Below, in pieces: positions 1 through 64,000 of a stretch of DNA of 64,000 bases (the stretch's first letter is position 1; each line of letters opens with the position of its first letter). Under the pieces are notes generated by a model. The model saw nothing but the letters and a program-made list of their open reading frames with translations. It was not told the origin of the DNA and ran no database searches. The translations under genes were made by a program, and so were the position numbers. Source of the DNA: SAR324 cluster bacterium (GTDB lineage: Bacteria > SAR324 > XYD2-FULL-50-16); assembly GCA_028282885.1 (NCBI GenBank), contig JANQGX010000038.1, forward strand, positions 124,001 through 188,000, read 5' to 3'.

Positions 1-2
1 AT

Positions 3-704
3 ACCCAAGGTGCGATTGGCTACCAGATTCAGCAGGCGCTCAACAACGAATTTTTAAAACGCAGGATCCAAAAACAGGCCGTAACCATTGTCACCCAGGT
101 ATTGGTGGACAAAGACGACCCTGCCTTTCAAAATCCCTCCAAACCCATTGGTGCATTCTACAGCCCTGATGAGATTGAGGAGCTGAAACAGTCCAATCCG
201 GGATGGAATTTGGTTGAAGATGCAGGCCGAGGATTCAGAAGAGTGGTTGCCTCTCCCAAACCAATCGAAATCGTTGAAGAGCAGGCCATTCGCACCCTTG
301 TTCGGGAAGGCTTTTGTGTCGTTGCAGTCGGGGGAGGCGGTATTCCCGTTTTCGACGAGGGAGAAGGCATGCAGGTGGGAATAGATGCCGTAATAGACAA
401 GGATTACGCTTCTGCCCTCCTGGCCCGAAGACTGAAAGCAGATACGCTGATCGTTTCGACCGGGGTGGATCATATCTGTTTGAATTTCGGAACGCCCGAA
501 GAGAAACCCCTGGAAAGGATAACGGTCAGCCAGACCAAAAAATACATCGACGAAGGGCACTTTGCAGCAGGAAGTATGTTGCCCAAAATAAAAGCCATTG
601 TCTCCTTTCTGGAGCAGGGAGGAAAACAGGCCATTGTGACCAGACCGGAAAAATTGAAAGAGGCCGTGTTGGGAAAGGCCGGAACCTGTATAATCGGAGA
701 CTAG
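3..704 (+). CDS. arcC: carbamate kinase, 5' truncated by window edge
   Basis: The frame is open from base 3, so the listed ORF start at 102 is internal; the N-terminal part lies to the left of the window. The visible part begins with TQGAIGYQIQQALNNE, a segment typical of carbamate kinases, and carries the AVGGGGIPVF glycine-rich strand and the SMLPKIKA stretch near the C-terminus. The family reaction is carbamoyl phosphate + ADP to ATP + carbamate in the cytoplasm. Only 3 nt separate it from the next gene, and the neighbours (SDMH genes, ygeW) match the E. coli yqeA context, so its likely job is ATP formation from carbamoyl phosphate released during purine/ureide breakdown. Identity is secure; calling it the yqeA-type paralogue is inference from context. 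Confidence 0.93.
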   Translation, partial: TQGAIGYQIQQALNNEFLKRRIQKQAVTIVTQVLVDKDDPAFQNPSKPIGAFYSPDEIEELKQSNPGWNLVEDAGRGFRRVVASPKPIEIVEEQAIRTLVREGFCVVAVGGGGIPVFDEGEGMQVGIDAVIDKDYASALLARRLKADTLIVSTGVDHICLNFGTPEEKPLERITVSQTKKYIDEGHFAAGSMLPKIKAIVSFLEQGGKQAIVTRPEKLKEAVLGKAGTCIIGD

Positions 705-707
705 ACC

Positions 708-3266
708 TTGATCAGATTCAGCCTCAACGGAAGGGAAAAAGAGTACGCGGGAGATCCTGAAACGACCCTGCTTTCTTATTTAAGGGAGTCGGAAGGTATT
801 ACCTCGGTCAAAGACGGATGTTCGGGACAGGGAGCCTGTGGAACCTGCCTGTTGGAAGTGAATGGCAAACCGACCCTCTCCTGTCGTACAGCCATGCGGA
901 AGCTGGAGAATGGCACAGTCGTCACCATTGAAGGATTCGATCCGCAGTTGAGAGACCTGCTGGCAAAAGCTTTTGTGGAAGAGGGAGCCGTTCAGTGCGG
1001 ATTTTGCACACCGGGATTTCTATCCCGCACAAGACTGCTGCTGCAAAACAACGAATCACCCACCAGGGAAGAGATCATTAAATCCCTGGGATTAAACCTT
1101 TGCCGTTGCACCGGATACGTTAAAATTGTAAATGCCATTTTTTCCGCCTCTCAAAGGCTCCAACAAAATGAAACTGTTGGTTTAACCAATGACGGTCGCA
1201 TCGGTGTCAGCTATCCCAAACTGGATGCTTACCGGAAAGCCATCGGCACTTCCGATTTTGTCTCCGATATGAAAATTGAGGGGATGCTTTTCGGCGCCCT
1301 CAAGTTCAGCGATCATCCCAGGGCCAGGTTCCTGGGAATGGATACGACAGAAGCGGAAAATCTTCCGGGAGTCGTTCGGGTATTCACCGCAAAAGACATA
1401 CCGGGCGATCGCGTAACAGGACATCTGGTCGATGACTGGCCCCTGATGATCGAAAAAGGTGAAACAACCCGCTATATCGGGGATGTATTGGCCGGGGTTG
1501 TGGCCGAATCAGAGGAAACTGCCCGACAAGCCTGTGAAATGATCCGGGTTGATTATGAAGTACTGGAACCCCTGACCGACATGCTACAGGCTGAAAACAG
1601 CAATATCAGGGTTCACGAACCTGGAAATCTGCTCTGCCGGACCGATTTCAGCAGGGGACTTGACATTGAATCCGTGTTATCCGGATCAGCTTATACCGTA
1701 GCGGGAACCTACAAGACCCAGTTTGTGGAACACGCCTTCCTGGAGACCGAAGCTGCCATCGCCACACCGGGACAGGATAAGACCATACGTTTCTATGTTC
1801 AATCCCAGGGGATCTATGATGACAGAAAACTGATCTCGCGAATCCTGGCGCTTCCGGAATCCAAGGTCGATGTCACCCTCGTCCCCTCCGGCGGAGCCTT
1901 TGGTGGCAAGGAAGATCTCACGGTACAGGGTCATGCAGGTTTATTTGCCCATCTGTTATGCAAACCCGTCCGTGTGCGCCTGGACCGGAATGAATCGCTA
2001 CGCATGCACCCCAAGCGTCATCCCCTGATTATGAAGTATCAGTTGGGCTGTACCAAAGACGGTAAACTGACAGGCCTCAAAGCCGATATCATCGGCGATA
2101 CAGGAGCTTATGCTTCATTGGGACCGGCAGTTCTGAACAGGGCTGCGGGACACGCGGCCGGCGGATACTACCTGCCCAACATTGATGTCTCCTCTAAAGG
2201 TTATTACACCAATAACATTCCGGCAGGTGCTATGCGGGGCTTCGGGGTCAACCAGGTGACCTTTGCCATGGAATCCTCCATAGACGAGTTATGTGAAAAA
2301 GGAGGATTCGATCGCTGGCAGTTTCGTTATGACAATGCGCTGGAGAACGGTCTTCAGACCACTACGGGCCAGATACTGAAAGGTGGCGTCGGTCTTAAAA
2401 AAACGTTGGAAGCCGTAAAAGAGGATTTTCAAAAAGCCGAATTTGCAGGCATCGCCATTGGCATCAAGAATGTCGGGTTCGGAAACGGTTTGGTTGATGA
2501 AAGCGAGGTTGAGATTATCATCCGCTCGGAATCGAAAATAGAACTGCATCACGGTTGGACAGAGATGGGACAGGGTATTGATACTGTTGCCATCCAGGTG
2601 TTCTGCGAGACCAGCGGTCTCAATTGTCCCGGGAACATTGAAATTATCCGCAGCACCTCATCCGGGGTGATTGGAGGAACAACCACCGCCAGTCGCGGCA
2701 CCTTCCTGCTGGGGAATTCGGTGATCGAAGCTGCCCTGAAAGTGAAAGAGGATCTGGAAAAACACCCGCTTTCCGAACTCGTTGGTAGAAAATACCGCGG
2801 CAGATGGTCCTGTGACTGGACCCAGGATGTCAGCAGATCTGAAAACCCTGTGACTCACGTTGCATATAGTTATGCAACCCAGGTGGTGGTGATTGATGAA
2901 ACAGGCAGGGTGAAAAAGGTGATTGCCGCTCATGATATCGGCAAAGCGATTAACCCCAAACTCCTGGAAGGCCAGATAGAAGGAGCCGTGGTCATGGGTA
3001 TCGGTTATGCCTTTACCGAAAACCTTCCCCTGGAAAATGGCTACCTGAAACACACACGTTTTGGTAAAATTGGATTGCCAAGAGCCCGAAATATGCCGGA
3101 AATTGATGTACGGATTGTTGAGGCTAAAGATCCCCATGGGCCATACGGAGCCAAAGGGATCGGTGAAATCGGATTGGTCCCGACCGCCGGGGCGGCTGCA
3201 AATGCCCTCTATCAACTTGACGGACGACGATGTTATCAACTTCCTTTTAAAGAGGTGAAAAAATGA
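708..3266 (+). CDS. selenium-dependent xanthine dehydrogenase, fused [2Fe-2S] and molybdenum subunit
   Basis: An 852-residue single-chain molybdenum hydroxylase. Residues 1-150 form two [2Fe-2S] domains with all eight cysteines: C38, C44, C47, C59 in the plant-ferredoxin fold and C97, C100, C132, C134 in the helical domain (QCGFCTPG, LCRCTGY). From about residue 160 comes the Mo-pterin part with GGAFGGKE, GAMRGFG, TEMGQGID and the GIGEIG segment that should carry the catalytic glutamate. Length and fusion order fit the family annotated as Se-dependent xanthine dehydrogenase in clusters with YqeB/YqeC. There is no FAD domain, so electrons must leave through a separate flavoprotein. The start codon is TTG, preceded by CGGAGA; its stop overlaps the ATG of ssnA by four bases, indicating translational coupling. 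Xanthine/purine as substrate comes from family and neighbours. Confidence 0.88.
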   Translation: MIRFSLNGREKEYAGDPETTLLSYLRESEGITSVKDGCSGQGACGTCLLEVNGKPTLSCRTAMRKLENGTVVTIEGFDPQLRDLLAKAFVEEGAVQCGFCTPGFLSRTRLLLQNNESPTREEIIKSLGLNLCRCTGYVKIVNAIFSASQRLQQNETVGLTNDGRIGVSYPKLDAYRKAIGTSDFVSDMKIEGMLFGALKFSDHPRARFLGMDTTEAENLPGVVRVFTAKDIPGDRVTGHLVDDWPLMIEKGETTRYIGDVLAGVVAESEETARQACEMIRVDYEVLEPLTDMLQAENSNIRVHEPGNLLCRTDFSRGLDIESVLSGSAYTVAGTYKTQFVEHAFLETEAAIATPGQDKTIRFYVQSQGIYDDRKLISRILALPESKVDVTLVPSGGAFGGKEDLTVQGHAGLFAHLLCKPVRVRLDRNESLRMHPKRHPLIMKYQLGCTKDGKLTGLKADIIGDTGAYASLGPAVLNRAAGHAAGGYYLPNIDVSSKGYYTNNIPAGAMRGFGVNQVTFAMESSIDELCEKGGFDRWQFRYDNALENGLQTTTGQILKGGVGLKKTLEAVKEDFQKAEFAGIAIGIKNVGFGNGLVDESEVEIIIRSESKIELHHGWTEMGQGIDTVAIQVFCETSGLNCPGNIEIIRSTSSGVIGGTTTASRGTFLLGNSVIEAALKVKEDLEKHPLSELVGRKYRGRWSCDWTQDVSRSENPVTHVAYSYATQVVVIDETGRVKKVIAAHDIGKAINPKLLEGQIEGAVVMGIGYAFTENLPLENGYLKHTRFGKIGLPRARNMPEIDVRIVEAKDPHGPYGAKGIGEIGLVPTAGAAANALYQLDGRRCYQLPFKEVKK

Positions 3267-4540
3267 CAATTTACCTGAAAGAGGCCACATATATCGATTG
3301 GGAAACCCTGAAGTTCAAACACGGCAACCTGGCCATCTCCACCCGACTGGAAAAACCGCTTGAATTCATCGACCAGATCCCGGATGACAACCGACTGAAT
3401 GTGCAGGATCGAGTGGTCGATTGCGAGGGCAAACTGGTGACAAAATCGTTTGCCTGTGGTCACCATCATATCTATTCCACCCTTTCAAGGGGAATGCCGG
3501 CTCCTGCCAAGGATCCTGAGAACTTCGTGGAGAAGTTGAAATATGTCTGGTGGAACCTGGATAAAAACCTGACCCTTGACATGATCCGGGCCAGCGCCCT
3601 GGCATCGGCTCTCTATTGTGCCAAGAATGGCGTTACCTTTGTCATCGACCACCATGCCTCCCCCTTCGCCATAGAAGGCTCTCTGAATGCCATCCGCGAG
3701 GCATTTGAAGCGGTGGGGATCTCGCATCTGCTCTGCTATGAGATCTCGGAACGGGACGGTTTGGAGGTAAGGGATCAGGGACTGGCTGAAACCAGGCAAT
3801 ATCTTTCGGAGAATAATCCCGGGCTGGTAGGGCTTCATGCTTCCTTCACGATCGGCAATGACACCTTACAAAAGGCGATTGCACTGGCAGAAGAGTTCAG
3901 TTCGGGAGTTCATATTCATGTGGCAGAAGACCGGGCCGATCAGGATGATTGTCTGGAAAAATATGGAACCAGGGTTGTGGAACGACTTCATCAATTCGGC
4001 GCTCTGGCGCTTCCCAAAACGATTCTGGCACATTGCATTCATCTTGAAGAAAAAGAAGTGGACCTTCTTAAAAACTCCCCAGCCTGGGTTGTAGAGAATA
4101 TCGAAAGTAATGCCAACAACAATGTCGGATTTGCCAATCATCAGCAATACAGTAACAGGGTTATGCTCGGCACCGACGGAATGCACTCCGACATGTTAAG
4201 AAGCGCCAAAGCTGCATTTCTGTACGGACAGGCAACCGAAAAAATCAGTTTTCCGGGAATCTACGATCGATTCAGAAATGTTCATCTCTATCTTTCTGAA
4301 AACAGTTTCCGGGGAGACGGTAACAACAACCTGGTCATCCTCGACTACGATTCTCCTACGGAGATCAACGCGGATAATTTCCTGGGTCATTTTGTATTCG
4401 GAATTGACTCCAAACATGTGGAGAGTGTGATCTCCAACGGCAAATTGATTGTGGAGAAGAGAAAGCTGATGACGGTGGATGAATCCAGAATACTCTCCTT
4501 CGCCCGTGAAATGGGAAAACAGCTCTGGAAGAAGCTTTAA
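3263..4540 (+). CDS. ssnA: SsnA, putative aminohydrolase of the selenium metabolism cluster
   Basis: A 425-residue amidohydrolase-superfamily protein of the ATZ/TRZ type. The N-terminal metal-binding segment appears as FACGHHHIYSTL. Further metal and catalytic segments are DHHAS, HIHVAED, LAHCIHL and GTDGMHSDM, in the usual order around a TIM barrel. Composite beta-sandwich ends surround it. E. coli ssnA sits in the same ygfK-ygfM-xdhD neighbourhood, and the family is known from SDMH and uric acid degradation clusters; the exact reaction is not settled, hydrolytic ring opening or deamination of a purine-derived intermediate being the natural expectation. ATGA overlap with the preceding dehydrogenase and a GAGGTG ribosome site fix the start. 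Confidence 0.88.
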   Translation: MTIYLKEATYIDWETLKFKHGNLAISTRLEKPLEFIDQIPDDNRLNVQDRVVDCEGKLVTKSFACGHHHIYSTLSRGMPAPAKDPENFVEKLKYVWWNLDKNLTLDMIRASALASALYCAKNGVTFVIDHHASPFAIEGSLNAIREAFEAVGISHLLCYEISERDGLEVRDQGLAETRQYLSENNPGLVGLHASFTIGNDTLQKAIALAEEFSSGVHIHVAEDRADQDDCLEKYGTRVVERLHQFGALALPKTILAHCIHLEEKEVDLLKNSPAWVVENIESNANNNVGFANHQQYSNRVMLGTDGMHSDMLRSAKAAFLYGQATEKISFPGIYDRFRNVHLYLSENSFRGDGNNNLVILDYDSPTEINADNFLGHFVFGIDSKHVESVISNGKLIVEKRKLMTVDESRILSFAREMGKQLWKKL

Positions 4541-4603
4541 TTACATCATTACAGATTGAATAATCAATGAAACTGATAATCCCCCAATATTAATAAAGGA
4601 ATT

Positions 4604-5803
4604 ATGGAAAAAGCAGAAATCGCTAATAGAATAGAAAGCCTGGCGTCAAAATCTATTGAGAAGATGTATCTCAATGATTTTCTTCTGACATGGGATAAAT
4701 CCATGGATGAATTGGAGTCTGTCTTTGCCGTTGCGGAGATACTCAGAGGGCTTAGAGGTCAAAACATCTCTCCCCGTATCTTTGACTCCGGATTGGCTGT
4801 CTCCATTTTCCGGGACAATTCCACCAGAACCCGTTTCAGTTTTGCCTCCGCCTGCAACCTGCTGGGTCTGACCATCCAGGATCTGGATGAAGAAAAATCC
4901 CAGATCGCCCACGGCGAAACCGTTCGGGAAACAGCCAATATGATCTCTTTTCTGGCCGATGTTATTGGTATTCGGGACGACATGTACCTGGGTGCCGGAC
5001 ATACCTACATGAAAGAAGTTGCAGAATCGGTCGAACAAGGACACCAAGAGGGAGTATTGCCGCAACGTCCGACCCTGGTAAACCTGCAATGCGACATCGA
5101 CCATCCTACACAGACCATGAGCGACGCTCTGCACCTTATCAACCATTTCGGCGGAATTGAGCAGTTAAAGGGCAGGAAAATAGCGATGACCTGGGCCTAC
5201 TCTCCCTCATACGGTAAGCCACTGTCGGTACCCCAGGGAGTGATCGGTTTGATGACCCGCCTGGGCATGGAAGTTCGCTTCGCGCACCCGGAAGGATATA
5301 ACGTTATGCCGGAAGTGGTGGATATTGCCAAAAACAACTGTGATGAAGGTTCAGGTTCTTTCATTCAAACCGACTCCATGGCCGAAGCCTTCGAAGGTGC
5401 GGATATTGTTTATCCGAAAAGCTGGGCCCCCTTCAGTGTGATGGAAAAACGAACCGAGTTACTGAGAGCACAGGATCATGGCGGGCTTAAAGATTTGGAG
5501 AAGCAGTGTCTAGAAAATAACAGGAAGTTTATCGACTGGGAATGCACCGAAGAGCTGATGAGGAAGACCAACGACGGCAAGGCGCTCTACATGCACTGCC
5601 TTCCTGCGGATATCACAGGTGTTAGTTGTCAAAGGGGTGAAGTCGAAGCCTCGGTTTTTGATCGTTACCGGGTCCCCCAGTATATCCAGGCCGGTTACAA
5701 ACCCTATATAATTGCAGCCATGATTTTCCTGGCCAAAACAAAGCAACCGGTTGAGGCCTTAAAAAAGATAACGGATGGAGCCAATCCCAGGTTTACTGGG
5801 TAG
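4604..5803 (+). CDS. ygeW: YgeW, knotted carbamoyltransferase
   Basis: A 399-residue aspartate/ornithine-carbamoyltransferase family protein. The carbamoyl-phosphate site DNSTRTRFSF is at about residue 72 and the second-domain HCLPAD motif at about residue 330, typical of the YgeW branch; length matches E. coli YgeW (about 396). The reaction in vivo is thought to run toward carbamoyl phosphate from a ureido compound such as N-carbamoyl-2,3-diaminopropionate or a related purine breakdown product, feeding the carbamate kinase upstream. AAGGA precedes the ATG. It is separated by 63 nt from ssnA and 151 nt from ygfK on the same strand. Family assignment is strong; the physiological substrate is taken from literature on the E. 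coli and gut-bacterial clusters rather than visible here. Confidence 0.9.
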   Translation: MEKAEIANRIESLASKSIEKMYLNDFLLTWDKSMDELESVFAVAEILRGLRGQNISPRIFDSGLAVSIFRDNSTRTRFSFASACNLLGLTIQDLDEEKSQIAHGETVRETANMISFLADVIGIRDDMYLGAGHTYMKEVAESVEQGHQEGVLPQRPTLVNLQCDIDHPTQTMSDALHLINHFGGIEQLKGRKIAMTWAYSPSYGKPLSVPQGVIGLMTRLGMEVRFAHPEGYNVMPEVVDIAKNNCDEGSGSFIQTDSMAEAFEGADIVYPKSWAPFSVMEKRTELLRAQDHGGLKDLEKQCLENNRKFIDWECTEELMRKTNDGKALYMHCLPADITGVSCQRGEVEASVFDRYRVPQYIQAGYKPYIIAAMIFLAKTKQPVEALKKITDGANPRFTG

Positions 5804-5954
5804 ATAACAGCCCTGCTGATGAGGGATGAGATAGTTGCGAATTTAACTGTTCTTTTACAACTCTTGGATGTTACAGGCCGGATACTGAAAATTGTCGAGG
5901 TCGGTCACCATCTGTTTGCAGTTTCTGGTACAGACATAATCCCAAAAGGTTCCC

Positions 5955-8900
5955 ATGAGTGATGCATTTACCTGCTATCCGATTGATAAGCTGTTTCGGT
6001 GGATTCTGGCCGAGGAGCAAACCGGATCCATTTTCGGAATTCATAAGGAGTTGTTTTTTACTCCTCGTAAATCAGATCCTTTCCGGATGGAGCGTTATGG
6101 TGTTCCCCTTGAAACCCCAATAGGGGTAGCCGCGGGACCCCATACCCAGATGTCCCAGAATATTGTCGCAGCCTGGCTCACCGGCGCCCGCTATATTGAG
6201 CTAAAAACGGTTCAGGTTCTTGATGAACTGGAAATCACCAAACCGTGCATCAAAATGGAGGACGAAGGCTATAACTGCGAATGGTCGCAAGAGCTTAAGC
6301 TCGATCAATCCTATCGTGAATACCTGAATGCCTGGATCCTTATTCATCTCCTTAAGGATAAATTCGGTTGGGGAGATCCGAATGAGCGTGGATTTATTTT
6401 TAACATGAGTGTGGGATACAACCTGGAAGGTATTCAAAGCGAATCGGTACAACGTTTTCTGAATAATCTTGCGGATTGCAGTCGGGAAAAAGTTGAGGCT
6501 GTAGAGCAATTGGCAGAAATCTATCCCGGAATCCGGGAGATAGAGATACCTGACTGCATTGCGGATAATATAACCATCTCCACCATGCATGGCTGTCCCT
6601 CCGATGAAATTGAAAAAATCGGCCGTTATTTTATTGAGGAACGCAAACTCAATACCACCATCAAGCTAAATCCCACCCTGCTGGGCAGTGAGCAGCTTCG
6701 GGACATCCTTAATCACCGCCTCGGGTATGATATCACCGTTCCCGATCTGGCTTTCGAACATGATCTGAAGTTCGACGCAGGCGTAAATTTAATCGGAAAT
6801 TTACAGAAAGCAGCCGACAAAGCCGGGGTGCATTTCGGACTGAAACTGACCAACACCCTGGAGACAGAGAACAGACCGGGTAATTTGCCGGCTAATGAGG
6901 AAATGGTCTACATGAGCGGAAGACCCTTGCATGTTATCAGTATCAATGTGGCAGCCAAACTGCAGGAAGTCTTTTCCGGATCGCTGGATCTCTCCTTTTC
7001 TGCGGGCGTTGACTGTTTTAACGTTGCCAAGGTTTTATCCTGCAATATGAAACCTGTTACGGTATGTTCCGATATCCTGAAACCGGGCGGGTATACCAGA
7101 ATGGGCCAATATCTTGAAGAGCTGGAAAAGGAAATCAGACTCCACCGGGCCGATTCTCTTGATGAGTTCGTGATGAAATCCGCTGGTAGACCGAACAGTC
7201 TCACCGGGGCTGCAATGGAGAATTTGAAAAGATACGCCAAAGAAGTTGTTGATAATCGGAGGTATCACAAATCCGATTTCCCTTTTGAAAACATCAAAAC
7301 GGATCGGGAACTGCCGATATTTGACTGCACCCGTGCCCCCTGCCTGACAGAATGCCCGACCGAGCAGGATGTTCCGGCATACATGGCATATACTGCGGCG
7401 GGGAAATACCAGGATGCACACCAGGTCATCCTGCAAACCAATCCTTTCCCCAATGTCCAGGGGAAGGTCTGTAATCACCCCTGTCAAAGCAAATGCACAC
7501 GAATCAATCTTGACGGCCCATTAAAGATCAGGGAGATCAAACGATTCATCGCTGAGCAGTACAATGACATTTCCGGACTGGACCAAAAACCGATCCGCGA
7601 ACATCGTGTAGCAATTATCGGAGCGGGGCCTTCCGGGCTTTCCTGTGCCTATTTTCTGGCCCTGGAAGGTTTCCGGGTGGATGTGTTTGAAGCAAAATCC
7701 GCACCCGGTGGAATGGCTTTCGATGCTATTCCCCAATTCAGACTTGATAATCAAAGCCTGGAATCGGACATCAAACGAATCGAAAAACTGGGCGTCACCC
7801 TTCATCTGGACACGACTGTCACCCGACAAAAATTTGATGAATTGCGTGAGGATTATGACTATGTTTATGTAGCCGTAGGAGCCCAGCAGTCTCTGAAACT
7901 GGAAATTCCGGGTGAAAGCGGCCAGGGCGTTTGGGATCAATTGGAATTTCTCAGCCGTGTCAAAAATGGAACTTCACCGGAACCGGGCAAACAGGTGATT
8001 GTTTTTGGTGCCGGTAACTCGGCAATGGATGCTGCCCGAACCGCTAAAAGGCTTGTGGGAAGGGATGGTGAAGTCAGCATTCTCTACAGAAGAACCCGCA
8101 AGGAGATGCCAGCCGACAGGGAAGAGATTGAAGAGGCCATCCATGAAGGAATCAAAATCGTGGAGCTGATTGCTCCGGAGAGGATCATCCTCGAAGATGG
8201 AAAGGTAAAAGGTGTGGAGTGTGCCCGTATGAGACTCGGAGAACCGGATGCGAGTGGAAGAGCGCGGCCGGAGAAAACCGACAAACCAAATATGGTGTTT
8301 AAGGCAGATACCATTATTCCGGCCATCGGACAGCAAATCGATCTCTCCTTTTATCCCGAAGCGTCTCTGACAATCAATCCCGAAACCTGTGAAACCAGCC
8401 TAAAAAACGTCTTTTCCGGAGGAGATGCCATCAGGGGTGCCGCCACCCTGATTGAAGCCATTGCCGATGGTAGACGGACAGCCGGAAACATAATAAAATA
8501 TGCTATGGGACAATCAGTCGGTTCCTCGGGAAAAATAGAACCTGAAATCAGTTTTGTGGAATATTCCCGAAAACTGGCAAAACGCCAGTTAGGTCTCTTT
8601 CGGGAAAGTAAACCCCATGAAGGGCATTTGGATTTCAACCTGGTTTCCAAGGGTCTTGACGAAGCGTCCGCCATTTCGGAAGCACAGAGGTGTCTTGCAT
8701 GTGATACTTACTGCGCCATCTGTACCACAGTCTGCCCAAATCGGGCGAACCTGGTGTTTGAAATGGAAAGAACATCTGCTCCATTGCAGATCGCGATGGT
8801 GAAGAACGGTGGAACGGAGATACAGACAGAAGGCAGACTGGTTATAGAAGACTCTCTTCAGATTCTGAATGTGGGCGATTTCTGCAATGAATGCGGCAAT

Positions 8901-9236
8901 TGTACCTCTTTCTGTCCGACCAACGGGGCGCCCTACAGGGTTAAACCTCGGTTTTGCCTGTCGGAAGAATCGTTTGAAAAAGAAGAGAATGCTTACTATC
9001 TGGAGAACAACCGACTATTGGCCAAAGCAGATGGCCTGGAATCACAACTACAGGAGGTTGATGGCGGTTTGCTTTATGAAAACAATGAGATCAGGGCGGT
9101 ACTTGACAAACTAAGCCTGACGGCCTCACAGGTCGAGTTCAAAAAAGAAGGCGTCACCGAACACAGGCTGGAAAGCGCTGTGACCATGGCTCTGCTTTGG
9201 GGAGCTCTGCAGGACTTCCACCTGTTTCAGCATTAA
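5955..9236 (+). CDS. ygfK: YgfK, multidomain Fe-S flavoprotein oxidoreductase of the SDMH/purine cluster
   Basis: A 1093-residue cytoplasmic protein with three parts. Residues about 40-440 are a dihydroorotate-dehydrogenase-like barrel. Residues about 455-530 are a cysteine-rich GltD-type Fe-S domain (CTRAPCLTECP, CNHPCQSKC). Residues about 550-860 are a two-dinucleotide-binding flavoprotein (VAIIGAGPSG for FAD; VFGAGNSAMD for NAD(P)H). The C-terminus adds ferredoxin-like clusters CLACDTYCAICTTVCP near 914 and CNECGNCTSFCP near 977. E. coli YgfK (once called putative selenate reductase) has the same plan, resembling dihydropyrimidine dehydrogenase and glutamate synthase small subunit. It is required in the anaerobic uric acid/purine pathways of gut bacteria. 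I infer that it is the hydride/electron hub linking NAD(P)H to purine-ring reduction or to the Mo hydroxylases. Confidence 0.9.
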   Translation: MSDAFTCYPIDKLFRWILAEEQTGSIFGIHKELFFTPRKSDPFRMERYGVPLETPIGVAAGPHTQMSQNIVAAWLTGARYIELKTVQVLDELEITKPCIKMEDEGYNCEWSQELKLDQSYREYLNAWILIHLLKDKFGWGDPNERGFIFNMSVGYNLEGIQSESVQRFLNNLADCSREKVEAVEQLAEIYPGIREIEIPDCIADNITISTMHGCPSDEIEKIGRYFIEERKLNTTIKLNPTLLGSEQLRDILNHRLGYDITVPDLAFEHDLKFDAGVNLIGNLQKAADKAGVHFGLKLTNTLETENRPGNLPANEEMVYMSGRPLHVISINVAAKLQEVFSGSLDLSFSAGVDCFNVAKVLSCNMKPVTVCSDILKPGGYTRMGQYLEELEKEIRLHRADSLDEFVMKSAGRPNSLTGAAMENLKRYAKEVVDNRRYHKSDFPFENIKTDRELPIFDCTRAPCLTECPTEQDVPAYMAYTAAGKYQDAHQVILQTNPFPNVQGKVCNHPCQSKCTRINLDGPLKIREIKRFIAEQYNDISGLDQKPIREHRVAIIGAGPSGLSCAYFLALEGFRVDVFEAKSAPGGMAFDAIPQFRLDNQSLESDIKRIEKLGVTLHLDTTVTRQKFDELREDYDYVYVAVGAQQSLKLEIPGESGQGVWDQLEFLSRVKNGTSPEPGKQVIVFGAGNSAMDAARTAKRLVGRDGEVSILYRRTRKEMPADREEIEEAIHEGIKIVELIAPERIILEDGKVKGVECARMRLGEPDASGRARPEKTDKPNMVFKADTIIPAIGQQIDLSFYPEASLTINPETCETSLKNVFSGGDAIRGAATLIEAIADGRRTAGNIIKYAMGQSVGSSGKIEPEISFVEYSRKLAKRQLGLFRESKPHEGHLDFNLVSKGLDEASAISEAQRCLACDTYCAICTTVCPNRANLVFEMERTSAPLQIAMVKNGGTEIQTEGRLVIEDSLQILNVGDFCNECGNCTSFCPTNGAPYRVKPRFCLSEESFEKEENAYYLENNRLLAKADGLESQLQEVDGGLLYENNEIRAVLDKLSLTASQVEFKKEGVTEHRLESAVTMALLWGALQDFHLFQH

Positions 9237-9242
9237 TCGTGA

Positions 9243-9260
9243 ATCCCCTCGCCGGGGGAT
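9243..9260 (+). other. intercistronic stem-loop between ygfK and ygfM
   Basis: ATCCCC and GGGGAT form a perfect six-base stem around a six-base loop, seven bases after the ygfK stop. No T-run follows, so it is more likely an mRNA-stability or processing hairpin than a full terminator. It sits within the 51-nt gap before ygfM. Confidence 0.4.
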
Positions 9261-9287
9261 CTTAACCTGAATAAGCAGGGGGTATCT

Positions 9288-10085
9288 ATGATCAAACAGT
9301 TTTACAAACCGACTTCACTTGAAGAAGCCCTGTTGCTTAAAGAGAAGTACGAAAATGCAGCCACGTGGTTTGCGGGAGGAACCCACCTCAACCACGCCGA
9401 TTATAAAGCCAGCTACGACAAAGTCATCAGTCTTGAAGGGCTTGGTCTCCACTATATCAAAACCAGGGATAACACCACAACAGTGGGAGCTTCAGTTACC
9501 CTGCAAAAGCTGGCCGGTAATGGCCTGATCCCGGATGCCCTTAGAAAAGCCGCCTTTGTCGGAGCACCCCGCAGTGTCCGCAATATGGCAACTATCGGCG
9601 GCGACATCGCATCAAGAGGGAGAGCGACCCGCCTGCTTCCCTGCCTGATAGCCCTTAATGCCAGAATAGAAACCGCACAGAAAAAGAGCCTGACCCTGGA
9701 AGAGTACCTGCAGACCGACCGAAGCGAGTTGATTTTGAAGGTGATAATTCCGTTGGTAAAATCCTGCTGTTGCGTCAACAGTTATTCCCTTCAGTCCGGT
9801 GGACCCATTCTGGTTAATGCGGCTGTCAATATTCCGGGGCCGGAAAGTGAGGATGAGACACCTATCATTGCTATCGGTAATATGGAGGAGTCAGTCCGCA
9901 GGTTAACCGATATTGAGAAGATGGTTCAGGATAATCCGACACTTGACCGGGATGCCCTTGAATCAGCAATAGTTGAAACGATTAATCCTGTGGAAGACTA
10001 TTTGGGATCGGTCAAATTCAAAAAGTATATCACAGCAATCACCGTCTCGGAATGCATTCTGAGCTGCTGTTTGGAAAGGGGGTAA
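9288..10085 (+). CDS. ygfM: YgfM, FAD-binding subunit of the XdhD-type Mo hydroxylase
   Basis: A 265-residue protein of the CO dehydrogenase/xanthine dehydrogenase FAD-subunit family. The flavin-binding segments are WFAGGTHLN near residue 28 and GAPRSVRNMATIGGDIAS near residue 90, followed by a C-terminal CODH-type fold. It is shorter than XdhB (292), as in the YgfM branch. Its stop lies 2 nt before the xdhD ATG, so the two are almost certainly co-translated partners. It follows ygfK by 51 nt. The E. coli gene is likewise directly upstream of xdhD. Function is transfer of electrons between the XdhD molybdenum centre and NAD or YgfK, inferred from the family. Confidence 0.88.
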   Translation: MIKQFYKPTSLEEALLLKEKYENAATWFAGGTHLNHADYKASYDKVISLEGLGLHYIKTRDNTTTVGASVTLQKLAGNGLIPDALRKAAFVGAPRSVRNMATIGGDIASRGRATRLLPCLIALNARIETAQKKSLTLEEYLQTDRSELILKVIIPLVKSCCCVNSYSLQSGGPILVNAAVNIPGPESEDETPIIAIGNMEESVRRLTDIEKMVQDNPTLDRDALESAIVETINPVEDYLGSVKFKKYITAITVSECILSCCLERG

Positions 10086-10087
10086 AA

Positions 10088-12958
10088 ATGGAAATCAGAT
10101 TCAAGCTGAACGACAGGCAATACACCATTGAAACAGCCCCCGGGGAAAACGCCCAGCAGCTCCTGCAAAGGCTGGGTATCTGTTCGGTTCGAAAATCTGA
10201 GGAACCCAGCGGATTCACCGGGAGCAGTATCATTCTCCTGAACAACAAAATTGTAAATGCTGAGCTACTGATTGCCGCACAGCTCGATGGTCACAATATC
10301 AAAACCGTTGAATCCCTTTCCAAAAAAGGGGGTCTCTCACCCGTTCAAAAAGCCCTGGTAGAGGTTGGGGTCGTACAATCCGCTTACAACTCACCGGCTG
10401 CGGCCCTGGTAATCACCAATCTTCTGAAGCGAAAACCCGATCCTTCGCGCAAAGAGATCATGGATGCCCTGTCCTGTCTTTTCATCAGGGATACCGGTTA
10501 TGAACCGTATTTTAAGGCTGTGGAAATTGCAAAAGAACGATTCAAGGATCCTGAATACCAGGGATTTATTGCGGAAGAGTTTAGAAGCGATCTGAGGATA
10601 GTGGGGAAAAACTACCCCAAGGTGGATGGTCCGCAACTGGTTGCCGGAAAAAGGGCTTATGTGGAAGACAGGATACAGCCTGGCAGCCTGGTCTTGAAGA
10701 TGATGCGCAGTCCCTATGCCCACGCCTATATCAGCTCCATTGACACCTCGGTGGCTGAAAAAACACCCGGGGTGGCTATGATCATAACTTACAAAAACTG
10801 TCCGGATCATTATTTTACCACTGCGGGCCAGGGTTATCCGGAACCATCTCCTCATGACAGGAAGATGTTTGGACAGAAGCTCCGCCATGTCGGCGACAGG
10901 GTCGCTGCGGTTGTGGCGGAAAGTGAGAAAATCGCTTATAAGGCCATGCGGAGAATCAAGGTTGAGTATGAGCTGCTGCCAACCGTGCTTTCCATTGAAG
11001 AGGCGGAAGCGGAGGATGCTCCCGTTGTTCATAATGGAGATATCGATTTTTTGAGCGGAGCCCCGGACAATCTGGAACAGATGAAACAAGGCTTTGATTC
11101 CAGAGATGGCCGAATCATCTATCCTTTCCCCATTGGCGCTGATCCGCATAAGAACCTGGCCTCCAGCGTTTCTAACGGCATCGGTGATACCGAGAAAGGG
11201 TTTGCCGAGGCTGATCATATTATCGAAAGGGAGTATCAAACCTCCCAGGTACATTGCACACCGCTTGAACCCCATTCGGTGTATACGCTGATAGACGGGG
11301 ATCGTCTTGTAATACACGCTTCAACCCAGGTTCCCTGGCACGTTCGGAGAAACATCGCCCGGATACTCGGTATCAGTGAAAACAGGGTCAGGGTGATTAA
11401 AGAGAGAGTGGGTGGCGGTTACGGCTCAAAACAGGATATCCTGCTTGAAGACGTTGCAGCCTTTGCGACCTGGAAAACCGGACTACCCGTTTTCTACCAG
11501 TTTAGCAGGGAAGAAGAGTTCATCGCCTGTAGCTCACGGCACCCCATGAATATCAGGGTCAAACTGGGAGCCAAAAAGGACGGGCGGCTGACAGCCATTG
11601 ATATGAAGGTTAAAGCCAACACAGGACCATACGGAAATCACTGCCTGACGGTTCCCATGAATGCCTGTTCCAAAACCCTTCCCTTGTTAAATTGTGAGAA
11701 TATGTCTTTTGATGTTCGGGTTTTTTATTCCAATATCTACCCCACCGGCGCTTACCAGGGATATGGCGCTCCCCAGGGTTCCTTTGCCCTGCAGACAGCC
11801 CTGGCAGAGCTTGCTGTTGAACTGGGAATTGATCATCTGGAGTTAATAGAGAAGAACCGGGTGGGAGAAGGATCGGTTCTGGAAATACTGAGATGCCTGG
11901 GAGAGGGACAGGAAGGCGCCGTGGTCAAGCTGGCGAGTTGCGGACTTGAGAAAGCGCTTGATCTTGGAAGTAAGGCATTTGCATACGGGAAGAAAGAGGA
12001 AAGCTCCGATCCCGATATTAAGATTGGCAAGGGCATGGCTATTGTTCAACAAGGCTCGGGCCTGCCCGGATTGGACCAGTCCAATGCAAGAATAACCCTG
12101 GTTTCCGACGGTTCTTTGTTGGTCCACACCGGCGGAGCTGATATCGGAACCGGACTGGATACCGTCTGCGCCAAAATTGCCGCTGAGATACTCTGCCTGG
12201 AATTGGAAAAAACCTCCGTTGTATCCGGTGATACGGACAACACTCCCTTTGACACCGGAGCCTACGCTTCAAGCGGGACCTATTTCTCCGGGAATGCGGT
12301 AAAGAGGGCCGCTGAAGATTTAAAGAAAAAGATGTTGAACTATGCTGCGGAACTTCTGGCAGAACCCGAATCGGGATTAACCCTGGAGTACCCCGGTATG
12401 GTAAAAGGATCAAAAGGCGGCCTGAGCTTCCATGAGATCGCCCACAAAGCCGAGAGCGGGACTGGAAGGGGGCATCTGGTCGGCCATGATTCCTACACAA
12501 CAGAAGATACGGCAATTCCCTATGGAGCACACTTTTGCCAGGTTGCTGTGAACACCCGAACCGGCATTGTGAAAGTCCAGAAATACCATGCTTACATGGA
12601 TTGCGGCACCCCGATAAACCCTGAACTGGCAGAAGCACAAGTCTACGGCGGGGTTTTGAAGTCTATCGGACACACCCTCTGGGAAGAGATGAAGATGGAC
12701 GGTAAAGGAGTCTGTCTCAATCCTGATTTGAAGAGCTATGGAGTTCCCATGGTGGGTGACATCCCGGATGATTTCAAAGTCAAGTTTGTGCAAACGGATG
12801 ATCCCTTTGGTCCTTTTGGTGGTAAATCCATTTCCGAGGTCAGCACCAATGGTGCATCCTGTGCTATTGCCACGGCTATTCATGACGCAGTCGGAATCTG
12901 GCTGCGAGATTGGCCCTTCACTCCGGAAAAGATTCTGACCGGCCTTGGCAAACTATAA
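10088..12958 (+). CDS. xdhD: XdhD, molybdenum-binding hydroxylase subunit with degenerate ferredoxin domain
   Basis: I start this at the ATG at 10088, not at the ORF-track start 10052, because AAGGGGG stands just upstream and the upstream gene ends at 10085; the product is then 956 residues, the length I recall for E. coli XdhD. Residues 1-150 have the ferredoxin-like layout of a fused [2Fe-2S] subunit, but the cysteine motifs are gone: the first reads KSEEPSGFTGSS, the second QSAYNSPA, the third LFIRDTGY; only C32 and C130 remain. The Mo-pterin part follows with VGGGYGSKQ, GAYQGYGAPQ, GGADIGTGLD and the FGGKSISEVS segment for the catalytic glutamate. E. coli XdhD has the same degeneration. 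Annotated elsewhere as probable selenate reductase Mo subunit; a purine substrate is more plausible from context. Confidence 0.9.
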   Translation: MEIRFKLNDRQYTIETAPGENAQQLLQRLGICSVRKSEEPSGFTGSSIILLNNKIVNAELLIAAQLDGHNIKTVESLSKKGGLSPVQKALVEVGVVQSAYNSPAAALVITNLLKRKPDPSRKEIMDALSCLFIRDTGYEPYFKAVEIAKERFKDPEYQGFIAEEFRSDLRIVGKNYPKVDGPQLVAGKRAYVEDRIQPGSLVLKMMRSPYAHAYISSIDTSVAEKTPGVAMIITYKNCPDHYFTTAGQGYPEPSPHDRKMFGQKLRHVGDRVAAVVAESEKIAYKAMRRIKVEYELLPTVLSIEEAEAEDAPVVHNGDIDFLSGAPDNLEQMKQGFDSRDGRIIYPFPIGADPHKNLASSVSNGIGDTEKGFAEADHIIEREYQTSQVHCTPLEPHSVYTLIDGDRLVIHASTQVPWHVRRNIARILGISENRVRVIKERVGGGYGSKQDILLEDVAAFATWKTGLPVFYQFSREEEFIACSSRHPMNIRVKLGAKKDGRLTAIDMKVKANTGPYGNHCLTVPMNACSKTLPLLNCENMSFDVRVFYSNIYPTGAYQGYGAPQGSFALQTALAELAVELGIDHLELIEKNRVGEGSVLEILRCLGEGQEGAVVKLASCGLEKALDLGSKAFAYGKKEESSDPDIKIGKGMAIVQQGSGLPGLDQSNARITLVSDGSLLVHTGGADIGTGLDTVCAKIAAEILCLELEKTSVVSGDTDNTPFDTGAYASSGTYFSGNAVKRAAEDLKKKMLNYAAELLAEPESGLTLEYPGMVKGSKGGLSFHEIAHKAESGTGRGHLVGHDSYTTEDTAIPYGAHFCQVAVNTRTGIVKVQKYHAYMDCGTPINPELAEAQVYGGVLKSIGHTLWEEMKMDGKGVCLNPDLKSYGVPMVGDIPDDFKVKFVQTDDPFGPFGGKSISEVSTNGASCAIATAIHDAVGIWLRDWPFTPEKILTGLGKL

Positions 12959-13030
12959 GGTGTTTGATCAAAACGAGATCCGATCACTACAAAGTGAACC
13001 AAAAGAGATTTTGAAAACAGAATTTATCAC

Positions 13031-13849
13031 ATGGCATTGAATAACAAACCTCTGTCCCAACTGACGCTCTGTATCAAAGGAGCCGGTGAAATGGCAAGCG
13101 GTGTGGCCTGTCGGCTTCATGCCGCAAATCTTTCCAGAATACTGATGCTGGAAACACAGAATCCCCTGGCTGTCCGCAGGAAGGTCTCTTTTTGCGAAGC
13201 TGTCCACGACAGCAGGCAGAGTGTAGAAGGTATTGTTGCATGCAAGATCACCAGCCCCGAACAGATGCAATCCGTCTGGCTTAAGAATGAAATTCCCATT
13301 CTCGTCGATCCGGAAGGAGACATTCTTGAAACCTATCCCTTCGATGTCTTGATCGATGCGATCCTGGCCAAACAGAACCTGGGAACCCGAATTGATGCGG
13401 CACCCCTGGTTATTGGTCTTGGCCCCGGTTTTGAAGCCGGATCGGATGTTCATAAGGTCATTGAAACCCAGCGGGGACATAATCTGGGAAGAATCATCGA
13501 CAAAGGTGAAGCAGAGAAAAACACCGGGATTCCGGGAAATATTGGAGGATTTACCAGTCAGAGGGTTTTAAGAGCTCCTGTAGCAGGAAGATTCAAGTCT
13601 TTCAAGTCCATAGGAGACTTGGTAATAAAGGGCGATTGTCTGGCAACGGTGAACGGTCAACCAGTGGTTGCAGAAATTAGTGGCATGCTGAGAGGGCTGA
13701 TCCGCGGGAACTTGGAAGTTCCTGAAGGATTGAAATTAGGGGATATCGACCCCCGGGGGAAGATTGATTATTGCTCAACCATATCTGAGAAGGCCAGGGC
13801 TATCGGTGGAGCAGTACTGGAAGCCGTTCTGGCTCATTACAACGTATAG
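13031..13849 (+). CDS. yqeB: YqeB-family (EF2563-type) selenium-dependent hydroxylase maturation protein, single-module form
   Basis: A 272-residue protein with an N-terminal Rossmann-like start (IKGAGEMASG), a conserved central LVIGLGPGFEAG stretch, IPGNIGGFTSQRVLRAPVAG, and a C-terminal GxxxP-rich region. This is the family found only with SDMH enzymes and thought to help make or insert the selenium-containing Mo cofactor. E. coli YqeB is about twice this length because it carries an extra XdhC-like half; here only the EF2563-like module is present. It lies 72 nt after xdhD and 106 nt before xdhA on the same strand. No strong ribosome site is visible before the chosen ATG, so the start is slightly uncertain. 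Confidence 0.85.
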   Translation: MALNNKPLSQLTLCIKGAGEMASGVACRLHAANLSRILMLETQNPLAVRRKVSFCEAVHDSRQSVEGIVACKITSPEQMQSVWLKNEIPILVDPEGDILETYPFDVLIDAILAKQNLGTRIDAAPLVIGLGPGFEAGSDVHKVIETQRGHNLGRIIDKGEAEKNTGIPGNIGGFTSQRVLRAPVAGRFKSFKSIGDLVIKGDCLATVNGQPVVAEISGMLRGLIRGNLEVPEGLKLGDIDPRGKIDYCSTISEKARAIGGAVLEAVLAHYNV

Positions 13850-13955
13850 TCAACCCAGGCAAGTTCACATGTGCTTTGCACCAAAGAAAACGAAAACCGG
13901 AGCAGGATTACTTAATCAGCAGTGGATCAGACATAACCAGTAACAAAGGTAGCGT

Positions 13956-16250
13956 ATGGCAGTAGGAGACAGAGTTGACCGGGTGGATGCTATAGCCAAG
14001 GTAACCGGCAAGGCCAGGTACACCGATGATTTTTTCAGACCCGGAACCCTGGTTGCCAAGTATTTGAGGAGTTCAATTGCCCATGGCAGGGTAACCGGAC
14101 TCTCGGTTGAAAAGGCCCGAGAGCTTGAAGGGGTAGAGGCGGTTTTTACCTACGAGGATGTTCCTCCTATCAAAGTCGCAACAGCAGGACATCCCTATTC
14201 CCTGGATCCTGCTCATGCCGATGTGGCCGACAAGCTGCTGTTGACCGACAGAATAAAGCACCTGGGTGATGAGATAGCCATTGTGGTGGCTGAGAACGAA
14301 CTGATCGCCGACGAAGCGCTTGCCCTGGTTGAAGTGGAATATGAGGAATACCCGGCTCTGACCACTCCGGAAAAGATATTGGCACCAGACGCCAGAAAGA
14401 TTCATGAAGACAGCAGTAACGTTGTTGGAGAACACCAATACGAATGCGGGGGGAAGCTCGATGAGGCTTTTGAACTTGCCGACCTGATCCATGAAGAACA
14501 ATACTATACTGCAATGGTTCAACACGTTCATCTGGAAAACCACACCGCTTTGGCTTATATGGACGACCTGGATCACATCGTTGTGATTTCGTCCACGCAG
14601 ATCCCCCATATTGCCCGGCGGGTGGTCGGACAGGCCTTGGGAATTCCCTGGGGACGTGTCAGGGTCATCAAACCCTACATCGGGGGTGGTTTCGGCAACA
14701 AGCAGGATGTCATCCTGGAGCCGATGGTCGCCTTTCTGACGTCGAAATTGGATGGTCAACCGGTCAGGCTTACCCTGTCACGTGAAGAATGTATGCTCTG
14801 TACCCGCAACAGGCATCCCATGGATTTCGAAGTAAAACTGGGAATGAAAGAGGACGGAACCGCGGTGGCAAGAATGGTTGATGTTATTTCCATGACAGGA
14901 GGATACGCCTCCCACGGTCACTCTATTGTCGCGGCTGGCGGCAGCAAAAGCTGTCTGCTTTATCCCAGGATGACCATTGGCTATCATGCGCGCACACTCT
15001 ACGCCAATATACCGGTTGGTGGAGCCATGAGAGCCTACGGATCTCCCCAGATCACCTTTGCCATCGAGTCCGCCATGGATGACGCAGCCAGGAAATTGGG
15101 GGTCGATCCGGTTGAGATGAGGATCAAAAATGCCGCCAGACAAGGTGATATCAATCCTTTTTCCAAGTTACCCATCTCCAGTTGCGGTCTCGTTGAATGT
15201 CTGGAAAAGGGTCGGTCGCTGATCCGTTGGGATGAGAAGAGAGAGGATTACAGGAACCATAAATCCGGGAAAATCCGTTATGGGTTGGGTGTTGCTTGTT
15301 TCAGTTATGGAACCGGGACTTACCCGGTATGTGTTGAAATAGCAGGAGCCAGAATCATTCTTAACCAGGATGGATCCATTCATGTTCAAACCGGCGCAAC
15401 AGAAATCGGACAGGGTTCGGATACCGCTGTCGCACAGATGGCGGCCAAGACCCTGGGCATTCCGGTGGAAAACGTTCATATCGTATCCACCCAGGATACC
15501 GATGTCACACCTTTTGACACCGGGGCGTATGCATCCAGGCAGGCTTATGTGGTGGGAAATGCCGTGTACAAAGCCGCTACTGAACTAAAACAGAAGATTC
15601 TGGATTATGCTGCCCTGCTCACCGGATTCCCGGCTGCGAGTTTGGATCTCAAGGGAGAATCCATTGTTAATATCACTGACAATAACACATCGGTGATCTC
15701 GTTAAACGATCTGGCGCTAAGCTCTTATTACGACAAAGAGAAAGGCGGTCAACTCACCGCTGACGTGTCCCATAAAACAACCACCAATGCTCCATCGTTC
15801 GGGTGCACCTTTGTGGACGTTGCTGTTGATATCCCTCTCTGCAAGGTCACCATCAACGAGATCTATAATATTCATGATTCGGGGGTGATTATTAACCCGG
15901 TTATGGCAAAAGGTCAGGTCGAGGGGGGAATGGCCATGGGCATCGGGGCGGCGCTATCCGAACAGGTGCTGATTGATCAGGAAACCGGAAGGGTGCATAA
16001 CAACAATATGTTGGATTACAAGGTCCCGACCTTTACGGACGTTCCGGATATCCATCACGATTTTGTAGAGACCGTGGAACCAACAGCCAGCTACGGTAAC
16101 AAGTCCCTGGGCGAACCACCCATCATATCACCGCCACCGGCAATTCGGAATGCCATTCTGGATGCCACGGGTGTCGCGGTAAATGAGCTGCCTATGTCTC
16201 CCCAGGTTCTGTTCAAAGCCTTCAAAAGCCACGGATTGCTCAAACCCTGA
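13956..16250 (+). CDS. xdhA: xanthine dehydrogenase molybdenum-binding subunit XdhA
   Basis: A 764-residue molybdopterin subunit without N-terminal Fe-S domain. Diagnostic segments are GGGFGNKQD (Mo-pterin binding), GGAMRAYGSPQ (substrate-side arginine loop), ATEIGQGSDT, and KSLGEPPI, where the glutamate of GEPP is the general base in this enzyme family. Length is close to E. coli XdhA (752). It is the first gene of a compact xdhABC set: xdhB begins 12 nt later and xdhC overlaps xdhB. The complete three-subunit enzyme would oxidise hypoxanthine or xanthine, or run in reverse on urate under anaerobic conditions, with electrons moving Mo to Fe-S to FAD. Substrate assignment is by homology. Confidence 0.92.
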   Translation: MAVGDRVDRVDAIAKVTGKARYTDDFFRPGTLVAKYLRSSIAHGRVTGLSVEKARELEGVEAVFTYEDVPPIKVATAGHPYSLDPAHADVADKLLLTDRIKHLGDEIAIVVAENELIADEALALVEVEYEEYPALTTPEKILAPDARKIHEDSSNVVGEHQYECGGKLDEAFELADLIHEEQYYTAMVQHVHLENHTALAYMDDLDHIVVISSTQIPHIARRVVGQALGIPWGRVRVIKPYIGGGFGNKQDVILEPMVAFLTSKLDGQPVRLTLSREECMLCTRNRHPMDFEVKLGMKEDGTAVARMVDVISMTGGYASHGHSIVAAGGSKSCLLYPRMTIGYHARTLYANIPVGGAMRAYGSPQITFAIESAMDDAARKLGVDPVEMRIKNAARQGDINPFSKLPISSCGLVECLEKGRSLIRWDEKREDYRNHKSGKIRYGLGVACFSYGTGTYPVCVEIAGARIILNQDGSIHVQTGATEIGQGSDTAVAQMAAKTLGIPVENVHIVSTQDTDVTPFDTGAYASRQAYVVGNAVYKAATELKQKILDYAALLTGFPAASLDLKGESIVNITDNNTSVISLNDLALSSYYDKEKGGQLTADVSHKTTTNAPSFGCTFVDVAVDIPLCKVTINEIYNIHDSGVIINPVMAKGQVEGGMAMGIGAALSEQVLIDQETGRVHNNNMLDYKVPTFTDVPDIHHDFVETVEPTASYGNKSLGEPPIISPPPAIRNAILDATGVAVNELPMSPQVLFKAFKSHGLLKP

Positions 16251-16262
16251 GAAAGGAAGGAT

Positions 16263-17141
16263 ATGTTTCCATTAAAAAGTTACGAAAAAGCCGAATCGGT
16301 CGACCATGCGATACAACTCCTGCAGGATAATCCTGAAGCACGACCTATCGCCGGTGGAACCGATGTATTGATCCGGCTCAGGGATGGCAAGACCGGGTAC
16401 GATCATCTGGTCGATATTCACCAATTGGAAGCCCTGCGCCAGATCAAAACGGACGAAGACGGAACCCTGGTCATCGGGTCCGGGGTGACCTTCAGCATGG
16501 CCATGGAATCGGAACTGATCAGGGAGATAATTCCTATCCTGTCAACTGCATCTGAGACTGTAGGCGGTCCCCAGGTAAGAAATGTGGCTACCATCGGAGG
16601 CAACATCTGCAACGGCGTTACGAGTGCAGACAGTGCCTCACCGTTAATGGCTCTGAATACTGTCCTTCAGTTGGAAGGTCCCCGGGGAACGCGATTGGTG
16701 CCCATCGCCGAGTTTTACCTGGGTCCCGGCAAGGTCGATATCGGGCAACAGGAGATTCTCGTTTCCTTTAGAATCGGGGAAAAGGATTATAAGGGCTATT
16801 ACGGTCACTATCATAAATACGCCATGCGCAATGCCATGGATATCGCCACCATTGGTTGTGCCGCCCTGTGTAAAATTGAGGCGAACCAACTGACAGACCT
16901 GAGACTGGCTTACGGTGTTGCTGCGCCGGTTCCCATTCGTTGCACCAACACGGAACAGGCTGTTATTGGCAAGCCCGTTAACAGGGATCTGATCCGCGAA
17001 ATCGAGTCTCTTGTGGAAAAGGACGTAAATCCTCGGACATCCTGGCGAGCTTCCAAAGAATTTCGTCTGCAGATCATCAGCGAGCTTTCCAATCGGGTCG
17101 TCACCCAGGTCATCGAAAAAGCAGGAGGGAGGATAGAGTGA
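16263..17141 (+). CDS. xdhB: xanthine dehydrogenase FAD-binding subunit XdhB
   Basis: A 292-residue CODH/XDH-type flavin subunit, the length I recall for E. coli XdhB. FAD contacts are seen in PIAGGTDVLIRLRDG near residue 30 and GGPQVRNVATIGGNICNG near residue 104. A GAAGAAAGGAAG-like purine-rich stretch precedes the ATG (GAGAAAGGAAGG). Its TGA is embedded in the GTGA that starts xdhC, a four-base overlap implying coupled translation. It would accept electrons from XdhC and pass them to NAD or another acceptor. Confidence 0.93.
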   Translation: MFPLKSYEKAESVDHAIQLLQDNPEARPIAGGTDVLIRLRDGKTGYDHLVDIHQLEALRQIKTDEDGTLVIGSGVTFSMAMESELIREIIPILSTASETVGGPQVRNVATIGGNICNGVTSADSASPLMALNTVLQLEGPRGTRLVPIAEFYLGPGKVDIGQQEILVSFRIGEKDYKGYYGHYHKYAMRNAMDIATIGCAALCKIEANQLTDLRLAYGVAAPVPIRCTNTEQAVIGKPVNRDLIREIESLVEKDVNPRTSWRASKEFRLQIISELSNRVVTQVIEKAGGRIE

Positions 17142-17608
17142 ACAAAATCATCACATTTACGGTAAACGGCAAAAAACGAGAACTGAATGTAGACGTTCGC
17201 AGTTCACTTCTGGATGTTTTGAGAGAAATAGTCGGCATGACCGGCGCCAAAGAAGGTTGTGGCGTCGGTGAATGCGGAGCCTGTTCGGTTCTGGTGGACG
17301 ATTTGCTGGTGGATTCCTGTATTTATATGGCTGTTTGGGCGGACGGAAAATCAATCAGAACCGTTGAGGGCGAATGCAGGGATGGAAAACTGAGTTCCGT
17401 GCAAAAGTCCTATGTTGAAAAGGGGGCTGTTCAGTGCGGTTTCTGTACTCCCGGTTTTGTCATGGCTTCCACAGCTTTTAAAGAGCGATTTAAGGATAAA
17501 ACTTTTACCAGGGACGACATCCGCCGGGAACATGCGGGTAATATCTGTCGCTGCACAGGGTACGAAAGCATCATCGAAGCGGTGGAACAAAGCATGGAAG
17601 AGGATTGA
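17138..17608 (+). CDS. xdhC: xanthine dehydrogenase [2Fe-2S] subunit XdhC
   Basis: A 156-residue two-cluster ferredoxin subunit. C41, C46, C49 and C61 (GCGVGECGAC...SC) bind the first cluster; C100, C103, C137 and C139 (QCGFCTPGF, NICRCTGY) bind the second. All ligands are present, in contrast to the XdhD N-terminus. GTG start overlaps the xdhB stop, with AGGAGGGAGG just upstream as ribosome site. It completes the xdhABC enzyme and lies immediately before the YheO-type regulator gene. Name follows E. coli usage; it is not the XdhC/CoxI-type chaperone. Confidence 0.93.
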   Translation: MNKIITFTVNGKKRELNVDVRSSLLDVLREIVGMTGAKEGCGVGECGACSVLVDDLLVDSCIYMAVWADGKSIRTVEGECRDGKLSSVQKSYVEKGAVQCGFCTPGFVMASTAFKERFKDKTFTRDDIRREHAGNICRCTGYESIIEAVEQSMEED

Positions 17609-17610
17609 TT

Positions 17611-18267
17611 ATGGAGGAACGGGAACACCTGTTAGACACCTTGAAGCAACTGGCCGATGGTATCACCAATACCTTTGGCAACAATTGTGAAGTCGCTATT
17701 CATGACCTGCGGGATATTACCAGCTCACTCGTCTACATCACTGGTGAAGTTACCAACCGTAAACTGGGCTCACCGGTTACGGATGCGGTAATCAAGGAAC
17801 TTGTCACGCACGGCAGCGCTGTCAAGGACCGGTTTTCCTTTAAAACCATCACCGATGACGGCAGGGAAATAAAATCCACCACCATGTTCATTCGGGATAG
17901 TGAAAACGAGGTCATAGCTGCTTTTTGTGTGAACTTTGATGTCACCGACTACCTTAATGCCATGCAGGCCTTGGAATTGTTTGCCGGAATTAAAAAAACC
18001 AAACAATCCAAAAAAATCTCCAAAAAAATAGCCGTCTCCGTCGATCATACCTTCGAGGTTCTTTTTGAGGAAGCTGTCAGTGAGATTGGCAAGCGCCCCG
18101 CTACCATGAGTACCGAAGAGAAGATAAACCTGGTGAGGCTTCTGGAAAGAAAGGGAGTCTTTCAAATCAAGGGGGTTGTCAACCAGATGGCACTGCAGCT
18201 TGGGGTTTCCAGTTTTACCGTTTATAATTACCTGAAACGGATCCGCGCTGAAAACGGATCTGTTTAG
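17611..18267 (+). CDS. YheO/DauR-type PAS and helix-turn-helix transcriptional regulator
   Basis: I place the start at the ATG at 17611 (AGAGGA eight bases upstream), not the TTG at 17605 that overlaps the xdhC stop; the product is 218 residues. Residues 1-115 form the YheO-like PAS domain (FGNNCEVAIHDL, AFCVNFDVTDY). A lysine-rich linker (KKTKQSKKISKKI) follows, then a C-terminal helix-turn-helix (IKGVVNQMALQLGVSSFTVYNYLKRIR) of the family that includes D-arginine regulator DauR. Only 2 nt after xdhC, it is last in the SDMH run, so it probably controls the cluster in response to a purine or cofactor ligand bound by the PAS domain. The stop faces the stop of the converging kinase gene 8 nt away; no clear terminator hairpin separates them. 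Confidence 0.85.
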   Translation: MEEREHLLDTLKQLADGITNTFGNNCEVAIHDLRDITSSLVYITGEVTNRKLGSPVTDAVIKELVTHGSAVKDRFSFKTITDDGREIKSTTMFIRDSENEVIAAFCVNFDVTDYLNAMQALELFAGIKKTKQSKKISKKIAVSVDHTFEVLFEEAVSEIGKRPATMSTEEKINLVRLLERKGVFQIKGVVNQMALQLGVSSFTVYNYLKRIRAENGSV

Positions 18268-18275
18268 TCCCTCCT

Positions 18276-21200
18276 CTACTCTCCGGCAATCAATTGATGA
18301 ACAGCAGAAGCCAGGGTTTCGATGGTGAAAGGTTTCTGCAGAAATACATCAATTCCTTCCCGCAGCAGTTCTTTAACACGGACATCAGTCTTTAAACCTG
18401 ATACCAAAATAACCCTGAGATCAGGATCAATTTCCTTCATTTTGTAATACGTCTCCCTTCCCGACATCAAAGGCATTGCCATATCCAACAGTATCACCTT
18501 GATCTTCCCGTGATGCGTCCTGAAAATGTCAAGGGCCTCCTGCCCGTTTTCGGCCAGCATGACAGTGTATCCGCACTCTTCCAGGATATCCCGCGAAGCA
18601 AGCCTCATCAGTTCTTCGTCATCCACAACCAGAATAAGGCCTTCCCCTTTCGGCACCGAAACGTCGGCAGCACCAACATGAAGATGTTTGTCTTGATCCT
18701 GCATTACAGGGAGATATACGTTAACCGTAGTGCCGGCCCCTTCGCTGGACCTTACATCAAGAAACCCGTTATGAAGTCGTACGCTATTGTAGACCATGGC
18801 CAGCCCCAAACCGGTTCCTTTACCCTTATCCTTTGTGGTAAAAAACGGGTCGAAGATCATGCCAATCGTTCTGGCACTCATCCCCACCCCGGTATCGGAA
18901 ACAGACAGAATCCAATAATCACTCTCCCCGGCTTCCGGGTACCTGGATTTAAGGTGATCATCCGGAGTGATGCGTTCGGTCGAGAGGCTCAGAATACCAC
19001 CCCAGGGTTGGTCTTTCCCTTTCATAATAGTCATGGAATGCTCAGCGTTTACACAGAGATTCAACAGGACCCGTTCAATCTGACTCGGATCTGCCATGAC
19101 CATAGCCGGTTCCGTCTGATAGCCGGGATTCAGTTGCACTGACTTATCGCAACTGTTTCTGGCGATTTTTACAACATGTTTGATGGTCAGGTTAAGGTCC
19201 ACAGGGGCAAAATTCAACTCCTGCTTGCGTGACAGGGTAAGCAATTGGCTGATCATATCGGAAGCACGGACTCCGGATTGGGTCATGACCTCGATATATT
19301 CCAGCAGTTTTTGAGAGTCCACCCCGCCACGGAGTTTCAGTTTATGGGATATCAGAGAAAGGGTCGCCATGATACCCCCCAGGACGTTGTTAAAATCATG
19401 TGCCAATCCCCCCGCCAGCGTTCCCACCGTTTCCATTTTCTGCGCCTGGATCAGCTCCCTATCCGCTTTGATACGATCTGTCACATCCCGCACTGTGGCG
19501 TGCAAAACTGTTTTCCCCGGCAGTTCCATCCTGGTCAGGAGGACAGTGGCGAAAAACTCCGATCCGTCGGGTCGTTGATACTTCCACTTGAAATAGTGGC
19601 TGCCGTTTTCCATTGCCAGGCGCACCATCTCTTTTTCTTTCAGGGATGACAGTTGACCGTCTTCCTGGGAAAGAGGTGAAAAATCAATTGGGGTTTTTCG
19701 GGTCAGGTCGGATTCATTCCGACAACCGAACAACTCAATGGCTGCCGGATTGGCATTTATATAGGCTTTACCCGGATCGATGATCATGATGGCATCTTTG
19801 GAGAAAGTATAAAGCACCCTGTAGCGTTCCTCACTGGTCCGAAGCTCTTCTTCAACCCGTTCCCTCTCTGTGATCTGTTGTTGCAGTTCCGTAACTTTTC
19901 CTTCCAGGGCATCGGCATGGGCGGCCATCAGCGTTTCTTTCTCCTTATGATAGTCGATGCTCTTCTTCAACTCCTCGGGGCTGATTTCCAGCTCTGCCAG
20001 GATTTTGCTGTAAGCGGCGGTGAGCTCCCCTGATTCCTGTTTGGTAAACATATCGGCAGATTTGAGCGTTTTGTAAGCGGCTGCTGTGCCAATGGATCCT
20101 GCTAACAGCTTTTCAGTACTGCTACAAAAGTCCATCAGCTCAACCACGGTCACCATTTGTTTTTCTTTCAAACCGCTCATTTCTATCGCTTTATCCAGCA
20201 AGCGGTCTGCCCGCACCAGTCCAAGATATCGTTTGACCGAGGATTTCAACCGCTGCCTTTTTTCCTCCAGATCTATTTTCCCGTCTCGTGCCGATTCCAG
20301 GGAAAACATGGGAGTTTCCAGCCCTACAAAAGCGTTGGCGGTCTCTTCACCGGTTTTACTGCTGGAAAAGAGAATGGAACCGAGAATATAGCATCCCAGG
20401 TTTAAAAGAATGGACCAGAATACGCCATGGGGAACAAAGGGAAGCCCTGTCAAACCGAACAGACTTTCAGGTTTTAGCAGTTCGACGCCCCAGGGTCCGG
20501 ATTTCAACACCTGGGACGCTATCCAGCCACTCCTGATGAAAGTGGGAAGTAAAAGCGTATATACCCAGGTGGCAAAACCGGCTCCCAATCCCAATAGTGC
20601 TCCAACCAGATTCCCCCTTCTCCAGAAAATCCCGCCGATGATACAGGGGGCGAACTGAAAGGCGGCAGCGAACGATATAATTCCCATGTTCACCAGGGTT
20701 TGGCTTCCCGCCAAAGCCCTTTCGAACCAGTACCCAAACAGGATAACGGCAGCTACGGCTAACCAGCGCAGTTTCAGGATCTGCATCCTTAAAAATCCCA
20801 ATCCCGGTAAAAAGTCAAGCAGGGGAAGCAGGATGTGATTGGTTAACATAGTGGACATGGTCATGGAGCTGATCATTATCATGCTGGCCGCAGCGGAAAA
20901 ACCGCCCAGAAAAACCAGCAGGGTCAACCAGTCATCACCAAACTGCAGGGGAAGATAGAGAACAAACATATCCGCGTGTTTCTCGGGCAAACCTTTCATC
21001 AGCCCCACCAATGCAATTGGTAGCACGAACAGGTTGATCAAAAACATATAGAGGGGAAACAGCCATTTTGCTGTCTTGACATGCTCAACCGAGGCATTCT
21101 CAACAACAGAGATATGAAACTGCCTGGGAAGGAAGAAAATGGCGGACATTCCCAGCAGCAAATAGGTTAACCAGGTAGCAAAGGAGATGTTTTCCGGTGT

Positions 21201-21920
21201 GTTGGGATTCGGGTCCGTGGAACGTCCGGCATAGTCACTCCACTGGGAGAACACATCACCGATCCCATTGAAAACAAAATAGGTTACAAAAATCCCGATA
21301 GCGAGAAACGCCACCAGCTTGACAATCGATTCCACTGCCACTGCGAATACCATCCCCTGGTGGCGCTCGGTTGGATCCAGCTTCCTGACCCCGAACATTA
21401 TGGTGAAGGTGATCATCAGGACCACGATTACCTGGCCGGTATAATCGGATATGGAGAACCCCGTACCAACGACAGGGATAGCCAGCACCTCAAAGGCTGC
21501 AATCACCGCTTTGAATTGCAATGCGATGTAGGGAGCCATGCCCACGAATATCATCAGGGTAACCATAGCGGCCAGCAATTGTGATCGATCATAACGTGCC
21601 GCAATGAAATCGGCTATACTATTGATACGATAGGATTGTTTGATTTTTATCAGTTTCACCAACACCCAGTCCCAGAGAATGATGGACAGGGTCGGACCGA
21701 TATAGATTGTCAGGAACAGAAAGCTGGATGTGGCGGCATTCCCTACGCTTCCGTAAAAGGTCCAGGAAGTACAGTAGACCGCCAGCGATAGGGAATAGAC
21801 AACAGCGTTGTTCGCCAGATTTCTTCCCGTAGGTCTGCTGCGATCTGCCCAATTGGCGACCAGAAACAGAAGACCGATGTAAATACAGATGACCAGAAAG
21901 ATGGTGAGGGCATCAAGCAT
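18276..21920 (-). CDS. sodium-solute-symporter/STAC/PAS hybrid sensor histidine kinase (CbrA-like)
   Basis: A 1214-residue inner-membrane protein. Residues 1-500 are a 12-13 helix sodium:solute symporter domain. Residues about 560-640 fit the STAC linker domain known between such symporters and kinases; a coiled coil follows (about 640-685). A PAS domain with PAC (about 690-815), HisKA with GLAHDFNNVLGG (phospho-His near residue 838), HATPase_c with NLCVNAEH, SDTGVGMS and GTGLGLAM, and a C-terminal receiver (VVDDEE; phospho-Asp in LLDMAMP near 1143; K in QKPF) complete it. Related proteins (CbrA, CrbS) sense nutrient availability. No separate response regulator lies nearby. It follows a 75-aa membrane protein by 6 nt with little ribosome site of its own, so the two are probably coupled. 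A purine-related ligand is only a positional guess. Confidence 0.9.
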   Translation of the reverse strand: MLDALTIFLVICIYIGLLFLVANWADRSRPTGRNLANNAVVYSLSLAVYCTSWTFYGSVGNAATSSFLFLTIYIGPTLSIILWDWVLVKLIKIKQSYRINSIADFIAARYDRSQLLAAMVTLMIFVGMAPYIALQFKAVIAAFEVLAIPVVGTGFSISDYTGQVIVVLMITFTIMFGVRKLDPTERHQGMVFAVAVESIVKLVAFLAIGIFVTYFVFNGIGDVFSQWSDYAGRSTDPNPNTPENISFATWLTYLLLGMSAIFFLPRQFHISVVENASVEHVKTAKWLFPLYMFLINLFVLPIALVGLMKGLPEKHADMFVLYLPLQFGDDWLTLLVFLGGFSAAASMIMISSMTMSTMLTNHILLPLLDFLPGLGFLRMQILKLRWLAVAAVILFGYWFERALAGSQTLVNMGIISFAAAFQFAPCIIGGIFWRRGNLVGALLGLGAGFATWVYTLLLPTFIRSGWIASQVLKSGPWGVELLKPESLFGLTGLPFVPHGVFWSILLNLGCYILGSILFSSSKTGEETANAFVGLETPMFSLESARDGKIDLEEKRQRLKSSVKRYLGLVRADRLLDKAIEMSGLKEKQMVTVVELMDFCSSTEKLLAGSIGTAAAYKTLKSADMFTKQESGELTAAYSKILAELEISPEELKKSIDYHKEKETLMAAHADALEGKVTELQQQITERERVEEELRTSEERYRVLYTFSKDAIMIIDPGKAYINANPAAIELFGCRNESDLTRKTPIDFSPLSQEDGQLSSLKEKEMVRLAMENGSHYFKWKYQRPDGSEFFATVLLTRMELPGKTVLHATVRDVTDRIKADRELIQAQKMETVGTLAGGLAHDFNNVLGGIMATLSLISHKLKLRGGVDSQKLLEYIEVMTQSGVRASDMISQLLTLSRKQELNFAPVDLNLTIKHVVKIARNSCDKSVQLNPGYQTEPAMVMADPSQIERVLLNLCVNAEHSMTIMKGKDQPWGGILSLSTERITPDDHLKSRYPEAGESDYWILSVSDTGVGMSARTIGMIFDPFFTTKDKGKGTGLGLAMVYNSVRLHNGFLDVRSSEGAGTTVNVYLPVMQDQDKHLHVGAADVSVPKGEGLILVVDDEELMRLASRDILEECGYTVMLAENGQEALDIFRTHHGKIKVILLDMAMPLMSGRETYYKMKEIDPDLRVILVSGLKTDVRVKELLREGIDVFLQKPFTIETLASAVHQLIAGE

Positions 21921-21926
21921 ATGCTG

Positions 21927-22154
21927 TTAATCCCGTTTATTCAAAAATGAACCGATCCCGGCCAGGATATGAGCCATAACAATGGCTCCCCAGACGAGAT
22001 ATAAATAGAGGTACATGCCTTTGATTGACGACAGGAAAGTGGTGCCCAGAAACGGCCAGGTGAACAGCAGGAAACCCATGAAGAAGAGCACGATCTGGAT
22101 TTCACCCCTGCTTAAAAAGGATTGCAGAATGGAAATCACTTTTCTAATTCTCAT
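21927..22154 (-). CDS. small two-helix membrane protein upstream of the symporter-kinase
   Basis: A 75-residue protein with a basic N-terminus (MRIRKVISILQSF), a hydrophobic helix at about 19-38 (IVLFFMGFLLFTWPF) and a second at about 45-68 (YLYLYLVWGAIVMAHILAGI), ending in a basic tail. Its stop is 6 nt before the ATG of the symporter-kinase. Small two-helix proteins often accompany sodium-solute symporters; by that analogy it could be an assembly or gating partner of the symporter domain. I do not recognise a named family. No strong ribosome site is seen before the ATG. Confidence 0.7.
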   Translation of the reverse strand: MRIRKVISILQSFLSRGEIQIVLFFMGFLLFTWPFLGTTFLSSIKGMYLYLYLVWGAIVMAHILAGIGSFLNKRD

Positions 22155-22464
22155 GCTGAAAGCCCCATTGTTGGAATGGTGAATGGCCTTTGGCGAAAGA
22201 TCAGATCAATCGATGACTGGGGTATGGTAATGGTAAATCCGGTATGGACAACCGTTTAAAATCATGTGGATCTGTTTTTAATTATAATACCATAGAAGTT
22301 TTACTAATGGAAGAAGAAGGACCGGATTGGGGGGCGGGAAGCACAGCGGTAATCCTTTCGAATAACAGAGTAAAAATAACCAATTTTATCAGCAAAATTC
22401 TGCAGAAAGTTAACCGATCAGGTGTTGACGGAACAGGGAGGTTAGTTTGCAGGCGGCCTGATCC
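22155..22464. other. 310-bp intergenic region upstream of the symporter-kinase operon
   Basis: Lies between the start of the small membrane protein and the stop of the MocR-type gene, both on the minus strand, so it should hold the kinase-operon promoter and the end of the MocR transcript. The 78-residue plus-strand ORF here runs into the MocR coding end and looks spurious. GGTATGG occurs twice (near 22222 and 22240) but I see no convincing promoter, hairpin or RNA gene. Confidence 0.4.
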
Positions 22465-23880
22465 TTACATGAGATCATAGATGATCTGCCCCAGGATCTC
22501 GATACTTTTTTCAAAATGCCTGGTTACGGGATTACCGCAGCCCAATCGGATGCAGTTCTGGTATCTGCCTGAAACGGAGCAGAGGACCCCGGGCATGACC
22601 AGGATGTTTTCCAAAAGCGCCTCCCTGTGCAGTTCAATAGTGTCGATCTTATCATTTAGCTGAACCCATAGATTCAAACCGCCGCCCGGATTGGATATTC
22701 TGGTATCCTTAGGGAAATACCGGACGACAGCCATGATCAGGTCGCTCATCTGTTTCTTTAATTCATTTCTGACAAACCTGAGCTGTCGCTCATAGGAGTC
22801 GTTTTTCAGGAACTGCACAATCAGGTATTGGTTCAGTTTGGAACCTGACAGGGAAAGGTTGGACTTCAACTCCTGAACCTGCTCCATAAAAATCCCGGGA
22901 ATGGCCCATCCGACTCTTAGCCCCGGGGCCAGAGTTTTTGAGAAAGAAGAGCAGTATAATACCAATCCCTTTTCATCGAAAGATTTCAGGGTGGATGGCC
23001 TTCTCTCCTCGAAGTGAAGTTCGCCGAAAACATCATCCTCAATGATCGGGATATTTTTATGGTTCATCAATCGAACCAGTTTTTCACGCTTTTCGTTGGG
23101 CATGACATAACCCAACGGATTTTGATAACTGGGATTAAAAAGACAGGCTTTGACCTGTTGCGAGTCCAGGATCTCCTCAAGTTTATCGACTTCAACCCCC
23201 TCGGTCAGGTTTGTGGGCAGCTCCAGGGCAAACATATTGTTCTGCTCAATCAACTGCAAAAATCCGTTATAGGTAGGGGTTTCAACACCAATGATATCTC
23301 CCGGTTTAGCCACAGCACGCAGACAGAGGCTGATGGCATCCATGCAACCGTTGGTGATGATAATCTCCTCCGATGAGATCCTGCCGGAAACTCCCAGTGT
23401 CCTTTTGGCGATTTGCCTCCTAAGCTCCAGCGATCCCATGGAGCGATCATATCCGAAAACATGGTCCATCTCTTCTATGGAAATAGACTTGAATATTTTC
23501 GAGAACTGCTTCAGGGGGAGAATATCATTGGCTGGAATAGCCAAGCCCACCGATGTCAGGTGAGTCTTTCCAACCTGTCTTGTCATCTCATGAGACAGCT
23601 TCGCAACCCGCACCTTTTGAGGATTTTTTTGACACTCGACCAGTTTCGGAGATTCCTGACGATGATGGAGGATATTGCTGACAAAGAAACCCGATTTTTC
23701 CCTGGCTTCGACGATTCCACGCCGTTCCAGTTCCATATAAGCTTTATGAACCGTGGATATACTATTGTTGGATTCATTGTGAATCTTTCGCAGGGATGGA
23801 AGCCTTTCTCCGGCGTGAAATTCTCCATTCAAAACTTTAATCTCTATTTCGTTTGCCAGGTCGATATATTGAAATGTCAT
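22465..23880 (-). CDS. MocR-type regulator (GntR winged helix fused to class I aminotransferase domain)
   Basis: An N-terminal GntR-type DNA-binding domain (GERLPSLRKIHNE, STVHKAYMELERRGIVEAREKSG) is joined to a PLP-dependent aminotransferase fold with ITNGCMDAISLCLRA, NPSYQNPLGY, EDDVFGELHFE and the cofactor lysine in SSFSKTLAPGLRVGW. I prefer the ATG at 23880 (471 aa, beginning MTFQYIDLANEIE), because MocR proteins usually start about ten residues before this helix; the ORF track start at 23955 is TTG, and an ATG at 23922 is also possible. MocR proteins use a PLP adduct or amino acid to control transcription. Repeated ATCTGTTAT elements in the divergent region toward the small-ORF/GNAT pair suggest it controls that pair and itself. 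Confidence 0.88.
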   Translation of the reverse strand: MTFQYIDLANEIEIKVLNGEFHAGERLPSLRKIHNESNNSISTVHKAYMELERRGIVEAREKSGFFVSNILHHRQESPKLVECQKNPQKVRVAKLSHEMTRQVGKTHLTSVGLAIPANDILPLKQFSKIFKSISIEEMDHVFGYDRSMGSLELRRQIAKRTLGVSGRISSEEIIITNGCMDAISLCLRAVAKPGDIIGVETPTYNGFLQLIEQNNMFALELPTNLTEGVEVDKLEEILDSQQVKACLFNPSYQNPLGYVMPNEKREKLVRLMNHKNIPIIEDDVFGELHFEERRPSTLKSFDEKGLVLYCSSFSKTLAPGLRVGWAIPGIFMEQVQELKSNLSLSGSKLNQYLIVQFLKNDSYERQLRFVRNELKKQMSDLIMAVVRYFPKDTRISNPGGGLNLWVQLNDKIDTIELHREALLENILVMPGVLCSVSGRYQNCIRLGCGNPVTRHFEKSIEILGQIIYDLM

Positions 23881-23889
23881 GTCAATTTC

Positions 23890-24040
23890 ATCTGTTATGC
23901 TTTTTGGAAAAACTCTGTTCATATGTATACTATTTTCAAAAAATGGATCTGTCAAATAATTTTTATATACATGAAATTTTTATATTTTAAATGAAATTAC
24001 ATCTGTTATGTATAATATTGTAACAACCTGAATCTGTTAT
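23890..24040 (+). promoter_or_regulatory. direct-repeat operator array between mocR-type gene and small ORF/GNAT operon
   Basis: ATCTGTTAT occurs exactly three times in one orientation: 23890-23898, 24001-24009 and 24032-24040. A relaxed copy ATCTGTCAA lies at 23947-23955 and a TCTGTT core at 23914. Two exact copies flank a TATAAT at 24011-24016. MocR-type regulators are known to bind widely spaced direct repeats near their own promoters, which fits. If translation started upstream of 23880 the first copy would be coding, one reason I prefer the later start. Confidence 0.5.
24011..24016 (+). promoter_or_regulatory. candidate -10 element of the small ORF/GNAT operon
   Basis: A perfect TATAAT in an AT-rich tract 111 bases upstream of the small-ORF ATG, between two ATCTGTTAT repeats. 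The -35 region at 17-18 bases spacing (TTAAAT/TAAATG) is weak, which would suit an activated promoter. Confidence 0.4.
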
Positions 24041-24126
24041 TTCTGATTTCATGAGGTAAAATGGACCTACAGTTCAACACGGAACATCGCTTAAACGATT
24101 CATTTCCCTCTTAAAAAGGAGGAACC

Positions 24127-24324
24127 ATGATCAATCCCTTTGTTATCGAAAACGAAATCAGATATCGAAAGGAAAAGTTAGAAAAAGAGTTGGCACATCA
24201 ATACCCAATTCCATTGGAAGAAGAACTCATCTGTGATTCGGTTAAACAAAGAAAATCCGCAATGGGTTATTTCAGATTATTGCTGGAGCTTATCCACATC
24301 AGAACCAGGGGGATCAATGCTTAG
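24127..24324 (+). CDS. small charged helical protein, unknown function
   Basis: A 65-residue ORF beginning MINPFVIENEIRYRKEKLEK and rich in charged residues; predicted to be helical, no membrane segment and one cysteine. The start has a near-perfect ribosome site (AAAAAGGAGGAACCATG), strong evidence that it is translated. Its stop overlaps the ATG of the GNAT gene by eight bases, so it is the first gene of a coupled pair. I recognise no family. It could be a co-folding partner or a leader that sets translation of the acetyltransferase. Confidence 0.65.
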   Translation: MINPFVIENEIRYRKEKLEKELAHQYPIPLEEELICDSVKQRKSAMGYFRLLLELIHIRTRGINA

Positions 24325-25144
24325 ATTATCGTCGGACGATTATGGCCGGGTTTCGAAACTATTATCGAAAGTGACCATCAACCATCTCTTTGCAAAATCA
24401 GTTGTCGAGAAGCATGTGGATGGCTCGGTGTTTACCGATTCTATCACCCAACCAACTGCTGTCTACATAGCGCACCCCTATGGCATGTCCCTTCTGTTCG
24501 GATCTCCGGAGCACCGGGGATTCAACCAGGAGCTGAAAAACTATCTGCTGGGAAAAGCCGGGAGGACAATCAGCGAGGAGTGGCTGCAGGCTTGTCCTGC
24601 ATCTTGGAACAGTGCAATAGCCAAGCTGTTGGGAGACAGACTGGTGAAGGCTGAGCCAACGGATCCCAATCCTCAACTCAACAAGGTAACCGAATTCAGC
24701 CGGGTTCTTTTTAAATTTGACCCGGAGAAGTATCGTCTTTTCAGATCAGGTTTTCCACTTCATCACTTTGATATTAACAGATCCGGAAAACATGCATACC
24801 ACGCCATAACAGGCAGCGTTATTCCCGGCAATTTCTGGCGGAACGAAGATCATTTTGTCACAGACGGTATCGGATTTCATGTGGAACACAAAGGGGGTCC
24901 GGTCTCCATGTCATTTGCCTCATTTCTTCATGCCCGGGAACTGGAAATCGGTATCGAAACCCTCCCCGAATTCCGGAATAGAGGAATGGCGCTGGCTGCC
25001 TGTTCATCTCTCATAGATTATTGTTTGGAAAACGATTATGAACCGATCTGGTCTTGTCGTCTGCAGAACAGGGCTTCCTTCCGCCTGGCGGTAAAACTCG
25101 GATTCGAGCCGACCAGAACCTTACCGTATTACCGTCTGGTCTGA
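24317..25144 (+). CDS. GNAT-family acetyltransferase, two-module type
   Basis: I start at the ATG at 24317 (AGGGGG seven bases upstream); the track start at 24233 is inside the preceding small ORF. The 275-residue product has an N-terminal region of unclear fold and a C-terminal GNAT fold with IGIETLPEFRNRGMALAACSSLIDY, an acetyl-CoA loop of the R-x-x-G-x-A form, and a final LQNRASFRLAVKLGFEP typical of acetyltransferases related to ZmaR and Bacillus GNAT proteins. Cytoplasmic. Substrate unknown. It is divergent from the MocR-type gene, which suggests that the MocR ligand (an amino acid or amine) may also be its acceptor. Confidence 0.75.
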   Translation: MLRLSSDDYGRVSKLLSKVTINHLFAKSVVEKHVDGSVFTDSITQPTAVYIAHPYGMSLLFGSPEHRGFNQELKNYLLGKAGRTISEEWLQACPASWNSAIAKLLGDRLVKAEPTDPNPQLNKVTEFSRVLFKFDPEKYRLFRSGFPLHHFDINRSGKHAYHAITGSVIPGNFWRNEDHFVTDGIGFHVEHKGGPVSMSFASFLHARELEIGIETLPEFRNRGMALAACSSLIDYCLENDYEPIWSCRLQNRASFRLAVKLGFEPTRTLPYYRLV

Positions 25145-25330
25145 AGTTCTTATAATCACCCCTGGTCAGACCGCTGGGATAAAGCAGGCGAGAACCAGCC
25201 GGATTGTGCATGATTCAAGAGATGATTTCGACCGGATGATTCTGCAAGGATGACTAGGCCGGTTCCTTAACCGGAATCAGCAGAGGGTTGGTGGGGATAA
25301 ATCCGGGAGTTAGGGAACTCCGGCTGTCAT

Positions 25331-25906
25331 TTACAGAAACAGGTTGAAAAAGGCAAATGCCGCTACCAACACAGCAAAGATAATCCCGAAAATGCGTGAA
25401 ACACTCCCCAGCTCTTCATCGGAAAGCCCTTCGACATTTTGTGCCTGCTCTTCAGTAGCTTCTTCGTCTTTTCGAACCACCCTGAGTTTGGGTTTGCCCT
25501 TAGCTTCGGGCAGATCGGGAAACAGGTTTTGGTTTTCCACGTGATTCATCACTTTCCCGAAAAAATACCAATAGGTGGACTGATTATCTCCGGAGTATCT
25601 CACCGCCTGATCCTCTCCCAGTGTCTGCTCAACCAGGACGGCAATTTCCGCATAGACAGCCACATGATTAAGAAAGGAATCGAAATCGGTTCTCTCAAAA
25701 CTCTGGAAAAAGTTATAAAAATCAGAATTTTCCGGCTTGCCGTTCTCCCGATTCAGAATAATAAACAGAACCGACCAGCGTAGAAAATGTCTTGACAACT
25801 GGTTGGCTTCATCATCTCCCTCGAACATCCAATTAGAAAAAGATGTAAATACCTCTTCATTGAGTTTGCCATCGTCTGTTTGCAGGTAGTCAAAAATATT
25901 TTCCAT
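25331..25906 (-). CDS. C-tail-anchored acidic protein, unknown function
   Basis: A 191-residue protein with an acidic, mainly helical cytoplasmic part (residues 1-165) and a single hydrophobic segment at the very end (IIFAVLVAAFAFFNLFL), the layout of a tail-anchored inner-membrane protein. A GCGGTGA stretch precedes the ATG. A short Lys/Arg-rich patch (KGKPKLRVVRKDEEATEE) stands near residue 130, before the membrane segment. It is alone on the minus strand between the GNAT gene and guaD. I recognise no family. Confidence 0.65.
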   Translation of the reverse strand: MENIFDYLQTDDGKLNEEVFTSFSNWMFEGDDEANQLSRHFLRWSVLFIILNRENGKPENSDFYNFFQSFERTDFDSFLNHVAVYAEIAVLVEQTLGEDQAVRYSGDNQSTYWYFFGKVMNHVENQNLFPDLPEAKGKPKLRVVRKDEEATEEQAQNVEGLSDEELGSVSRIFGIIFAVLVAAFAFFNLFL

Positions 25907-26223
25907 AATTCACCGCTGAGAGTTTGGGGTAGCAATTATCGCGCATTATCTGAGCAAATCTTATCACTATCTAAAGTTTCAGGCAATTGTGTCTGTCGGT
26001 GGTGATTTGATTTTATATTGTCTCTTCATTAAAAACCGTATAAGTTGGAATACGTATGGCAGCAAACGGGATGATCAATATATCAGTGACTCAGGAGTTG
26101 TAAAACCGGGACCTTTCATCGCATTATGGTTCTTCTCTCGTGATCCTGTGGAACACTTATGAGGTCACATTATCGTTAAACATCCTGTTCCGGTGATACC
26201 GGGACCTTAAATTTGGCAGGACT
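25907..26223. other. 317-bp divergent intergenic region upstream of guaD
   Basis: It separates the minus-strand tail-anchored gene from guaD, so promoters for both should be here. ACCGGGACCTT occurs twice as a direct repeat (26105-26115 and 26198-26208); the second copy is part of a short dyad just before guaD, listed separately. No RNA gene recognised. Confidence 0.4.
26187..26205 (+). promoter_or_regulatory. candidate operator dyad upstream of guaD
   Basis: GTTCCGGT-GAT-ACCGGGAC is an eight-base dyad (one G-T wobble) centred on GAT, ending 18 bases before the guaD ATG. Its right half recurs as ACCGGGACCTT at 26105-26115. It could be a repressor site or an mRNA hairpin that hides the weak guaD ribosome site. 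Confidence 0.35.
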
Positions 26224-27543
26224 ATGCAAAGCGAGACAGCCATGAGTGTCGCTATCAGGGGCGACATCATACATTTTACTGCAAATCCGTTTACCACAAA
26301 CGAAGAACAGAGCCTGCAGATTTTCGAATCCGGGATGCTGATCATCGAAGAGGGCAGGATCCGGCAAGTAGGGTTCGCTTCGGATCTTGAACACCTTCTT
26401 CCGCCAGATAATGTTGTGCATGATTACTCCGGTCATCTGATTCTTCCGGGCTTTATTGATACCCACCTGCACTATCCGCAAACGGATGTCATTGCCTCAT
26501 ATGGTAAACAGCTACTGGAGTGGCTTCAAACCTACACTTTTCCCTGTGAAGGGAGGTTTGATGACCCGGAATATGCGGAAAATGTTGCTGACTTCTTTCT
26601 GGATGAACTCCTCAGGAACGGCACCACCACGGCCCAGGTGATGTCGACCAGCCATCAGCAATCGGCTGAGCTGTTTTTTCAAAAATCACTCGCCAGAAAC
26701 CTGCGGATGATCACCGGGAAAACAATGATGGATCGTAATGCTCCTGATTATCTGTTGGACACACCCGATTCCGGATATGAGCAGTCTCTTGAGTTGATTG
26801 AACGATGGCATGGCAGGAATCGGCTGTCATATGCCGTTTCCCCCAGGTTTGCCGTAACCTCCGGTGAAGAGCAACTAAAAAGAACAGCGGAGTTAATGGA
26901 GTTCCGACCGGGTCTCTATCTGCAAACGCATTTGTCGGAAAACCGTGATGAAATCAAGCTGGTCGCAGAACTCTTTCCCTGGAGTAAAAATTATCTGGAT
27001 GTTTATGATCACTTTGGACTCGTCAGAGAACGTGCGACCTTTGCCCATTCCATCCATCTTCCCGAAGAGAATTACCGACTGCTCTCCGAAAAAGACGCTG
27101 CCATCTCTTTTTGTCCGACATCCAATCTTTTCATCGGAAGCGGTCTTTTTGATTTTGACTCAACCATTCGGCATAACGTCTCACTCGGAATGGGAACCGA
27201 TATTGGCGGCGGCACCAGTTTTTCCATGCTAAAGACCCTGGGAGAGGCATACAAAGTCCTGCAATTACGGGAACAGACGTTATCACCCTTGAAGGCGTTT
27301 TATTTGGTAACCTTGGGCGGAGCCGAGGCACTCTGCCTTGATGACAAAATCGGCAGCTTTCAACCCGGGAAAGAAGCGGATTTTGTCGTTTTGAACACCA
27401 ACGCCACCCCACTGATACAGAGAAGAATGGAAATGTCGGACTCTCTTATTGACAAGTTGTTTATTTTAATGACCATGGGAGACGATCGTTCGATAGAGGC
27501 AACATTCATCATGGGCAATAGGCAATACGAGAAAACAAGTTGA
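26224..27543 (+). CDS. guaD: guanine deaminase
   Basis: A 439-residue amidohydrolase. Metal and active-site segments appear in order: LPGFIDTHLHYPQTD near residue 76, FPCEGRF (typical of guanine deaminase), LQTHLSENRDE near 235, FAHSIHL, SFCPTSNLFIGSGLF, and GMGTDIGGGTSFSM near 320. It converts guanine to xanthine plus ammonia, feeding the xanthine dehydrogenases of the upstream cluster; E. coli guaD also belongs to the SDMH region. ATG at 26224 has GGCAGGA closely upstream; a second ATG six codons on is possible. The TGA stop overlaps the TTG start of a receptor kinase. Confidence 0.93.
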   Translation: MQSETAMSVAIRGDIIHFTANPFTTNEEQSLQIFESGMLIIEEGRIRQVGFASDLEHLLPPDNVVHDYSGHLILPGFIDTHLHYPQTDVIASYGKQLLEWLQTYTFPCEGRFDDPEYAENVADFFLDELLRNGTTTAQVMSTSHQQSAELFFQKSLARNLRMITGKTMMDRNAPDYLLDTPDSGYEQSLELIERWHGRNRLSYAVSPRFAVTSGEEQLKRTAELMEFRPGLYLQTHLSENRDEIKLVAELFPWSKNYLDVYDHFGLVRERATFAHSIHLPEENYRLLSEKDAAISFCPTSNLFIGSGLFDFDSTIRHNVSLGMGTDIGGGTSFSMLKTLGEAYKVLQLREQTLSPLKAFYLVTLGGAEALCLDDKIGSFQPGKEADFVVLNTNATPLIQRRMEMSDSLIDKLFILMTMGDDRSIEATFIMGNRQYEKTS

Positions 27544-30248
27544 CGCGTACAATCAAAACCCCGATCTGTATCTTTCTCCTTTCCATTCTCTTCTGCTGCT
27601 ACGCATCAGCTTCCGGTGACAATACCAAACCGGTTGTCAGGAATGGCCTGATCGATCTCAAAAATCGGGATCTGGCCCGTGATGGTGAAGTGTTTCTAGA
27701 CGGAACCTGGGAATACTACCAGGACCGGCTCCTGTTCCCGGAAGATTTCGCCAGGCCGATTCCACCGGAGCTCACTGCTTTTGTTGAAGTTCCCGGATTC
27801 TGGAATCATTACAAGATTAACGACAAAAAAGAGTATTCAAAAGGCTATGCCACCTATCGACTGAAAGTCATCCAACTGGCCGGTCAGCAAAATGTTGCCC
27901 TGGGCATGCCTGTAGTTCATACCGCCTACCGACTTTATATTAATGGCGATCTTTTGGCTCAATGCGGGAAGGTCGGTGACTCCGCAATAACCTCACACGG
28001 TGGAATCTGCCCGCAAAATCCAATCTTCTATCTGGAGGATGGCTCACTTGAATTGATTCTCCAGGTCTCCAACTACCATCATATCCGGGGCGGATTCTGG
28101 CAATCGATAGCATTAAGTGATGCTCGGGCAAAGGTTGCGGACTATTCTCAAAGCGTTGCTTTGGATCTTTTTTTGATCGGGACGATTTTGATTATGGGAC
28201 TGTATCACATCGGGCTCTTTAGTCATCGCCAGAAAGATCAGTCCAACCTATTCTTCGGGATATTCTGCCTGTTCATCGCCATGCGATCCGGATTTCACAA
28301 TTCGGCGTTCTTCTTCCTTGTGTTCCCCGAATTCTCCTGGGAGACGTATCTGAGACTCGACTACTCAACACTGTATGTCCCGGTTATCTTCTTTTTCCTG
28401 TTTTTTCAAAGACTCTATCCCCGGGAGTTTCACCAAAAGGTGCTGTATCTGGCTATTTGCAGCAGTATTGTTTTTGGATTCATTACGATCATCACTCCCA
28501 CCCATTTCTTTTCTTCGCTGTTGTTCCATTTCCAGGTGGTGATTCTGCTGGCCTGTTCTTATATCATGTATGTGATTGTATTGGCTACAATCAGACGCAG
28601 GGAGGGAGCCAAGGTAGTCCTGGCCGGATGCATCATCCTGACTCTATGCATCGTTATCGACATTCTTGTTGCCAGAGCCATCATCAATACTATTTTTATC
28701 TCCAGCGCCGGTCTTTTCCTCTTCATTTTTGCCCAGGCTTATGTCATTTCCAGGCGATTTTCCAATGCGTTTAACACGGTCGAACTTCTCTCCGGACGAC
28801 TGGAGCAGAAGGTAAAGGAACAGACCGCGGCTATCAGCGACCTTCTGGATAACACAGGCCAGGGGATTTTCAGTTTTGATTGTCAGTTCAGGATTCAAAA
28901 ATACGCTTCAAATGCCACCCACACCATTTTTGAAATCGGGATCACCGGGAACCATGCCATCGAACTGATGTTTCCTGGAGAGAAAGAGACGATCAAAGAT
29001 TATTTCGATGTGATTTTTGAGAGCAGAGGAAAACTTCATCTTGTAAAAGATCTGTTACCGACCGAGCTTATAAGAAATAAGCGATTCTATGAGATCAGTT
29101 ATCGCTGGATCAAGGAGAGCAAAACAACCCCCGCCAGGATAATGGTGATCCTGACCGATGTGACAACAAAGCGAAAGTTGGAGAAGATGCTGGAGAAAGA
29201 TGAACAGAGAAACCAGAAACTGGTCCGAGTCGCCGCCGATCGATATGGCTTCCTGCGGATTGTCAACAGGGAACGGCGTAGGGCTCTTGAATTGAGAAAC
29301 AACATCAGGGAGGATCCTTCCCAACTCGATATCGATGAACTTCTGCGCTTCTTCCACACTATCAAAGGAACCACTTCGAGTTACGGATTCAGAAGAGTTG
29401 CCAGCATTGCCCATGAAACCGAATCGCTGCTTGAGAACAAAAAACTGCAGAAGGAAACCGAACCCGGTCCCTTGTCGCAATCCATCATTCAAAACCTGGA
29501 GAAGATTGAGCAGGTTTTTCAGGAAGAGCTGAGTGAGCTCGGGGATCTTATTCCAAAGGGATTACTGGCAGCAAGCGAGATGGAACATTATACCATTTCC
29601 GAAGAAAAGGTGATGGCGGTTGAGAAAGCGGTACAGAATGGTGCAAATAAGACTGAAAAGATCGTAGGATTATTGGACGAAATGAGAAAGCAGCCCCTCC
29701 GGGATATCATGGAGAAGATCGCTGCAGATGCCAGGGACTTGGCTTTTTTAATGGGTAAGCAGGTAGAAGTGAAGCTGGAAGGAAAAGAAATCCGGATAAT
29801 TCACGCACCCTTTGGAAAGCTTTTTGAAAACCTTGTGCATCTTGTTCGGAATGCTGTCGATCATGGGATCGAAACACCGGCCGTCAGGGCAAAGAAAGGA
29901 AAACCGGAAACAGGTCAGCTCCTGTTTGGTGTTTCTTTAGAAAACGATCAGTTTCAAATAACCTTTCAAGACGACGGTCAGGGAATTGATATCGAAGATG
30001 TGAAAACCAAAGCGCTGGAAAAGGGACTGATTTCTGTTGATGAATCACAATCCATGGAAAAAGGAGATTTTCTAAATCTCATTTTCAAACCCGGATTCTC
30101 TACTTCAAAGCATTTGACAGAGATTTCCGGCCGCGGAATCGGTATGGACTCTGTCCTGAACTCAATAAGGGAACTGGGCGGAGAGATCACCACCGCTTCG
30201 GAGCGAGACAAGGGAACCACCTTCACGATCACCGTCCCCATCCCTTAA
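27540..30248 (+). CDS. 7TMR-DISM receptor kinase with PAS, Hpt and CheA-like ATPase domains
   Basis: A 902-residue membrane sensor. A Sec signal peptide (to about residue 25) precedes a periplasmic DISM-type sensory domain (to about 200) with jelly-roll features (LDGTWEYYQDRL, VEVPGFWNHYK). Seven hydrophobic helices follow (about 205-400), then a coiled coil, a PAS-like domain (about 440-560), an Hpt domain with FHTIKGTTSSYG (phospho-His near 606) and a CheA-like HATPase (HLVRNAVDHGIE, DDGQGID, SGRGIGMDSV). There is no HisKA, no CheW-like domain and no receiver. Related architectures occur in Leptospira, Bdellovibrio and deltaproteobacteria. The TTG start overlaps the guaD stop, so production is tied to guanine deaminase; what it senses and its response regulator are not visible. 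Confidence 0.88.
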   Translation: MTRTIKTPICIFLLSILFCCYASASGDNTKPVVRNGLIDLKNRDLARDGEVFLDGTWEYYQDRLLFPEDFARPIPPELTAFVEVPGFWNHYKINDKKEYSKGYATYRLKVIQLAGQQNVALGMPVVHTAYRLYINGDLLAQCGKVGDSAITSHGGICPQNPIFYLEDGSLELILQVSNYHHIRGGFWQSIALSDARAKVADYSQSVALDLFLIGTILIMGLYHIGLFSHRQKDQSNLFFGIFCLFIAMRSGFHNSAFFFLVFPEFSWETYLRLDYSTLYVPVIFFFLFFQRLYPREFHQKVLYLAICSSIVFGFITIITPTHFFSSLLFHFQVVILLACSYIMYVIVLATIRRREGAKVVLAGCIILTLCIVIDILVARAIINTIFISSAGLFLFIFAQAYVISRRFSNAFNTVELLSGRLEQKVKEQTAAISDLLDNTGQGIFSFDCQFRIQKYASNATHTIFEIGITGNHAIELMFPGEKETIKDYFDVIFESRGKLHLVKDLLPTELIRNKRFYEISYRWIKESKTTPARIMVILTDVTTKRKLEKMLEKDEQRNQKLVRVAADRYGFLRIVNRERRRALELRNNIREDPSQLDIDELLRFFHTIKGTTSSYGFRRVASIAHETESLLENKKLQKETEPGPLSQSIIQNLEKIEQVFQEELSELGDLIPKGLLAASEMEHYTISEEKVMAVEKAVQNGANKTEKIVGLLDEMRKQPLRDIMEKIAADARDLAFLMGKQVEVKLEGKEIRIIHAPFGKLFENLVHLVRNAVDHGIETPAVRAKKGKPETGQLLFGVSLENDQFQITFQDDGQGIDIEDVKTKALEKGLISVDESQSMEKGDFLNLIFKPGFSTSKHLTEISGRGIGMDSVLNSIRELGGEITTASERDKGTTFTITVPIP

Positions 30249-30334
30249 ATCGGTGCCGCAAGCCATCGAGCCCAAAAACTCGGTTGCCTTAATTTCAGAT
30301 AAACTCCACCTATCAGTGTTTCTGAATTGCATTA

Positions 30335-31090
30335 TTACAAACTGCCGAAACTGAAGCAGAAAGCGAGATCCGGCTGTTCACTGGTATCGAAGCGCATTTT
30401 GAGAGATTGCAGGATAGACAACCCGCGTTGTTCAAGCATGGGGGTGTCGGCTTTGTTCAGCAGGAGAACCGATTTGCACCCGGGTTTCAATCCCTTGAAC
30501 AGCCCGTTCGGTGAAACGATCAGTGAGATCAGGGTTTCTTCGCTGATGGGACTGTTAATGGGTTGTTCTGCGATGTCAGCCAGGATTTCCGGCCTGTGCA
30601 CATTTTGTTCATCCAGGGAAAGACCAAGACAATCAAGTCCGATCACACCGACGAGGTGAGTGGACGTTTCAGGGACAACGGGTTCATTTTCACCTGGCGC
30701 TTTCAACGGCTTTTCCTTGGCACCATCAGCCTCAACCAGGACTACCTCAAATGCTGACTCAGATTGAATCCTGTCGATCTCTTCTGCTGTGTAACCGATA
30801 AGTTTGTTAATCCCTTTCAGTTCCGCGGAAGCAGCCACCAGGATATCAGATTTACATTTTCGTTGACCAGGGCGCAATCCATCGGCAGATCCAAGATAAA
30901 GAGAGATATTCTTCCTGTCTTCGTAATGGGGTGAATAGATTTTAGTCGTTGTGGTCACAAGAACGCTCAAACCCTTGTCCGTCAACTCGCGGGCTGCCTG
31001 GTACATGCTGGTTGTTTTTCCGCCGGCACCGACAAAGGCGATGAGGTCTCCTTTATGGACTGCCAGACGTTTTGAAATTTTATCCTGCAT
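30335..31090 (-). CDS. yqeC: YqeC, selenium-dependent hydroxylase accessory protein
   Basis: A 251-residue P-loop protein: FVGAGGKTTSMYQAA near residue 20 binds nucleotide, VTTTTKIYSP follows, and VLVEADGAKEKPLKAP near 117 is a family signature. YqeC always accompanies YqeB and SDMH enzymes and is thought to act in labile-selenium cofactor maturation; the chemistry is unproven. It lies 19 nt downstream of mocA on the minus strand. No strong ribosome site is visible, compatible with coupling to mocA. Confidence 0.9.
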   Translation of the reverse strand: MQDKISKRLAVHKGDLIAFVGAGGKTTSMYQAARELTDKGLSVLVTTTTKIYSPHYEDRKNISLYLGSADGLRPGQRKCKSDILVAASAELKGINKLIGYTAEEIDRIQSESAFEVVLVEADGAKEKPLKAPGENEPVVPETSTHLVGVIGLDCLGLSLDEQNVHRPEILADIAEQPINSPISEETLISLIVSPNGLFKGLKPGCKSVLLLNKADTPMLEQRGLSILQSLKMRFDTSEQPDLAFCFSFGSL

Positions 31091-31109
31091 CTGCTATCGG
31101 GAGTATTAT

Positions 31110-31733
31110 TTAGCCTTCGGATATGAGATTATCATAATCCTCCGGTGTATCGATATCCACGTGAATAGACCTGTCCTCAACATCTACATAATCGATATCG
31201 GAAGAATACTTTTCAAACAGGGCTCGTCCGCCGAGGTCCCCACTTAATCTGTTCAGTTCATTAAACAGGCTGCGGGCGATCAAAACCGGGTTTCCCCTTC
31301 TCCCTTCAAACCTGGGGATGACAATCGGTGATCTGTGCTGCCCAAAATGGTTTAGTATCCGGTTTATGAGTTCGGCTTTAAGCAAAGGCTGATCCCCCAG
31401 GATAAACAGGATACCGTCATGATGAGTGGGAACAGCGGCCAATCCGGCCCGGATCGAAGAACTTTGGCCGGTTTGATATGATCTGTTGATAACCGTCTCG
31501 GTCCCGGACAGATCAATGGCTCTGCAAATGTTCTCACGATCATGCCCCAAAACCACAACGGTTTTACTGAGGCCAGAAGCCTTCGCTGCATTTATGACAT
31601 GGAGCAGCATCGGCTTTCCCCGGTAATCGAGCAACTGCTTGGTTCTTTTCATACGACTGCCGGAACCGGCTGCCAGAACGAGACCGGTGATTTTTGTTTG
31701 ACGACTGGATTCCGAACTGTTTCTTTGGGTCAT
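31110..31733 (-). CDS. mocA: molybdenum cofactor cytidylyltransferase, MocA/YgfJ type
   Basis: A 207-residue nucleotidyltransferase with LVLAAGSGSRMKRTKQLL near residue 18 (CTP binding), a central FILGDQPLL (metal-binding Asp) and GRRGNPVLI near 145, the MobA-like fold. It transfers CMP to molybdopterin to give the cytosine dinucleotide form used by xanthine dehydrogenase family enzymes. E. coli ygfJ (mocA) and yqeC are neighbours in the SDMH region as here. It supplies the cofactor for the three Mo subunits at 0.7-16 kb although it is on the opposite strand and about 15 kb away. Confidence 0.92.
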   Translation of the reverse strand: MTQRNSSESSRQTKITGLVLAAGSGSRMKRTKQLLDYRGKPMLLHVINAAKASGLSKTVVVLGHDRENICRAIDLSGTETVINRSYQTGQSSSIRAGLAAVPTHHDGILFILGDQPLLKAELINRILNHFGQHRSPIVIPRFEGRRGNPVLIARSLFNELNRLSGDLGGRALFEKYSSDIDYVDVEDRSIHVDIDTPEDYDNLISEG

Positions 31734-32085
31734 GAAGGCTATTCCGGTACTTTGAAATTATATTGAACTTTCCCAATGGTATTATCCCGTATATCCCGAC
31801 AATTTCAAGTCAAAACGGGTGGGAGTTAGGTCGGAAAAGGAAATACAAAAGAATCGCCAGGGTTCCGTGAAACCATTACTGCTTCAATGATTAACCGAAC
31901 AGAGAACCTTTCTCCGCAGGTGATACCCGCAATGTTTTGGCGTGCACTCTTTTTAGGAAAGCTTCAGTTTTACCTAAAAATGAACCATAATACCCTCAAC
32001 CAGTCAAATCTCTAAAGTTTTTTCCCGGTTATCCGATAAAGAAAGCAGAATAGCTCTCTGTTAGTTTGTATAAAGGTATAACCTG
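31734..32085. other. 352-bp divergent intergenic region between mocA and outer-membrane protein gene
   Basis: Should contain promoters for mocA-yqeC and the plus-strand gene. It holds one clear inverted repeat (31950-31980, listed separately). I looked for a Moco, purine or other riboswitch and recognised none. AAAGG at 32073 is the likely ribosome site for the downstream ATG. Confidence 0.4.
31950..31980. promoter_or_regulatory. inverted repeat in the mocA/outer-membrane gene intergenic region
   Basis: TTTTTAGG (31950-31957) and CCTAAAAA (31973-31980) are perfect eight-base arms around 15 bases. It may be an operator for a dimeric regulator or an AT-rich hairpin; it is about 105 bases upstream of the plus-strand ATG. 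Confidence 0.35.
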
Positions 32086-33114
32086 ATGTTTGATAGAAAT
32101 ATGGAAGCGAAAACAAAGTTAATTAAAAAACAGGTTGGTCTGAATATCATCCTGGTGCTCCTGGTCATGTCCGGGTTTAACAGCACAAAGGCACAGGTGG
32201 TGACCCCCTCCATGAATCCGACAACCCATGTTTCACAACCCGCGGCAGCAGGGTGGGTTACTATACCCAGCGTCGGGCTCAACTACTATGACCGTATCGG
32301 CAGCCGCAGCTACGAGGGAGAGAATATTTATGAATTCAGCGGTTCCGGTTATACCCTTGTCACCCATTTCAATATGGGGGAACGCATTTCCTTCAGTGCA
32401 CACTACCTGGGCAATACCACGGATGTGGACAAAAGCACCTACTACCCGGGTGAAATCAATCTCGAAACAGCGGAATCCCAGGTCAATTTTTCCCTGAACC
32501 ACGAAGGTTTCGCGGTCTTCGGGCTCGGAATACGCAACCGGGAAACAAAAGACTTCATCAGCGATTCCTATCCCGAGGAAAAGACCACTCGAAGCAGCAC
32601 CTCACCAAGTATGAGTATCAAAATAGGAAGTGCTTTTTACTTCGGAGGGGGTGTAGAAATCGTGAAGGAGAGCAGTTCCTATGCGGTGAACAATCACTGG
32701 ACCAATACCGTCTTCGGTCTGGCTCTCATGTCGGAGAAAAACGAGGGTTTTATGTACCGCGTCGAACTCTCTTCTCTCAATTCACCGGAAGCAAGCGCCA
32801 CAGCAAAAAATGAGCTGGAGGAAAATGTTCACAATAAATCCACCACCAACCGGGTCAATCTTGAGGCCCAGTACAAAGGGCTTGTATTTGAGGCTTTTAC
32901 CACGGATACGGTTGAAACCATAGGAAATGCCGATGCTACAACCGACACGGATGTTAACGAAATTCACACCGTAAACACTCAATTCGGTTTTCTCATCGCC
33001 CCCAGCCGCGGATTGGTATTGGGATTTCATTTCAGGTCCGATAAAACGGATTATATATTCAATGACACCCTGGACTCATTTCAAATTTCCCTGGCCTACA
33101 ATTTTGGTGATTAG
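32086..33114 (+). CDS. putative outer-membrane beta-barrel protein, unknown function
   Basis: A 342-residue protein with an N-terminal basic region and hydrophobic signal segment (LNIILVLLVMSGFNSTKAQ), cleavage likely after the TKAQ. The mature part alternates polar and aromatic residues in strand-like segments (GSAFYFGGGVEIVK, YKGLVFEAFTTD, GLVLGFHFRSDKTDY) and ends FQISLAYNFGD, compatible with an outer-membrane barrel of about twelve strands whose last strand is extended by two residues. I recognise no named family. It is a single gene followed by a hairpin at 33119. Function unknown; it could be a surface pore or an assay-less DUF barrel. Confidence 0.65.
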   Translation: MFDRNMEAKTKLIKKQVGLNIILVLLVMSGFNSTKAQVVTPSMNPTTHVSQPAAAGWVTIPSVGLNYYDRIGSRSYEGENIYEFSGSGYTLVTHFNMGERISFSAHYLGNTTDVDKSTYYPGEINLETAESQVNFSLNHEGFAVFGLGIRNRETKDFISDSYPEEKTTRSSTSPSMSIKIGSAFYFGGGVEIVKESSSYAVNNHWTNTVFGLALMSEKNEGFMYRVELSSLNSPEASATAKNELEENVHNKSTTNRVNLEAQYKGLVFEAFTTDTVETIGNADATTDTDVNEIHTVNTQFGFLIAPSRGLVLGFHFRSDKTDYIFNDTLDSFQISLAYNFGD

Positions 33115-33118
33115 AAAT

Positions 33119-33141
33119 CGCCATGGTGATTTGCCATGGCG
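33119..33141 (+). terminator. stem-loop after the outer-membrane protein gene
   Basis: CGCCATGG-TGATTTG-CCATGGCG gives a perfect eight-base GC-rich stem five bases after the stop. It lacks a T-run (TACCTCCC follows), so it may be Rho-assisted or only protect the mRNA end. Confidence 0.45.
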
Positions 33142-33412
33142 TACCTCCCAATCTGCCGAAAATATTAAAGCCCGCAAAGTCTTCTCACTTATACCTCCCC
33201 CAAAATCCGGAACATAGCGAGTTCACACCAATTCATCCCGACAATAAACTTCTTGACAACTCCGGATAATTCTATTAGCCATCTTCATAAATCAAATGCA
33301 GGACTTGCGGAACCGTGAAACCGTATCAGCCCTCCGTTATGACGCCATATCGAAGTTCAGGCCGATGAGAACATCCGGAACAACAAACTGACAACACCCG
33401 GGAGAGTGATCT

Positions 33413-34462
33413 ATGGACATGAAGAGAGAATACTTTGAGGATGTCAGGATTTTCACTTCGGGTGCCGTCCTCTTCTGGTTTGTTGTACTCATCATCGGGC
33501 TTGTGGCAATACCCCGGGTTCTGCCGAATTACTATGTCTACATGGCCAACTATATGGCCATCAATGTCATTGTCGCCATCGGCCTGAATCTGCTGGTGGG
33601 ATTTACCGGGCAGATCTCTCTCGGGCATGCCGGTTTTTTTGCCATCGGCGCTTACGGCACGGTTGTTCTGATGTCATTGGCCGGATTCCCCTTTCTCCTG
33701 GCCCTGGCTGTGGCTGCACTGATTGCCGCTATTTTCGGATTCCTCATCGGATTCCCGGCCCTCAGACTTGAAGGCCCATATCTGACCATCGCCACCCTGG
33801 GATTTGGACTAACCATCACCTTGGTCATTGGAAAAATAGAACTTTTCGGCGGCAGAAACGGACTGCACACACCTCCCCTGACTGTTTTTGGATGGCACCT
33901 TGAATCGGACAAAGATTTCTATTATCTGCTGATTCCGATCACCGTTCTCCTGGCCTGGTTTGCCAGAAACCTGATTCGCACAAAAGTGGGCAGGGCCTTT
34001 GTCGCCATCAGGGATGCCGACGTGGCTGCCGAAACCATGGGGGTTAACCTCGCATACTATAAAACACTCTCATTCGCCGTCAGCGCTTTTTATACGGGTG
34101 TTGCCGGTGGACTTTACGCTTTTGTTTTAAGATTCATCGAACCTGAACTCTTCAGCCTGGTGATGTCTATCACGTTCCTGGCCTACATTGTGGTTGGAGG
34201 ACTCGGCTCTATCATGGGCTCTATTACCGGGGCCTGCCTTATATCCTGGCTGGATCTGCAATTGCGTAATATCCTGAGCATCCCCTACCTGGGGGAATGG
34301 TTGAAATCCCTGTCTCAGAACTATTTTTCCATTACGGGTGTTTCCAATATTCAGTACATTGTTCTGGGGTTGATTATCATATTGATTATGATTTTTGAGC
34401 CCTTGGGACTTTACGGGATCTGGATACGAACCAAGAAGTATTGGATGACCTGGCCTTTTTGA
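33413..34462 (+). CDS. livM: branched-chain amino acid-type ABC transporter permease LivM
   Basis: A 349-residue inner-membrane protein with about ten hydrophobic helices. GFTGQISLGHAGFFAIGAY near residue 63 and the GGLGSIMGSITGACLI cytoplasmic loop are LivM hallmarks, as is FALRLEGPYLTIATLGFG-like sequence (FPALRLEGPYLTIA). GGGAGAG precedes the ATG. It is followed by livH 115 nt later, reversing the usual livH-livM order. With LivHGF it forms an importer for branched-chain amino acids, urea/amides or aromatic acids; the acyl-CoA synthetase downstream favours a carboxylic acid. Confidence 0.9.
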   Translation: MDMKREYFEDVRIFTSGAVLFWFVVLIIGLVAIPRVLPNYYVYMANYMAINVIVAIGLNLLVGFTGQISLGHAGFFAIGAYGTVVLMSLAGFPFLLALAVAALIAAIFGFLIGFPALRLEGPYLTIATLGFGLTITLVIGKIELFGGRNGLHTPPLTVFGWHLESDKDFYYLLIPITVLLAWFARNLIRTKVGRAFVAIRDADVAAETMGVNLAYYKTLSFAVSAFYTGVAGGLYAFVLRFIEPELFSLVMSITFLAYIVVGGLGSIMGSITGACLISWLDLQLRNILSIPYLGEWLKSLSQNYFSITGVSNIQYIVLGLIIILIMIFEPLGLYGIWIRTKKYWMTWPF

Positions 34463-34577
34463 GCCGAGTTAGACTTGATTGAATTTGATTAAAGCGGGCG
34501 AAATTGCACAGACTTTTTTAGCAGAATGAAAAAATCAGTTACAAACGATGAACAATATTATGGGATAAGGGAAGAGC

Positions 34578-35453
34578 ATGCTTGATTTCTTCCAAATGAT
34601 ACTCAGCGGGATCGCAGTCGGCAGCTCTTATGCGTTAATGGCTCTGGCCATGGTGATTATCTACAAAACCTCCGAAGTGGTCAACTTCGCCCAGGGTGAG
34701 ATGGCGCTGGCATCCTCCTATTTTACTTTTATGCTGCTGACTTCATATGGCTTTTCCTTTATTGCAGCCTTTATTTCGGCCTATCTGTTCGCCCTATTGC
34801 TGGGGGCAGTACTGGAATTTGCCATCCTTAGAAGAGCCAAGGAGCCCAACCTGCTGGGACTGATCATTATCACCATTGGAATGGAATTCATGTTGCTGGG
34901 ATTTGTCTCTTGGAAGTTTGGCGCCGACCAACAGATTTTTCCCTTTCCCATCAGTCCCTATGACAGCATCAGCATCGGTGGGGCCTTTTTCAGCATGTTG
35001 GAGTTAATTTCCCTGGTCATCGCCATTTTCATCATGGTTCTGTTGTTTTTCTTCTTCCGGTATTCCAAGCTGGGAATGGCCATGAAGGCTACCCAGCAGA
35101 ATCCCGTAGCCGCTCGCATCATGGGTATCCGAACCAAAAGAATCATGATGCTGACTTGGGGGATCTCCTCCATGGTAGGTTGTACAGCCGGGTTATTGAT
35201 TTCCCCGATGCTGATGGAACCCTTTATGATGTGGGACTCAATGCTGAAGGGGTTTTCCTCGGCGGTACTGGGGGGCATGACGTCGCTCCCAGGGGCTGTT
35301 GCCGGTGCCTATATTCTGGGGATTATTGAAAACCTGTTTGGCGGATATGTATCGATCGAATTCAAGTCCGTTGTTGCTTTCGCCATTATTGTGCTGATTC
35401 TTTGCGTCAAGCCCAGCGGACTTTTTGCCAGACATTATGTCAAAAAACTATAG
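34578..35453 (+). CDS. livH: branched-chain amino acid-type ABC transporter permease LivH
   Basis: A 291-residue permease with eight or so helices. The N-terminal GIAVGSSYALMALAMVIIYKTSEVVNFAQGEMA is diagnostic, and the C-terminal GFSSAVLGGMTSLPGAVAGAYILGIIENL is the ATPase-coupling loop. AAGGGAAG lies before the ATG. It pairs with LivM upstream; the ATPase genes follow after a 286-nt gap containing a palindromic element. Confidence 0.92.
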   Translation: MLDFFQMILSGIAVGSSYALMALAMVIIYKTSEVVNFAQGEMALASSYFTFMLLTSYGFSFIAAFISAYLFALLLGAVLEFAILRRAKEPNLLGLIIITIGMEFMLLGFVSWKFGADQQIFPFPISPYDSISIGGAFFSMLELISLVIAIFIMVLLFFFFRYSKLGMAMKATQQNPVAARIMGIRTKRIMMLTWGISSMVGCTAGLLISPMLMEPFMMWDSMLKGFSSAVLGGMTSLPGAVAGAYILGIIENLFGGYVSIEFKSVVAFAIIVLILCVKPSGLFARHYVKKL

Positions 35454-35556
35454 TTTAACTTAATACCGGGGTGCAAAAACGAAAGAGAGCAATTCTATGT
35501 TGAAGGGACGTATTTCAAATGATGCGCTGCCGGGATTAAACGACTAAACAAGACAC

Positions 35557-35630
35557 TGTAGCTCAGGCCGAGCCTGCCGAACTAATTGTGGACCAACCGG
35601 ACCCTTTTGCCGGGCACGGCCTGACCTACA
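35557..35630. repeat. REP-like palindromic element between livH and livG
   Basis: TGTAGCTCAGGCCG (35557-35570) and CGGCCTGACCTACA (35617-35630) are 14-base arms with one mismatch; between them lies GAGCCTGCCGAAC plus a GC-rich segment with its own TGCCGGGCA palindrome. The TGTAGGTCAGG...GAGCCTGCCGAA style strongly recalls dispersed intergenic palindromes of many environmental proteobacteria. The rest of the 286-nt gap (35454-35739) shows no ORF. Confidence 0.55.
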
Positions 35631-35739
35631 CTTTAAGATGCCAAGTCATTCCCATGAGGAATTGACCTATAGTATAACACAATATCCAATCCAATTGCAA
35701 GAAAAGCCGAAGTTTTTAACTTTTATTTAATGAAACTGC

Positions 35740-36531
35740 ATGACATTTTTCTCAATCGAAAACCTCAGTATATCATTCGGTGGACTCAGGGCACTGGAAG
35801 ACATTCAATTCGATCTGCAACAGGGGGAAATCTACTCCATCATCGGACCTAACGGGGCCGGTAAAACAACACTCTTCAATTGCATCAACGGAATTTACAG
35901 GCCGGACAGGGGTTCCATCCGATTTGAACACCGGGAACTGGTCGGCCTGAAACCGGATCGCATCGCCAAACTGGGAATTGCCAGAACCTTCCAGAATATT
36001 GAGCTGTTTAATAATATGAACTGCATGGAAAACATCATGCTCGGCCGACATATTTTCATCAAGACCGGAATCTTGCGGGGCGGCTTGATGTGGGGCAGGA
36101 AGTCCTTTGCAGGCAGGGAGGAATCCGCACATCGTCGGAAGGTGGAGGAGATTATAGATTTACTTGACCTCCAGGCAGCTCGCAACCAGTTGGTTGGCGG
36201 GCTCCCTTACGGAACTCAGAAATTGGTGGAACTGGGCCGTGCCCTGGCCTTGGAGCCGAAGCTTCTGTTGCTGGATGAACCCTGTGCGGGAATGAATTCC
36301 GAGGAAAAACAGGATATGATTTTCTGGATCAAAGACATCCAGGACGAGCTGGGCATCACGATCCTGCTCATCGAACACGATATGCAGATGGTGATGGATA
36401 TCTCCGATCGAATCCTGGTGATCAATTTCGGCAAGACCATCACCGAAGGCACACCGGAACAGGTTCAAAAACATCCCGAAGTCCTTAAAGCCTATTTGGG
36501 GGAGGAAGAAGACATTGACCACGTTGCTTGA
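35740..36531 (+). CDS. livG: branched-chain amino acid-type ABC transporter ATPase LivG
   Basis: A 263-residue ATPase. Walker A GPNGAGKTTL near residue 35, the LivG-type signature LPYGTQKLVELGRAL near 150, Walker B LLLLDEPCAGMN near 170 and H-loop LIEHDMQMV are all present, and the family-typical insertion between Walker A and the signature (RTFQNIELFNNMNCMENIMLG) is there. The ATG at 35740 has no good ribosome site. The 3' end overlaps livF by 17 bases. Confidence 0.92.
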   Translation: MTFFSIENLSISFGGLRALEDIQFDLQQGEIYSIIGPNGAGKTTLFNCINGIYRPDRGSIRFEHRELVGLKPDRIAKLGIARTFQNIELFNNMNCMENIMLGRHIFIKTGILRGGLMWGRKSFAGREESAHRRKVEEIIDLLDLQAARNQLVGGLPYGTQKLVELGRALALEPKLLLLDEPCAGMNSEEKQDMIFWIKDIQDELGITILLIEHDMQMVMDISDRILVINFGKTITEGTPEQVQKHPEVLKAYLGEEEDIDHVA

Positions 36532-37291
36532 AATCAAAAATATCGAAACATACTATGACCTGATCTATGCCATTCGGGGAGCCTCACTATCGGTCGAAGC
36601 CGGAACCATCACCACTATCCTGGGTAACAATGGAGCCGGAAAGTCGACTATCCTTAAAACATTGATGGGATTGATCGAGGACCAGCCCGATAAGGGAACC
36701 ATCGAATTCATGGGCAAGAGGATAGACGGCAAGGATACGGAAGATATTGTCCGCATGGGGATATCCTATGTTCCGGAAGGAAGGGAGGTGTTTGAAGAGT
36801 TGACCGTCAGGGAAAATCTGTCCATGGGAGCTTATACCAGAAAAGACCAGAAAGGTGTCAAAAATGATATGAAGCAGGTGCTGGCCTATTTCCCGATTCT
36901 GGCTGACCGGATTAACCAGTGGGCCGGTACGCTTTCAGGAGGAGAACAACAAATGCTGGCCATCGGCCGCGCCCTGATGAGCAGACCCCGGCTTCTTTGT
37001 CTGGACGAACCGTCCCTGGGGCTTTCTCCAATCCTGGTCAAGGAGATCTTTAAAATCATCAGAACGATCAAGGAAACCGGTGTTACCATTCTGCTGGTGG
37101 AGCAAAACGCCAGAATGGCCCTGGCCAACTCAGACTTCGGCCTGATACTGGAAAACGGTCGGTTTGTCATGAAGGGTAAATCATCGGATCTGCTGAAGGA
37201 CAAGGATGTTCAGGAGTTTTACCTGGGTCAGAGATCGGAAGAGTCTGCAAAGGGTTACCAGCGATGGAAACGAAAAAAAGTGTGGAGATGA
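36515..37291 (+). CDS. livF: branched-chain amino acid-type ABC transporter ATPase LivF
   Basis: A 258-residue ATPase with GNNGAGKSTILKTLMG (Walker A), LSGGEQQMLAIGRALMS (signature), LLCLDEPSLGLSP (Walker B) and VEQNARMAL (H-loop), the LivF pattern. The start is TTG, supported by GGGGGAGGAAG 5-10 bases upstream and the overlap with livG. Two codons separate its end from the acyl-CoA synthetase start, so those genes are co-transcribed. Confidence 0.92.
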   Translation: MTTLLEIKNIETYYDLIYAIRGASLSVEAGTITTILGNNGAGKSTILKTLMGLIEDQPDKGTIEFMGKRIDGKDTEDIVRMGISYVPEGREVFEELTVRENLSMGAYTRKDQKGVKNDMKQVLAYFPILADRINQWAGTLSGGEQQMLAIGRALMSRPRLLCLDEPSLGLSPILVKEIFKIIRTIKETGVTILLVEQNARMALANSDFGLILENGRFVMKGKSSDLLKDKDVQEFYLGQRSEESAKGYQRWKRKKVWR

Positions 37292-37292
37292 T

Positions 37293-39092
37293 ATGGTGAG
37301 TGACAATACCATACCCAAGATGTTTGCAGATACGGTTTCGCGCTCGAAACAGCAGGTTGCCATGCGTGTTAAAAAATTCGGGCTATGGCAGGATATTTCG
37401 TGGGAGGAGTATTACACAAGGGTTCGATATATCGGTTCAGCACTGGCATCCATGGGACTGGAGAGAGGTCAATCCGTATCCATCATCGGGGATAATTGTT
37501 GGGAATGGGTCACGGTGGATTTGGGGATTCAATGTGTCGGCGGAGTTGCCGTAGGGATTTATGCCACGAATGCGGCTCCACAGGTCGAATATGTCATCGA
37601 CCACTCTGATTCGGTTTTCTTTTTCGTGGAAAACGAAGAGCAGTTGGACAAGTGGCTGCAGTTCAAGGAGCGGACTACCAAGCTGAAGAAAGTGATCGTC
37701 TGGGATCTGGAAGGATTAAGAGATTACAATGATCCCCAGGTCATGTCGTTTCAGACTCTGCTGAATTTCGGGGAAAAAGTCTGCCAGGCACAGCCCGGTC
37801 TTTTTGACGAGCGGATGCAACAGGTCACTCCGGATGACTCCTCCGTTTTGATCTACACCTCAGGCACTACCGGTCCTCCCAAGGGCGCTGTTCTGACGCA
37901 TCGTAATATGTGCTGGATGGCCGATTCCATTCTCCAGGCTCTCCCCATGACGGAAAAGGATGAGGTGATGTCCTTCCTGCCCCTATGCCATATTTTTGAA
38001 CAGCTCTTTTCGGTCATAGGACACGCCTACCGGGGATATATCGTAAATTTTATTGAAAGTCCCGATACGGTCACCCAGAATATGAGGGAGATTTCACCAA
38101 CACTTGGATATGCAGTCCCCCGAATCTGGGAGAAGTACGCTTCCAGTATCCGCATTCGTATGTCGGATGCCGACTGGTTGAAGAAGCTGGTGTTCAATCT
38201 CTCACTTGCCGTCGGTAAAAAACGAGCCACGCTGAAAATGGGATTTAAACGAGTTCCTCTTTACCTGGAAATTCTCTATGGCCTGGCCTATTTCAGTGTC
38301 TTCAGGAAATTGAAAGAGCGCCTGGGTTTTGAACGCATGAGAGCGGCAGTTTCAGGCGCAGCTCCCATCTCCCGGGATGTGGTGCTTTTTTTTCAATCCA
38401 TCGGCATCAATATGCTGGAAGGGTACGGTCAGACAGAGGGAACCGGAGTCGCCTGTGTCTGCAGACCGGACAATGTCAAATACGGAACGGTTGGACCCCC
38501 ATTGCCGGGGCTGAAGGTCAAAATTGCCGATGATGGCGAAATCCTGGTCAAGTCCCCCTCGGTCTTTAAGGAGTATTATAAGAATCCCGAGGCGACCGCG
38601 GAAACGATTGTGGACGGCTGGCTGCACTCGGGTGATATCGGTGAACTGGATGAGGATGGTTTTCTTCGCATTACCGACCGCAAGAAAGATATTATTGTCA
38701 CGGCAGGCGGAAAGAACATCACTCCCCAATACATCGAGAACAAACTCAAAGCCAGCACCTATATCAACGATGCTATTGTTATCGGTGACCAACGTAAATT
38801 CCTGTCCGTTCTGATCATGATTGACGAAGACACGGTGGTCAAATATGCCCAGGACAACAAGATACAGTTTTCCACTTACAGGGATCTTACCCAATCCGAA
38901 CAGATCGGTGAATTGATCCGGGGAGAACTGGATGCCGTCAATAAAACGCTCTCCAGGGTGGAACAGCCCAAGAAATTCAGAATCCTGCCCAAGAAGCTTT
39001 ATGTGGAAGATGGGGAAGTAACCCCAACCATGAAGGTCAAGCGTAGTTTTGTACATAAAGCCTTTTCAGATCTTATTGAATCCATGTATTAA
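37293..39092 (+). CDS. long-chain acyl-CoA synthetase-type AMP-forming ligase
   Basis: I start at the ATG at 37293 (GGAGATG upstream, one base after the livF stop), giving 599 residues; the track start lies inside livF. The AMP-binding P-loop YTSGTTGPPKGAVLTHRN near residue 190, GYGQTEGTGVAC near 375, the hinge region LHSGDIGELDEDGFLRITDRKKD near 445 and GGKNITPQYIENKLK fit the FAA1/FadD-like large family. It would activate a carboxylic acid as acyl-CoA with ATP to AMP. Co-occurrence with LivFGHM is a recurrent pattern in proteobacteria, where transporter and ligase are thought to handle an aromatic or branched acid. Actual substrate unknown. Confidence 0.9.
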   Translation: MVSDNTIPKMFADTVSRSKQQVAMRVKKFGLWQDISWEEYYTRVRYIGSALASMGLERGQSVSIIGDNCWEWVTVDLGIQCVGGVAVGIYATNAAPQVEYVIDHSDSVFFFVENEEQLDKWLQFKERTTKLKKVIVWDLEGLRDYNDPQVMSFQTLLNFGEKVCQAQPGLFDERMQQVTPDDSSVLIYTSGTTGPPKGAVLTHRNMCWMADSILQALPMTEKDEVMSFLPLCHIFEQLFSVIGHAYRGYIVNFIESPDTVTQNMREISPTLGYAVPRIWEKYASSIRIRMSDADWLKKLVFNLSLAVGKKRATLKMGFKRVPLYLEILYGLAYFSVFRKLKERLGFERMRAAVSGAAPISRDVVLFFQSIGINMLEGYGQTEGTGVACVCRPDNVKYGTVGPPLPGLKVKIADDGEILVKSPSVFKEYYKNPEATAETIVDGWLHSGDIGELDEDGFLRITDRKKDIIVTAGGKNITPQYIENKLKASTYINDAIVIGDQRKFLSVLIMIDEDTVVKYAQDNKIQFSTYRDLTQSEQIGELIRGELDAVNKTLSRVEQPKKFRILPKKLYVEDGEVTPTMKVKRSFVHKAFSDLIESMY

Positions 39093-39313
39093 TGGATTTA
39101 TCATAATATTCATCTTTTTTTCTTAGCTTAAGCACCATAACGTGGCTTGAAGAGAACAATCAGGTAATTCCTGGCAAGCATCCTGCAGTTTATTACAGTA
39201 GGATTTCGTAAGCCGATCGGTTGGCTTTCTGCTTCTTTAAAAACAAAACAGATTGCTGAAGACGACCCCGTCCATATTTTGTTTCAATGATCCGTTAATA
39301 CAAAAAGACCAAA

Positions 39314-41437
39314 GTGCCCATGGTTTCATCCGACTGGTGGCCTGACTTTCTAAAGCATGCCAAGGCGATCAATAAAACCGAGCGACCCACTTCGGAGTTT
39401 TCCCGAAAACTGAATGACACCCTGAGACTGTTTCATCTGCTGGTGGACAAACCTGATGAGTTGCAAAACGTGGATCGGCAGGATATGAACTCCTGGCTGG
39501 TCAGTGCCGAGGAATTTGTCAAAGACGTCAAACAGCGGGAATTCGAAACCGGGAATCCCACCAAAAGGGCATTCTATATCAGTTTTCACAAATCTGTGAC
39601 CCAGGGTTTGGAAACTGCAACCTCTCTGGTCTCGACCCTTGCTCCTGTTGTTAACAAGACGACAGACTCAAAAGAAGCGAATGGTCATCCGCCCTTACCC
39701 GGGCAGGATAAAACCATTCCGGAAAAACCGGTTGCTGCTTATGATGCCAGACGATACGGCAAAACCCTTACCGAGCTTAAACGTCGATACATCGAAATAA
39801 TGGAGGCCAGGCATCAGGAAAAGAAGAAAAAGGGCTTGAAGGATACCACCGCCGATGAAGCCGACCGATTAAATGGCTTCAGTCATATTGCCGCGCACTG
39901 GCTGAAGCATCTGCACGCACTGGAATTCGCACTGGATGTTCTGGAGAGAAATCTGAATCTGAACCATTATCCCCTGGACAAACAACCCCTGCCCCTGCAA
40001 TTCAGACTGGAGCAGGATGTCTCTCCGCTGCTTTTCAGGCTGGTCAAGGCCAGCTATCGCAAACCCAACTCCGAAGATATTTCCATTCTGGATGTTATCA
40101 ATGAGTGTTACAGCATTCCCATGTTCCTTAAGGAAGGGCAGCAGCTGGTGGATGATCCTGAAGTGATACGATTCCTGAGGTTGCATTCGGAGGAAAACAA
40201 CCTGCTTCACTTCAGGCCCGACAGCCTGAGCCAGGTGGCCAAACAGATGTATCACATCCTGGTCAACACCATCAATCGCATCAAAACTGTTTTCGAAGCG
40301 GTGGTTAATGCCATCAATCAAACCCCGGTAACAGATCTTGAATTTGCCTTTGCTGATATCAACCCGGATGAATGCAGAACCCTGCTCAGAAAAAAGTTCC
40401 AGAGCCTGTTGCCTGTTATCAATGAAAGGCATTATCGCGAAGAAACCAAAAAACCGGATCGTGAGCAAAGTACGCGAACAAAAGAGACCGCAGAGGATTT
40501 CCACAGGGAGTTCCAACAGTTAAAAGAGGAACTGTTCGGCAACCTCAAAACAACCATGGCGACAGCATATTGGCTGAGAAAAATGCTGATTTCCAATTTG
40601 CGCACTAACTTCTCCCTGGAAAAAAAGCAAAAATCTGAAAAACCGACGGATGAAAAACAATCGGCGGAACCGGAAATGGATCTCTCCCATCATCTGGTGG
40701 TGGGAACCAGTATCACTATTGGTGATGAAGATATTGCTACTTTTTATATTAATCCGGATGATATCACCACCAGTGAAATGAGCCTGCAGCGTGTGGATCG
40801 AACGGACAAATGGATTGCTGTCCGGAAAAGTGAAAAAACCCATCGACTCCTCAAGAAAGATTTTTTCGGTGTCATCAAAAATTTTCTGGATAAGGACCTC
40901 AACCCTGCCCTGGAAGAATACGGATTCCATAAGGTGGATCTGAACGGTCAACTGTTACCGGAAATCCATGAGCGACTGGCCGATGAAGCCCGCATCGAAG
41001 CGATACGTTCGGCTGTCCTGGGAACGATAATCACCAATCTTGAGGAGTTTAAGGAGAGTACCGAGTTTCACCACACCCTGAAGCGTTACTTCAAAAAACC
41101 CGACTATGATAACGTTCACTACCCTGCCAGTGAAAAACTTGCCCTGGTCGCCAAGGGTTTGATGCATAGCAAAACATCCATCCTGCAAATGAAGTATCGA
41201 AGGGTGCTAAGAGTGCGCAAGGAGATCGATGAACACCTCAGACAACTGGTACATGCCCTGGAAAACGAACCCATGTCAAGACAGCAGGCCGAAGACTTCC
41301 AGGCGGATCAACAACACACCAAATCCCTTGTTGGAGTCTTGAAAAAGGTCCAGCAGATCATGATCTACGCCAGACCTTCCCTGGTCGATGTTAAGCTTGA
41401 AGCGGAGAGCGATGCGGATTTTGTAGTCAAGGCTTGA
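39314..41437 (+). CDS. large orphan helical protein, unknown function
   Basis: A 707-residue cytoplasmic protein starting GTG (MPMVSSDWWP) or at the ATG two codons on. It has no signal peptide, membrane helix or catalytic motif that I recognise. Secondary structure looks mostly helical and highly charged. Low-complexity linkers occur near 120-145 (TTDSKEANGHPPLPGQDK) and near 445-460 (EKKQKSEKPTDEKQS). The region 460-520 (VVGTSITIGDEDIATFYIN) may be a small beta domain. It is a single gene, 221 nt after the acyl-CoA synthetase and convergent with the PAS kinase. Clean coding over 2.1 kb argues for a real gene; I can give no function. Confidence 0.75.
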   Translation: MPMVSSDWWPDFLKHAKAINKTERPTSEFSRKLNDTLRLFHLLVDKPDELQNVDRQDMNSWLVSAEEFVKDVKQREFETGNPTKRAFYISFHKSVTQGLETATSLVSTLAPVVNKTTDSKEANGHPPLPGQDKTIPEKPVAAYDARRYGKTLTELKRRYIEIMEARHQEKKKKGLKDTTADEADRLNGFSHIAAHWLKHLHALEFALDVLERNLNLNHYPLDKQPLPLQFRLEQDVSPLLFRLVKASYRKPNSEDISILDVINECYSIPMFLKEGQQLVDDPEVIRFLRLHSEENNLLHFRPDSLSQVAKQMYHILVNTINRIKTVFEAVVNAINQTPVTDLEFAFADINPDECRTLLRKKFQSLLPVINERHYREETKKPDREQSTRTKETAEDFHREFQQLKEELFGNLKTTMATAYWLRKMLISNLRTNFSLEKKQKSEKPTDEKQSAEPEMDLSHHLVVGTSITIGDEDIATFYINPDDITTSEMSLQRVDRTDKWIAVRKSEKTHRLLKKDFFGVIKNFLDKDLNPALEEYGFHKVDLNGQLLPEIHERLADEARIEAIRSAVLGTIITNLEEFKESTEFHHTLKRYFKKPDYDNVHYPASEKLALVAKGLMHSKTSILQMKYRRVLRVRKEIDEHLRQLVHALENEPMSRQQAEDFQADQQHTKSLVGVLKKVQQIMIYARPSLVDVKLEAESDADFVVKA

Positions 41438-41582
41438 TCGATGTTCAACAGGACACTTTCCTGAAAATCAACCGGTAAAAGAGACCCGGAACCGCAACCA
41501 AAGAACTTCAACAATAAATCATCGGGTACCGGATATGAAAAACTACTCGCAGACTTCCCTTTATCGACACTCCGGGGCCCAA

Positions 41583-42941
41583 TCAAAAGGTAATCTCATT
41601 GATGTCGTTCCCTTCGATTGTCGATTCTATTTGGACGGATTGTGTTGCCGGAAAGATGATTGTTGTCAATAGTCCTTTGCCTGGTCTGTTTTCGGCCCAG
41701 ATTCTGCCTTGATGCTCACGCACGATTTGGCTGCAAATGGCCAGCCCGATTCCTTTACCGCCGGATCCATCATCGGTTCTGCTGCTCTGTGTGAATTTTT
41801 CAAATATCATTTCCAGTTCATTCTCGGGGACACCGACGCTTTCGTCCTGAACTTCAATGATGATCTCTTCTCCCTCACCGGATTGGCCCGTCCTTTGAGA
41901 ACGAAGAACCATCCTGACTTCCGAGTTTCCAGGTGAAAACTTGATCGAGTTTTCCAGAATGTGTTTCAATGCTTTTTTTATCAGGCTGACATCGCATTCC
42001 ATGCTGACCATACCTTCCGGCTTTTCAAAAACAAGATTGATATTTTTCTCCCGAAGGAGCTCCTTCAGGTCTTCCCTGAAGGTATCCAGAGCCTTGTTCA
42101 GATTGCTTAGCCTGAAATAATACTTAACCTCCCCGCTTTCCAGGGTGGAAAGGTCAAACAGGTTAAGAATAAAGGAAAACAGTTTTTTGCTGGCATTGTT
42201 AATATCGAGAAAATAGTCCGCCATCTTCTCAATCAGGGGATCGACCTTTTTTTTCAGGGATTTCGCCGCTTTGTCAAAACCGATTTCGGAAAGACTGTTA
42301 ATTTGATGGATGGGTGTTCTAAACTCATGACTCATGTTCTGGAGAAAAATATCCTTCAGCTTGTTGGCAACCTCCGCTTTCTCCAATGCATTTCTGAGCT
42401 CATTCGTCCGCAGTTTAACCGATTCTTCCAGATGTTCGCTGTAGATCTCGAGGTTTTCTTTTAGCCGGTACAAATCCGAAACATCGGTTTGGTAACAGAT
42501 CAACCCCTTGTCAGGATCATCACCGAGTTTTACTGCAGTGAGTTCCAGCCACTGCTCAACATCTTCATCAGTCTCCATGCGGTACACACATTTACCTGTC
42601 GAACCGCCCGATTTTTGAACAGACTCCAGGTATTCCCCAACTCTTTCCCGATCCTCTTCCATGACGAAATCCAGAAAACCCCGCTTCACCAAATCTCTTT
42701 TCGGTCTATTGTAGATTCTGGCCGTCTCTTCGTTCGGATGCAGAACAACGCCATTCAGAACTTCAAAAACAGCTATTGGAGCCAAATTAAGTGCCAGGTC
42801 CGATCTGCTCTTTGGCCCCAAGACTTCCTCTGATGTGCTCTGATCGGTTTCACCAATACCCAAATCCTGAAGCCTATTTTTGAGTAGTTGAATTTCCTTT
42901 AAAATGTCGGCACGTGATACGTCTCGCCCCATCGGTTTCAT
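41583..42941 (-). CDS. PAS-domain sensor histidine kinase
   Basis: A 452-residue soluble kinase. A short N-terminal coiled coil precedes a PAS domain (about 45-165, with a PAC-like KGLICYQTDVSDLYRL), a coiled linker, HisKA with NMSHEFRTPIHQINS (phospho-His near 205) and HATPase_c with HILENSIKFSPG (N box), GGKGIGLAICSQI (G2) and ENRPGKG. The G1 box reads VQDESVGVPE where most kinases have D-x-G-x-G, so one glycine is replaced. CAGGAG stands before the ATG. No response regulator is adjacent. It has no transmembrane segment, so it should sense a cytoplasmic cue. Confidence 0.87.
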   Translation of the reverse strand: MKPMGRDVSRADILKEIQLLKNRLQDLGIGETDQSTSEEVLGPKSRSDLALNLAPIAVFEVLNGVVLHPNEETARIYNRPKRDLVKRGFLDFVMEEDRERVGEYLESVQKSGGSTGKCVYRMETDEDVEQWLELTAVKLGDDPDKGLICYQTDVSDLYRLKENLEIYSEHLEESVKLRTNELRNALEKAEVANKLKDIFLQNMSHEFRTPIHQINSLSEIGFDKAAKSLKKKVDPLIEKMADYFLDINNASKKLFSFILNLFDLSTLESGEVKYYFRLSNLNKALDTFREDLKELLREKNINLVFEKPEGMVSMECDVSLIKKALKHILENSIKFSPGNSEVRMVLRSQRTGQSGEGEEIIIEVQDESVGVPENELEMIFEKFTQSSRTDDGSGGKGIGLAICSQIVREHQGRIWAENRPGKGLLTTIIFPATQSVQIESTIEGNDINEITF

Positions 42942-43097
42942 GCTCCTGTTGGATAGAATTTGAACTATACACTCTCATCCTACCCGAAAACAAAACTTTG
43001 CACAAGAGAACTGAAAAATAGAAGCTTTTTGCCGAATCGGTAAGAAAGGATTGCGTGGTTGTTGATCAGGTGAACAGTATAAACTGAAGATTTGGGA

Positions 43098-43115
43098 GGG
43101 GAGTGACTACTCCCC
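43098..43115 (-). terminator. stem-loop downstream of the aldehyde dehydrogenase gene
   Basis: GGGGAGT-GACT-ACTCCCC, a perfect seven-base stem with a tetraloop, 9 bases beyond the aldehyde dehydrogenase stop at the end of the long minus-strand run. The T-rich side (TTTCGCTTTCT) is on the plus-strand reading, so on the minus strand termination would be weak or Rho-assisted. Confidence 0.45.
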
Positions 43116-43124
43116 TTTCGCTTT

Positions 43125-44567
43125 CTAATAGCTCATGTAAACCACGCGTGTCTGGAGATACTCTTCCATACCGTGCTTCCCATCATCACCGCCGATTCCG
43201 GATTGTTTCCAACCTGCATGAAATCCCTGGTAAGCCTCGCTCTGTCTGCGGTTGATGTAAAGTTCGCCTGCCTGAATTTCATTGCTGAATTTAAGAGCAG
43301 TGTGATAGCTGCTGGTGTAAAGATTTGAGGTTAAGCCAAACTGACAGTCGTTTGCCAGTGCCAGGGCATCATCCACTGTGTCGAACACCATGATGGGTAG
43401 GACAGGACCGAAGATCTCCTCATGCATGATATCCATGGAGTGATCACAGTCTGCAAGGACGGTTGGCGGGTAAAAGGCGCCCTCCATTTGTGGAACTTCC
43501 CCGCCAAGCAACAATGTAGCCCCTTGTCCCACCGCATTTAACACCATATTGTGCACTGTCTCCACAGCATCACGATTGATCATGCAACCCATGTTGGCTT
43601 CCGGATTTTTGACACCATCGCCCCAGGTGACCTCATTCATCGCCACCTTGATCTTTTCCATGAAAGCTTCGGCAACCCCACTTTGTACATATACGCGTTC
43701 GGTACAACTGCAAACCTGACCGGCATTGGAAATTCTGGCGGCCGTGATGGCAGCTATAGCGGCATCCAGATCTGCATCGTTCATCACAATCGCAGGAGCT
43801 TTTCCTCCCAGTTCCAGGGAAACCTTGGTCACGTTGGTTGCACAGGAGGTCATGATTTTCTGGCCAGTGGGAACACTGCCGGTGACTGTTACGAAACCGA
43901 CATCAGGATCTTCGGACAGTCCTTTCCCAGTAACAGACCCCTTACCGGTAATGATATTAACCACACCTTTGGGAAAATCAATCTCGTTCAGAATCGTTGC
44001 AAGAATCAGGGCAGAGCAAGGGGTGTCGGTGCTGGGTTTCAGGATGACCGTGTTTCCGGTAATCAGTGCCGGCCCCAATTTACGGGCTAGAACATAAAAC
44101 GGAAAATTCCAGGGCAGAATACAGGCTACCACCCCGATGGGTTCCTTATAGAGAAAGATATTCTCGTTTTCATCATCGCTGGGGATAACCTCCCCTTCAA
44201 TTCTCCTCGCCCATTCCGCATGATATTCCAGGAGTTCAGCTCCACAAAGAACTTCACCGGTTGCCTGTTTTAATGGCTTTCCCTGTTCGCGTGAGATGGT
44301 CAGGGCCAGAAGATCCACTTTATCGTTGATAGCTGCGGCCAGTTTTTTCATAATAAGACCCCGTTCAAAAGCAGGTGTTTTGCGCCAACCCGGCTGCGCA
44401 GCCTTGCAGGATTGAACAGCACGCTTAACATCCTCTGCTGTGCAGGCAGGGACCTTGCCTACCAGTGAATTATCAGCAGGATTGTATACTTCGATTACCT
44501 CACCGGAGGTGGCATCTTCAAATTGACCGTCAATAAAAACCTGATAATCAGTTGCATCATTAGACAT
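43125..44567 (-). CDS. NAD(P)-dependent aldehyde dehydrogenase, AldA-like
   Basis: A 480-residue aldehyde dehydrogenase. The catalytic base is in VSLELGGKAP, the nucleophile in NAGQVCSCTERVYV (near residue 284), and FGPVLPIMVF is the conserved loop; the VCxCxER form resembles E. coli lactaldehyde dehydrogenase AldA. AGGAG lies before the ATG. It is the last gene of the minus-strand run from the GntR regulator, 195 nt after the amidohydrolase with a nested inverted repeat in the gap. It probably oxidises an aldehyde derived from the imported substrate; which aldehyde is unknown. Confidence 0.9.
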   Translation of the reverse strand: MSNDATDYQVFIDGQFEDATSGEVIEVYNPADNSLVGKVPACTAEDVKRAVQSCKAAQPGWRKTPAFERGLIMKKLAAAINDKVDLLALTISREQGKPLKQATGEVLCGAELLEYHAEWARRIEGEVIPSDDENENIFLYKEPIGVVACILPWNFPFYVLARKLGPALITGNTVILKPSTDTPCSALILATILNEIDFPKGVVNIITGKGSVTGKGLSEDPDVGFVTVTGSVPTGQKIMTSCATNVTKVSLELGGKAPAIVMNDADLDAAIAAITAARISNAGQVCSCTERVYVQSGVAEAFMEKIKVAMNEVTWGDGVKNPEANMGCMINRDAVETVHNMVLNAVGQGATLLLGGEVPQMEGAFYPPTVLADCDHSMDIMHEEIFGPVLPIMVFDTVDDALALANDCQFGLTSNLYTSSYHTALKFSNEIQAGELYINRRQSEAYQGFHAGWKQSGIGGDDGKHGMEEYLQTRVVYMSY

Positions 44568-44626
44568 AGGTATTCTCCTGTATGGGTGAAAATTTTGATT
44601 TTGATCGAGGCAATGAAACGGATCCC

Positions 44627-44703
44627 TGAAAATCCCGGCCTGGGCTCTTGTCTGCTGTTCGAGGAGGAGTGTCGAACGGGAGGGTCAATCGCCGGGATTT
44701 TCA
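44627..44703 (-). other. nested inverted repeat between amidohydrolase and aldehyde dehydrogenase genes
   Basis: Perfect 13-base arms TGAAAATCCCGGC (44627-44639) and GCCGGGATTTTCA (44691-44703) enclose a second hairpin GTTCGA/TCGAAC (44657-44662, 44672-44677) with a nine-base loop GGAGGAGTG, which reads CACTCCTCC on the transcribed strand. The CTCCT is complementary to the AGGAG ribosome site of the aldehyde dehydrogenase gene. Confidence 0.5.
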
Positions 44704-44762
44704 AGGAACCGATATGATCTCTGCCCGATTGATTTTGAGAGCTGTCATCTGCGATAATAGAG

Positions 44763-46016
44763 TTATTCTTCGATTCGTGGCATCTTTTGTCCATTCTTAT
44801 AGACAGATTTTATCCTGTTTCGATCCCGTAGAATGGCAATCTCATCCAAGGGATTCCCATCCACCAGGATGAGATCGGCCAGTTTTCCTTTTTCTATGGT
44901 GCCGATTTTTTTCCCAACCCCCAGAATTCTGGCGTTTATCTTGGTAGCGGAAACAATTACGTCCATAACAGGACGACCCGAATTCACCTGGTGTTCCAGT
45001 TCGATGGCATTTCTGCCCATGGGGCTCAAGGCATCGCTCAGATAATCTGATCCACAACCGATGGGAATTCCCGCCTTCCAGGATTTTTCAAAAGTCTCTT
45101 TTTTGATCTCAATCACTATTTTGGCCTTGGCAACATATTCTGCCGGGATTCCATCCCCGGGTGTTGATGCTGCAAGGGCCCTTCCCATGGAAAGGGTGGG
45201 AACCAGCATGGTTCCATGTTGAACCATCATTTCAATGGCTTCGTCATCGGCAATAGATCCGTGTTCGATAATGTCTACTCCGGCCTTGATGGCGTTTTTG
45301 ATTCCCAATGCACCCTGGGAATGCGATGAAGCCATCACACCACCGGCATTGGCCGCATCGGTGATAGCTTTTATCTCTTCAACGGAGTATTGGGACATAA
45401 ACGGCGAATCTCTCTCGGAAAGGACACCGCCAGTGGTGCAAAGTTTTATGAAATCCGCCCCTTTTCTCAACTGCTTTCTGGCTGCCCGACGACATTGATC
45501 AATACCGTCAGCTATCTCAACCAGTCCGCGTTCCCGAACCCAATCTTCAGGCAATGAGTGAAAAGGATCCCCATGTCCCGCTGTCTGACAAATCATGGTC
45601 CCGCAGGCAAAGATCCTGGGCCCCGGAATGGCCCCCTCTTCTACGGAAGCCTTGAGATGAATCGCATTCAGATCTCCGCAATCCCTTACAGATGTATAAC
45701 CCTGATCCAACAACCTCAATAAATCCGAGGCGGATCTCAACAGACGGACTTCCGGGGAGATAACCATCAGCTCTTTGGGATCATTAGTCCTCAATCCCTG
45801 TAAATGGATATGTGAGTCGATCAGGCCGGGCATCAGGGTAAGGCCTGTGGCGTCGGTGATTTCCGCATCCTCTGGCCTGAACTCGGGATCTTTCCTACCC
45901 GCATAGGTAATTGTATCTCCCTCCACCACCACCATGGCATCGGGTACAGGTTCCCCTCCATTCCCATCGATCAGGTAAACGCCGGAGAATATCTTTATAG
46001 ACTTATTATCCGTCAT
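44763..46016 (-). CDS. metal-dependent amidohydrolase, Xaa-Pro/Xaa-Arg dipeptidase-like
   Basis: A 417-residue amidohydrolase-superfamily enzyme. I choose the ATG at 46016 since AAGG sits nine bases upstream; the ATG at 46025 is too close to it. Metal-binding DSHIHLQGL near residue 67, the likely carboxylated lysine in KGADFIKLCTTGGV near 200, ASSHSQG, IEHGS and GCGSDYLSDAL near 320 match the imidazolonepropionase-like/prolidase branch (Sgx9260-type carboxypeptidases acting on N-acyl or dipeptide substrates). It overlaps the end of dppF by 11 bases and so belongs to the dipeptide transporter operon. No signal peptide, so it cleaves the imported compound in the cytoplasm. Confidence 0.83.
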   Translation of the reverse strand: MTDNKSIKIFSGVYLIDGNGGEPVPDAMVVVEGDTITYAGRKDPEFRPEDAEITDATGLTLMPGLIDSHIHLQGLRTNDPKELMVISPEVRLLRSASDLLRLLDQGYTSVRDCGDLNAIHLKASVEEGAIPGPRIFACGTMICQTAGHGDPFHSLPEDWVRERGLVEIADGIDQCRRAARKQLRKGADFIKLCTTGGVLSERDSPFMSQYSVEEIKAITDAANAGGVMASSHSQGALGIKNAIKAGVDIIEHGSIADDEAIEMMVQHGTMLVPTLSMGRALAASTPGDGIPAEYVAKAKIVIEIKKETFEKSWKAGIPIGCGSDYLSDALSPMGRNAIELEHQVNSGRPVMDVIVSATKINARILGVGKKIGTIEKGKLADLILVDGNPLDEIAILRDRNRIKSVYKNGQKMPRIEE

Positions 46017-47028
46017 GATTTCCATCCTTCAGATAACAATCGTGGCAAGCCACCCAGTGGTTGGGGGCAATTTCTTTCAGTGTCGGGACTTCGGCCTTAC
46101 AGACGTCTGTCGCATCCGGACAACGTGGGTGAAAGTGACATCCTGTTGGAGGATTAAGGGGTGAAGGGATTTCACCCGAAACCGGCTCATAATCCATCGC
46201 GCGTTTGTCCAGCCTGGGGATCTCGTTCAGAAGCGCTTTTGTATAAGGGTGAACCGCCGCGTCAAACAGGGTTTCAGTTGTTGCACTCTCAACCAGCCGT
46301 CCGAGATACATCACCATCACCCGGTCGCTGATATGCTCAACGACACCGATGTCATGGCTGATGAAGAGATAGGTTAACTTCAGTTCATCCCGGAGTGCCA
46401 TAAACAGGTTGAGAATCTGCGCCTGTATGGAAACATCCAAGCCGGAAACGGATTCGTCACAGACAATGAGATGCGGATTTACCGCCAGGGCCCTGGCTAT
46501 TCCGATGCGTTGTCGTTGCCCACCGGAAAACTGGTGAGGATATCGTCTGCGAAAAGAGGGGTCCAGACCGCATCGTTTCATTAGATCTTCAATAAAACTA
46601 CCGTACTCCGACTTTGAAACCAGTTTGTGCACCCTCGGTGCTTCACCGATAATCGATTCCACTCTCATGCGGGGATTCAGGGATGACAAGGGATCCTGGA
46701 ATATCATCTGGATCTTGAGGGAGGCATTTTTGGCATCCCCGGGTTTCATTCTGGCGATATCCTTTCCTTGGTAACAGATTTCACCGCTAGTGGGTTGGGT
46801 GATGGCTGCCACCATCCTGCCGAGAGTCGATTTCCCACAACCCGATTCTCCCACCAGTCCAACCACTTCCCCCTGGTTGATCACAAAACTTACCTGATCC
46901 ACGGCATGAACCACCTCTTCATGTATATCAACACCGACTTTAGAGGCGATTTTGGCGGCAAAATCAATTCGTTTTATGAACCGCTTAGATACATTTTTGA
47001 TTTCGATTAAGGGTTGTTGATCCTTCAT
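46006..47028 (-). CDS. dppF: dipeptide/oligopeptide ABC transporter ATPase DppF/OppF type
   Basis: I start at the ATG at 47028, whose ATGA overlaps the dppD stop; the product is 340 residues. Walker A GESGCGKSTLGRM, signature FSGGQRQRIGIARAL, Walker B LIVCDESVSGLDVS and the C-terminal oligopeptide_HPY-type CHFHPRCPDATDVC cysteine region are present, the last typical of this ATPase pair. The Walker B ends DES where most have DEP. Confidence 0.92.
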   Translation of the reverse strand: MKDQQPLIEIKNVSKRFIKRIDFAAKIASKVGVDIHEEVVHAVDQVSFVINQGEVVGLVGESGCGKSTLGRMVAAITQPTSGEICYQGKDIARMKPGDAKNASLKIQMIFQDPLSSLNPRMRVESIIGEAPRVHKLVSKSEYGSFIEDLMKRCGLDPSFRRRYPHQFSGGQRQRIGIARALAVNPHLIVCDESVSGLDVSIQAQILNLFMALRDELKLTYLFISHDIGVVEHISDRVMVMYLGRLVESATTETLFDAAVHPYTKALLNEIPRLDKRAMDYEPVSGEIPSPLNPPTGCHFHPRCPDATDVCKAEVPTLKEIAPNHWVACHDCYLKDGNHDG

Positions 47029-48023
47029 GCCGTTCGGTTCTCTGGTGATGGTAAATAGGGATGAAAACAGCAAACCTTGTGTCCTTCCACCGGTTCCGTA
47101 ATCGGTGGAACCTTGCTACAAGCTTCATCCGCACGACTGCAACGCAGCCTGAACGCACAACCTTCCGGGAGATTCAGGAGTGACGGAGTCATGCCGGGAA
47201 TCTGTTTAAGAGGTTTCCCCCGGTGGTTATTCCCGGGAACCGAATCGATCAGTCCGACTGTATAAGGATGGAGGGGACGATCGATCACATCGCCTGTAAC
47301 TCCTTCTTCAACGATTTTCCCCGCATACATGACATGAACCTGGTCCGCCAGACCTGCCACCACCGTTAGATCGTGTGTTATCCAGATCATGGCCGTATTG
47401 TTCTCCCGACACAGTTTCTGAACTTCGTGTAAGATTTGTGCCTGGATGGTAACATCCAATGCCGTTGTCGGCTCATCTGCGATAATAAGATCGGGCTTGT
47501 TCAGCAGGGCAATGGCGATGGCAACACGCTGGCGCATCCCGCCGGAAAACTGGTGGGGATAGGCTTTGAGACGTTTTTCAGGCTCCGGGATACCTACCTG
47601 CTGCAGAGCTTCAACACATCTGCTAAAAGCTGATTTGCGATCAATGGACCTGTCATGTGCCCGGATAGCTTCAATCATCTGCAAATCGATACGAAGAACC
47701 GGGTTAAGCGTCATCATCGGGTCCTGGAAGATCATGCTGATACCGTTTCCCCTTAAATCCCGAAGTTCCTTGTCGTTGAGCTTTCGTAGATCTTTGCCCT
47801 TGAACAGGAGATTCCCTTCGGTAATACGACCCGGATGATCCACCAATCCCAGAATGGAAAAGCCCGTGACCGATTTTCCGGAACCGGACTCTCCAACCAG
47901 ACCAAGGATTTTGCCCGGTTGAATCGACAGGCTGACTCCGTCTACAGCCCTGGCGACACCATCGCGGGTATAGAAATAGGTTTTCAGCCCTTTGACATCG
48001 AGAATGGACTCCTCCCTAGTCAT
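47025..48023 (-). CDS. dppD: dipeptide/oligopeptide ABC transporter ATPase DppD/OppD type
   Basis: A 332-residue ATPase with [58 protein letters not shown] and a C-terminal [14 protein letters not shown] cluster region. Four-base overlaps with dppC upstream and dppF downstream place it in the middle of a tightly coupled operon. Confidence 0.93.
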
Positions 48024-48937
48024 TTTCTTAACCTCGGATTCATAATCTCCCGCAACTGGTCGGCAACAAGATTGATACTGGTTATAGTGATCAAAAGGGC
48101 AATCCCGGGAAAGAAGCTGATCCAGTATTTGCCGCTTAGCATATACTCATACCCGTTGGAAATCAGCAATCCCAGGGAAGGCTCGGTAATGGGAAGTCCG
48201 ATTCCGAGGAAGGAAAGGGTTGCTTCCAACGCAATCGCATTAGCCACCTCCACGGTTCCCACAACGATCAGGGGTGGCAGACAGTTCGGCAGGAGATGCT
48301 TCAAAAGAATCCTCCAGGTCCCCAATGCAAGGCAATCAGCCGCCTCAATATACTCCTTGCGGCTTTCCACCAAAGCGGAAGAACGAACGGTTCTGGCGAA
48401 GTACACCCATTGGGACGCCACCAAAGCAATGACAACCTTATCAACCCCGCGTCCCAAAATAGCCAGGAGTATTAAAGCGATTAAAATTGCGGGAAATCCG
48501 AGCTGGATATCAACAATCCTCATAATGACCGAGTCGATCCTGCCTCCGAAATAACCGGAGATCAAACCAACCGTGAGCCCGATGATCAAAGCGGCCAAAC
48601 CGCTCATCACCCCGACACCCAGGCTGATCCTCAGGCCGTAAAAGATGGCGCTCAGCATATCCCGTCCCTGGTCATCGGTACCGAGAACATAGATCGCACC
48701 GTCCGGACTTTTTTCACCAGGAGGCAGCCGACCATCCATGAAATCGATCTGTGCCAGGTCATACGGATTTTGGGGAGAGATATAAGGCGCCAGGACGGCT
48801 ATCATAATTACCAGAACCAGGACAATGAAGCCGATAACCGCGAGTTTACTTTCACAAAAATTGGCGACAAAACGGGCTGCGGGAGATTGTGCTCCCACGG
48901 GCTGTTTGCCGTTTTCGGGTTGTCTGTTCTGTTTCAT
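48020..48937 (-). CDS. dppC: dipeptide/oligopeptide ABC transporter permease DppC/OppC type
   Basis: A 305-residue permease with an N-terminal helix preceded by a long basic leader, a periplasmic loop (LGTDDQGRDMLSAIFYGLRISL, diagnostic) and the coupling motif EAADCLALGTWRILLKHLLPN. About six helices. It overlaps dppB and dppD by four bases each. Confidence 0.93.
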   Translation of the reverse strand: MKQNRQPENGKQPVGAQSPAARFVANFCESKLAVIGFIVLVLVIMIAVLAPYISPQNPYDLAQIDFMDGRLPPGEKSPDGAIYVLGTDDQGRDMLSAIFYGLRISLGVGVMSGLAALIIGLTVGLISGYFGGRIDSVIMRIVDIQLGFPAILIALILLAILGRGVDKVVIALVASQWVYFARTVRSSALVESRKEYIEAADCLALGTWRILLKHLLPNCLPPLIVVGTVEVANAIALEATLSFLGIGLPITEPSLGLLISNGYEYMLSGKYWISFFPGIALLITITSINLVADQLREIMNPRLRK

Positions 48938-49911
48938 TCTTTTTTCTCCCCGAGTCTAACCCTGGGATCAAGCAGGGAGTAAAGAATATCAACCACCATG
49001 TTGACCAGGATGAATATGGTGACCGTCACCAGCAGGTAAGCGACGATTACAGGTCGATCGAGAAGATTGATCGAATCGATGATCAGTTTCCCCATTCCCG
49101 GCCAGGCAAAAACGGTCTCCGTAACCACGGCAAATGCGATGATGGCACCGAATTCAAGCCCCAGGACAGTGACAATGGGAATCAGGATGTTCTTCATCAC
49201 ATGCAGAAAGATCACCCTGCGGGTTGAAAGCCCCTTTGCCCTGGCAAATTTCACAAAATCCAGCGGCAGGGTCTCCTGCATACCGGCCCGCGTCAATCTT
49301 ATTACCAGGGAAAGTGAGAAGAGTGAGAGATTAATCGCCGGTAACAGAATGTGTTTCAACCCATCCGGGGTAAAAATACTGAACTCGATCCCCAGCAGGG
49401 CAACCGTTTCCCCTCTTCCCATGGTAGGAAGCCATCCCAGTTTTACACTGAAGAACATCACCAGCATTATCCCCACCCAAAAACTGGGCAGACTGAATCC
49501 GAGGATAGAGCCGGCCATGATCCCACGTCCCGCAAATGAATCGGGTCGCAGCCCTGCCCACATGCCGAGGGGTATCCCCAGAATGATGGTGATGCAGATC
49601 GCGACAAAAGCCAGTTCAAAAGTCGCGGGCAACCGCTGCAGGATGAGCTTGATGGCAGAAATGTTGTGGATAAACGAATTGCCGAAATCACCTTTCAAGG
49701 CTGATTTCAAAAAGGTTGCGTATTGAATATGTAAAGGCTGATCCAATCCCAGATCACGGGTGATTTTAGCGACCTCTTCCTGTGTCGCCCTGGGATCAAC
49801 CAATAGCTTCACCGGATTTCCCAATGTGTAGACTCCGATGAAGACTATTAAGGACACCAGAAAAAGCACCAAAATGCTCTGGGTAAATCTTCTGATCAGA
49901 AAAACGGTCAT
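48934..49911 (-). CDS. dppB: dipeptide/oligopeptide ABC transporter permease DppB/OppB type
   Basis: A 325-residue permease starting with MTVFLIRRFTQSILVLF and carrying PLHIQYATFLKSALKGDFG and the coupling loop FVKFARAKGLSTRRVIFLHVMKN. About six helices. It lies 71 nt after dppA, with a stable hairpin in between. Confidence 0.93.
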   Translation of the reverse strand: MTVFLIRRFTQSILVLFLVSLIVFIGVYTLGNPVKLLVDPRATQEEVAKITRDLGLDQPLHIQYATFLKSALKGDFGNSFIHNISAIKLILQRLPATFELAFVAICITIILGIPLGMWAGLRPDSFAGRGIMAGSILGFSLPSFWVGIMLVMFFSVKLGWLPTMGRGETVALLGIEFSIFTPDGLKHILLPAINLSLFSLSLVIRLTRAGMQETLPLDFVKFARAKGLSTRRVIFLHVMKNILIPIVTVLGLEFGAIIAFAVVTETVFAWPGMGKLIIDSINLLDRPVIVAYLLVTVTIFILVNMVVDILYSLLDPRVRLGEKKE

Positions 49912-49942
49912 TAGCCTAGTCCTTCATTGCGGTGAAAATATA

Positions 49943-49970
49943 GGGAGACCGATTCTCACCAAGGTCTCCC
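49943..49970 (-). other. intercistronic hairpin between dppA and dppB
   Basis: GGGAGACC and GGTCTCCC (eight-base stem, 12-base loop), extendable by four A-T pairs on the outside. Placed just after the binding-protein gene, it is the usual spot for a hairpin that protects the binding-protein mRNA and lowers permease expression. Confidence 0.55.
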
Positions 49971-49982
49971 TTTTCGCCGGTA

Positions 49983-51551
49983 CTAATCTTTTACCGCGTT
50001 CATTGCCAGGGTTGATTCATCCGCCCTTGGTGTGAACTTGATACCCCTGCGAGCCGCAGCGATGGTATACTGGGTATGCAGTGGAATCAGTGCAAAATCC
50101 TCCATTGCAATTTTTGAAGCCTGTTGTTCCATCTGATCCCGTTTTTTGGCATCAACCGTTACCAGGGCTTTTTCAATGAGGCGATCAAACGCAGGATTAC
50201 CATAACCACCTGCATTATACTGACCCATTCCTTTCTCCTTGGAGTAGGTGTGCATCAGGCCAACCAATCCGTCGGATTCCAGTGGAGAGTTTCCCCATCC
50301 CAACAGACCGAATGCCAGTTCTGTCCCCGGGGGGCCCAGTTTGGGAAAGAACACGGCCTTGGGCATGGTATCAACCTTCACTTTGAGTCCGATTCTGGAC
50401 AGCATTTGACCGACTGCCTGACAGATTTTGGCATCATTTACATAGCGATCGTTAGGTCCGTGAACTGTGATACCAAATCCATTGGGATAACCGGCCTTTG
50501 CCAGCAGTTGCTTGGCGAACTTCGGATCGTATTCGGGGTTTTTCAAATCGTCGTTATATCCAAACCAGCCGCTTGGAATCGTCTGTGATTCGGCTGTAGC
50601 CAATCCGTCCATTACCCTTGATACGATGGCATCCCGATTGATACCGGCAGAAATTGCATATCGAACCAGGGGATTTCTCAGCGGGTTTTCCGGTAACGGA
50701 TTTCCCTTGAGATCTGTCAGGTAAGGGGATGTATCAGCTTCGACGTTCACAAAGAGATAGATAATACGATCGGATGATCTCTTGAATACCTTCAGGTTAC
50801 TTCGTTTTTCCAGGGCTGCAACCTGTACCGGGGGAACAAAGTCGATCAGATCAACATCGCCACCCATTAAAGCGGCCACACGGGCTGCGTCATCGCTGAT
50901 GATTTTAAAGGTGAGATTCTTCCAAACCGGTTTCTCGCCCCAATACCCGTTATATCTTTGAAGAATCAGACGATCACCAGATACATACTTTACAAACTTA
51001 TACGGACCTGTTCCGATGGTGGCCTTTCCCGAATTAAAACCTGCCGTGGATGCACCCTTTGCCGCCTTTTCGGACACAATAATCACCTCCGAAAGATTCT
51101 TAGGCAGGAAAGGATTGATCTCCTTGGTCTTAAATTGAATCGTGTAATCATTAACCACCTTGGTACTTTTGATGGAGCGAATAACACCGGTAAAAGGATT
51201 GGGACTGTTGGGAACTTCCGGGATACGCTTGATGGAAAACAGCACATCTTTGGCGGTAAAAGGGCTACCATCATGGAATTTCACGCCCTTGCGCAGTTTA
51301 AATTCCCAGGTGGTATCGTCCAATGCTTTCCAGGATGTGGCCAGACCGGGTTTCAGGTTGGAGTTTTCGTCCGACTGAACCAGCACGCCGAAAATGTGCC
51401 TGGCATAAGCCAGGTTTGTTGATAGATATGAGAAATGGGGATCAATGGCCGGTTCTGCCCTGGCCCCGATCACAAGATCTTCTGCCGAAGCGTTGGCAAA
51501 GGTAAAAACCATCGCCAACAAGATTCCGAGTTGCACAATTCTTCTTTGCAT
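49983..51551 (-). CDS. dppA: dipeptide-type ABC transporter substrate-binding protein
   Basis: A 522-residue periplasmic SBP_bac_5 protein. Signal peptide ending ANASA (cleavage before EDLVIG), no lipobox cysteine. Family segments PGLATSWKALDDTTWEFKLRKGVKFHDG, GTGPYKFVKY and the long central LLAKAGYPNG are clear. An ideal AAGGAGGTGA stands before the ATG, consistent with high expression. Ligand unknown; peptides, nickel, opines or amides are all carried by this family, and the amidohydrolase in the operon favours a peptide or amide. Confidence 0.92.
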   Translation of the reverse strand: MQRRIVQLGILLAMVFTFANASAEDLVIGARAEPAIDPHFSYLSTNLAYARHIFGVLVQSDENSNLKPGLATSWKALDDTTWEFKLRKGVKFHDGSPFTAKDVLFSIKRIPEVPNSPNPFTGVIRSIKSTKVVNDYTIQFKTKEINPFLPKNLSEVIIVSEKAAKGASTAGFNSGKATIGTGPYKFVKYVSGDRLILQRYNGYWGEKPVWKNLTFKIISDDAARVAALMGGDVDLIDFVPPVQVAALEKRSNLKVFKRSSDRIIYLFVNVEADTSPYLTDLKGNPLPENPLRNPLVRYAISAGINRDAIVSRVMDGLATAESQTIPSGWFGYNDDLKNPEYDPKFAKQLLAKAGYPNGFGITVHGPNDRYVNDAKICQAVGQMLSRIGLKVKVDTMPKAVFFPKLGPPGTELAFGLLGWGNSPLESDGLVGLMHTYSKEKGMGQYNAGGYGNPAFDRLIEKALVTVDAKKRDQMEQQASKIAMEDFALIPLHTQYTIAAARRGIKFTPRADESTLAMNAVKD

Positions 51552-51732
51552 GTCACCTCCTTATTTTTAACTGTTAGGATAATCCTCTGTTTCCGCAAAA
51601 AAAGGAAAGGGGCTATCTTAAAGCATGGGTCGCCCCGGTTCGAAGTGAAACAGCCACTCCGATTACCGATGGCGCAGAATTCGGATCGAAATTCCTTTAC
51701 GACCCCGGGAAGAAAACCGTCTACACACGGAA

Positions 51733-52902
51733 TTATAACATTTCCAGGTATATCTCCTTCACTTCCTCCACATTGCAAACATGGGGGTGTGATTCAAGGC
51801 AACCAGCCATATACCCGGTTGCATCGCCGGCAAGCTTATCCAGATCCTCCTCTTTAACACCAAAATCCCGGAGTCTCAGGTTAATGCCGGTCTCTTCGAT
51901 CAACTCCCCGATAGCAATGACACCGCATTTCGCCGCTGCCTTGGGGCTCATATTATAGACACTGACGCCGAGGGCTTCGGCGATATTTCTGAATTTGGGA
52001 AAATTCAACATCCAGGTTCTCTTCATCACCGGTAACAGCCCCATCACAATCGCTTCGCCATGGCCGATATTATACCAGCCACCCAGTGGGTGGGCCAACG
52101 CATGAACCAGCGTTACCCCGCTGACAGCGATGGCTGCTCCTGCCAGTGCAGCTCCCCATGCCATCCCTGATCGGGCCTCCGGATTTGCGCCATCGTGAAC
52201 GGCTGCAGGCAGGTGAAGACCAATCTGCCGAATAGCTTCCAGGGCCAGCATATCGGAATAGGCGCTTGCATCAACGCTGATGTATGCTTCAAGCGCATGG
52301 GATAGGGCGTCCAGCCCGGTAGTTGCAGTCAGATTTGACGGAATGGTGACCATTAGCTTCGGATCGATCAGGGCCATTTTCGGATAGAGAGATTCGCTGT
52401 ACAATCCCCGTTTGACATTGGTTTCAGGATTCACCAGCACCGACACTGCCGTCATTTCAGCCCCGGTACCGGAAGTTGTCGGAATCGCAATCATGGGAAG
52501 CGCCTTGGCGGTGATCTCTCCGACCGGTCTGCCCGGTTCGTTAACATAATGCCAAACATTCCCTTCATGGGTAAGAGCAACGGCGACGGCCTTGGCAAAA
52601 TCAATGGAACTGCCGCCTCCAACACCGATGATAAACTCAATATTGAGGTCTTTATATGTCTCAGCCGCCTGATCGACCAGTGAGCAGCGGGGATTGGGTT
52701 CCACCTCTGAAAAAGTATATGAGACAATCCCCGCTGCGGAGAGAGCTTCCTCGATTTTTCTGGCCAAACCGCTTTCGGCAAGAAATCGGTCGATAATCAC
52801 CACAGCCGCTTTTCCGTACTGCCTGGTCTGTTCTCCGACAGTCTTGAGAGAACCGCTGCCAAAGACGATTCTGGTGGGAAGATAAGCCTCGAAACCGGTC
52901 AT
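51733..52902 (-). CDS. iron-containing alcohol dehydrogenase
   Basis: A 389-residue group III alcohol dehydrogenase. GVGGGSSIDFAKA binds NAD(P), AIPTTSGTGAE is the second signature, and TTGLDALSHALEAYIS and HALAHPLGGWYNIGHGEA provide the metal histidines and aspartate. AAGGAG before the ATG. It follows ridA by 25 nt and precedes dppA by 181 nt. It would interconvert an alcohol/2-hydroxy acid and its carbonyl form within the pathway encoded by this run. Confidence 0.92.
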   Translation of the reverse strand: MTGFEAYLPTRIVFGSGSLKTVGEQTRQYGKAAVVIIDRFLAESGLARKIEEALSAAGIVSYTFSEVEPNPRCSLVDQAAETYKDLNIEFIIGVGGGSSIDFAKAVAVALTHEGNVWHYVNEPGRPVGEITAKALPMIAIPTTSGTGAEMTAVSVLVNPETNVKRGLYSESLYPKMALIDPKLMVTIPSNLTATTGLDALSHALEAYISVDASAYSDMLALEAIRQIGLHLPAAVHDGANPEARSGMAWGAALAGAAIAVSGVTLVHALAHPLGGWYNIGHGEAIVMGLLPVMKRTWMLNFPKFRNIAEALGVSVYNMSPKAAAKCGVIAIGELIEETGINLRLRDFGVKEEDLDKLAGDATGYMAGCLESHPHVCNVEEVKEIYLEML

Positions 52903-52927
52903 AGTATTCTCCTTGAGTTAAGATCCT

Positions 52928-53308
52928 TTAAACTTCCACAATCGACTCAATCTCAACCAACGCTCCTTTAGGTAAAGCAGCAACCTGGATGGTGGAACGG
53001 GCCGGTGGGTCGGTTTTGAAATAGCTGCCGTAGATCTCATTAACAGTCCCGAATTGATTGAGATCGACCAGAAAAATGGTGGTTTTGACCACATTTTCCA
53101 TGGATAGTTGCAGGCTTTTCAGTATTGCCTGAATATTGTCCATCACGTGCCTGGTCTGTTCCTCGATTCCACCTTCAACCATTTCGCCGGTTTTCGGGAG
53201 GAGCGGTATCTGTCCCGAAAGGTAGATGGTTTTTCCAACTTTCACGCCCTGTGAATAGGGGCCGATTGCTGCAGGTGCCTGATCTGTGCTGATGATTGTT
53301 TTATTCAT
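52928..53308 (-). CDS. ridA: RidA-family enamine/imine deaminase
   Basis: I start at the ATG at 53308 (AAGGA seven bases before), giving 126 residues. QAPAAIGPYSQGVKVG, YLSGQIPLLP, the KTTIFLVDL core and the ARSTIQVAALPKGALVEIE end with the active-site arginine are all typical. RidA hydrolyses reactive enamines such as 2-aminoacrylate made by PLP enzymes; the MalY-type PLP enzyme four genes upstream is the obvious source. Confidence 0.92.
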   Translation of the reverse strand: MNKTIISTDQAPAAIGPYSQGVKVGKTIYLSGQIPLLPKTGEMVEGGIEEQTRHVMDNIQAILKSLQLSMENVVKTTIFLVDLNQFGTVNEIYGSYFKTDPPARSTIQVAALPKGALVEIESIVEV

Positions 53309-53434
53309 TTTGTAATCCTTGCTTGGGTTCATTATTGATGACGGTGTCATCTTTTCATGCGGAAACCGGTACTGTGCCCAATCCGACTAATCTGAAATAA
53401 CTGGTAAACTCGTTTTAGCGGTCAATACACGGTT

Positions 53435-54595
53435 TCAGATAACCGGTCCCACCGTGTAGATATCCATGGAGCGGGTATAACCCGAAATCTCAGCCTTGGT
53501 CTTTTTCCCTGATGCAATCGCGAGCAACTCATCCATGATATCTCGACCGTAGTCATTCAATGACTTCCTGCCATCGATTACACCGCTGAGGCAAAGATCC
53601 ATATGATCCTGAAGATGATGCCAGGTGTTCTCATTGGCTGTAATTTTTAATACCGGAACAAAGGGAAATCCCTGGGGCGCTCCTTTTCCGGTTGTAAATG
53701 CGATAATATTGCACCCCGCTGCTGCCAATCCGGTGAGGATTTCCGGTTCTCTGCCCGGGGAATCCATCACCACAAGTCCCTTTACCTCGGGTTGCTCTCC
53801 ATATTTGTATACGGCATTTACAGGAGCTGTTCCTGCCTTGGCTATGGCTCCCAGGGATTTCTCTTCGATTGTTGTCAGACCGCCCTTAATATTGCCGCCG
53901 GTGGGTTGTCCCCCACGAATATCACAACCGGTCGATTTGGCCCGATTCTCCATCTGTTTCACCAGCTCCAGAATCTGGTTTCCGATTTCTTCCGTACGTG
54001 CCTGCCTGGCGATAATGTGTTCGGCACCGATAAATTCGGTGACCTCTCCCAGGACCGATGTTCCGCCCAGTTTCACAATCTCATCGGAAGCGATTCCCAG
54101 GGCGGGATTGGCAAACAGACCGGATGTCGTATCTGAACTGCCACACTTAAGTCCCAGGATTAACTCCGATGCGGGAAAGCTCTCCCGTTTTGTCAGTGAG
54201 ACTTCATGGACCATCTCCTGGGCTTTCAGGCAACCTTCCGCAATTGCCTTTGCCGCACCACCAATATCCTGTATTACGATCGATGCCACACGTTTACCTG
54301 AAGCTTCGATCCCGGCTTTGACTTCCTCCACCACAACACTCTCACATCCAAGACTGATCAGGAGCACCGAGGCAAGATTGGGATTTTTACCCAAACCAAT
54401 CAGCGTTTCAGTCACCTGCTGTATGTCTATCGGTGTCTGGCAACAACCCTGCTGGTGAATAAACGACACGGTCCCATTAACACTCTCGGCAATGGATTCG
54501 GTAACTTCATTAGCGCAGACAACCGTTGAGAGGATTCCCACATAATTACGGGTGCCAACCTTTCCATCTGTTCTGCGATATCCCTGAAAAACCAT
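53435..54595 (-). CDS. UxaA-family lyase large subunit (altronate dehydratase/sulfolactate lyase type)
   Basis: A 386-residue protein of the UxaA C-terminal family: YRRTDGKVGTRNYVGILSTVVC near the start, HQQGCCQTP, ISLGCESV, LKCGSSDTTSGLFANPALG and TTGKGAPQGFP near 300. These proteins are iron-dependent hydro-lyases or sulfo-lyases. The small SAF-domain subunit is encoded separately 30 nt upstream, an arrangement shared with SuyAB (sulfolactate sulfo-lyase) and some UxaA, so I cannot decide between a sugar acid, a sulfonate and another hydroxy acid. Confidence 0.85.
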   Translation of the reverse strand: MVFQGYRRTDGKVGTRNYVGILSTVVCANEVTESIAESVNGTVSFIHQQGCCQTPIDIQQVTETLIGLGKNPNLASVLLISLGCESVVVEEVKAGIEASGKRVASIVIQDIGGAAKAIAEGCLKAQEMVHEVSLTKRESFPASELILGLKCGSSDTTSGLFANPALGIASDEIVKLGGTSVLGEVTEFIGAEHIIARQARTEEIGNQILELVKQMENRAKSTGCDIRGGQPTGGNIKGGLTTIEEKSLGAIAKAGTAPVNAVYKYGEQPEVKGLVVMDSPGREPEILTGLAAAGCNIIAFTTGKGAPQGFPFVPVLKITANENTWHHLQDHMDLCLSGVIDGRKSLNDYGRDIMDELLAIASGKKTKAEISGYTRSMDIYTVGPVI

Positions 54596-54625
54596 GGTAT
54601 TTCCGTTTGCTGTTATGAACGACTG

Positions 54626-54916
54626 TTAGTCCAGATCGCCCCTGCCGCGAAGACTTTCAACATTGTGTACATGAACCGTGTAACCCGGTTCGATCGTTTT
54701 CGTGGCTCTTCCGATTACTTCGTTATATTTAATAATATTGTCACCCTTCTCAATGTGGCGAAGTGCGATTTTATGACCGTACCGAATTGGTTCCGCTACC
54801 CTGAATTCGACAATGTCCTCTCCTTTTCTGATTTGAAAGGAGCTTTTCCCTTCAAGATCAGCGAGAACAGTTGCCACATTGTCTTCATTTGATAAAATAA
54901 TCGCCTCAATTTTCAT
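54626..54916 (-). CDS. UxaA-family lyase small subunit, SAF domain
   Basis: I start at the ATG at 54916, preceded by AGGAGAG, giving 96 residues. It has the SAF-type beta-clip fold with IRYGHKIALRHIEKGDNIIKYNEVIGRA, the usual signature of UxaA N-terminal or SuyA subunits. It pairs with the large subunit immediately downstream and follows the MalY-type gene by 22 nt. Confidence 0.87.
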   Translation of the reverse strand: MKIEAIILSNEDNVATVLADLEGKSSFQIRKGEDIVEFRVAEPIRYGHKIALRHIEKGDNIIKYNEVIGRATKTIEPGYTVHVHNVESLRGRGDLD

Positions 54917-54938
54917 GATCTCTCCTGTCATCCGCTGT

Positions 54939-56105
54939 TCAGGATTTAAGGGGTAATTGCTTTAGCGCCGTCTCCATGCGATCAAATGCCTCTTTCAGAA
55001 CTGATTTGGAGGTCCCGACATTAATACGAACATGACCTTCGCCCGGTGGTCCGAATATTGATCCGCTGTGGACGGCTATCCGTGCTTCTTTTAACAGAAA
55101 GTCGGTCATCTCATCACTGCCCAGGTTATAGCCGGCCAGATTCGGAAACAGAAACGGGGTTGCTTCCGGAATCGGACACCAGACGGATGGCATGTCGGCT
55201 AATCTCCGGAGACCGTATTGGTGCATCTCGTCAATGTGTTGTCGAAGCTGCGGAAGCCAATCCGGACAATTCGTCAATGCCGCTTTGGCGGCGGCCTGGG
55301 CAGTGGTATCCGTATGAACTATGATGTCGTGGATCTGTTCTTTCATCAGCTTCATTCGTTTTCCCCGGTTAACCATGTAGGCGATGCGATAACCGGGAAT
55401 CCCGAAAGCCTTGCTAAATCCGAAAGAGGTGATTGTTCGTTCCATCATTTCCGGGGAGAGAGATGCGATACTGATATGTTTACCCTCGATAATCATATCC
55501 TCATAAAGCTCATCACTAAAGATCATCAAATCGTTCTCAAGAGCAATCTCGGCGATGGTTTCCAGCTCGGTTTTGGTAAAAACCCGACCACAGGGGTTGT
55601 GAGGATTGCATATCATCAACAGACGGGTTCGGGGAGTCACCAGGGATTTCAGCAGATCAAAATCGAGACCGCACCTGTTTTCATAATCAACCGGAAAATA
55701 AACCGGCGTTGCCCCTGCATTGAAAGTGTTCAACATAAAAGGCTGATAAGCGGGTGCCGGGCAGATTATGACCTCATCCCCGGGCTTGAGAATACTGTAG
55801 CAGGTGATAAAGATCGAAAACATGGTTCCCGGAATCATATGAACATCATCATAATCCGCGGGTATTCCGTTTACCCGGTTCAGTTTCTCACAGATGACAT
55901 CCAGAACATCCGGGTCGCCGGCATGCATACCATAGGGAGTACGATCCTCATTGATAACGTTTATTACGGCTTCCTTGATCTCATTAGGGGGAGGAAAATC
56001 GATATCCGCTACTGACAGAGCAATGACATCCTCGTCCCACCTGCCCCATTTCAATGCGGATCGCTTTCTTAAAAACGAATGGTCTACCTTGTCAAACAGT
56101 CCCAC
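54939..56105 (-). CDS. MalY/PatB-type PLP-dependent aminotransferase or C-S lyase
   Basis: A 388-residue class I/II PLP enzyme beginning with GTG (AAGG six bases before). WDEDVIALSVADIDFPPP is the signature of the MalY/PatB subgroup, NPHNPCGRVF follows, and the cofactor lysine is in SFGFSKAFGIPGYR (near residue 230). Members either cleave C-S bonds (cystathionine beta-lyase type, giving 2-aminoacrylate) or transaminate. It precedes the UxaA-type lyase and ridA, which suits beta-elimination chemistry. Confidence 0.88.
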   Translation of the reverse strand: MGLFDKVDHSFLRKRSALKWGRWDEDVIALSVADIDFPPPNEIKEAVINVINEDRTPYGMHAGDPDVLDVICEKLNRVNGIPADYDDVHMIPGTMFSIFITCYSILKPGDEVIICPAPAYQPFMLNTFNAGATPVYFPVDYENRCGLDFDLLKSLVTPRTRLLMICNPHNPCGRVFTKTELETIAEIALENDLMIFSDELYEDMIIEGKHISIASLSPEMMERTITSFGFSKAFGIPGYRIAYMVNRGKRMKLMKEQIHDIIVHTDTTAQAAAKAALTNCPDWLPQLRQHIDEMHQYGLRRLADMPSVWCPIPEATPFLFPNLAGYNLGSDEMTDFLLKEARIAVHSGSIFGPPGEGHVRINVGTSKSVLKEAFDRMETALKQLPLKS

Positions 56106-56292
56106 AATACCTTTTATTGCTATAATTTAAATTGATGCTTTGATTCTGCATGTTAAGATGATTTTTAATTATTTTGATCGCCATGATCGATCCGTTATTG
56201 AACGGATTGGAAACCGAAAAGAAGAGGTCGATGACCGCCCAATGAGTTCAATAACTGACCGATTACGGATACATGCAGATGTTGGTTTGATA

Positions 56293-56970
56293 TTACTTTT
56301 TACTATGTACCGAATCCCTGGTTATGCGACTCTCTACGTTGTTCAGATGCCGGAACAGGGAATCGACAGCCTTCTCCTTATCATCATCAATAATGGCCTG
56401 GATAATCTCCTCATGCTCAGGCAGGGTTGCCCCCATATCTTCTTCCGATGCGAATGTGTCGCGAATCCTGAGAAGTTTCAAAGAGTTTTTCATGTTCTCA
56501 TAAACCGCGGCCAGCTTCTGATTCTCGGATGATAGAATGATAAAGGAATGAAACTCATCATCCACCGCAAGATAGGGTTCAACAGATCCTTCATCGACCA
56601 GATGCTTGTGTGCTTTTTTGAACTCCTTCCGGAACTTTCGGATTTCTTTTCGGTTCATGTTGGCAAATCCTCTCCGCAGAGCATGAATCTCCAGAGCAAG
56701 CCTCAGGTCAGCCAGATCCTTAAGCTCATCAGCCTCCAATACAGTGACAAAGAAACCCTTGCGGGGAACATGCTTGACAATATTTTCCTGCTCCAGAGCT
56801 TTCAACGCTTCTCTGATCGGCGTCTTGCTGATCTTCCAATCCTGGCTCAGCTTATCAATATTGATCTTCTCCCCAACTTTAAAAACCGCGTTGCTGAAAA
56901 TAGCTTTTCGCAACTGGTCATAAACCTGTGTAACAATATCCAGGTTGATAATTTGGGCTTCAAATCCCAT
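56293..56970 (-). CDS. GntR/FadR-family (FCD) transcriptional regulator
   Basis: A 225-residue regulator. The winged helix reads KLSQDWKISKTPIREALKALEQENIVKHVPRKGFFV, and the FCD ligand domain has metal-binding residues in DDEFHSFI, EHEEII and RHLNN. AAAAGGAGC before the ATG. It is the first gene of the minus-strand run and is divergent from the Crp/Fnr gene; by position it controls the transporter/lyase genes downstream, its effector probably a carboxylate. Confidence 0.9.
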   Translation of the reverse strand: MGFEAQIINLDIVTQVYDQLRKAIFSNAVFKVGEKINIDKLSQDWKISKTPIREALKALEQENIVKHVPRKGFFVTVLEADELKDLADLRLALEIHALRRGFANMNRKEIRKFRKEFKKAHKHLVDEGSVEPYLAVDDEFHSFIILSSENQKLAAVYENMKNSLKLLRIRDTFASEEDMGATLPEHEEIIQAIIDDDKEKAVDSLFRHLNNVESRITRDSVHSKK

Positions 56971-57202
56971 GAATGCTCCTTTTATGAATGCCTTGCTGTC
57001 GGTTTTTGAAACAGATTCGGATAAATCGGATCTGATATCTCGTATATGGTCGATTATTAATTCTTTGTCAACAGCAATTTTTCAATTCGGCAAAAGATTC
57101 GAGTAGTAACTCCTACTGCCCTTATCGGAGCACCTTTCCCCTTTCTCTTTCCGGCCAGATGAAATATATTCGCAAAAAGGTAAATTCAATTTGGGGAATG
57201 AC

Positions 57203-57865
57203 ATGACTGATCAGAAACTGGTTAAAGAGCTGTTTAGTGCTTATCCCGTATTATCGGAAATCAACCTGGAATCCGTTGGAGATGCTCTCTCCAAATCAGA
57301 GGTGGTCACTCTCGAAGCAGGCAAACCTGTTTTCGATGAGCTGCAACCCTGTGGGTTTTTCCCTTTCATTCTGAGCGGCAGGATCCGTGTTTACAAACAG
57401 TCAGTTCAAGGAAGGGAATTGTCGCTGTACAGTGTTTCAAGGGGAGACGTGTGCGTTGTCACAGCCGGTTGTCTGCTTGGGGATGAGCCTTACAATGCAT
57501 CAGGGATGGTGATGGAGGACAGTACCCTGTTGATGGTTCCTGCCGCTGCCTTTGATAAGCTCTTAGCTACAAAAGAGTTTCGGGAGTTTGTCTTTTCATT
57601 GATTTCGGAAAGGATACTGGGCCTGATGCAATTGGTTGAGGAGGTCTCCTTCCACAAGTTGGACAAACGTCTGGCTTCACTCCTGCTCAGACGAGGCAGT
57701 CGTTTGGAGGTCTCTCACCAGGAGTTGGCGGACGAGCTGGGTACGGTTCGGGAAATGGTGACCAGATTATTAAATGGTTTTTCCGAAACCGGTCTTATTG
57801 CATTGGGGCGTGGACGCATTGAGATAATTGATAAATCGGCGTTAAAACGGTTGGTTGACAGTTAG
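57203..57865 (+). CDS. Crp/Fnr-family transcriptional regulator
   Basis: I start at the ATG at 57203 (GGGGA ahead); the track start at 57191 is TTG. The 220-residue product has a cyclic-nucleotide-binding-type beta roll (FFPFILSGRIRVYKQSVQGRELSLYSVSRGD) and a C-terminal helix-turn-helix SHQELADELGTVREMVTRLLNGF. It lacks the N-terminal cysteine set of FNR, having only three cysteines (PCGFF, VCVV, AGCLL), so it is unlikely to carry a [4Fe-4S] cluster of FNR type. Divergent from the GntR gene over 232 bp. Confidence 0.9.
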   Translation: MTDQKLVKELFSAYPVLSEINLESVGDALSKSEVVTLEAGKPVFDELQPCGFFPFILSGRIRVYKQSVQGRELSLYSVSRGDVCVVTAGCLLGDEPYNASGMVMEDSTLLMVPAAAFDKLLATKEFREFVFSLISERILGLMQLVEEVSFHKLDKRLASLLLRRGSRLEVSHQELADELGTVREMVTRLLNGFSETGLIALGRGRIEIIDKSALKRLVDS

Positions 57866-58235
57866 TCAAAACCGAGATTAGCAGCTAAAACATACCCGGC
57901 ATAACCTGAGCAACGCTACTGCCTTATCTGAGCCTGCCCGCCTGTTTACCGCAAGTTGAATACTGCTTTTCAATCATTGTTTTGTTGAATCCGGAGTCAG
58001 AGTTGTATCAAAGCCCGACCGGGCGGAAGAGAAGTCGCTGGAGATCAAACGTAACTTAAGTCACATACTCGCTGCCTTTAAGTTGATATAAAGAGAAACA
58101 GTTTTTGATCAGCAACATTTGGGACGTTCGATCACCTCGGTTGCTCAGGCAATAACGACAGTTGAAATTGTGATCGAAAAGAACCGGGAATACTGCTGTA
58201 ACCATCATAACGATAGCATTGAAAAGGAGAACAGA
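57866..58235. other. 370-bp intergenic region upstream of the first GNAT gene
   Basis: I see no ORF, RNA gene, hairpin or convincing promoter. The track ORF from 58119 runs into the GNAT gene, but its first 39 residues lack the character of coding sequence and a good ribosome site stands at the later TTG. Confidence 0.4.
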
Positions 58236-58772
58236 TTGGAAAACACAAATCAGGAATTTTATGTCAGAACGGCCGGGACTGATGAATTGAAGCAGGTTGG
58301 CGAGTTATTGGTTAATGTATATTCCGGCTTGGACGGCTTTCCGAAAGAAGCGGAACAGCCTCAATATTATGATATGCTGAGAAATGTTGGAGACCTGGTA
58401 AAAACATCGAATGCAGAGATTCTGGTGGCGGTTTCAGCCGGGGGAAGCATAGCGGGTGCCGTCGTATACTTCAACGATATGAAGAACTATGGCTCCGGTG
58501 GGTCCGCAACACAGGAGAAGCATACCTGTGGGTTTCGTCTGTTGGCAGTGGATCCGAAGAGAAGGGGACGTGGCTTGGGCAAGCTGTTGTCCAACGCATG
58601 CATCAAAAAGGGCAGGAAAGATCCTCAAATCCGACAGGTCATCATCCATTCTACAAAAGCGATGAAAACAGCCTGGGGAATGTATGAAAAAATCGGTTTC
58701 GAGCGTTCGCAAGATCTGGATTTCATGCAGGGCGAGCTCCCGGTTTTCGGATTTCGTTTAAAATTGGAATGA
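58236..58772 (+). CDS. GNAT-family N-acetyltransferase
   Basis: I start at the TTG at 58236 (AAAAGGAGAACAGATTG), giving 178 residues. FRLLAVDPKRRGRGLGKLLSNACIKK is the acetyl-CoA binding motif A (R-x-x-G-x-G) and MKTAWGMYEKIGFE motif B. Substrate unknown. The next acetyltransferase begins 122 nt downstream; the two share only the fold. Confidence 0.85.
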   Translation: MENTNQEFYVRTAGTDELKQVGELLVNVYSGLDGFPKEAEQPQYYDMLRNVGDLVKTSNAEILVAVSAGGSIAGAVVYFNDMKNYGSGGSATQEKHTCGFRLLAVDPKRRGRGLGKLLSNACIKKGRKDPQIRQVIIHSTKAMKTAWGMYEKIGFERSQDLDFMQGELPVFGFRLKLE

Positions 58773-58894
58773 CCATCGATTTTGAGTAAGAATATTAAAC
58801 GTCAATCTATTCCAGGAACCATTCGTCTGAACAAATCATACAGAGATTTGGGCAAATATGAGACCTTGCACAAGAAGCTAAATCACTGTAACAG

Positions 58895-59548
58895 ATGGTT
58901 ATGGCTAATATCATCTATCAGAATTACGAGAGACATCACGAGCGGGCAGTCGTCGATATTTGCCACAAAACGGGTTACATGGGGGAGGATTGTACCGGGA
59001 GATTCGATGATGTTACACTGTTCGGCTACCTGTTCTGCACCTATTACCTGCGTTATGAACCGGATAATTGTTTTGTCGCCATCGATAAAGGCAGTGAAAA
59101 GGTCGTTGGGTACATCATCGGAACCCTGGATGCGGGGGGTTATCCCAAAGCTTTCTCAAGGAAAATGAAGTGGCGAATTGTGGCGCGCATGGTTTTTCTC
59201 ACTTCCTGGAGGCACCCAAGGGATTTCAGACAGGTGCTTGACTGGAACAAACACGACTCTTCAGAAGAGAGTCATCTTCCGGACGACAAGTTCAAGGCTC
59301 ACCTGCATATAAATATACTCCCCGGTTACCAGAGACACGGCATCGGAAAAAAGCTGATCGAGCTGTTTGAAAACAGGTTGCGTTCGCAAAATATCGGCGG
59401 TGTTTACCTGGGAACTTCAAATCATAACACAAAGGCTTTGGGATTTTATGAAAAGAACGGTTTTAAACTCCATATGGAAAAACCGGATCAATTCTGGAGA
59501 GGCGTTACCGATTATAAAAGTATGGTCTTTACCAAGGAAATCAAATAA
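58895..59548 (+). CDS. GNAT-family N-acetyltransferase, second copy
   Basis: A 217-residue acetyltransferase with HINILPGYQRHGIGKKLIELFE (motif A) and LGTSNHNTKALGFYEKNGFKL (motif B). It has a long insertion (about 80-140) rich in basic and aromatic residues. Start at the ATG at 58895 or two codons on; ribosome site weak. It precedes the sulfatase by 20 nt and could act on an amino sugar released by it, which is only positional inference. Confidence 0.82.
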   Translation: MVMANIIYQNYERHHERAVVDICHKTGYMGEDCTGRFDDVTLFGYLFCTYYLRYEPDNCFVAIDKGSEKVVGYIIGTLDAGGYPKAFSRKMKWRIVARMVFLTSWRHPRDFRQVLDWNKHDSSEESHLPDDKFKAHLHINILPGYQRHGIGKKLIELFENRLRSQNIGGVYLGTSNHNTKALGFYEKNGFKLHMEKPDQFWRGVTDYKSMVFTKEIK

Positions 59549-59568
59549 CGATTGGAAGGAAACAGGGT

Positions 59569-61020
59569 ATGAATCAACTCAAAAGGCGTGAATTTCTGAA
59601 ATACACAACAGCTTCAGCAGCAACTGCAGTTGCAGGCCTCACTCCTCTTGCAGGGTGTAGCAAGCAACAGTATTCTCAGAATCCCGATCTGCCCAATATT
59701 CTGTTCATCACGGCAGACAACCTGGGATGGAAGGATTTGAGCTGTTATGGCAATGAATATGTTCCAACACCCAATATCGACGGGTTGGCCAGAGATGGTG
59801 TAAAATTCACGAACGCCTTCTGCGTCTCTTCAAGCTGTGCTCCCAGCAGGGCAAGTTTTATCACAGGACAGTATCCGCATACACACGGGGTGACAGCCCT
59901 GACACATCTTCAAAAAACCAAGGCGCTTTCACCTTTTCATAACACCTTACCGAAGATGCTCAGGGAAAAAGGATATAACACCGCAATTGAAGGGAAATGG
60001 CATGTCTCTCCCTACCTGCCGACCTCTTTCTACGGTTACAACGAGAGGCTCAGCAGCTTTATGCCGGAAGGGCATCTCATTAAGGACACCAAAAAAACCA
60101 TCGAGTTTTTAAAACGCAATAAAGACAACCGGTTTTTCCTGCAGGTCAACTACAAGAACAGTCATCGTGATGTTTACGGTGAATACCACTACAACCCGGA
60201 ATTCATGGTTGATCCGGACAAGATCAGGATTCCTGATTACATGGCATTACCGGATTGGCCGGAGATCAGGGAGGATGTTGCCAGGTACTTCAGCCAGAAC
60301 CTCGGTATGGAGAAGATGGTAGGGGAGTTATTGAATACCCTGGATGAGCTGGGCATCGCAGACAACACGCTGGTGATGTTTGTCAGCGACAATGGACCGC
60401 ATTATCCCGGGATGATATCAACCTTGTACGACCGAGGGACCGCAGTTCCGCTAATCGTCAGGTGGCCCGAGAAGATCAAACCGGGCACGGAAGTGGAGCA
60501 TCTGGTCAACACCATTGATATCATGCCAACCCTGCTGGAAGCCGCAGGAATCTCAATTCCGGAACAGATCGAAGGCCTTTCCTTTCTGAATATGACTCAA
60601 GACCGGAATGCCGATCCCAGTCGAACTGAAGTGTTCACTGAGATGACGGACCATGTCCGGCATATCCCCTGCCGTGCGGTCCGAAACAAAAAGTGGAAAT
60701 ACATTAAGAACTACTCGGACAATCCCTTCGGCCTGGACATGAACAACCACGACGACTGGGCGCACAGGATGTGTGAATTACCGAACCACCCCTGGAAAAG
60801 ACCGCGCCTTCCCGAAGAACTCTACGATATCGTCAATGATCCGAATGAGGCAAACAACCTGGCAGAAAATCCGGGATTTAAAAAACCCCTGGCTGAAATG
60901 CGAGCTCTGTTAAAACAGCATATGATTGCAACGGCAGATCCCTACCTGGGAAAACCCTTTACCAGGGATTTCAACCCGGAAGATTACAAAAAAGTGGAGC
61001 CGGGAACGAAGTACTGGTAG
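59569..61020 (+). CDS. Tat-exported lipoprotein sulfatase, type I cysteine
   Basis: A 483-residue arylsulfatase-superfamily protein. The N-terminus has a Tat motif (RREFLKY) followed by a hydrophobic helix and a lipobox LAGC (Cys30), so it is probably a Tat-exported lipoprotein. The first metal site is ADNLGWKDLSCYG near 50, and the formylglycine cysteine is C90 in CAPSRASFITG. GKWHVSPYLP and VSDNGPHYPG follow. It most resembles heparan N-sulfatase-like enzymes. The cysteine type needs a radical-SAM or FGE maturase, not in the window. Confidence 0.88.
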   Translation: MNQLKRREFLKYTTASAATAVAGLTPLAGCSKQQYSQNPDLPNILFITADNLGWKDLSCYGNEYVPTPNIDGLARDGVKFTNAFCVSSSCAPSRASFITGQYPHTHGVTALTHLQKTKALSPFHNTLPKMLREKGYNTAIEGKWHVSPYLPTSFYGYNERLSSFMPEGHLIKDTKKTIEFLKRNKDNRFFLQVNYKNSHRDVYGEYHYNPEFMVDPDKIRIPDYMALPDWPEIREDVARYFSQNLGMEKMVGELLNTLDELGIADNTLVMFVSDNGPHYPGMISTLYDRGTAVPLIVRWPEKIKPGTEVEHLVNTIDIMPTLLEAAGISIPEQIEGLSFLNMTQDRNADPSRTEVFTEMTDHVRHIPCRAVRNKKWKYIKNYSDNPFGLDMNNHDDWAHRMCELPNHPWKRPRLPEELYDIVNDPNEANNLAENPGFKKPLAEMRALLKQHMIATADPYLGKPFTRDFNPEDYKKVEPGTKYW

Positions 61021-61533
61021 GCAAATATACTCGCCAGGGAGGGCAATGCTTCCAACCAGCTATCCAATTGTGGAACGGCTATTCCTTCTCACATTACCAG
61101 ATCCAGGCAGCAACCTCACAATTCGATTTGGGAGAACACGAAATGGGTCCGGGGCCAAAAGCAAACATCGGGATAGAAACTTCGTGCAATGATCCGTTTA
61201 AATGTCGGTAAGATTTCAACATCCTGTCCGGTTACCACGCTACAAACGGCTGCCATACCGTTTTCTCGTCCGTTTTACGGAATAATAAAGCTTTTCTTCG
61301 CAATGTTGGCTCCTTTCTCTGCTCATCGCTTTTCCACCTTACTCAAAAAAACATCCCCGCCTTTTCTCGTTTGATCCCGGTTTGTTCAACGAATACTGTA
61401 ATTCGTATCAGTCATTGGATCCAAACATCCAATTTAACAAGAACTGCAACTTCAATTTGTCACTACAGCCCTGACCCTTGTGAATCCAAAACCAGGTAGT
61501 GGCAGCGGTGGTCTTCACTTTTAATCTATAGAA
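61021..61533. other. 513-bp convergent intergenic region
   Basis: It separates the plus-strand sulfatase from the minus-strand dehydrogenase, so it should hold the ends of both transcripts. Two adjacent hairpins are listed separately. The two small ORFs here (61189-61374 and the one overlapping the sulfatase end) lack ribosome sites and look spurious. Confidence 0.45.
61389..61433. terminator. pair of adjacent hairpins between convergent genes
   Basis: ACGAAT-ACTGTA-ATTCGT (61389-61406) and ATTGGAT-CCAAAC-ATCCAAT (61414-61433) are both perfect stems, seven bases apart, in the sulfatase/dehydrogenase convergent gap. They are AT-rich with only a short TTT after the second, so termination is a weak inference. 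Confidence 0.35.
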
Positions 61534-62628
61534 TTATGGAACAATCGCTACTCGTATTGATTTGCCCGATCTGGCAAAGGCTAAACCTTCCCGGATGTTT
61601 TCCAGGTTTACCCGATGCTGAATCAGACTTGCGAAGGGAAAGATCTCCCTGGTTTGGCTTAAAAACGATATCCCCGAAAGAAGATGCCGGGTATCGTAGT
61701 TGTGGATTCCTTTGATGGTCAGCATTCTAAAAATGATATCTGATACGTCGTAACTAAAATCGGCTCCCGGAAAAACATTGCCGAATTGCACATAGCGTCC
61801 TCCAATCCTCAAACTTTTCAATCCCATAGAGATAATATCCGCAACACCGGCTGTTTCAAAAGCTGCGTCAACACCCAACCCGTTTGTCTTTTCTCGCACC
61901 GCTTCGATACCTTCGGTGTTGCTCATGTCCCGGGTGTTGATTGTGTCTGTCGCACCAAACGCTTCTATGAATTCGAGTCGTTGCGAATTGATATCCGTTG
62001 CAATTATTCGATTACATCCGTAGTGCTTTGCCAGAGCTGCGGCATAAATACCCAGGGCACCTGCTCCCTGGATGAGCACATTTTCAAAAGGTTTAAGCTC
62101 CACTGCTTCAAATCCGGCTATAACTGTTGCGAGAGCGCAATTTGCAGGTGCCGCTTCTTCATCCGATAGGTTATCGGGAATTTTAATAACGCATGTTCCG
62201 GGTGAGATGTAGCAATACTCGGCAAAACCACCTGAAAAGTGGGGTTTTTCATCACAGGAGTCGTGACCATATTTTTTCAAGTAGAGGCACTTCATGGGCA
62301 GTTGCAGGCCTTTGCAGAAATAGCATTTACCGCAATTATCAATCACGGTCCACGATACGCGATCTCCAACCTTTATGTGTTGATTCCACGAGTCGGTTCG
62401 CACACCTTCTCCCAGTTCAACAACTTCACCAATGATCTCATGCCCAAGGATTATTGGTGTGGGGCTTTTTCGATGACCAAGCCAGGTATGAAGATCCGAT
62501 CCGCATATGGTACAACATTTAATTTTTACCAGCATGGCGCCTTTTTCCACATTTGGAAGAGGATATTCCCTTATTTCAAGATCAGTATTGGGAGCTGTCA
62601 TAACAGCGGCTTTCCCCAGTTTTTCCAT
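61534..62628 (-). CDS. zinc-dependent alcohol dehydrogenase, phosphonate-locus associated type
   Basis: A 364-residue medium-chain dehydrogenase. CTICGSDLHTWLG and GHEIIGEVVELGEG hold the catalytic zinc, CGKCYFCKGLQLPMKC near 100 the structural zinc, and GAGALGIYAAALAKHYG the NAD-binding site. A related dehydrogenase family is known next to phosphonate transport and catabolism genes, and here two PhnE-like permeases lie directly upstream on the same strand, 20 nt away. Likely role is oxidation or reduction of an aldehyde/alcohol from phosphonate breakdown. Confidence 0.86.
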   Translation of the reverse strand: MEKLGKAAVMTAPNTDLEIREYPLPNVEKGAMLVKIKCCTICGSDLHTWLGHRKSPTPIILGHEIIGEVVELGEGVRTDSWNQHIKVGDRVSWTVIDNCGKCYFCKGLQLPMKCLYLKKYGHDSCDEKPHFSGGFAEYCYISPGTCVIKIPDNLSDEEAAPANCALATVIAGFEAVELKPFENVLIQGAGALGIYAAALAKHYGCNRIIATDINSQRLEFIEAFGATDTINTRDMSNTEGIEAVREKTNGLGVDAAFETAGVADIISMGLKSLRIGGRYVQFGNVFPGADFSYDVSDIIFRMLTIKGIHNYDTRHLLSGISFLSQTREIFPFASLIQHRVNLENIREGLAFARSGKSIRVAIVP

Positions 62629-62648
62629 TTTTCTTCTCCTTTTTCGAC

Positions 62649-63506
62649 CTAGTTTCCTCCATTTCTGCCGTTACCAGCCACTTTTCCCCTCACCCAAACA
62701 GACACAACCTCGCTGACGACCACCAACATTATTATCGATATAAGAATAGCTGCCACACGTTGGGTTTCCAGGCTTTGTGTTGCCCGCCTCAAGTGCCATC
62801 CCATACCGCCCGCACCAAAATAGCCGACAACTGTCGCTGCCCTGAAGGCCACATCCCAGGTATATATAGAGATACCGGCCCATGCGACCTTTACCTGCGG
62901 AAAAATCGCATAATATAACACCTGGATTTCATTCCCACCGGTGGCGCGAATCGCCTCCACCTGACCGATGTCGATTGCATCCACCTCTTCTGTAAACAGT
63001 TTCCCGGCAAACCCGATACAAAAAAGAGTCAAGGCCAATACCCCCGGCAGCATTCCAAAACCCAATATGGTGACAAAAATGATTGTCCAAATCATTTCGT
63101 GAATGGACCGGCAGCCCATTATGATAAGTTTGGCGATAGGATAGCCAATTCTTCTACTTGGACTCATTCTAAACGAAGCCAGCCATGCCAACGGAATTGA
63201 AAGCAGAATTCCAAATAATGCCCCTAAGTATGCCATTTGAACGGTCTCAATGATGGAATCGATATAACCGCCATCCTGAATATATTCAAATTCAACGGGG
63301 AGATATCGGTTGGATATCAGGCTGCCCATGCGCTCAAACAGATCAGCGAACCGCTCGAGGTGGATATTCAGAAAATCAATCGAATATCCCAAAAAAACTG
63401 CAATTATCAAATAAATCCCATAACGAATCAGCGTCCCGGGGAATTTATACCGGCTCCATTTCAATGTGCCTTCCGAACCGGAAGTTATAACTTGTTGGTC
63501 ACTCAT
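62649..63506 (-). CDS. phnE: phosphonate-type ABC transporter permease
   Basis: A 285-residue permease with five to six helices. The coupling motif is EEVDAIDIGQVEAIRATGGNEIQVLYYAIFPQV, and RSIHEMIWTIIFVTILGFG is a PhnE hallmark. It begins with a cytoplasmic leader (MSDQQVITSGSEG). A second, related permease is 31 nt upstream, and the pair probably works as a heterodimer with ATPase and binding protein encoded off the window. Phosphonate, phosphite or related oxyanion. Confidence 0.87.
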   Translation of the reverse strand: MSDQQVITSGSEGTLKWSRYKFPGTLIRYGIYLIIAVFLGYSIDFLNIHLERFADLFERMGSLISNRYLPVEFEYIQDGGYIDSIIETVQMAYLGALFGILLSIPLAWLASFRMSPSRRIGYPIAKLIIMGCRSIHEMIWTIIFVTILGFGMLPGVLALTLFCIGFAGKLFTEEVDAIDIGQVEAIRATGGNEIQVLYYAIFPQVKVAWAGISIYTWDVAFRAATVVGYFGAGGMGWHLRRATQSLETQRVAAILISIIMLVVVSEVVSVWVRGKVAGNGRNGGN

Positions 63507-63537
63507 ACCAGAATTCCGTTTTCTGAAAGGTTAACGT

Positions 63538-64000
63538 TTAGATAATCGCTTTTCGTGCGTAATAGGACACGACTTCACCAATTCCCACCAATACCAGGAC
63601 TGCTATCACAACCGTAGTTACTCCGGCATAATTATACATAACCAGTTGTCGATGCAGTGTCAGTCCAAGACCTCCTGCGCCTACAAGACCCATAATTGCG
63701 GAACGTCGAATATTGATATCCCACTGAAAAATGATGTTTCCGATATAAACAGGTAGAACCTGGGGAATAATCCCGAACAAAATAACCTGAAATCGATTTC
63801 CTCCAACCGCCCTTATGGCCTCTATCGGACCGATGTCGATATCCTCAACCGCTTCCGCCGTAATCTTGGACATGAAACCGATCGAGCGCATACTCAGGGC
63901 CAGTATTCCGGGAAAAGCACCTAAACCGACGGTCGAAACAAAAAGCAACGCCCAGACTATTTCATGCACGGAGCGACTCAGTGTCATCACGGCCCGGCCG
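63538..64000 (-). CDS. phnE: phosphonate-type ABC transporter permease, 5' truncated by window edge
   Basis: The frame stays open to the window end, so the track start at 63990 is internal; about 130 N-terminal residues lie to the right. The visible part has RSVHEIVWALLFVSTVGLG and the coupling loop EAVEDIDIGPIEAIRAVGGNRFQVILFGIIPQV, closely parallel to the other permease. The rest of the phosphonate locus should continue beyond 64000. Confidence 0.87.
   Translation of the reverse strand, partial: GRAVMTLSRSVHEIVWALLFVSTVGLGAFPGILALSMRSIGFMSKITAEAVEDIDIGPIEAIRAVGGNRFQVILFGIIPQVLPVYIGNIIFQWDINIRRSAIMGLVGAGGLGLTLHRQLVMYNYAGVTTVVIAVLVLVGIGEVVSYYARKAII

Follow-up and report, generated by a model that had tools for sequence, protein, structure and literature searches.

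XdhD of a SAR324 bacterium lacks all iron-sulfur ligand cysteines and is probably a molybdenum reductase without the usual electron relay

We analysed a stretch of 64,000 nucleotides (the window) from a SAR324 cluster bacterium (assembly GCA_028282885.1, contig JANQGX010000038.1, positions 124,001 to 188,000 of the forward strand) and found that the molybdenum-binding subunit XdhD encoded there has 0/8 of the ligand cysteines of the two [2Fe-2S] clusters. All eight positions are occupied by cysteine in the three proteins with which it was aligned, namely the XdhC and the fused selenium-dependent dehydrogenase of the same window and the XdhC of E. coli. We consider it probable that XdhD is a molybdenum reductase whose electron wire has been dismantled: the former Fe-S domains would be structural, the partner subunit YgfM would be remodelled, the canonical path would be gone and the molybdenum would be reduced in another way. 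XdhD would thus be a genuine reductase of the xanthine oxidase family, which makes yanthine from uric acid in E. coli and, by extension, in the SAR324 organism. In E. coli it starts the anaerobic breakdown of uric acid, and homology suggests the same for other bacteria; this step is of medical interest for gout. The positions of the genes and of the relevant parts of XdhD are given in Table 1.

Table 1. Genes and gene parts of the window (position 1 is the first letter of the window)
Feature	Position	Strand	Evidence or remark
Fused selenium-dependent XDH, XdhAC type	708..3266	+	TIGR03311, 916 bits; eight cysteines all present
SsnA-type aminohydrolase, uricolytic operon	3263..4540	+	Best matches PRK07203 SsnA (387 bits) and TIGR03314 (346 bits), both below cut-off
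YgeW carbamoyltransferase, uricolytic operon	4604..5803	+	TIGR03316, 706 bits (cut-off 500)
YgfK, Fe-S flavoprotein, yanthine reductase	5955..9236	+	TIGR03315, 922 bits; function from PMC12507026
YgfM, FAD-subunit homologue, XdhD partner	9288..10085	+	TIGR03312, 184 bits (below cut-off of 241.5); Pfam FAD_binding_5, 93.5 bits
XdhD, molybdenum-binding subunit, 956 aa, Cys-less	10088..12958	+	TIGR03313, NCBIfam
Former plant-ferredoxin-like domain of XdhD, residues 1-72, FeS II site lost	10088..10303	+	Alignment with XdhC; Pfam Fer2 unmatched
Former FeS II ligand positions Glu38, Thr44, Ser47, Glu59	10199..10264	+	Cys in XdhC and in intact XdhD
Former helix-bundle [2Fe-2S] domain of XdhD, residues 73-146, FeS I site lost	10304..10525	+	Pfam Fer2_2
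Former FeS I ligand positions Ser98, Asn101, Ile133, Asp135	10379..10492	+	All Cys in 23 intact XdhD
Glu606 of XdhD, proposed determinant of uric acid 6-dehydroxylation (PMC12507026)	11903..11905	+	104/104
Gly885 of XdhD, class marker	12740..12742	+	Lys/Arg in every intact XdhD
Glu917 of XdhD, expected catalytic Glu of the xanthine oxidase family	12836..12838	+	104/104
YqeB, selenium-dependent maturation gene	13031-13849		TIGR03309
XdhA, XdhB, XdhC, ordinary xanthine dehydrogenase, full relay	13956..17608	+	NF043082, NF043083, NF043084, over cut-off
XdhC, eight cysteines kept	17138-17608		Alignment
Guanine deaminase	26224-27543
YqeC, selenium cofactor protein	30335-31090		TIGR03172

The XdhD reading frame translates as stated from the ATG at 10088 (another in-frame ATG lies at 10052), and the YgfM gene, directly upstream, ends two bases before this ATG. 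The protein scores 1337.4 bits with the TIGR03313 profile (XdhD / Se_sel_red_Mo), the cut-off of which is 1101.9, and covers the profile entirely (1-951/951); its Pfam domains are MoCoBD_1, MoCoBD_2 and hammerhead (PF02738, PF20256, PF01315). Residues 73-146 are still matched by Fer2_2 (E 1.7e-14, 54 bits), and the Fer2 half of the N-terminus has no Pfam match. A preliminary description of the window had quoted the motifs KSEEPSGFTG, QSAYNSPA and LFIRDTGY in XdhD, which are exactly as quoted, and had stated that XdhC and the fused dehydrogenase keep all eight cysteines in a similarly spaced arrangement; the alignment bears this out, the spacing of the first motif agreeing within one residue. 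The same loss had been stated for E. coli XdhD, and indeed the K-12 sequence has 0/8 ligand cysteines, with the motifs RNSDDGFGFAG, QSGYNDPA and LFSRDAGW. At the FeS II site the Cys-less relatives, E. coli XdhD included, usually have Asp38 and Asp47, whereas the protein of the window has Glu38 and Ser47. Judging by the sequence, the XdhD protein would carry no [2Fe-2S] clusters. The database label of an Fe-S-binding subunit (the family description of TIGR03313 still reads Mo/Fe-S-binding) conflicts with the sequence, as clusters cannot bind there in the usual way.

A profile-based scan of species genomes yielded 80 loci with XdhD, to which whole-genome searches added further ones, mainly from Spirochaetota. 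The aligned set holds 104 XdhD sequences from several phyla (101 of them distinct): 23 have all eight ligand cysteines, and the other 81 have at most one. When all the domains of ferredoxin/helix-bundle type in the fetched loci are taken together (177 domains, some loci repeating a genome), each has either 8/8 or 0-1/8 of the ligand cysteines, and intermediates are absent. This means that the absence of the ligands is not a matter of chance. The intact XdhD proteins form a single clade, with an SH-aLRT support of 96 (90 in another tree). Identity to the XdhD of the window is 56-60% for the non-spirochaete intact orthologues and 56% for E. coli XdhD; since the intact clade is no further from our protein than E. 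coli XdhD is, the cysteine loss is, on this comparison, derived within the XdhD family. The loss had been called ancestral rather than decay. It is not recent decay, and it is ancestral to the Cys-less clade, but intact orthologues, which the preliminary description itself had named as grounds for refutation, stand nearby in the tree and overturn the reading that it belongs to the family as a whole: it is a derived event.

The Cys-less proteins have replaced the cysteines in a common way: the ferredoxin site reads Asp-x-Asp-x and the helix-bundle site reads Ser-Asn-x-Asp (Ser98 in 78/81, Asn101 in 79/81, Asp135 in 71/81). This shared code argues that the cysteines were probably lost once, which is the simplest reading. 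It is not strictly proven, because the Cys-less proteins lie on one side of a branch in one tree (support 84.5) but two changes are needed in two other trees. The electron wire would then have been lost most likely once, before Cys-less XdhD spread to Gammaproteobacteria, Spirochaetota, SAR324-type bacteria and others. In one Spirochaetia genome (loci L096 and L125) XdhD is present as two distinct Cys-less paralogues, both of which have a YgfM of their own.

The gene of the partner YgfM immediately precedes that of XdhD in almost all loci, whether XdhD is intact or Cys-less. We examined its flavin site with XdhB and solved flavin subunits as the reference, and four positions (106, 113, 115 and 172) are changed in the Cys-less lineage. 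Position 172, the Asp of the R-x-x-(x)-D motif, is Asp in 20/22 partners of intact XdhD and in 0/80 partners of Cys-less XdhD, of which 62 have Gly and 12 have Ser. At position 115, where XdhB has Asp, the partners of intact XdhD have Asp, Asn, Ser or Ala and those of Cys-less XdhD mostly Val, Tyr or Leu, while position 113 passes from Cys to Glu or Asp. According to this alignment, the flavin site of YgfM is remodelled in the Cys-less lineage. As this remodelling goes in step with the cysteine loss, the path from NADH to FAD, FeS II, FeS I and finally Mo would be gone. YgfM may still bind FAD, since the pyrophosphate loops AGG[ST] and TIGG[NED] and the fold are kept (the AlphaFold2 model of YgfM has a pLDDT of 90.3 and a normal flavin-subunit fold, the best Foldseek match being 1t3q_C with a TM of 0.87). 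A new pair of YgfM cysteines, 161 and 260, is complete in 54/80 partners of Cys-less XdhD; the 22 partners of intact XdhD have neither of the two.

Li et al. (2025) reported that purified E. coli XdhD, together with a protein of about 30 kDa which is putatively YgfM, makes yanthine from uric acid with NADH, and that deltaxdhD E. coli makes no yanthine (PMC12507026). They modelled the pair on the xanthine dehydrogenase of R. capsulatus, with YgfM as the electron input. All eight Fe-S cysteines being lost, this published route, in which electrons go from NADH through YgfM to the molybdenum of XdhD, cannot be right as drawn if the sequence is any guide. The main text of that paper is silent on 2Fe-2S and names Fe-S for YgfK only. 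The commentary of Percudani (PMC12990295) treats YgfM as an electron-transfer module, lists the donor of XdhAC as open and leaves the missing XdhD clusters unmentioned, and Haft and Self (2008, PMC2276186) listed the genes and did not discuss the Fe-S ligands. Our literature search, with supplements and many subscription papers outside its coverage, found no report of the ligand loss in XdhD.

The results of Li et al. nevertheless suggest that electrons of NADH reach XdhD by way of the XdhD-YgfM pair (PMC12507026), and YgfM could still be the donor if NADH reduced its FAD and the electrons crossed to the Mo-pterin unaided, either slowly at the canonical distance or via a rearranged and shorter interface. 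Besides the NADH-dependent reaction itself, the position of YgfM immediately before XdhD in both classes, its retained FAD loops and the AlphaFold3 ipTM of 0.94 cited for the pair in the commentary (PMC12990295) speak for such a transfer. The fact that canonical residues of the flavin site change together with the Fe-S loss speaks against it. In the geometry of xanthine dehydrogenase the gap between flavin and molybdenum, once the clusters are taken away, exceeds 20 A, which is too far for fast transfer. For the published reaction, the text describes neither a rate nor a control without NADH (PMC12507026). We regard YgfM as an unlikely donor on balance, although one to be taken seriously. If XdhD is a reductase without a relay, as we prefer to think, the published NADH activity would come either from YgfM, by a transfer that is slow or takes a short cut, or from some other reductant present in the assay.

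Another donor had been proposed in the preliminary description, in which the dead domain served as a docking platform for YgfK, whose own Fe-S clusters could replace the relay. In YgfK these would be [4Fe-4S] clusters. YgfK does have a GltD-like NAD(P)H/FAD module and Fe-S motifs, and it shares the operon in many Cys-less loci. But whole-genome searches detected it in 20/20 Spirochaetota genomes tested, XdhD being intact or Cys-less, usually in the same operon (the usual spirochaetal order is YgfK-SsnA-SsnA2-YgfM-XdhD in both classes), and in 3/12 intact non-spirochaete genomes versus 8/11 Cys-less genomes. The three Cys-less genomes in which these searches did not find it are alphaproteobacterial MAGs. 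Moreover, the published assay of XdhD ran without added YgfK, and the enzyme was active (PMC12507026). YgfK thus accompanies both classes of XdhD, and hence the cysteine loss does not track YgfK. The docking proposal is not supported by these observations, and a relay through YgfK appears improbable. A coupling between cysteine loss and YgfK looked strong by neighbourhood in our first 83 loci and dissolved with the whole-genome searches and the Spirochaetota; the apparent link came from the limited neighbourhoods of the early loci.

We also considered AegA and UacF, the formate-linked Fe-S flavoproteins of uric acid degradation in E. coli (PMC8097209), and rejected them as a general donor, the search threshold being reached in gammaproteobacterial genomes only. 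We found no donor candidate that is confined to Cys-less genomes. In the relay-less reductase which we favour, the molybdenum centre would be reduced directly by a donor outside the wire, which might be a redox protein that docks there or a molecule donating hydride at the Mo pocket; granted the rest of the explanation, this last step has in our opinion about an even chance of being right. Most spirochaetal operons (loci L126-L145) have a second SsnA-like aminohydrolase, of 23-26% identity, between SsnA and YgfM, and this holds for both classes.

The Mo pocket of XdhD is unchanged: Glu606, Gln449, Gln557 and Glu917, the last of which should be the catalytic residue as elsewhere in the family, are invariant in 104/104 XdhD of both classes. 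As the active-site residues that we checked are the same in both classes, the alignment indicates that the chemistry was probably kept while the relay was removed. A pocket left intact while the whole wire is altered would also suit a redox-neutral XdhD, a transhydroxylase or isomerase which shuttles a hydroxyl between purines and needs no external electrons. However, deltaxdhA cells of E. coli, which keep xdhD, accumulate yanthine from uric acid and do not consume xanthine (PMC12507026). This means that neither isomerisation of xanthine nor xanthine made by XdhA accounts for yanthine; these data contradict an isomerase acting between xanthine and yanthine, and make a redox-neutral XdhD of any kind quite improbable. 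The idea of a reductive enzyme, already present in the preliminary description, holds for E. coli XdhD on the strength of the literature.

Ten positions of XdhD separate the two classes: five ligand sites, the neighbouring position 37, and positions 233, 452, 664 and 885, so that six of the ten are at or beside ligand sites. Position 885 is Lys or Arg in 23/23 intact proteins and Gly in 75/81 Cys-less ones, and position 664 passes from Ser or Ala in intact XdhD to Gln or His in Cys-less XdhD. The changes at 885 and 664 follow the cysteine loss in a nearly one-to-one way. We looked for a structural reason for these two changes and found none; the use of Lys/Arg885 as a marker of flavin contact was rejected, as that position is Glu in PaoC, Leu in CODH and quinoline oxidoreductase, and Arg in HCR.

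The N-terminal domains do not look abandoned. The AlphaFold2 model of XdhD (built with 37 orthologues) has a pLDDT of 86.5 and a pTM of 0.88, with the former ligand loop 40-42 below pLDDT 50, and its best Foldseek match is the whole aldehyde oxidoreductase of D. gigas (TM 0.83/0.87). The ratio of N-domain to Mo-domain divergence is 1.37 for the Cys-less class and 1.49 for the intact class; the two values being similar, constraint on the N-domain is not relaxed in Cys-less XdhD. A folded domain without its ligands, as had been supposed, is therefore a fair description, the fold being still predicted and the constraint equal to that of the intact domain. Former ligand positions 38, 47, 98 and 101 rank with the better conserved positions of the domain, 135 is moderately so, and 44, 59 and 133 drift; five replacements (Asp38, Asp47, Ser98, Asn101 and Asp135) are kept across phyla. 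We infer that the former ferredoxin and helix-bundle domains, deprived of their [2Fe-2S] clusters, were kept as a folded and selected structural module, which would pack on the Mo domain and on YgfM, conserved Asp, Ser and Asn taking the place of the ligand cysteines.

The same five kept residues could instead bind a non-canonical metal centre in the old sites. This seems very doubtful to us: hard O and N ligands fit Mg or Ca and not an electron-carrying cluster, loop 40-42 is poorly predicted, and Asp, Ser and Asn are ordinary helix caps and loop locks. Finally, every ligand being gone, one could think of a decaying, non-functional XdhD in which the cysteine loss was neutral, which is hardly credible in view of the equal domain constraint, of the invariant Mo pocket, of the activity and phenotype in E. 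coli (PMC12507026) and of the XdhD match in 5149/5426 E. coli genomes.

Among known systems, the XdhD-YgfM pair of E. coli (TIGR03313/TIGR03312), published as NADH-driven (PMC12507026), is one of the closest to ours: its XdhD is orthologous, with a Cys-less N-terminus and Glu606, and its neighbours YgfM, YgfK and SsnA are also those of the window. It differs at the FeS II site, as described above, and in that the pair of the window adjoins an XdhAC-type enzyme. The intact sister clade (for example loci L016, L020, L034, L134 and L145) shares with the window the YgfM partner and the Mo pocket; SsnA is present in almost every genome of this clade that was tested, and the Spirochaetota members have the YgfK operon too. 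Unlike our protein, the XdhD of this clade has the eight Fe-S cysteines, Lys/Arg885 and Ser/Ala664, and its YgfM has more canonical flavin residues. With the same Mo pocket and, in Spirochaetota, the same operon, it provides a natural control for the cysteine loss. 4-Hydroxybenzoyl-CoA reductase retains its [2Fe-2S] clusters and carries one more cluster in its flavin subunit. This enzyme (1rm6), which provides the nearest Mo subunit to XdhD by profile search, belongs likewise to the xanthine oxidase family and works in the reductive, dehydroxylating direction. The D. gigas aldehyde oxidoreductase MOP (1sij) is, like XdhD, a single chain with Fe-S domains fused to Mo domains, but in MOP both [2Fe-2S] clusters are retained and a flavin subunit is lacking (PMC12316806). 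XdhD could be the first recognised enzyme of the xanthine oxidase family without any iron-sulfur relay, its molybdenum receiving electrons straight from an outside donor and its fossil ferredoxin domain remaining only as scaffold; we put this forward tentatively, believing the chances to be slightly less than even. If it is true, the cysteine loss turns XdhD into a reductase that works in one direction and is disconnected from the usual flavin wire.

Three enzymes of the xanthine oxidase family adjoin in the window: the fused selenium-dependent dehydrogenase, which has no FAD subunit, the Cys-less XdhD with YgfM, and the full XdhABC. The fused enzyme (TIGR03311) resembles XdhD in that its Fe-S and Mo domains are fused, and differs from it in its eight cysteines, in the lack of YgfM and in its low identity to XdhD. 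It is of the type of the XdhAC of Clostridium sporogenes, for which yanthine formation from uric acid has been reported (PMC12990295), and the organism may thus carry out the uric acid step twice. This has to be set against our reading, as the XdhAC-type enzyme might perform in the SAR324 organism the very step which we attribute to XdhD. YqeB and YqeC, maturation genes of selenium-dependent molybdenum hydroxylases, are both linked to the XdhD of the window. With the guanine deaminase and YqeC further downstream, the set of purine and selenium-molybdenum genes reaches about 31 kb.
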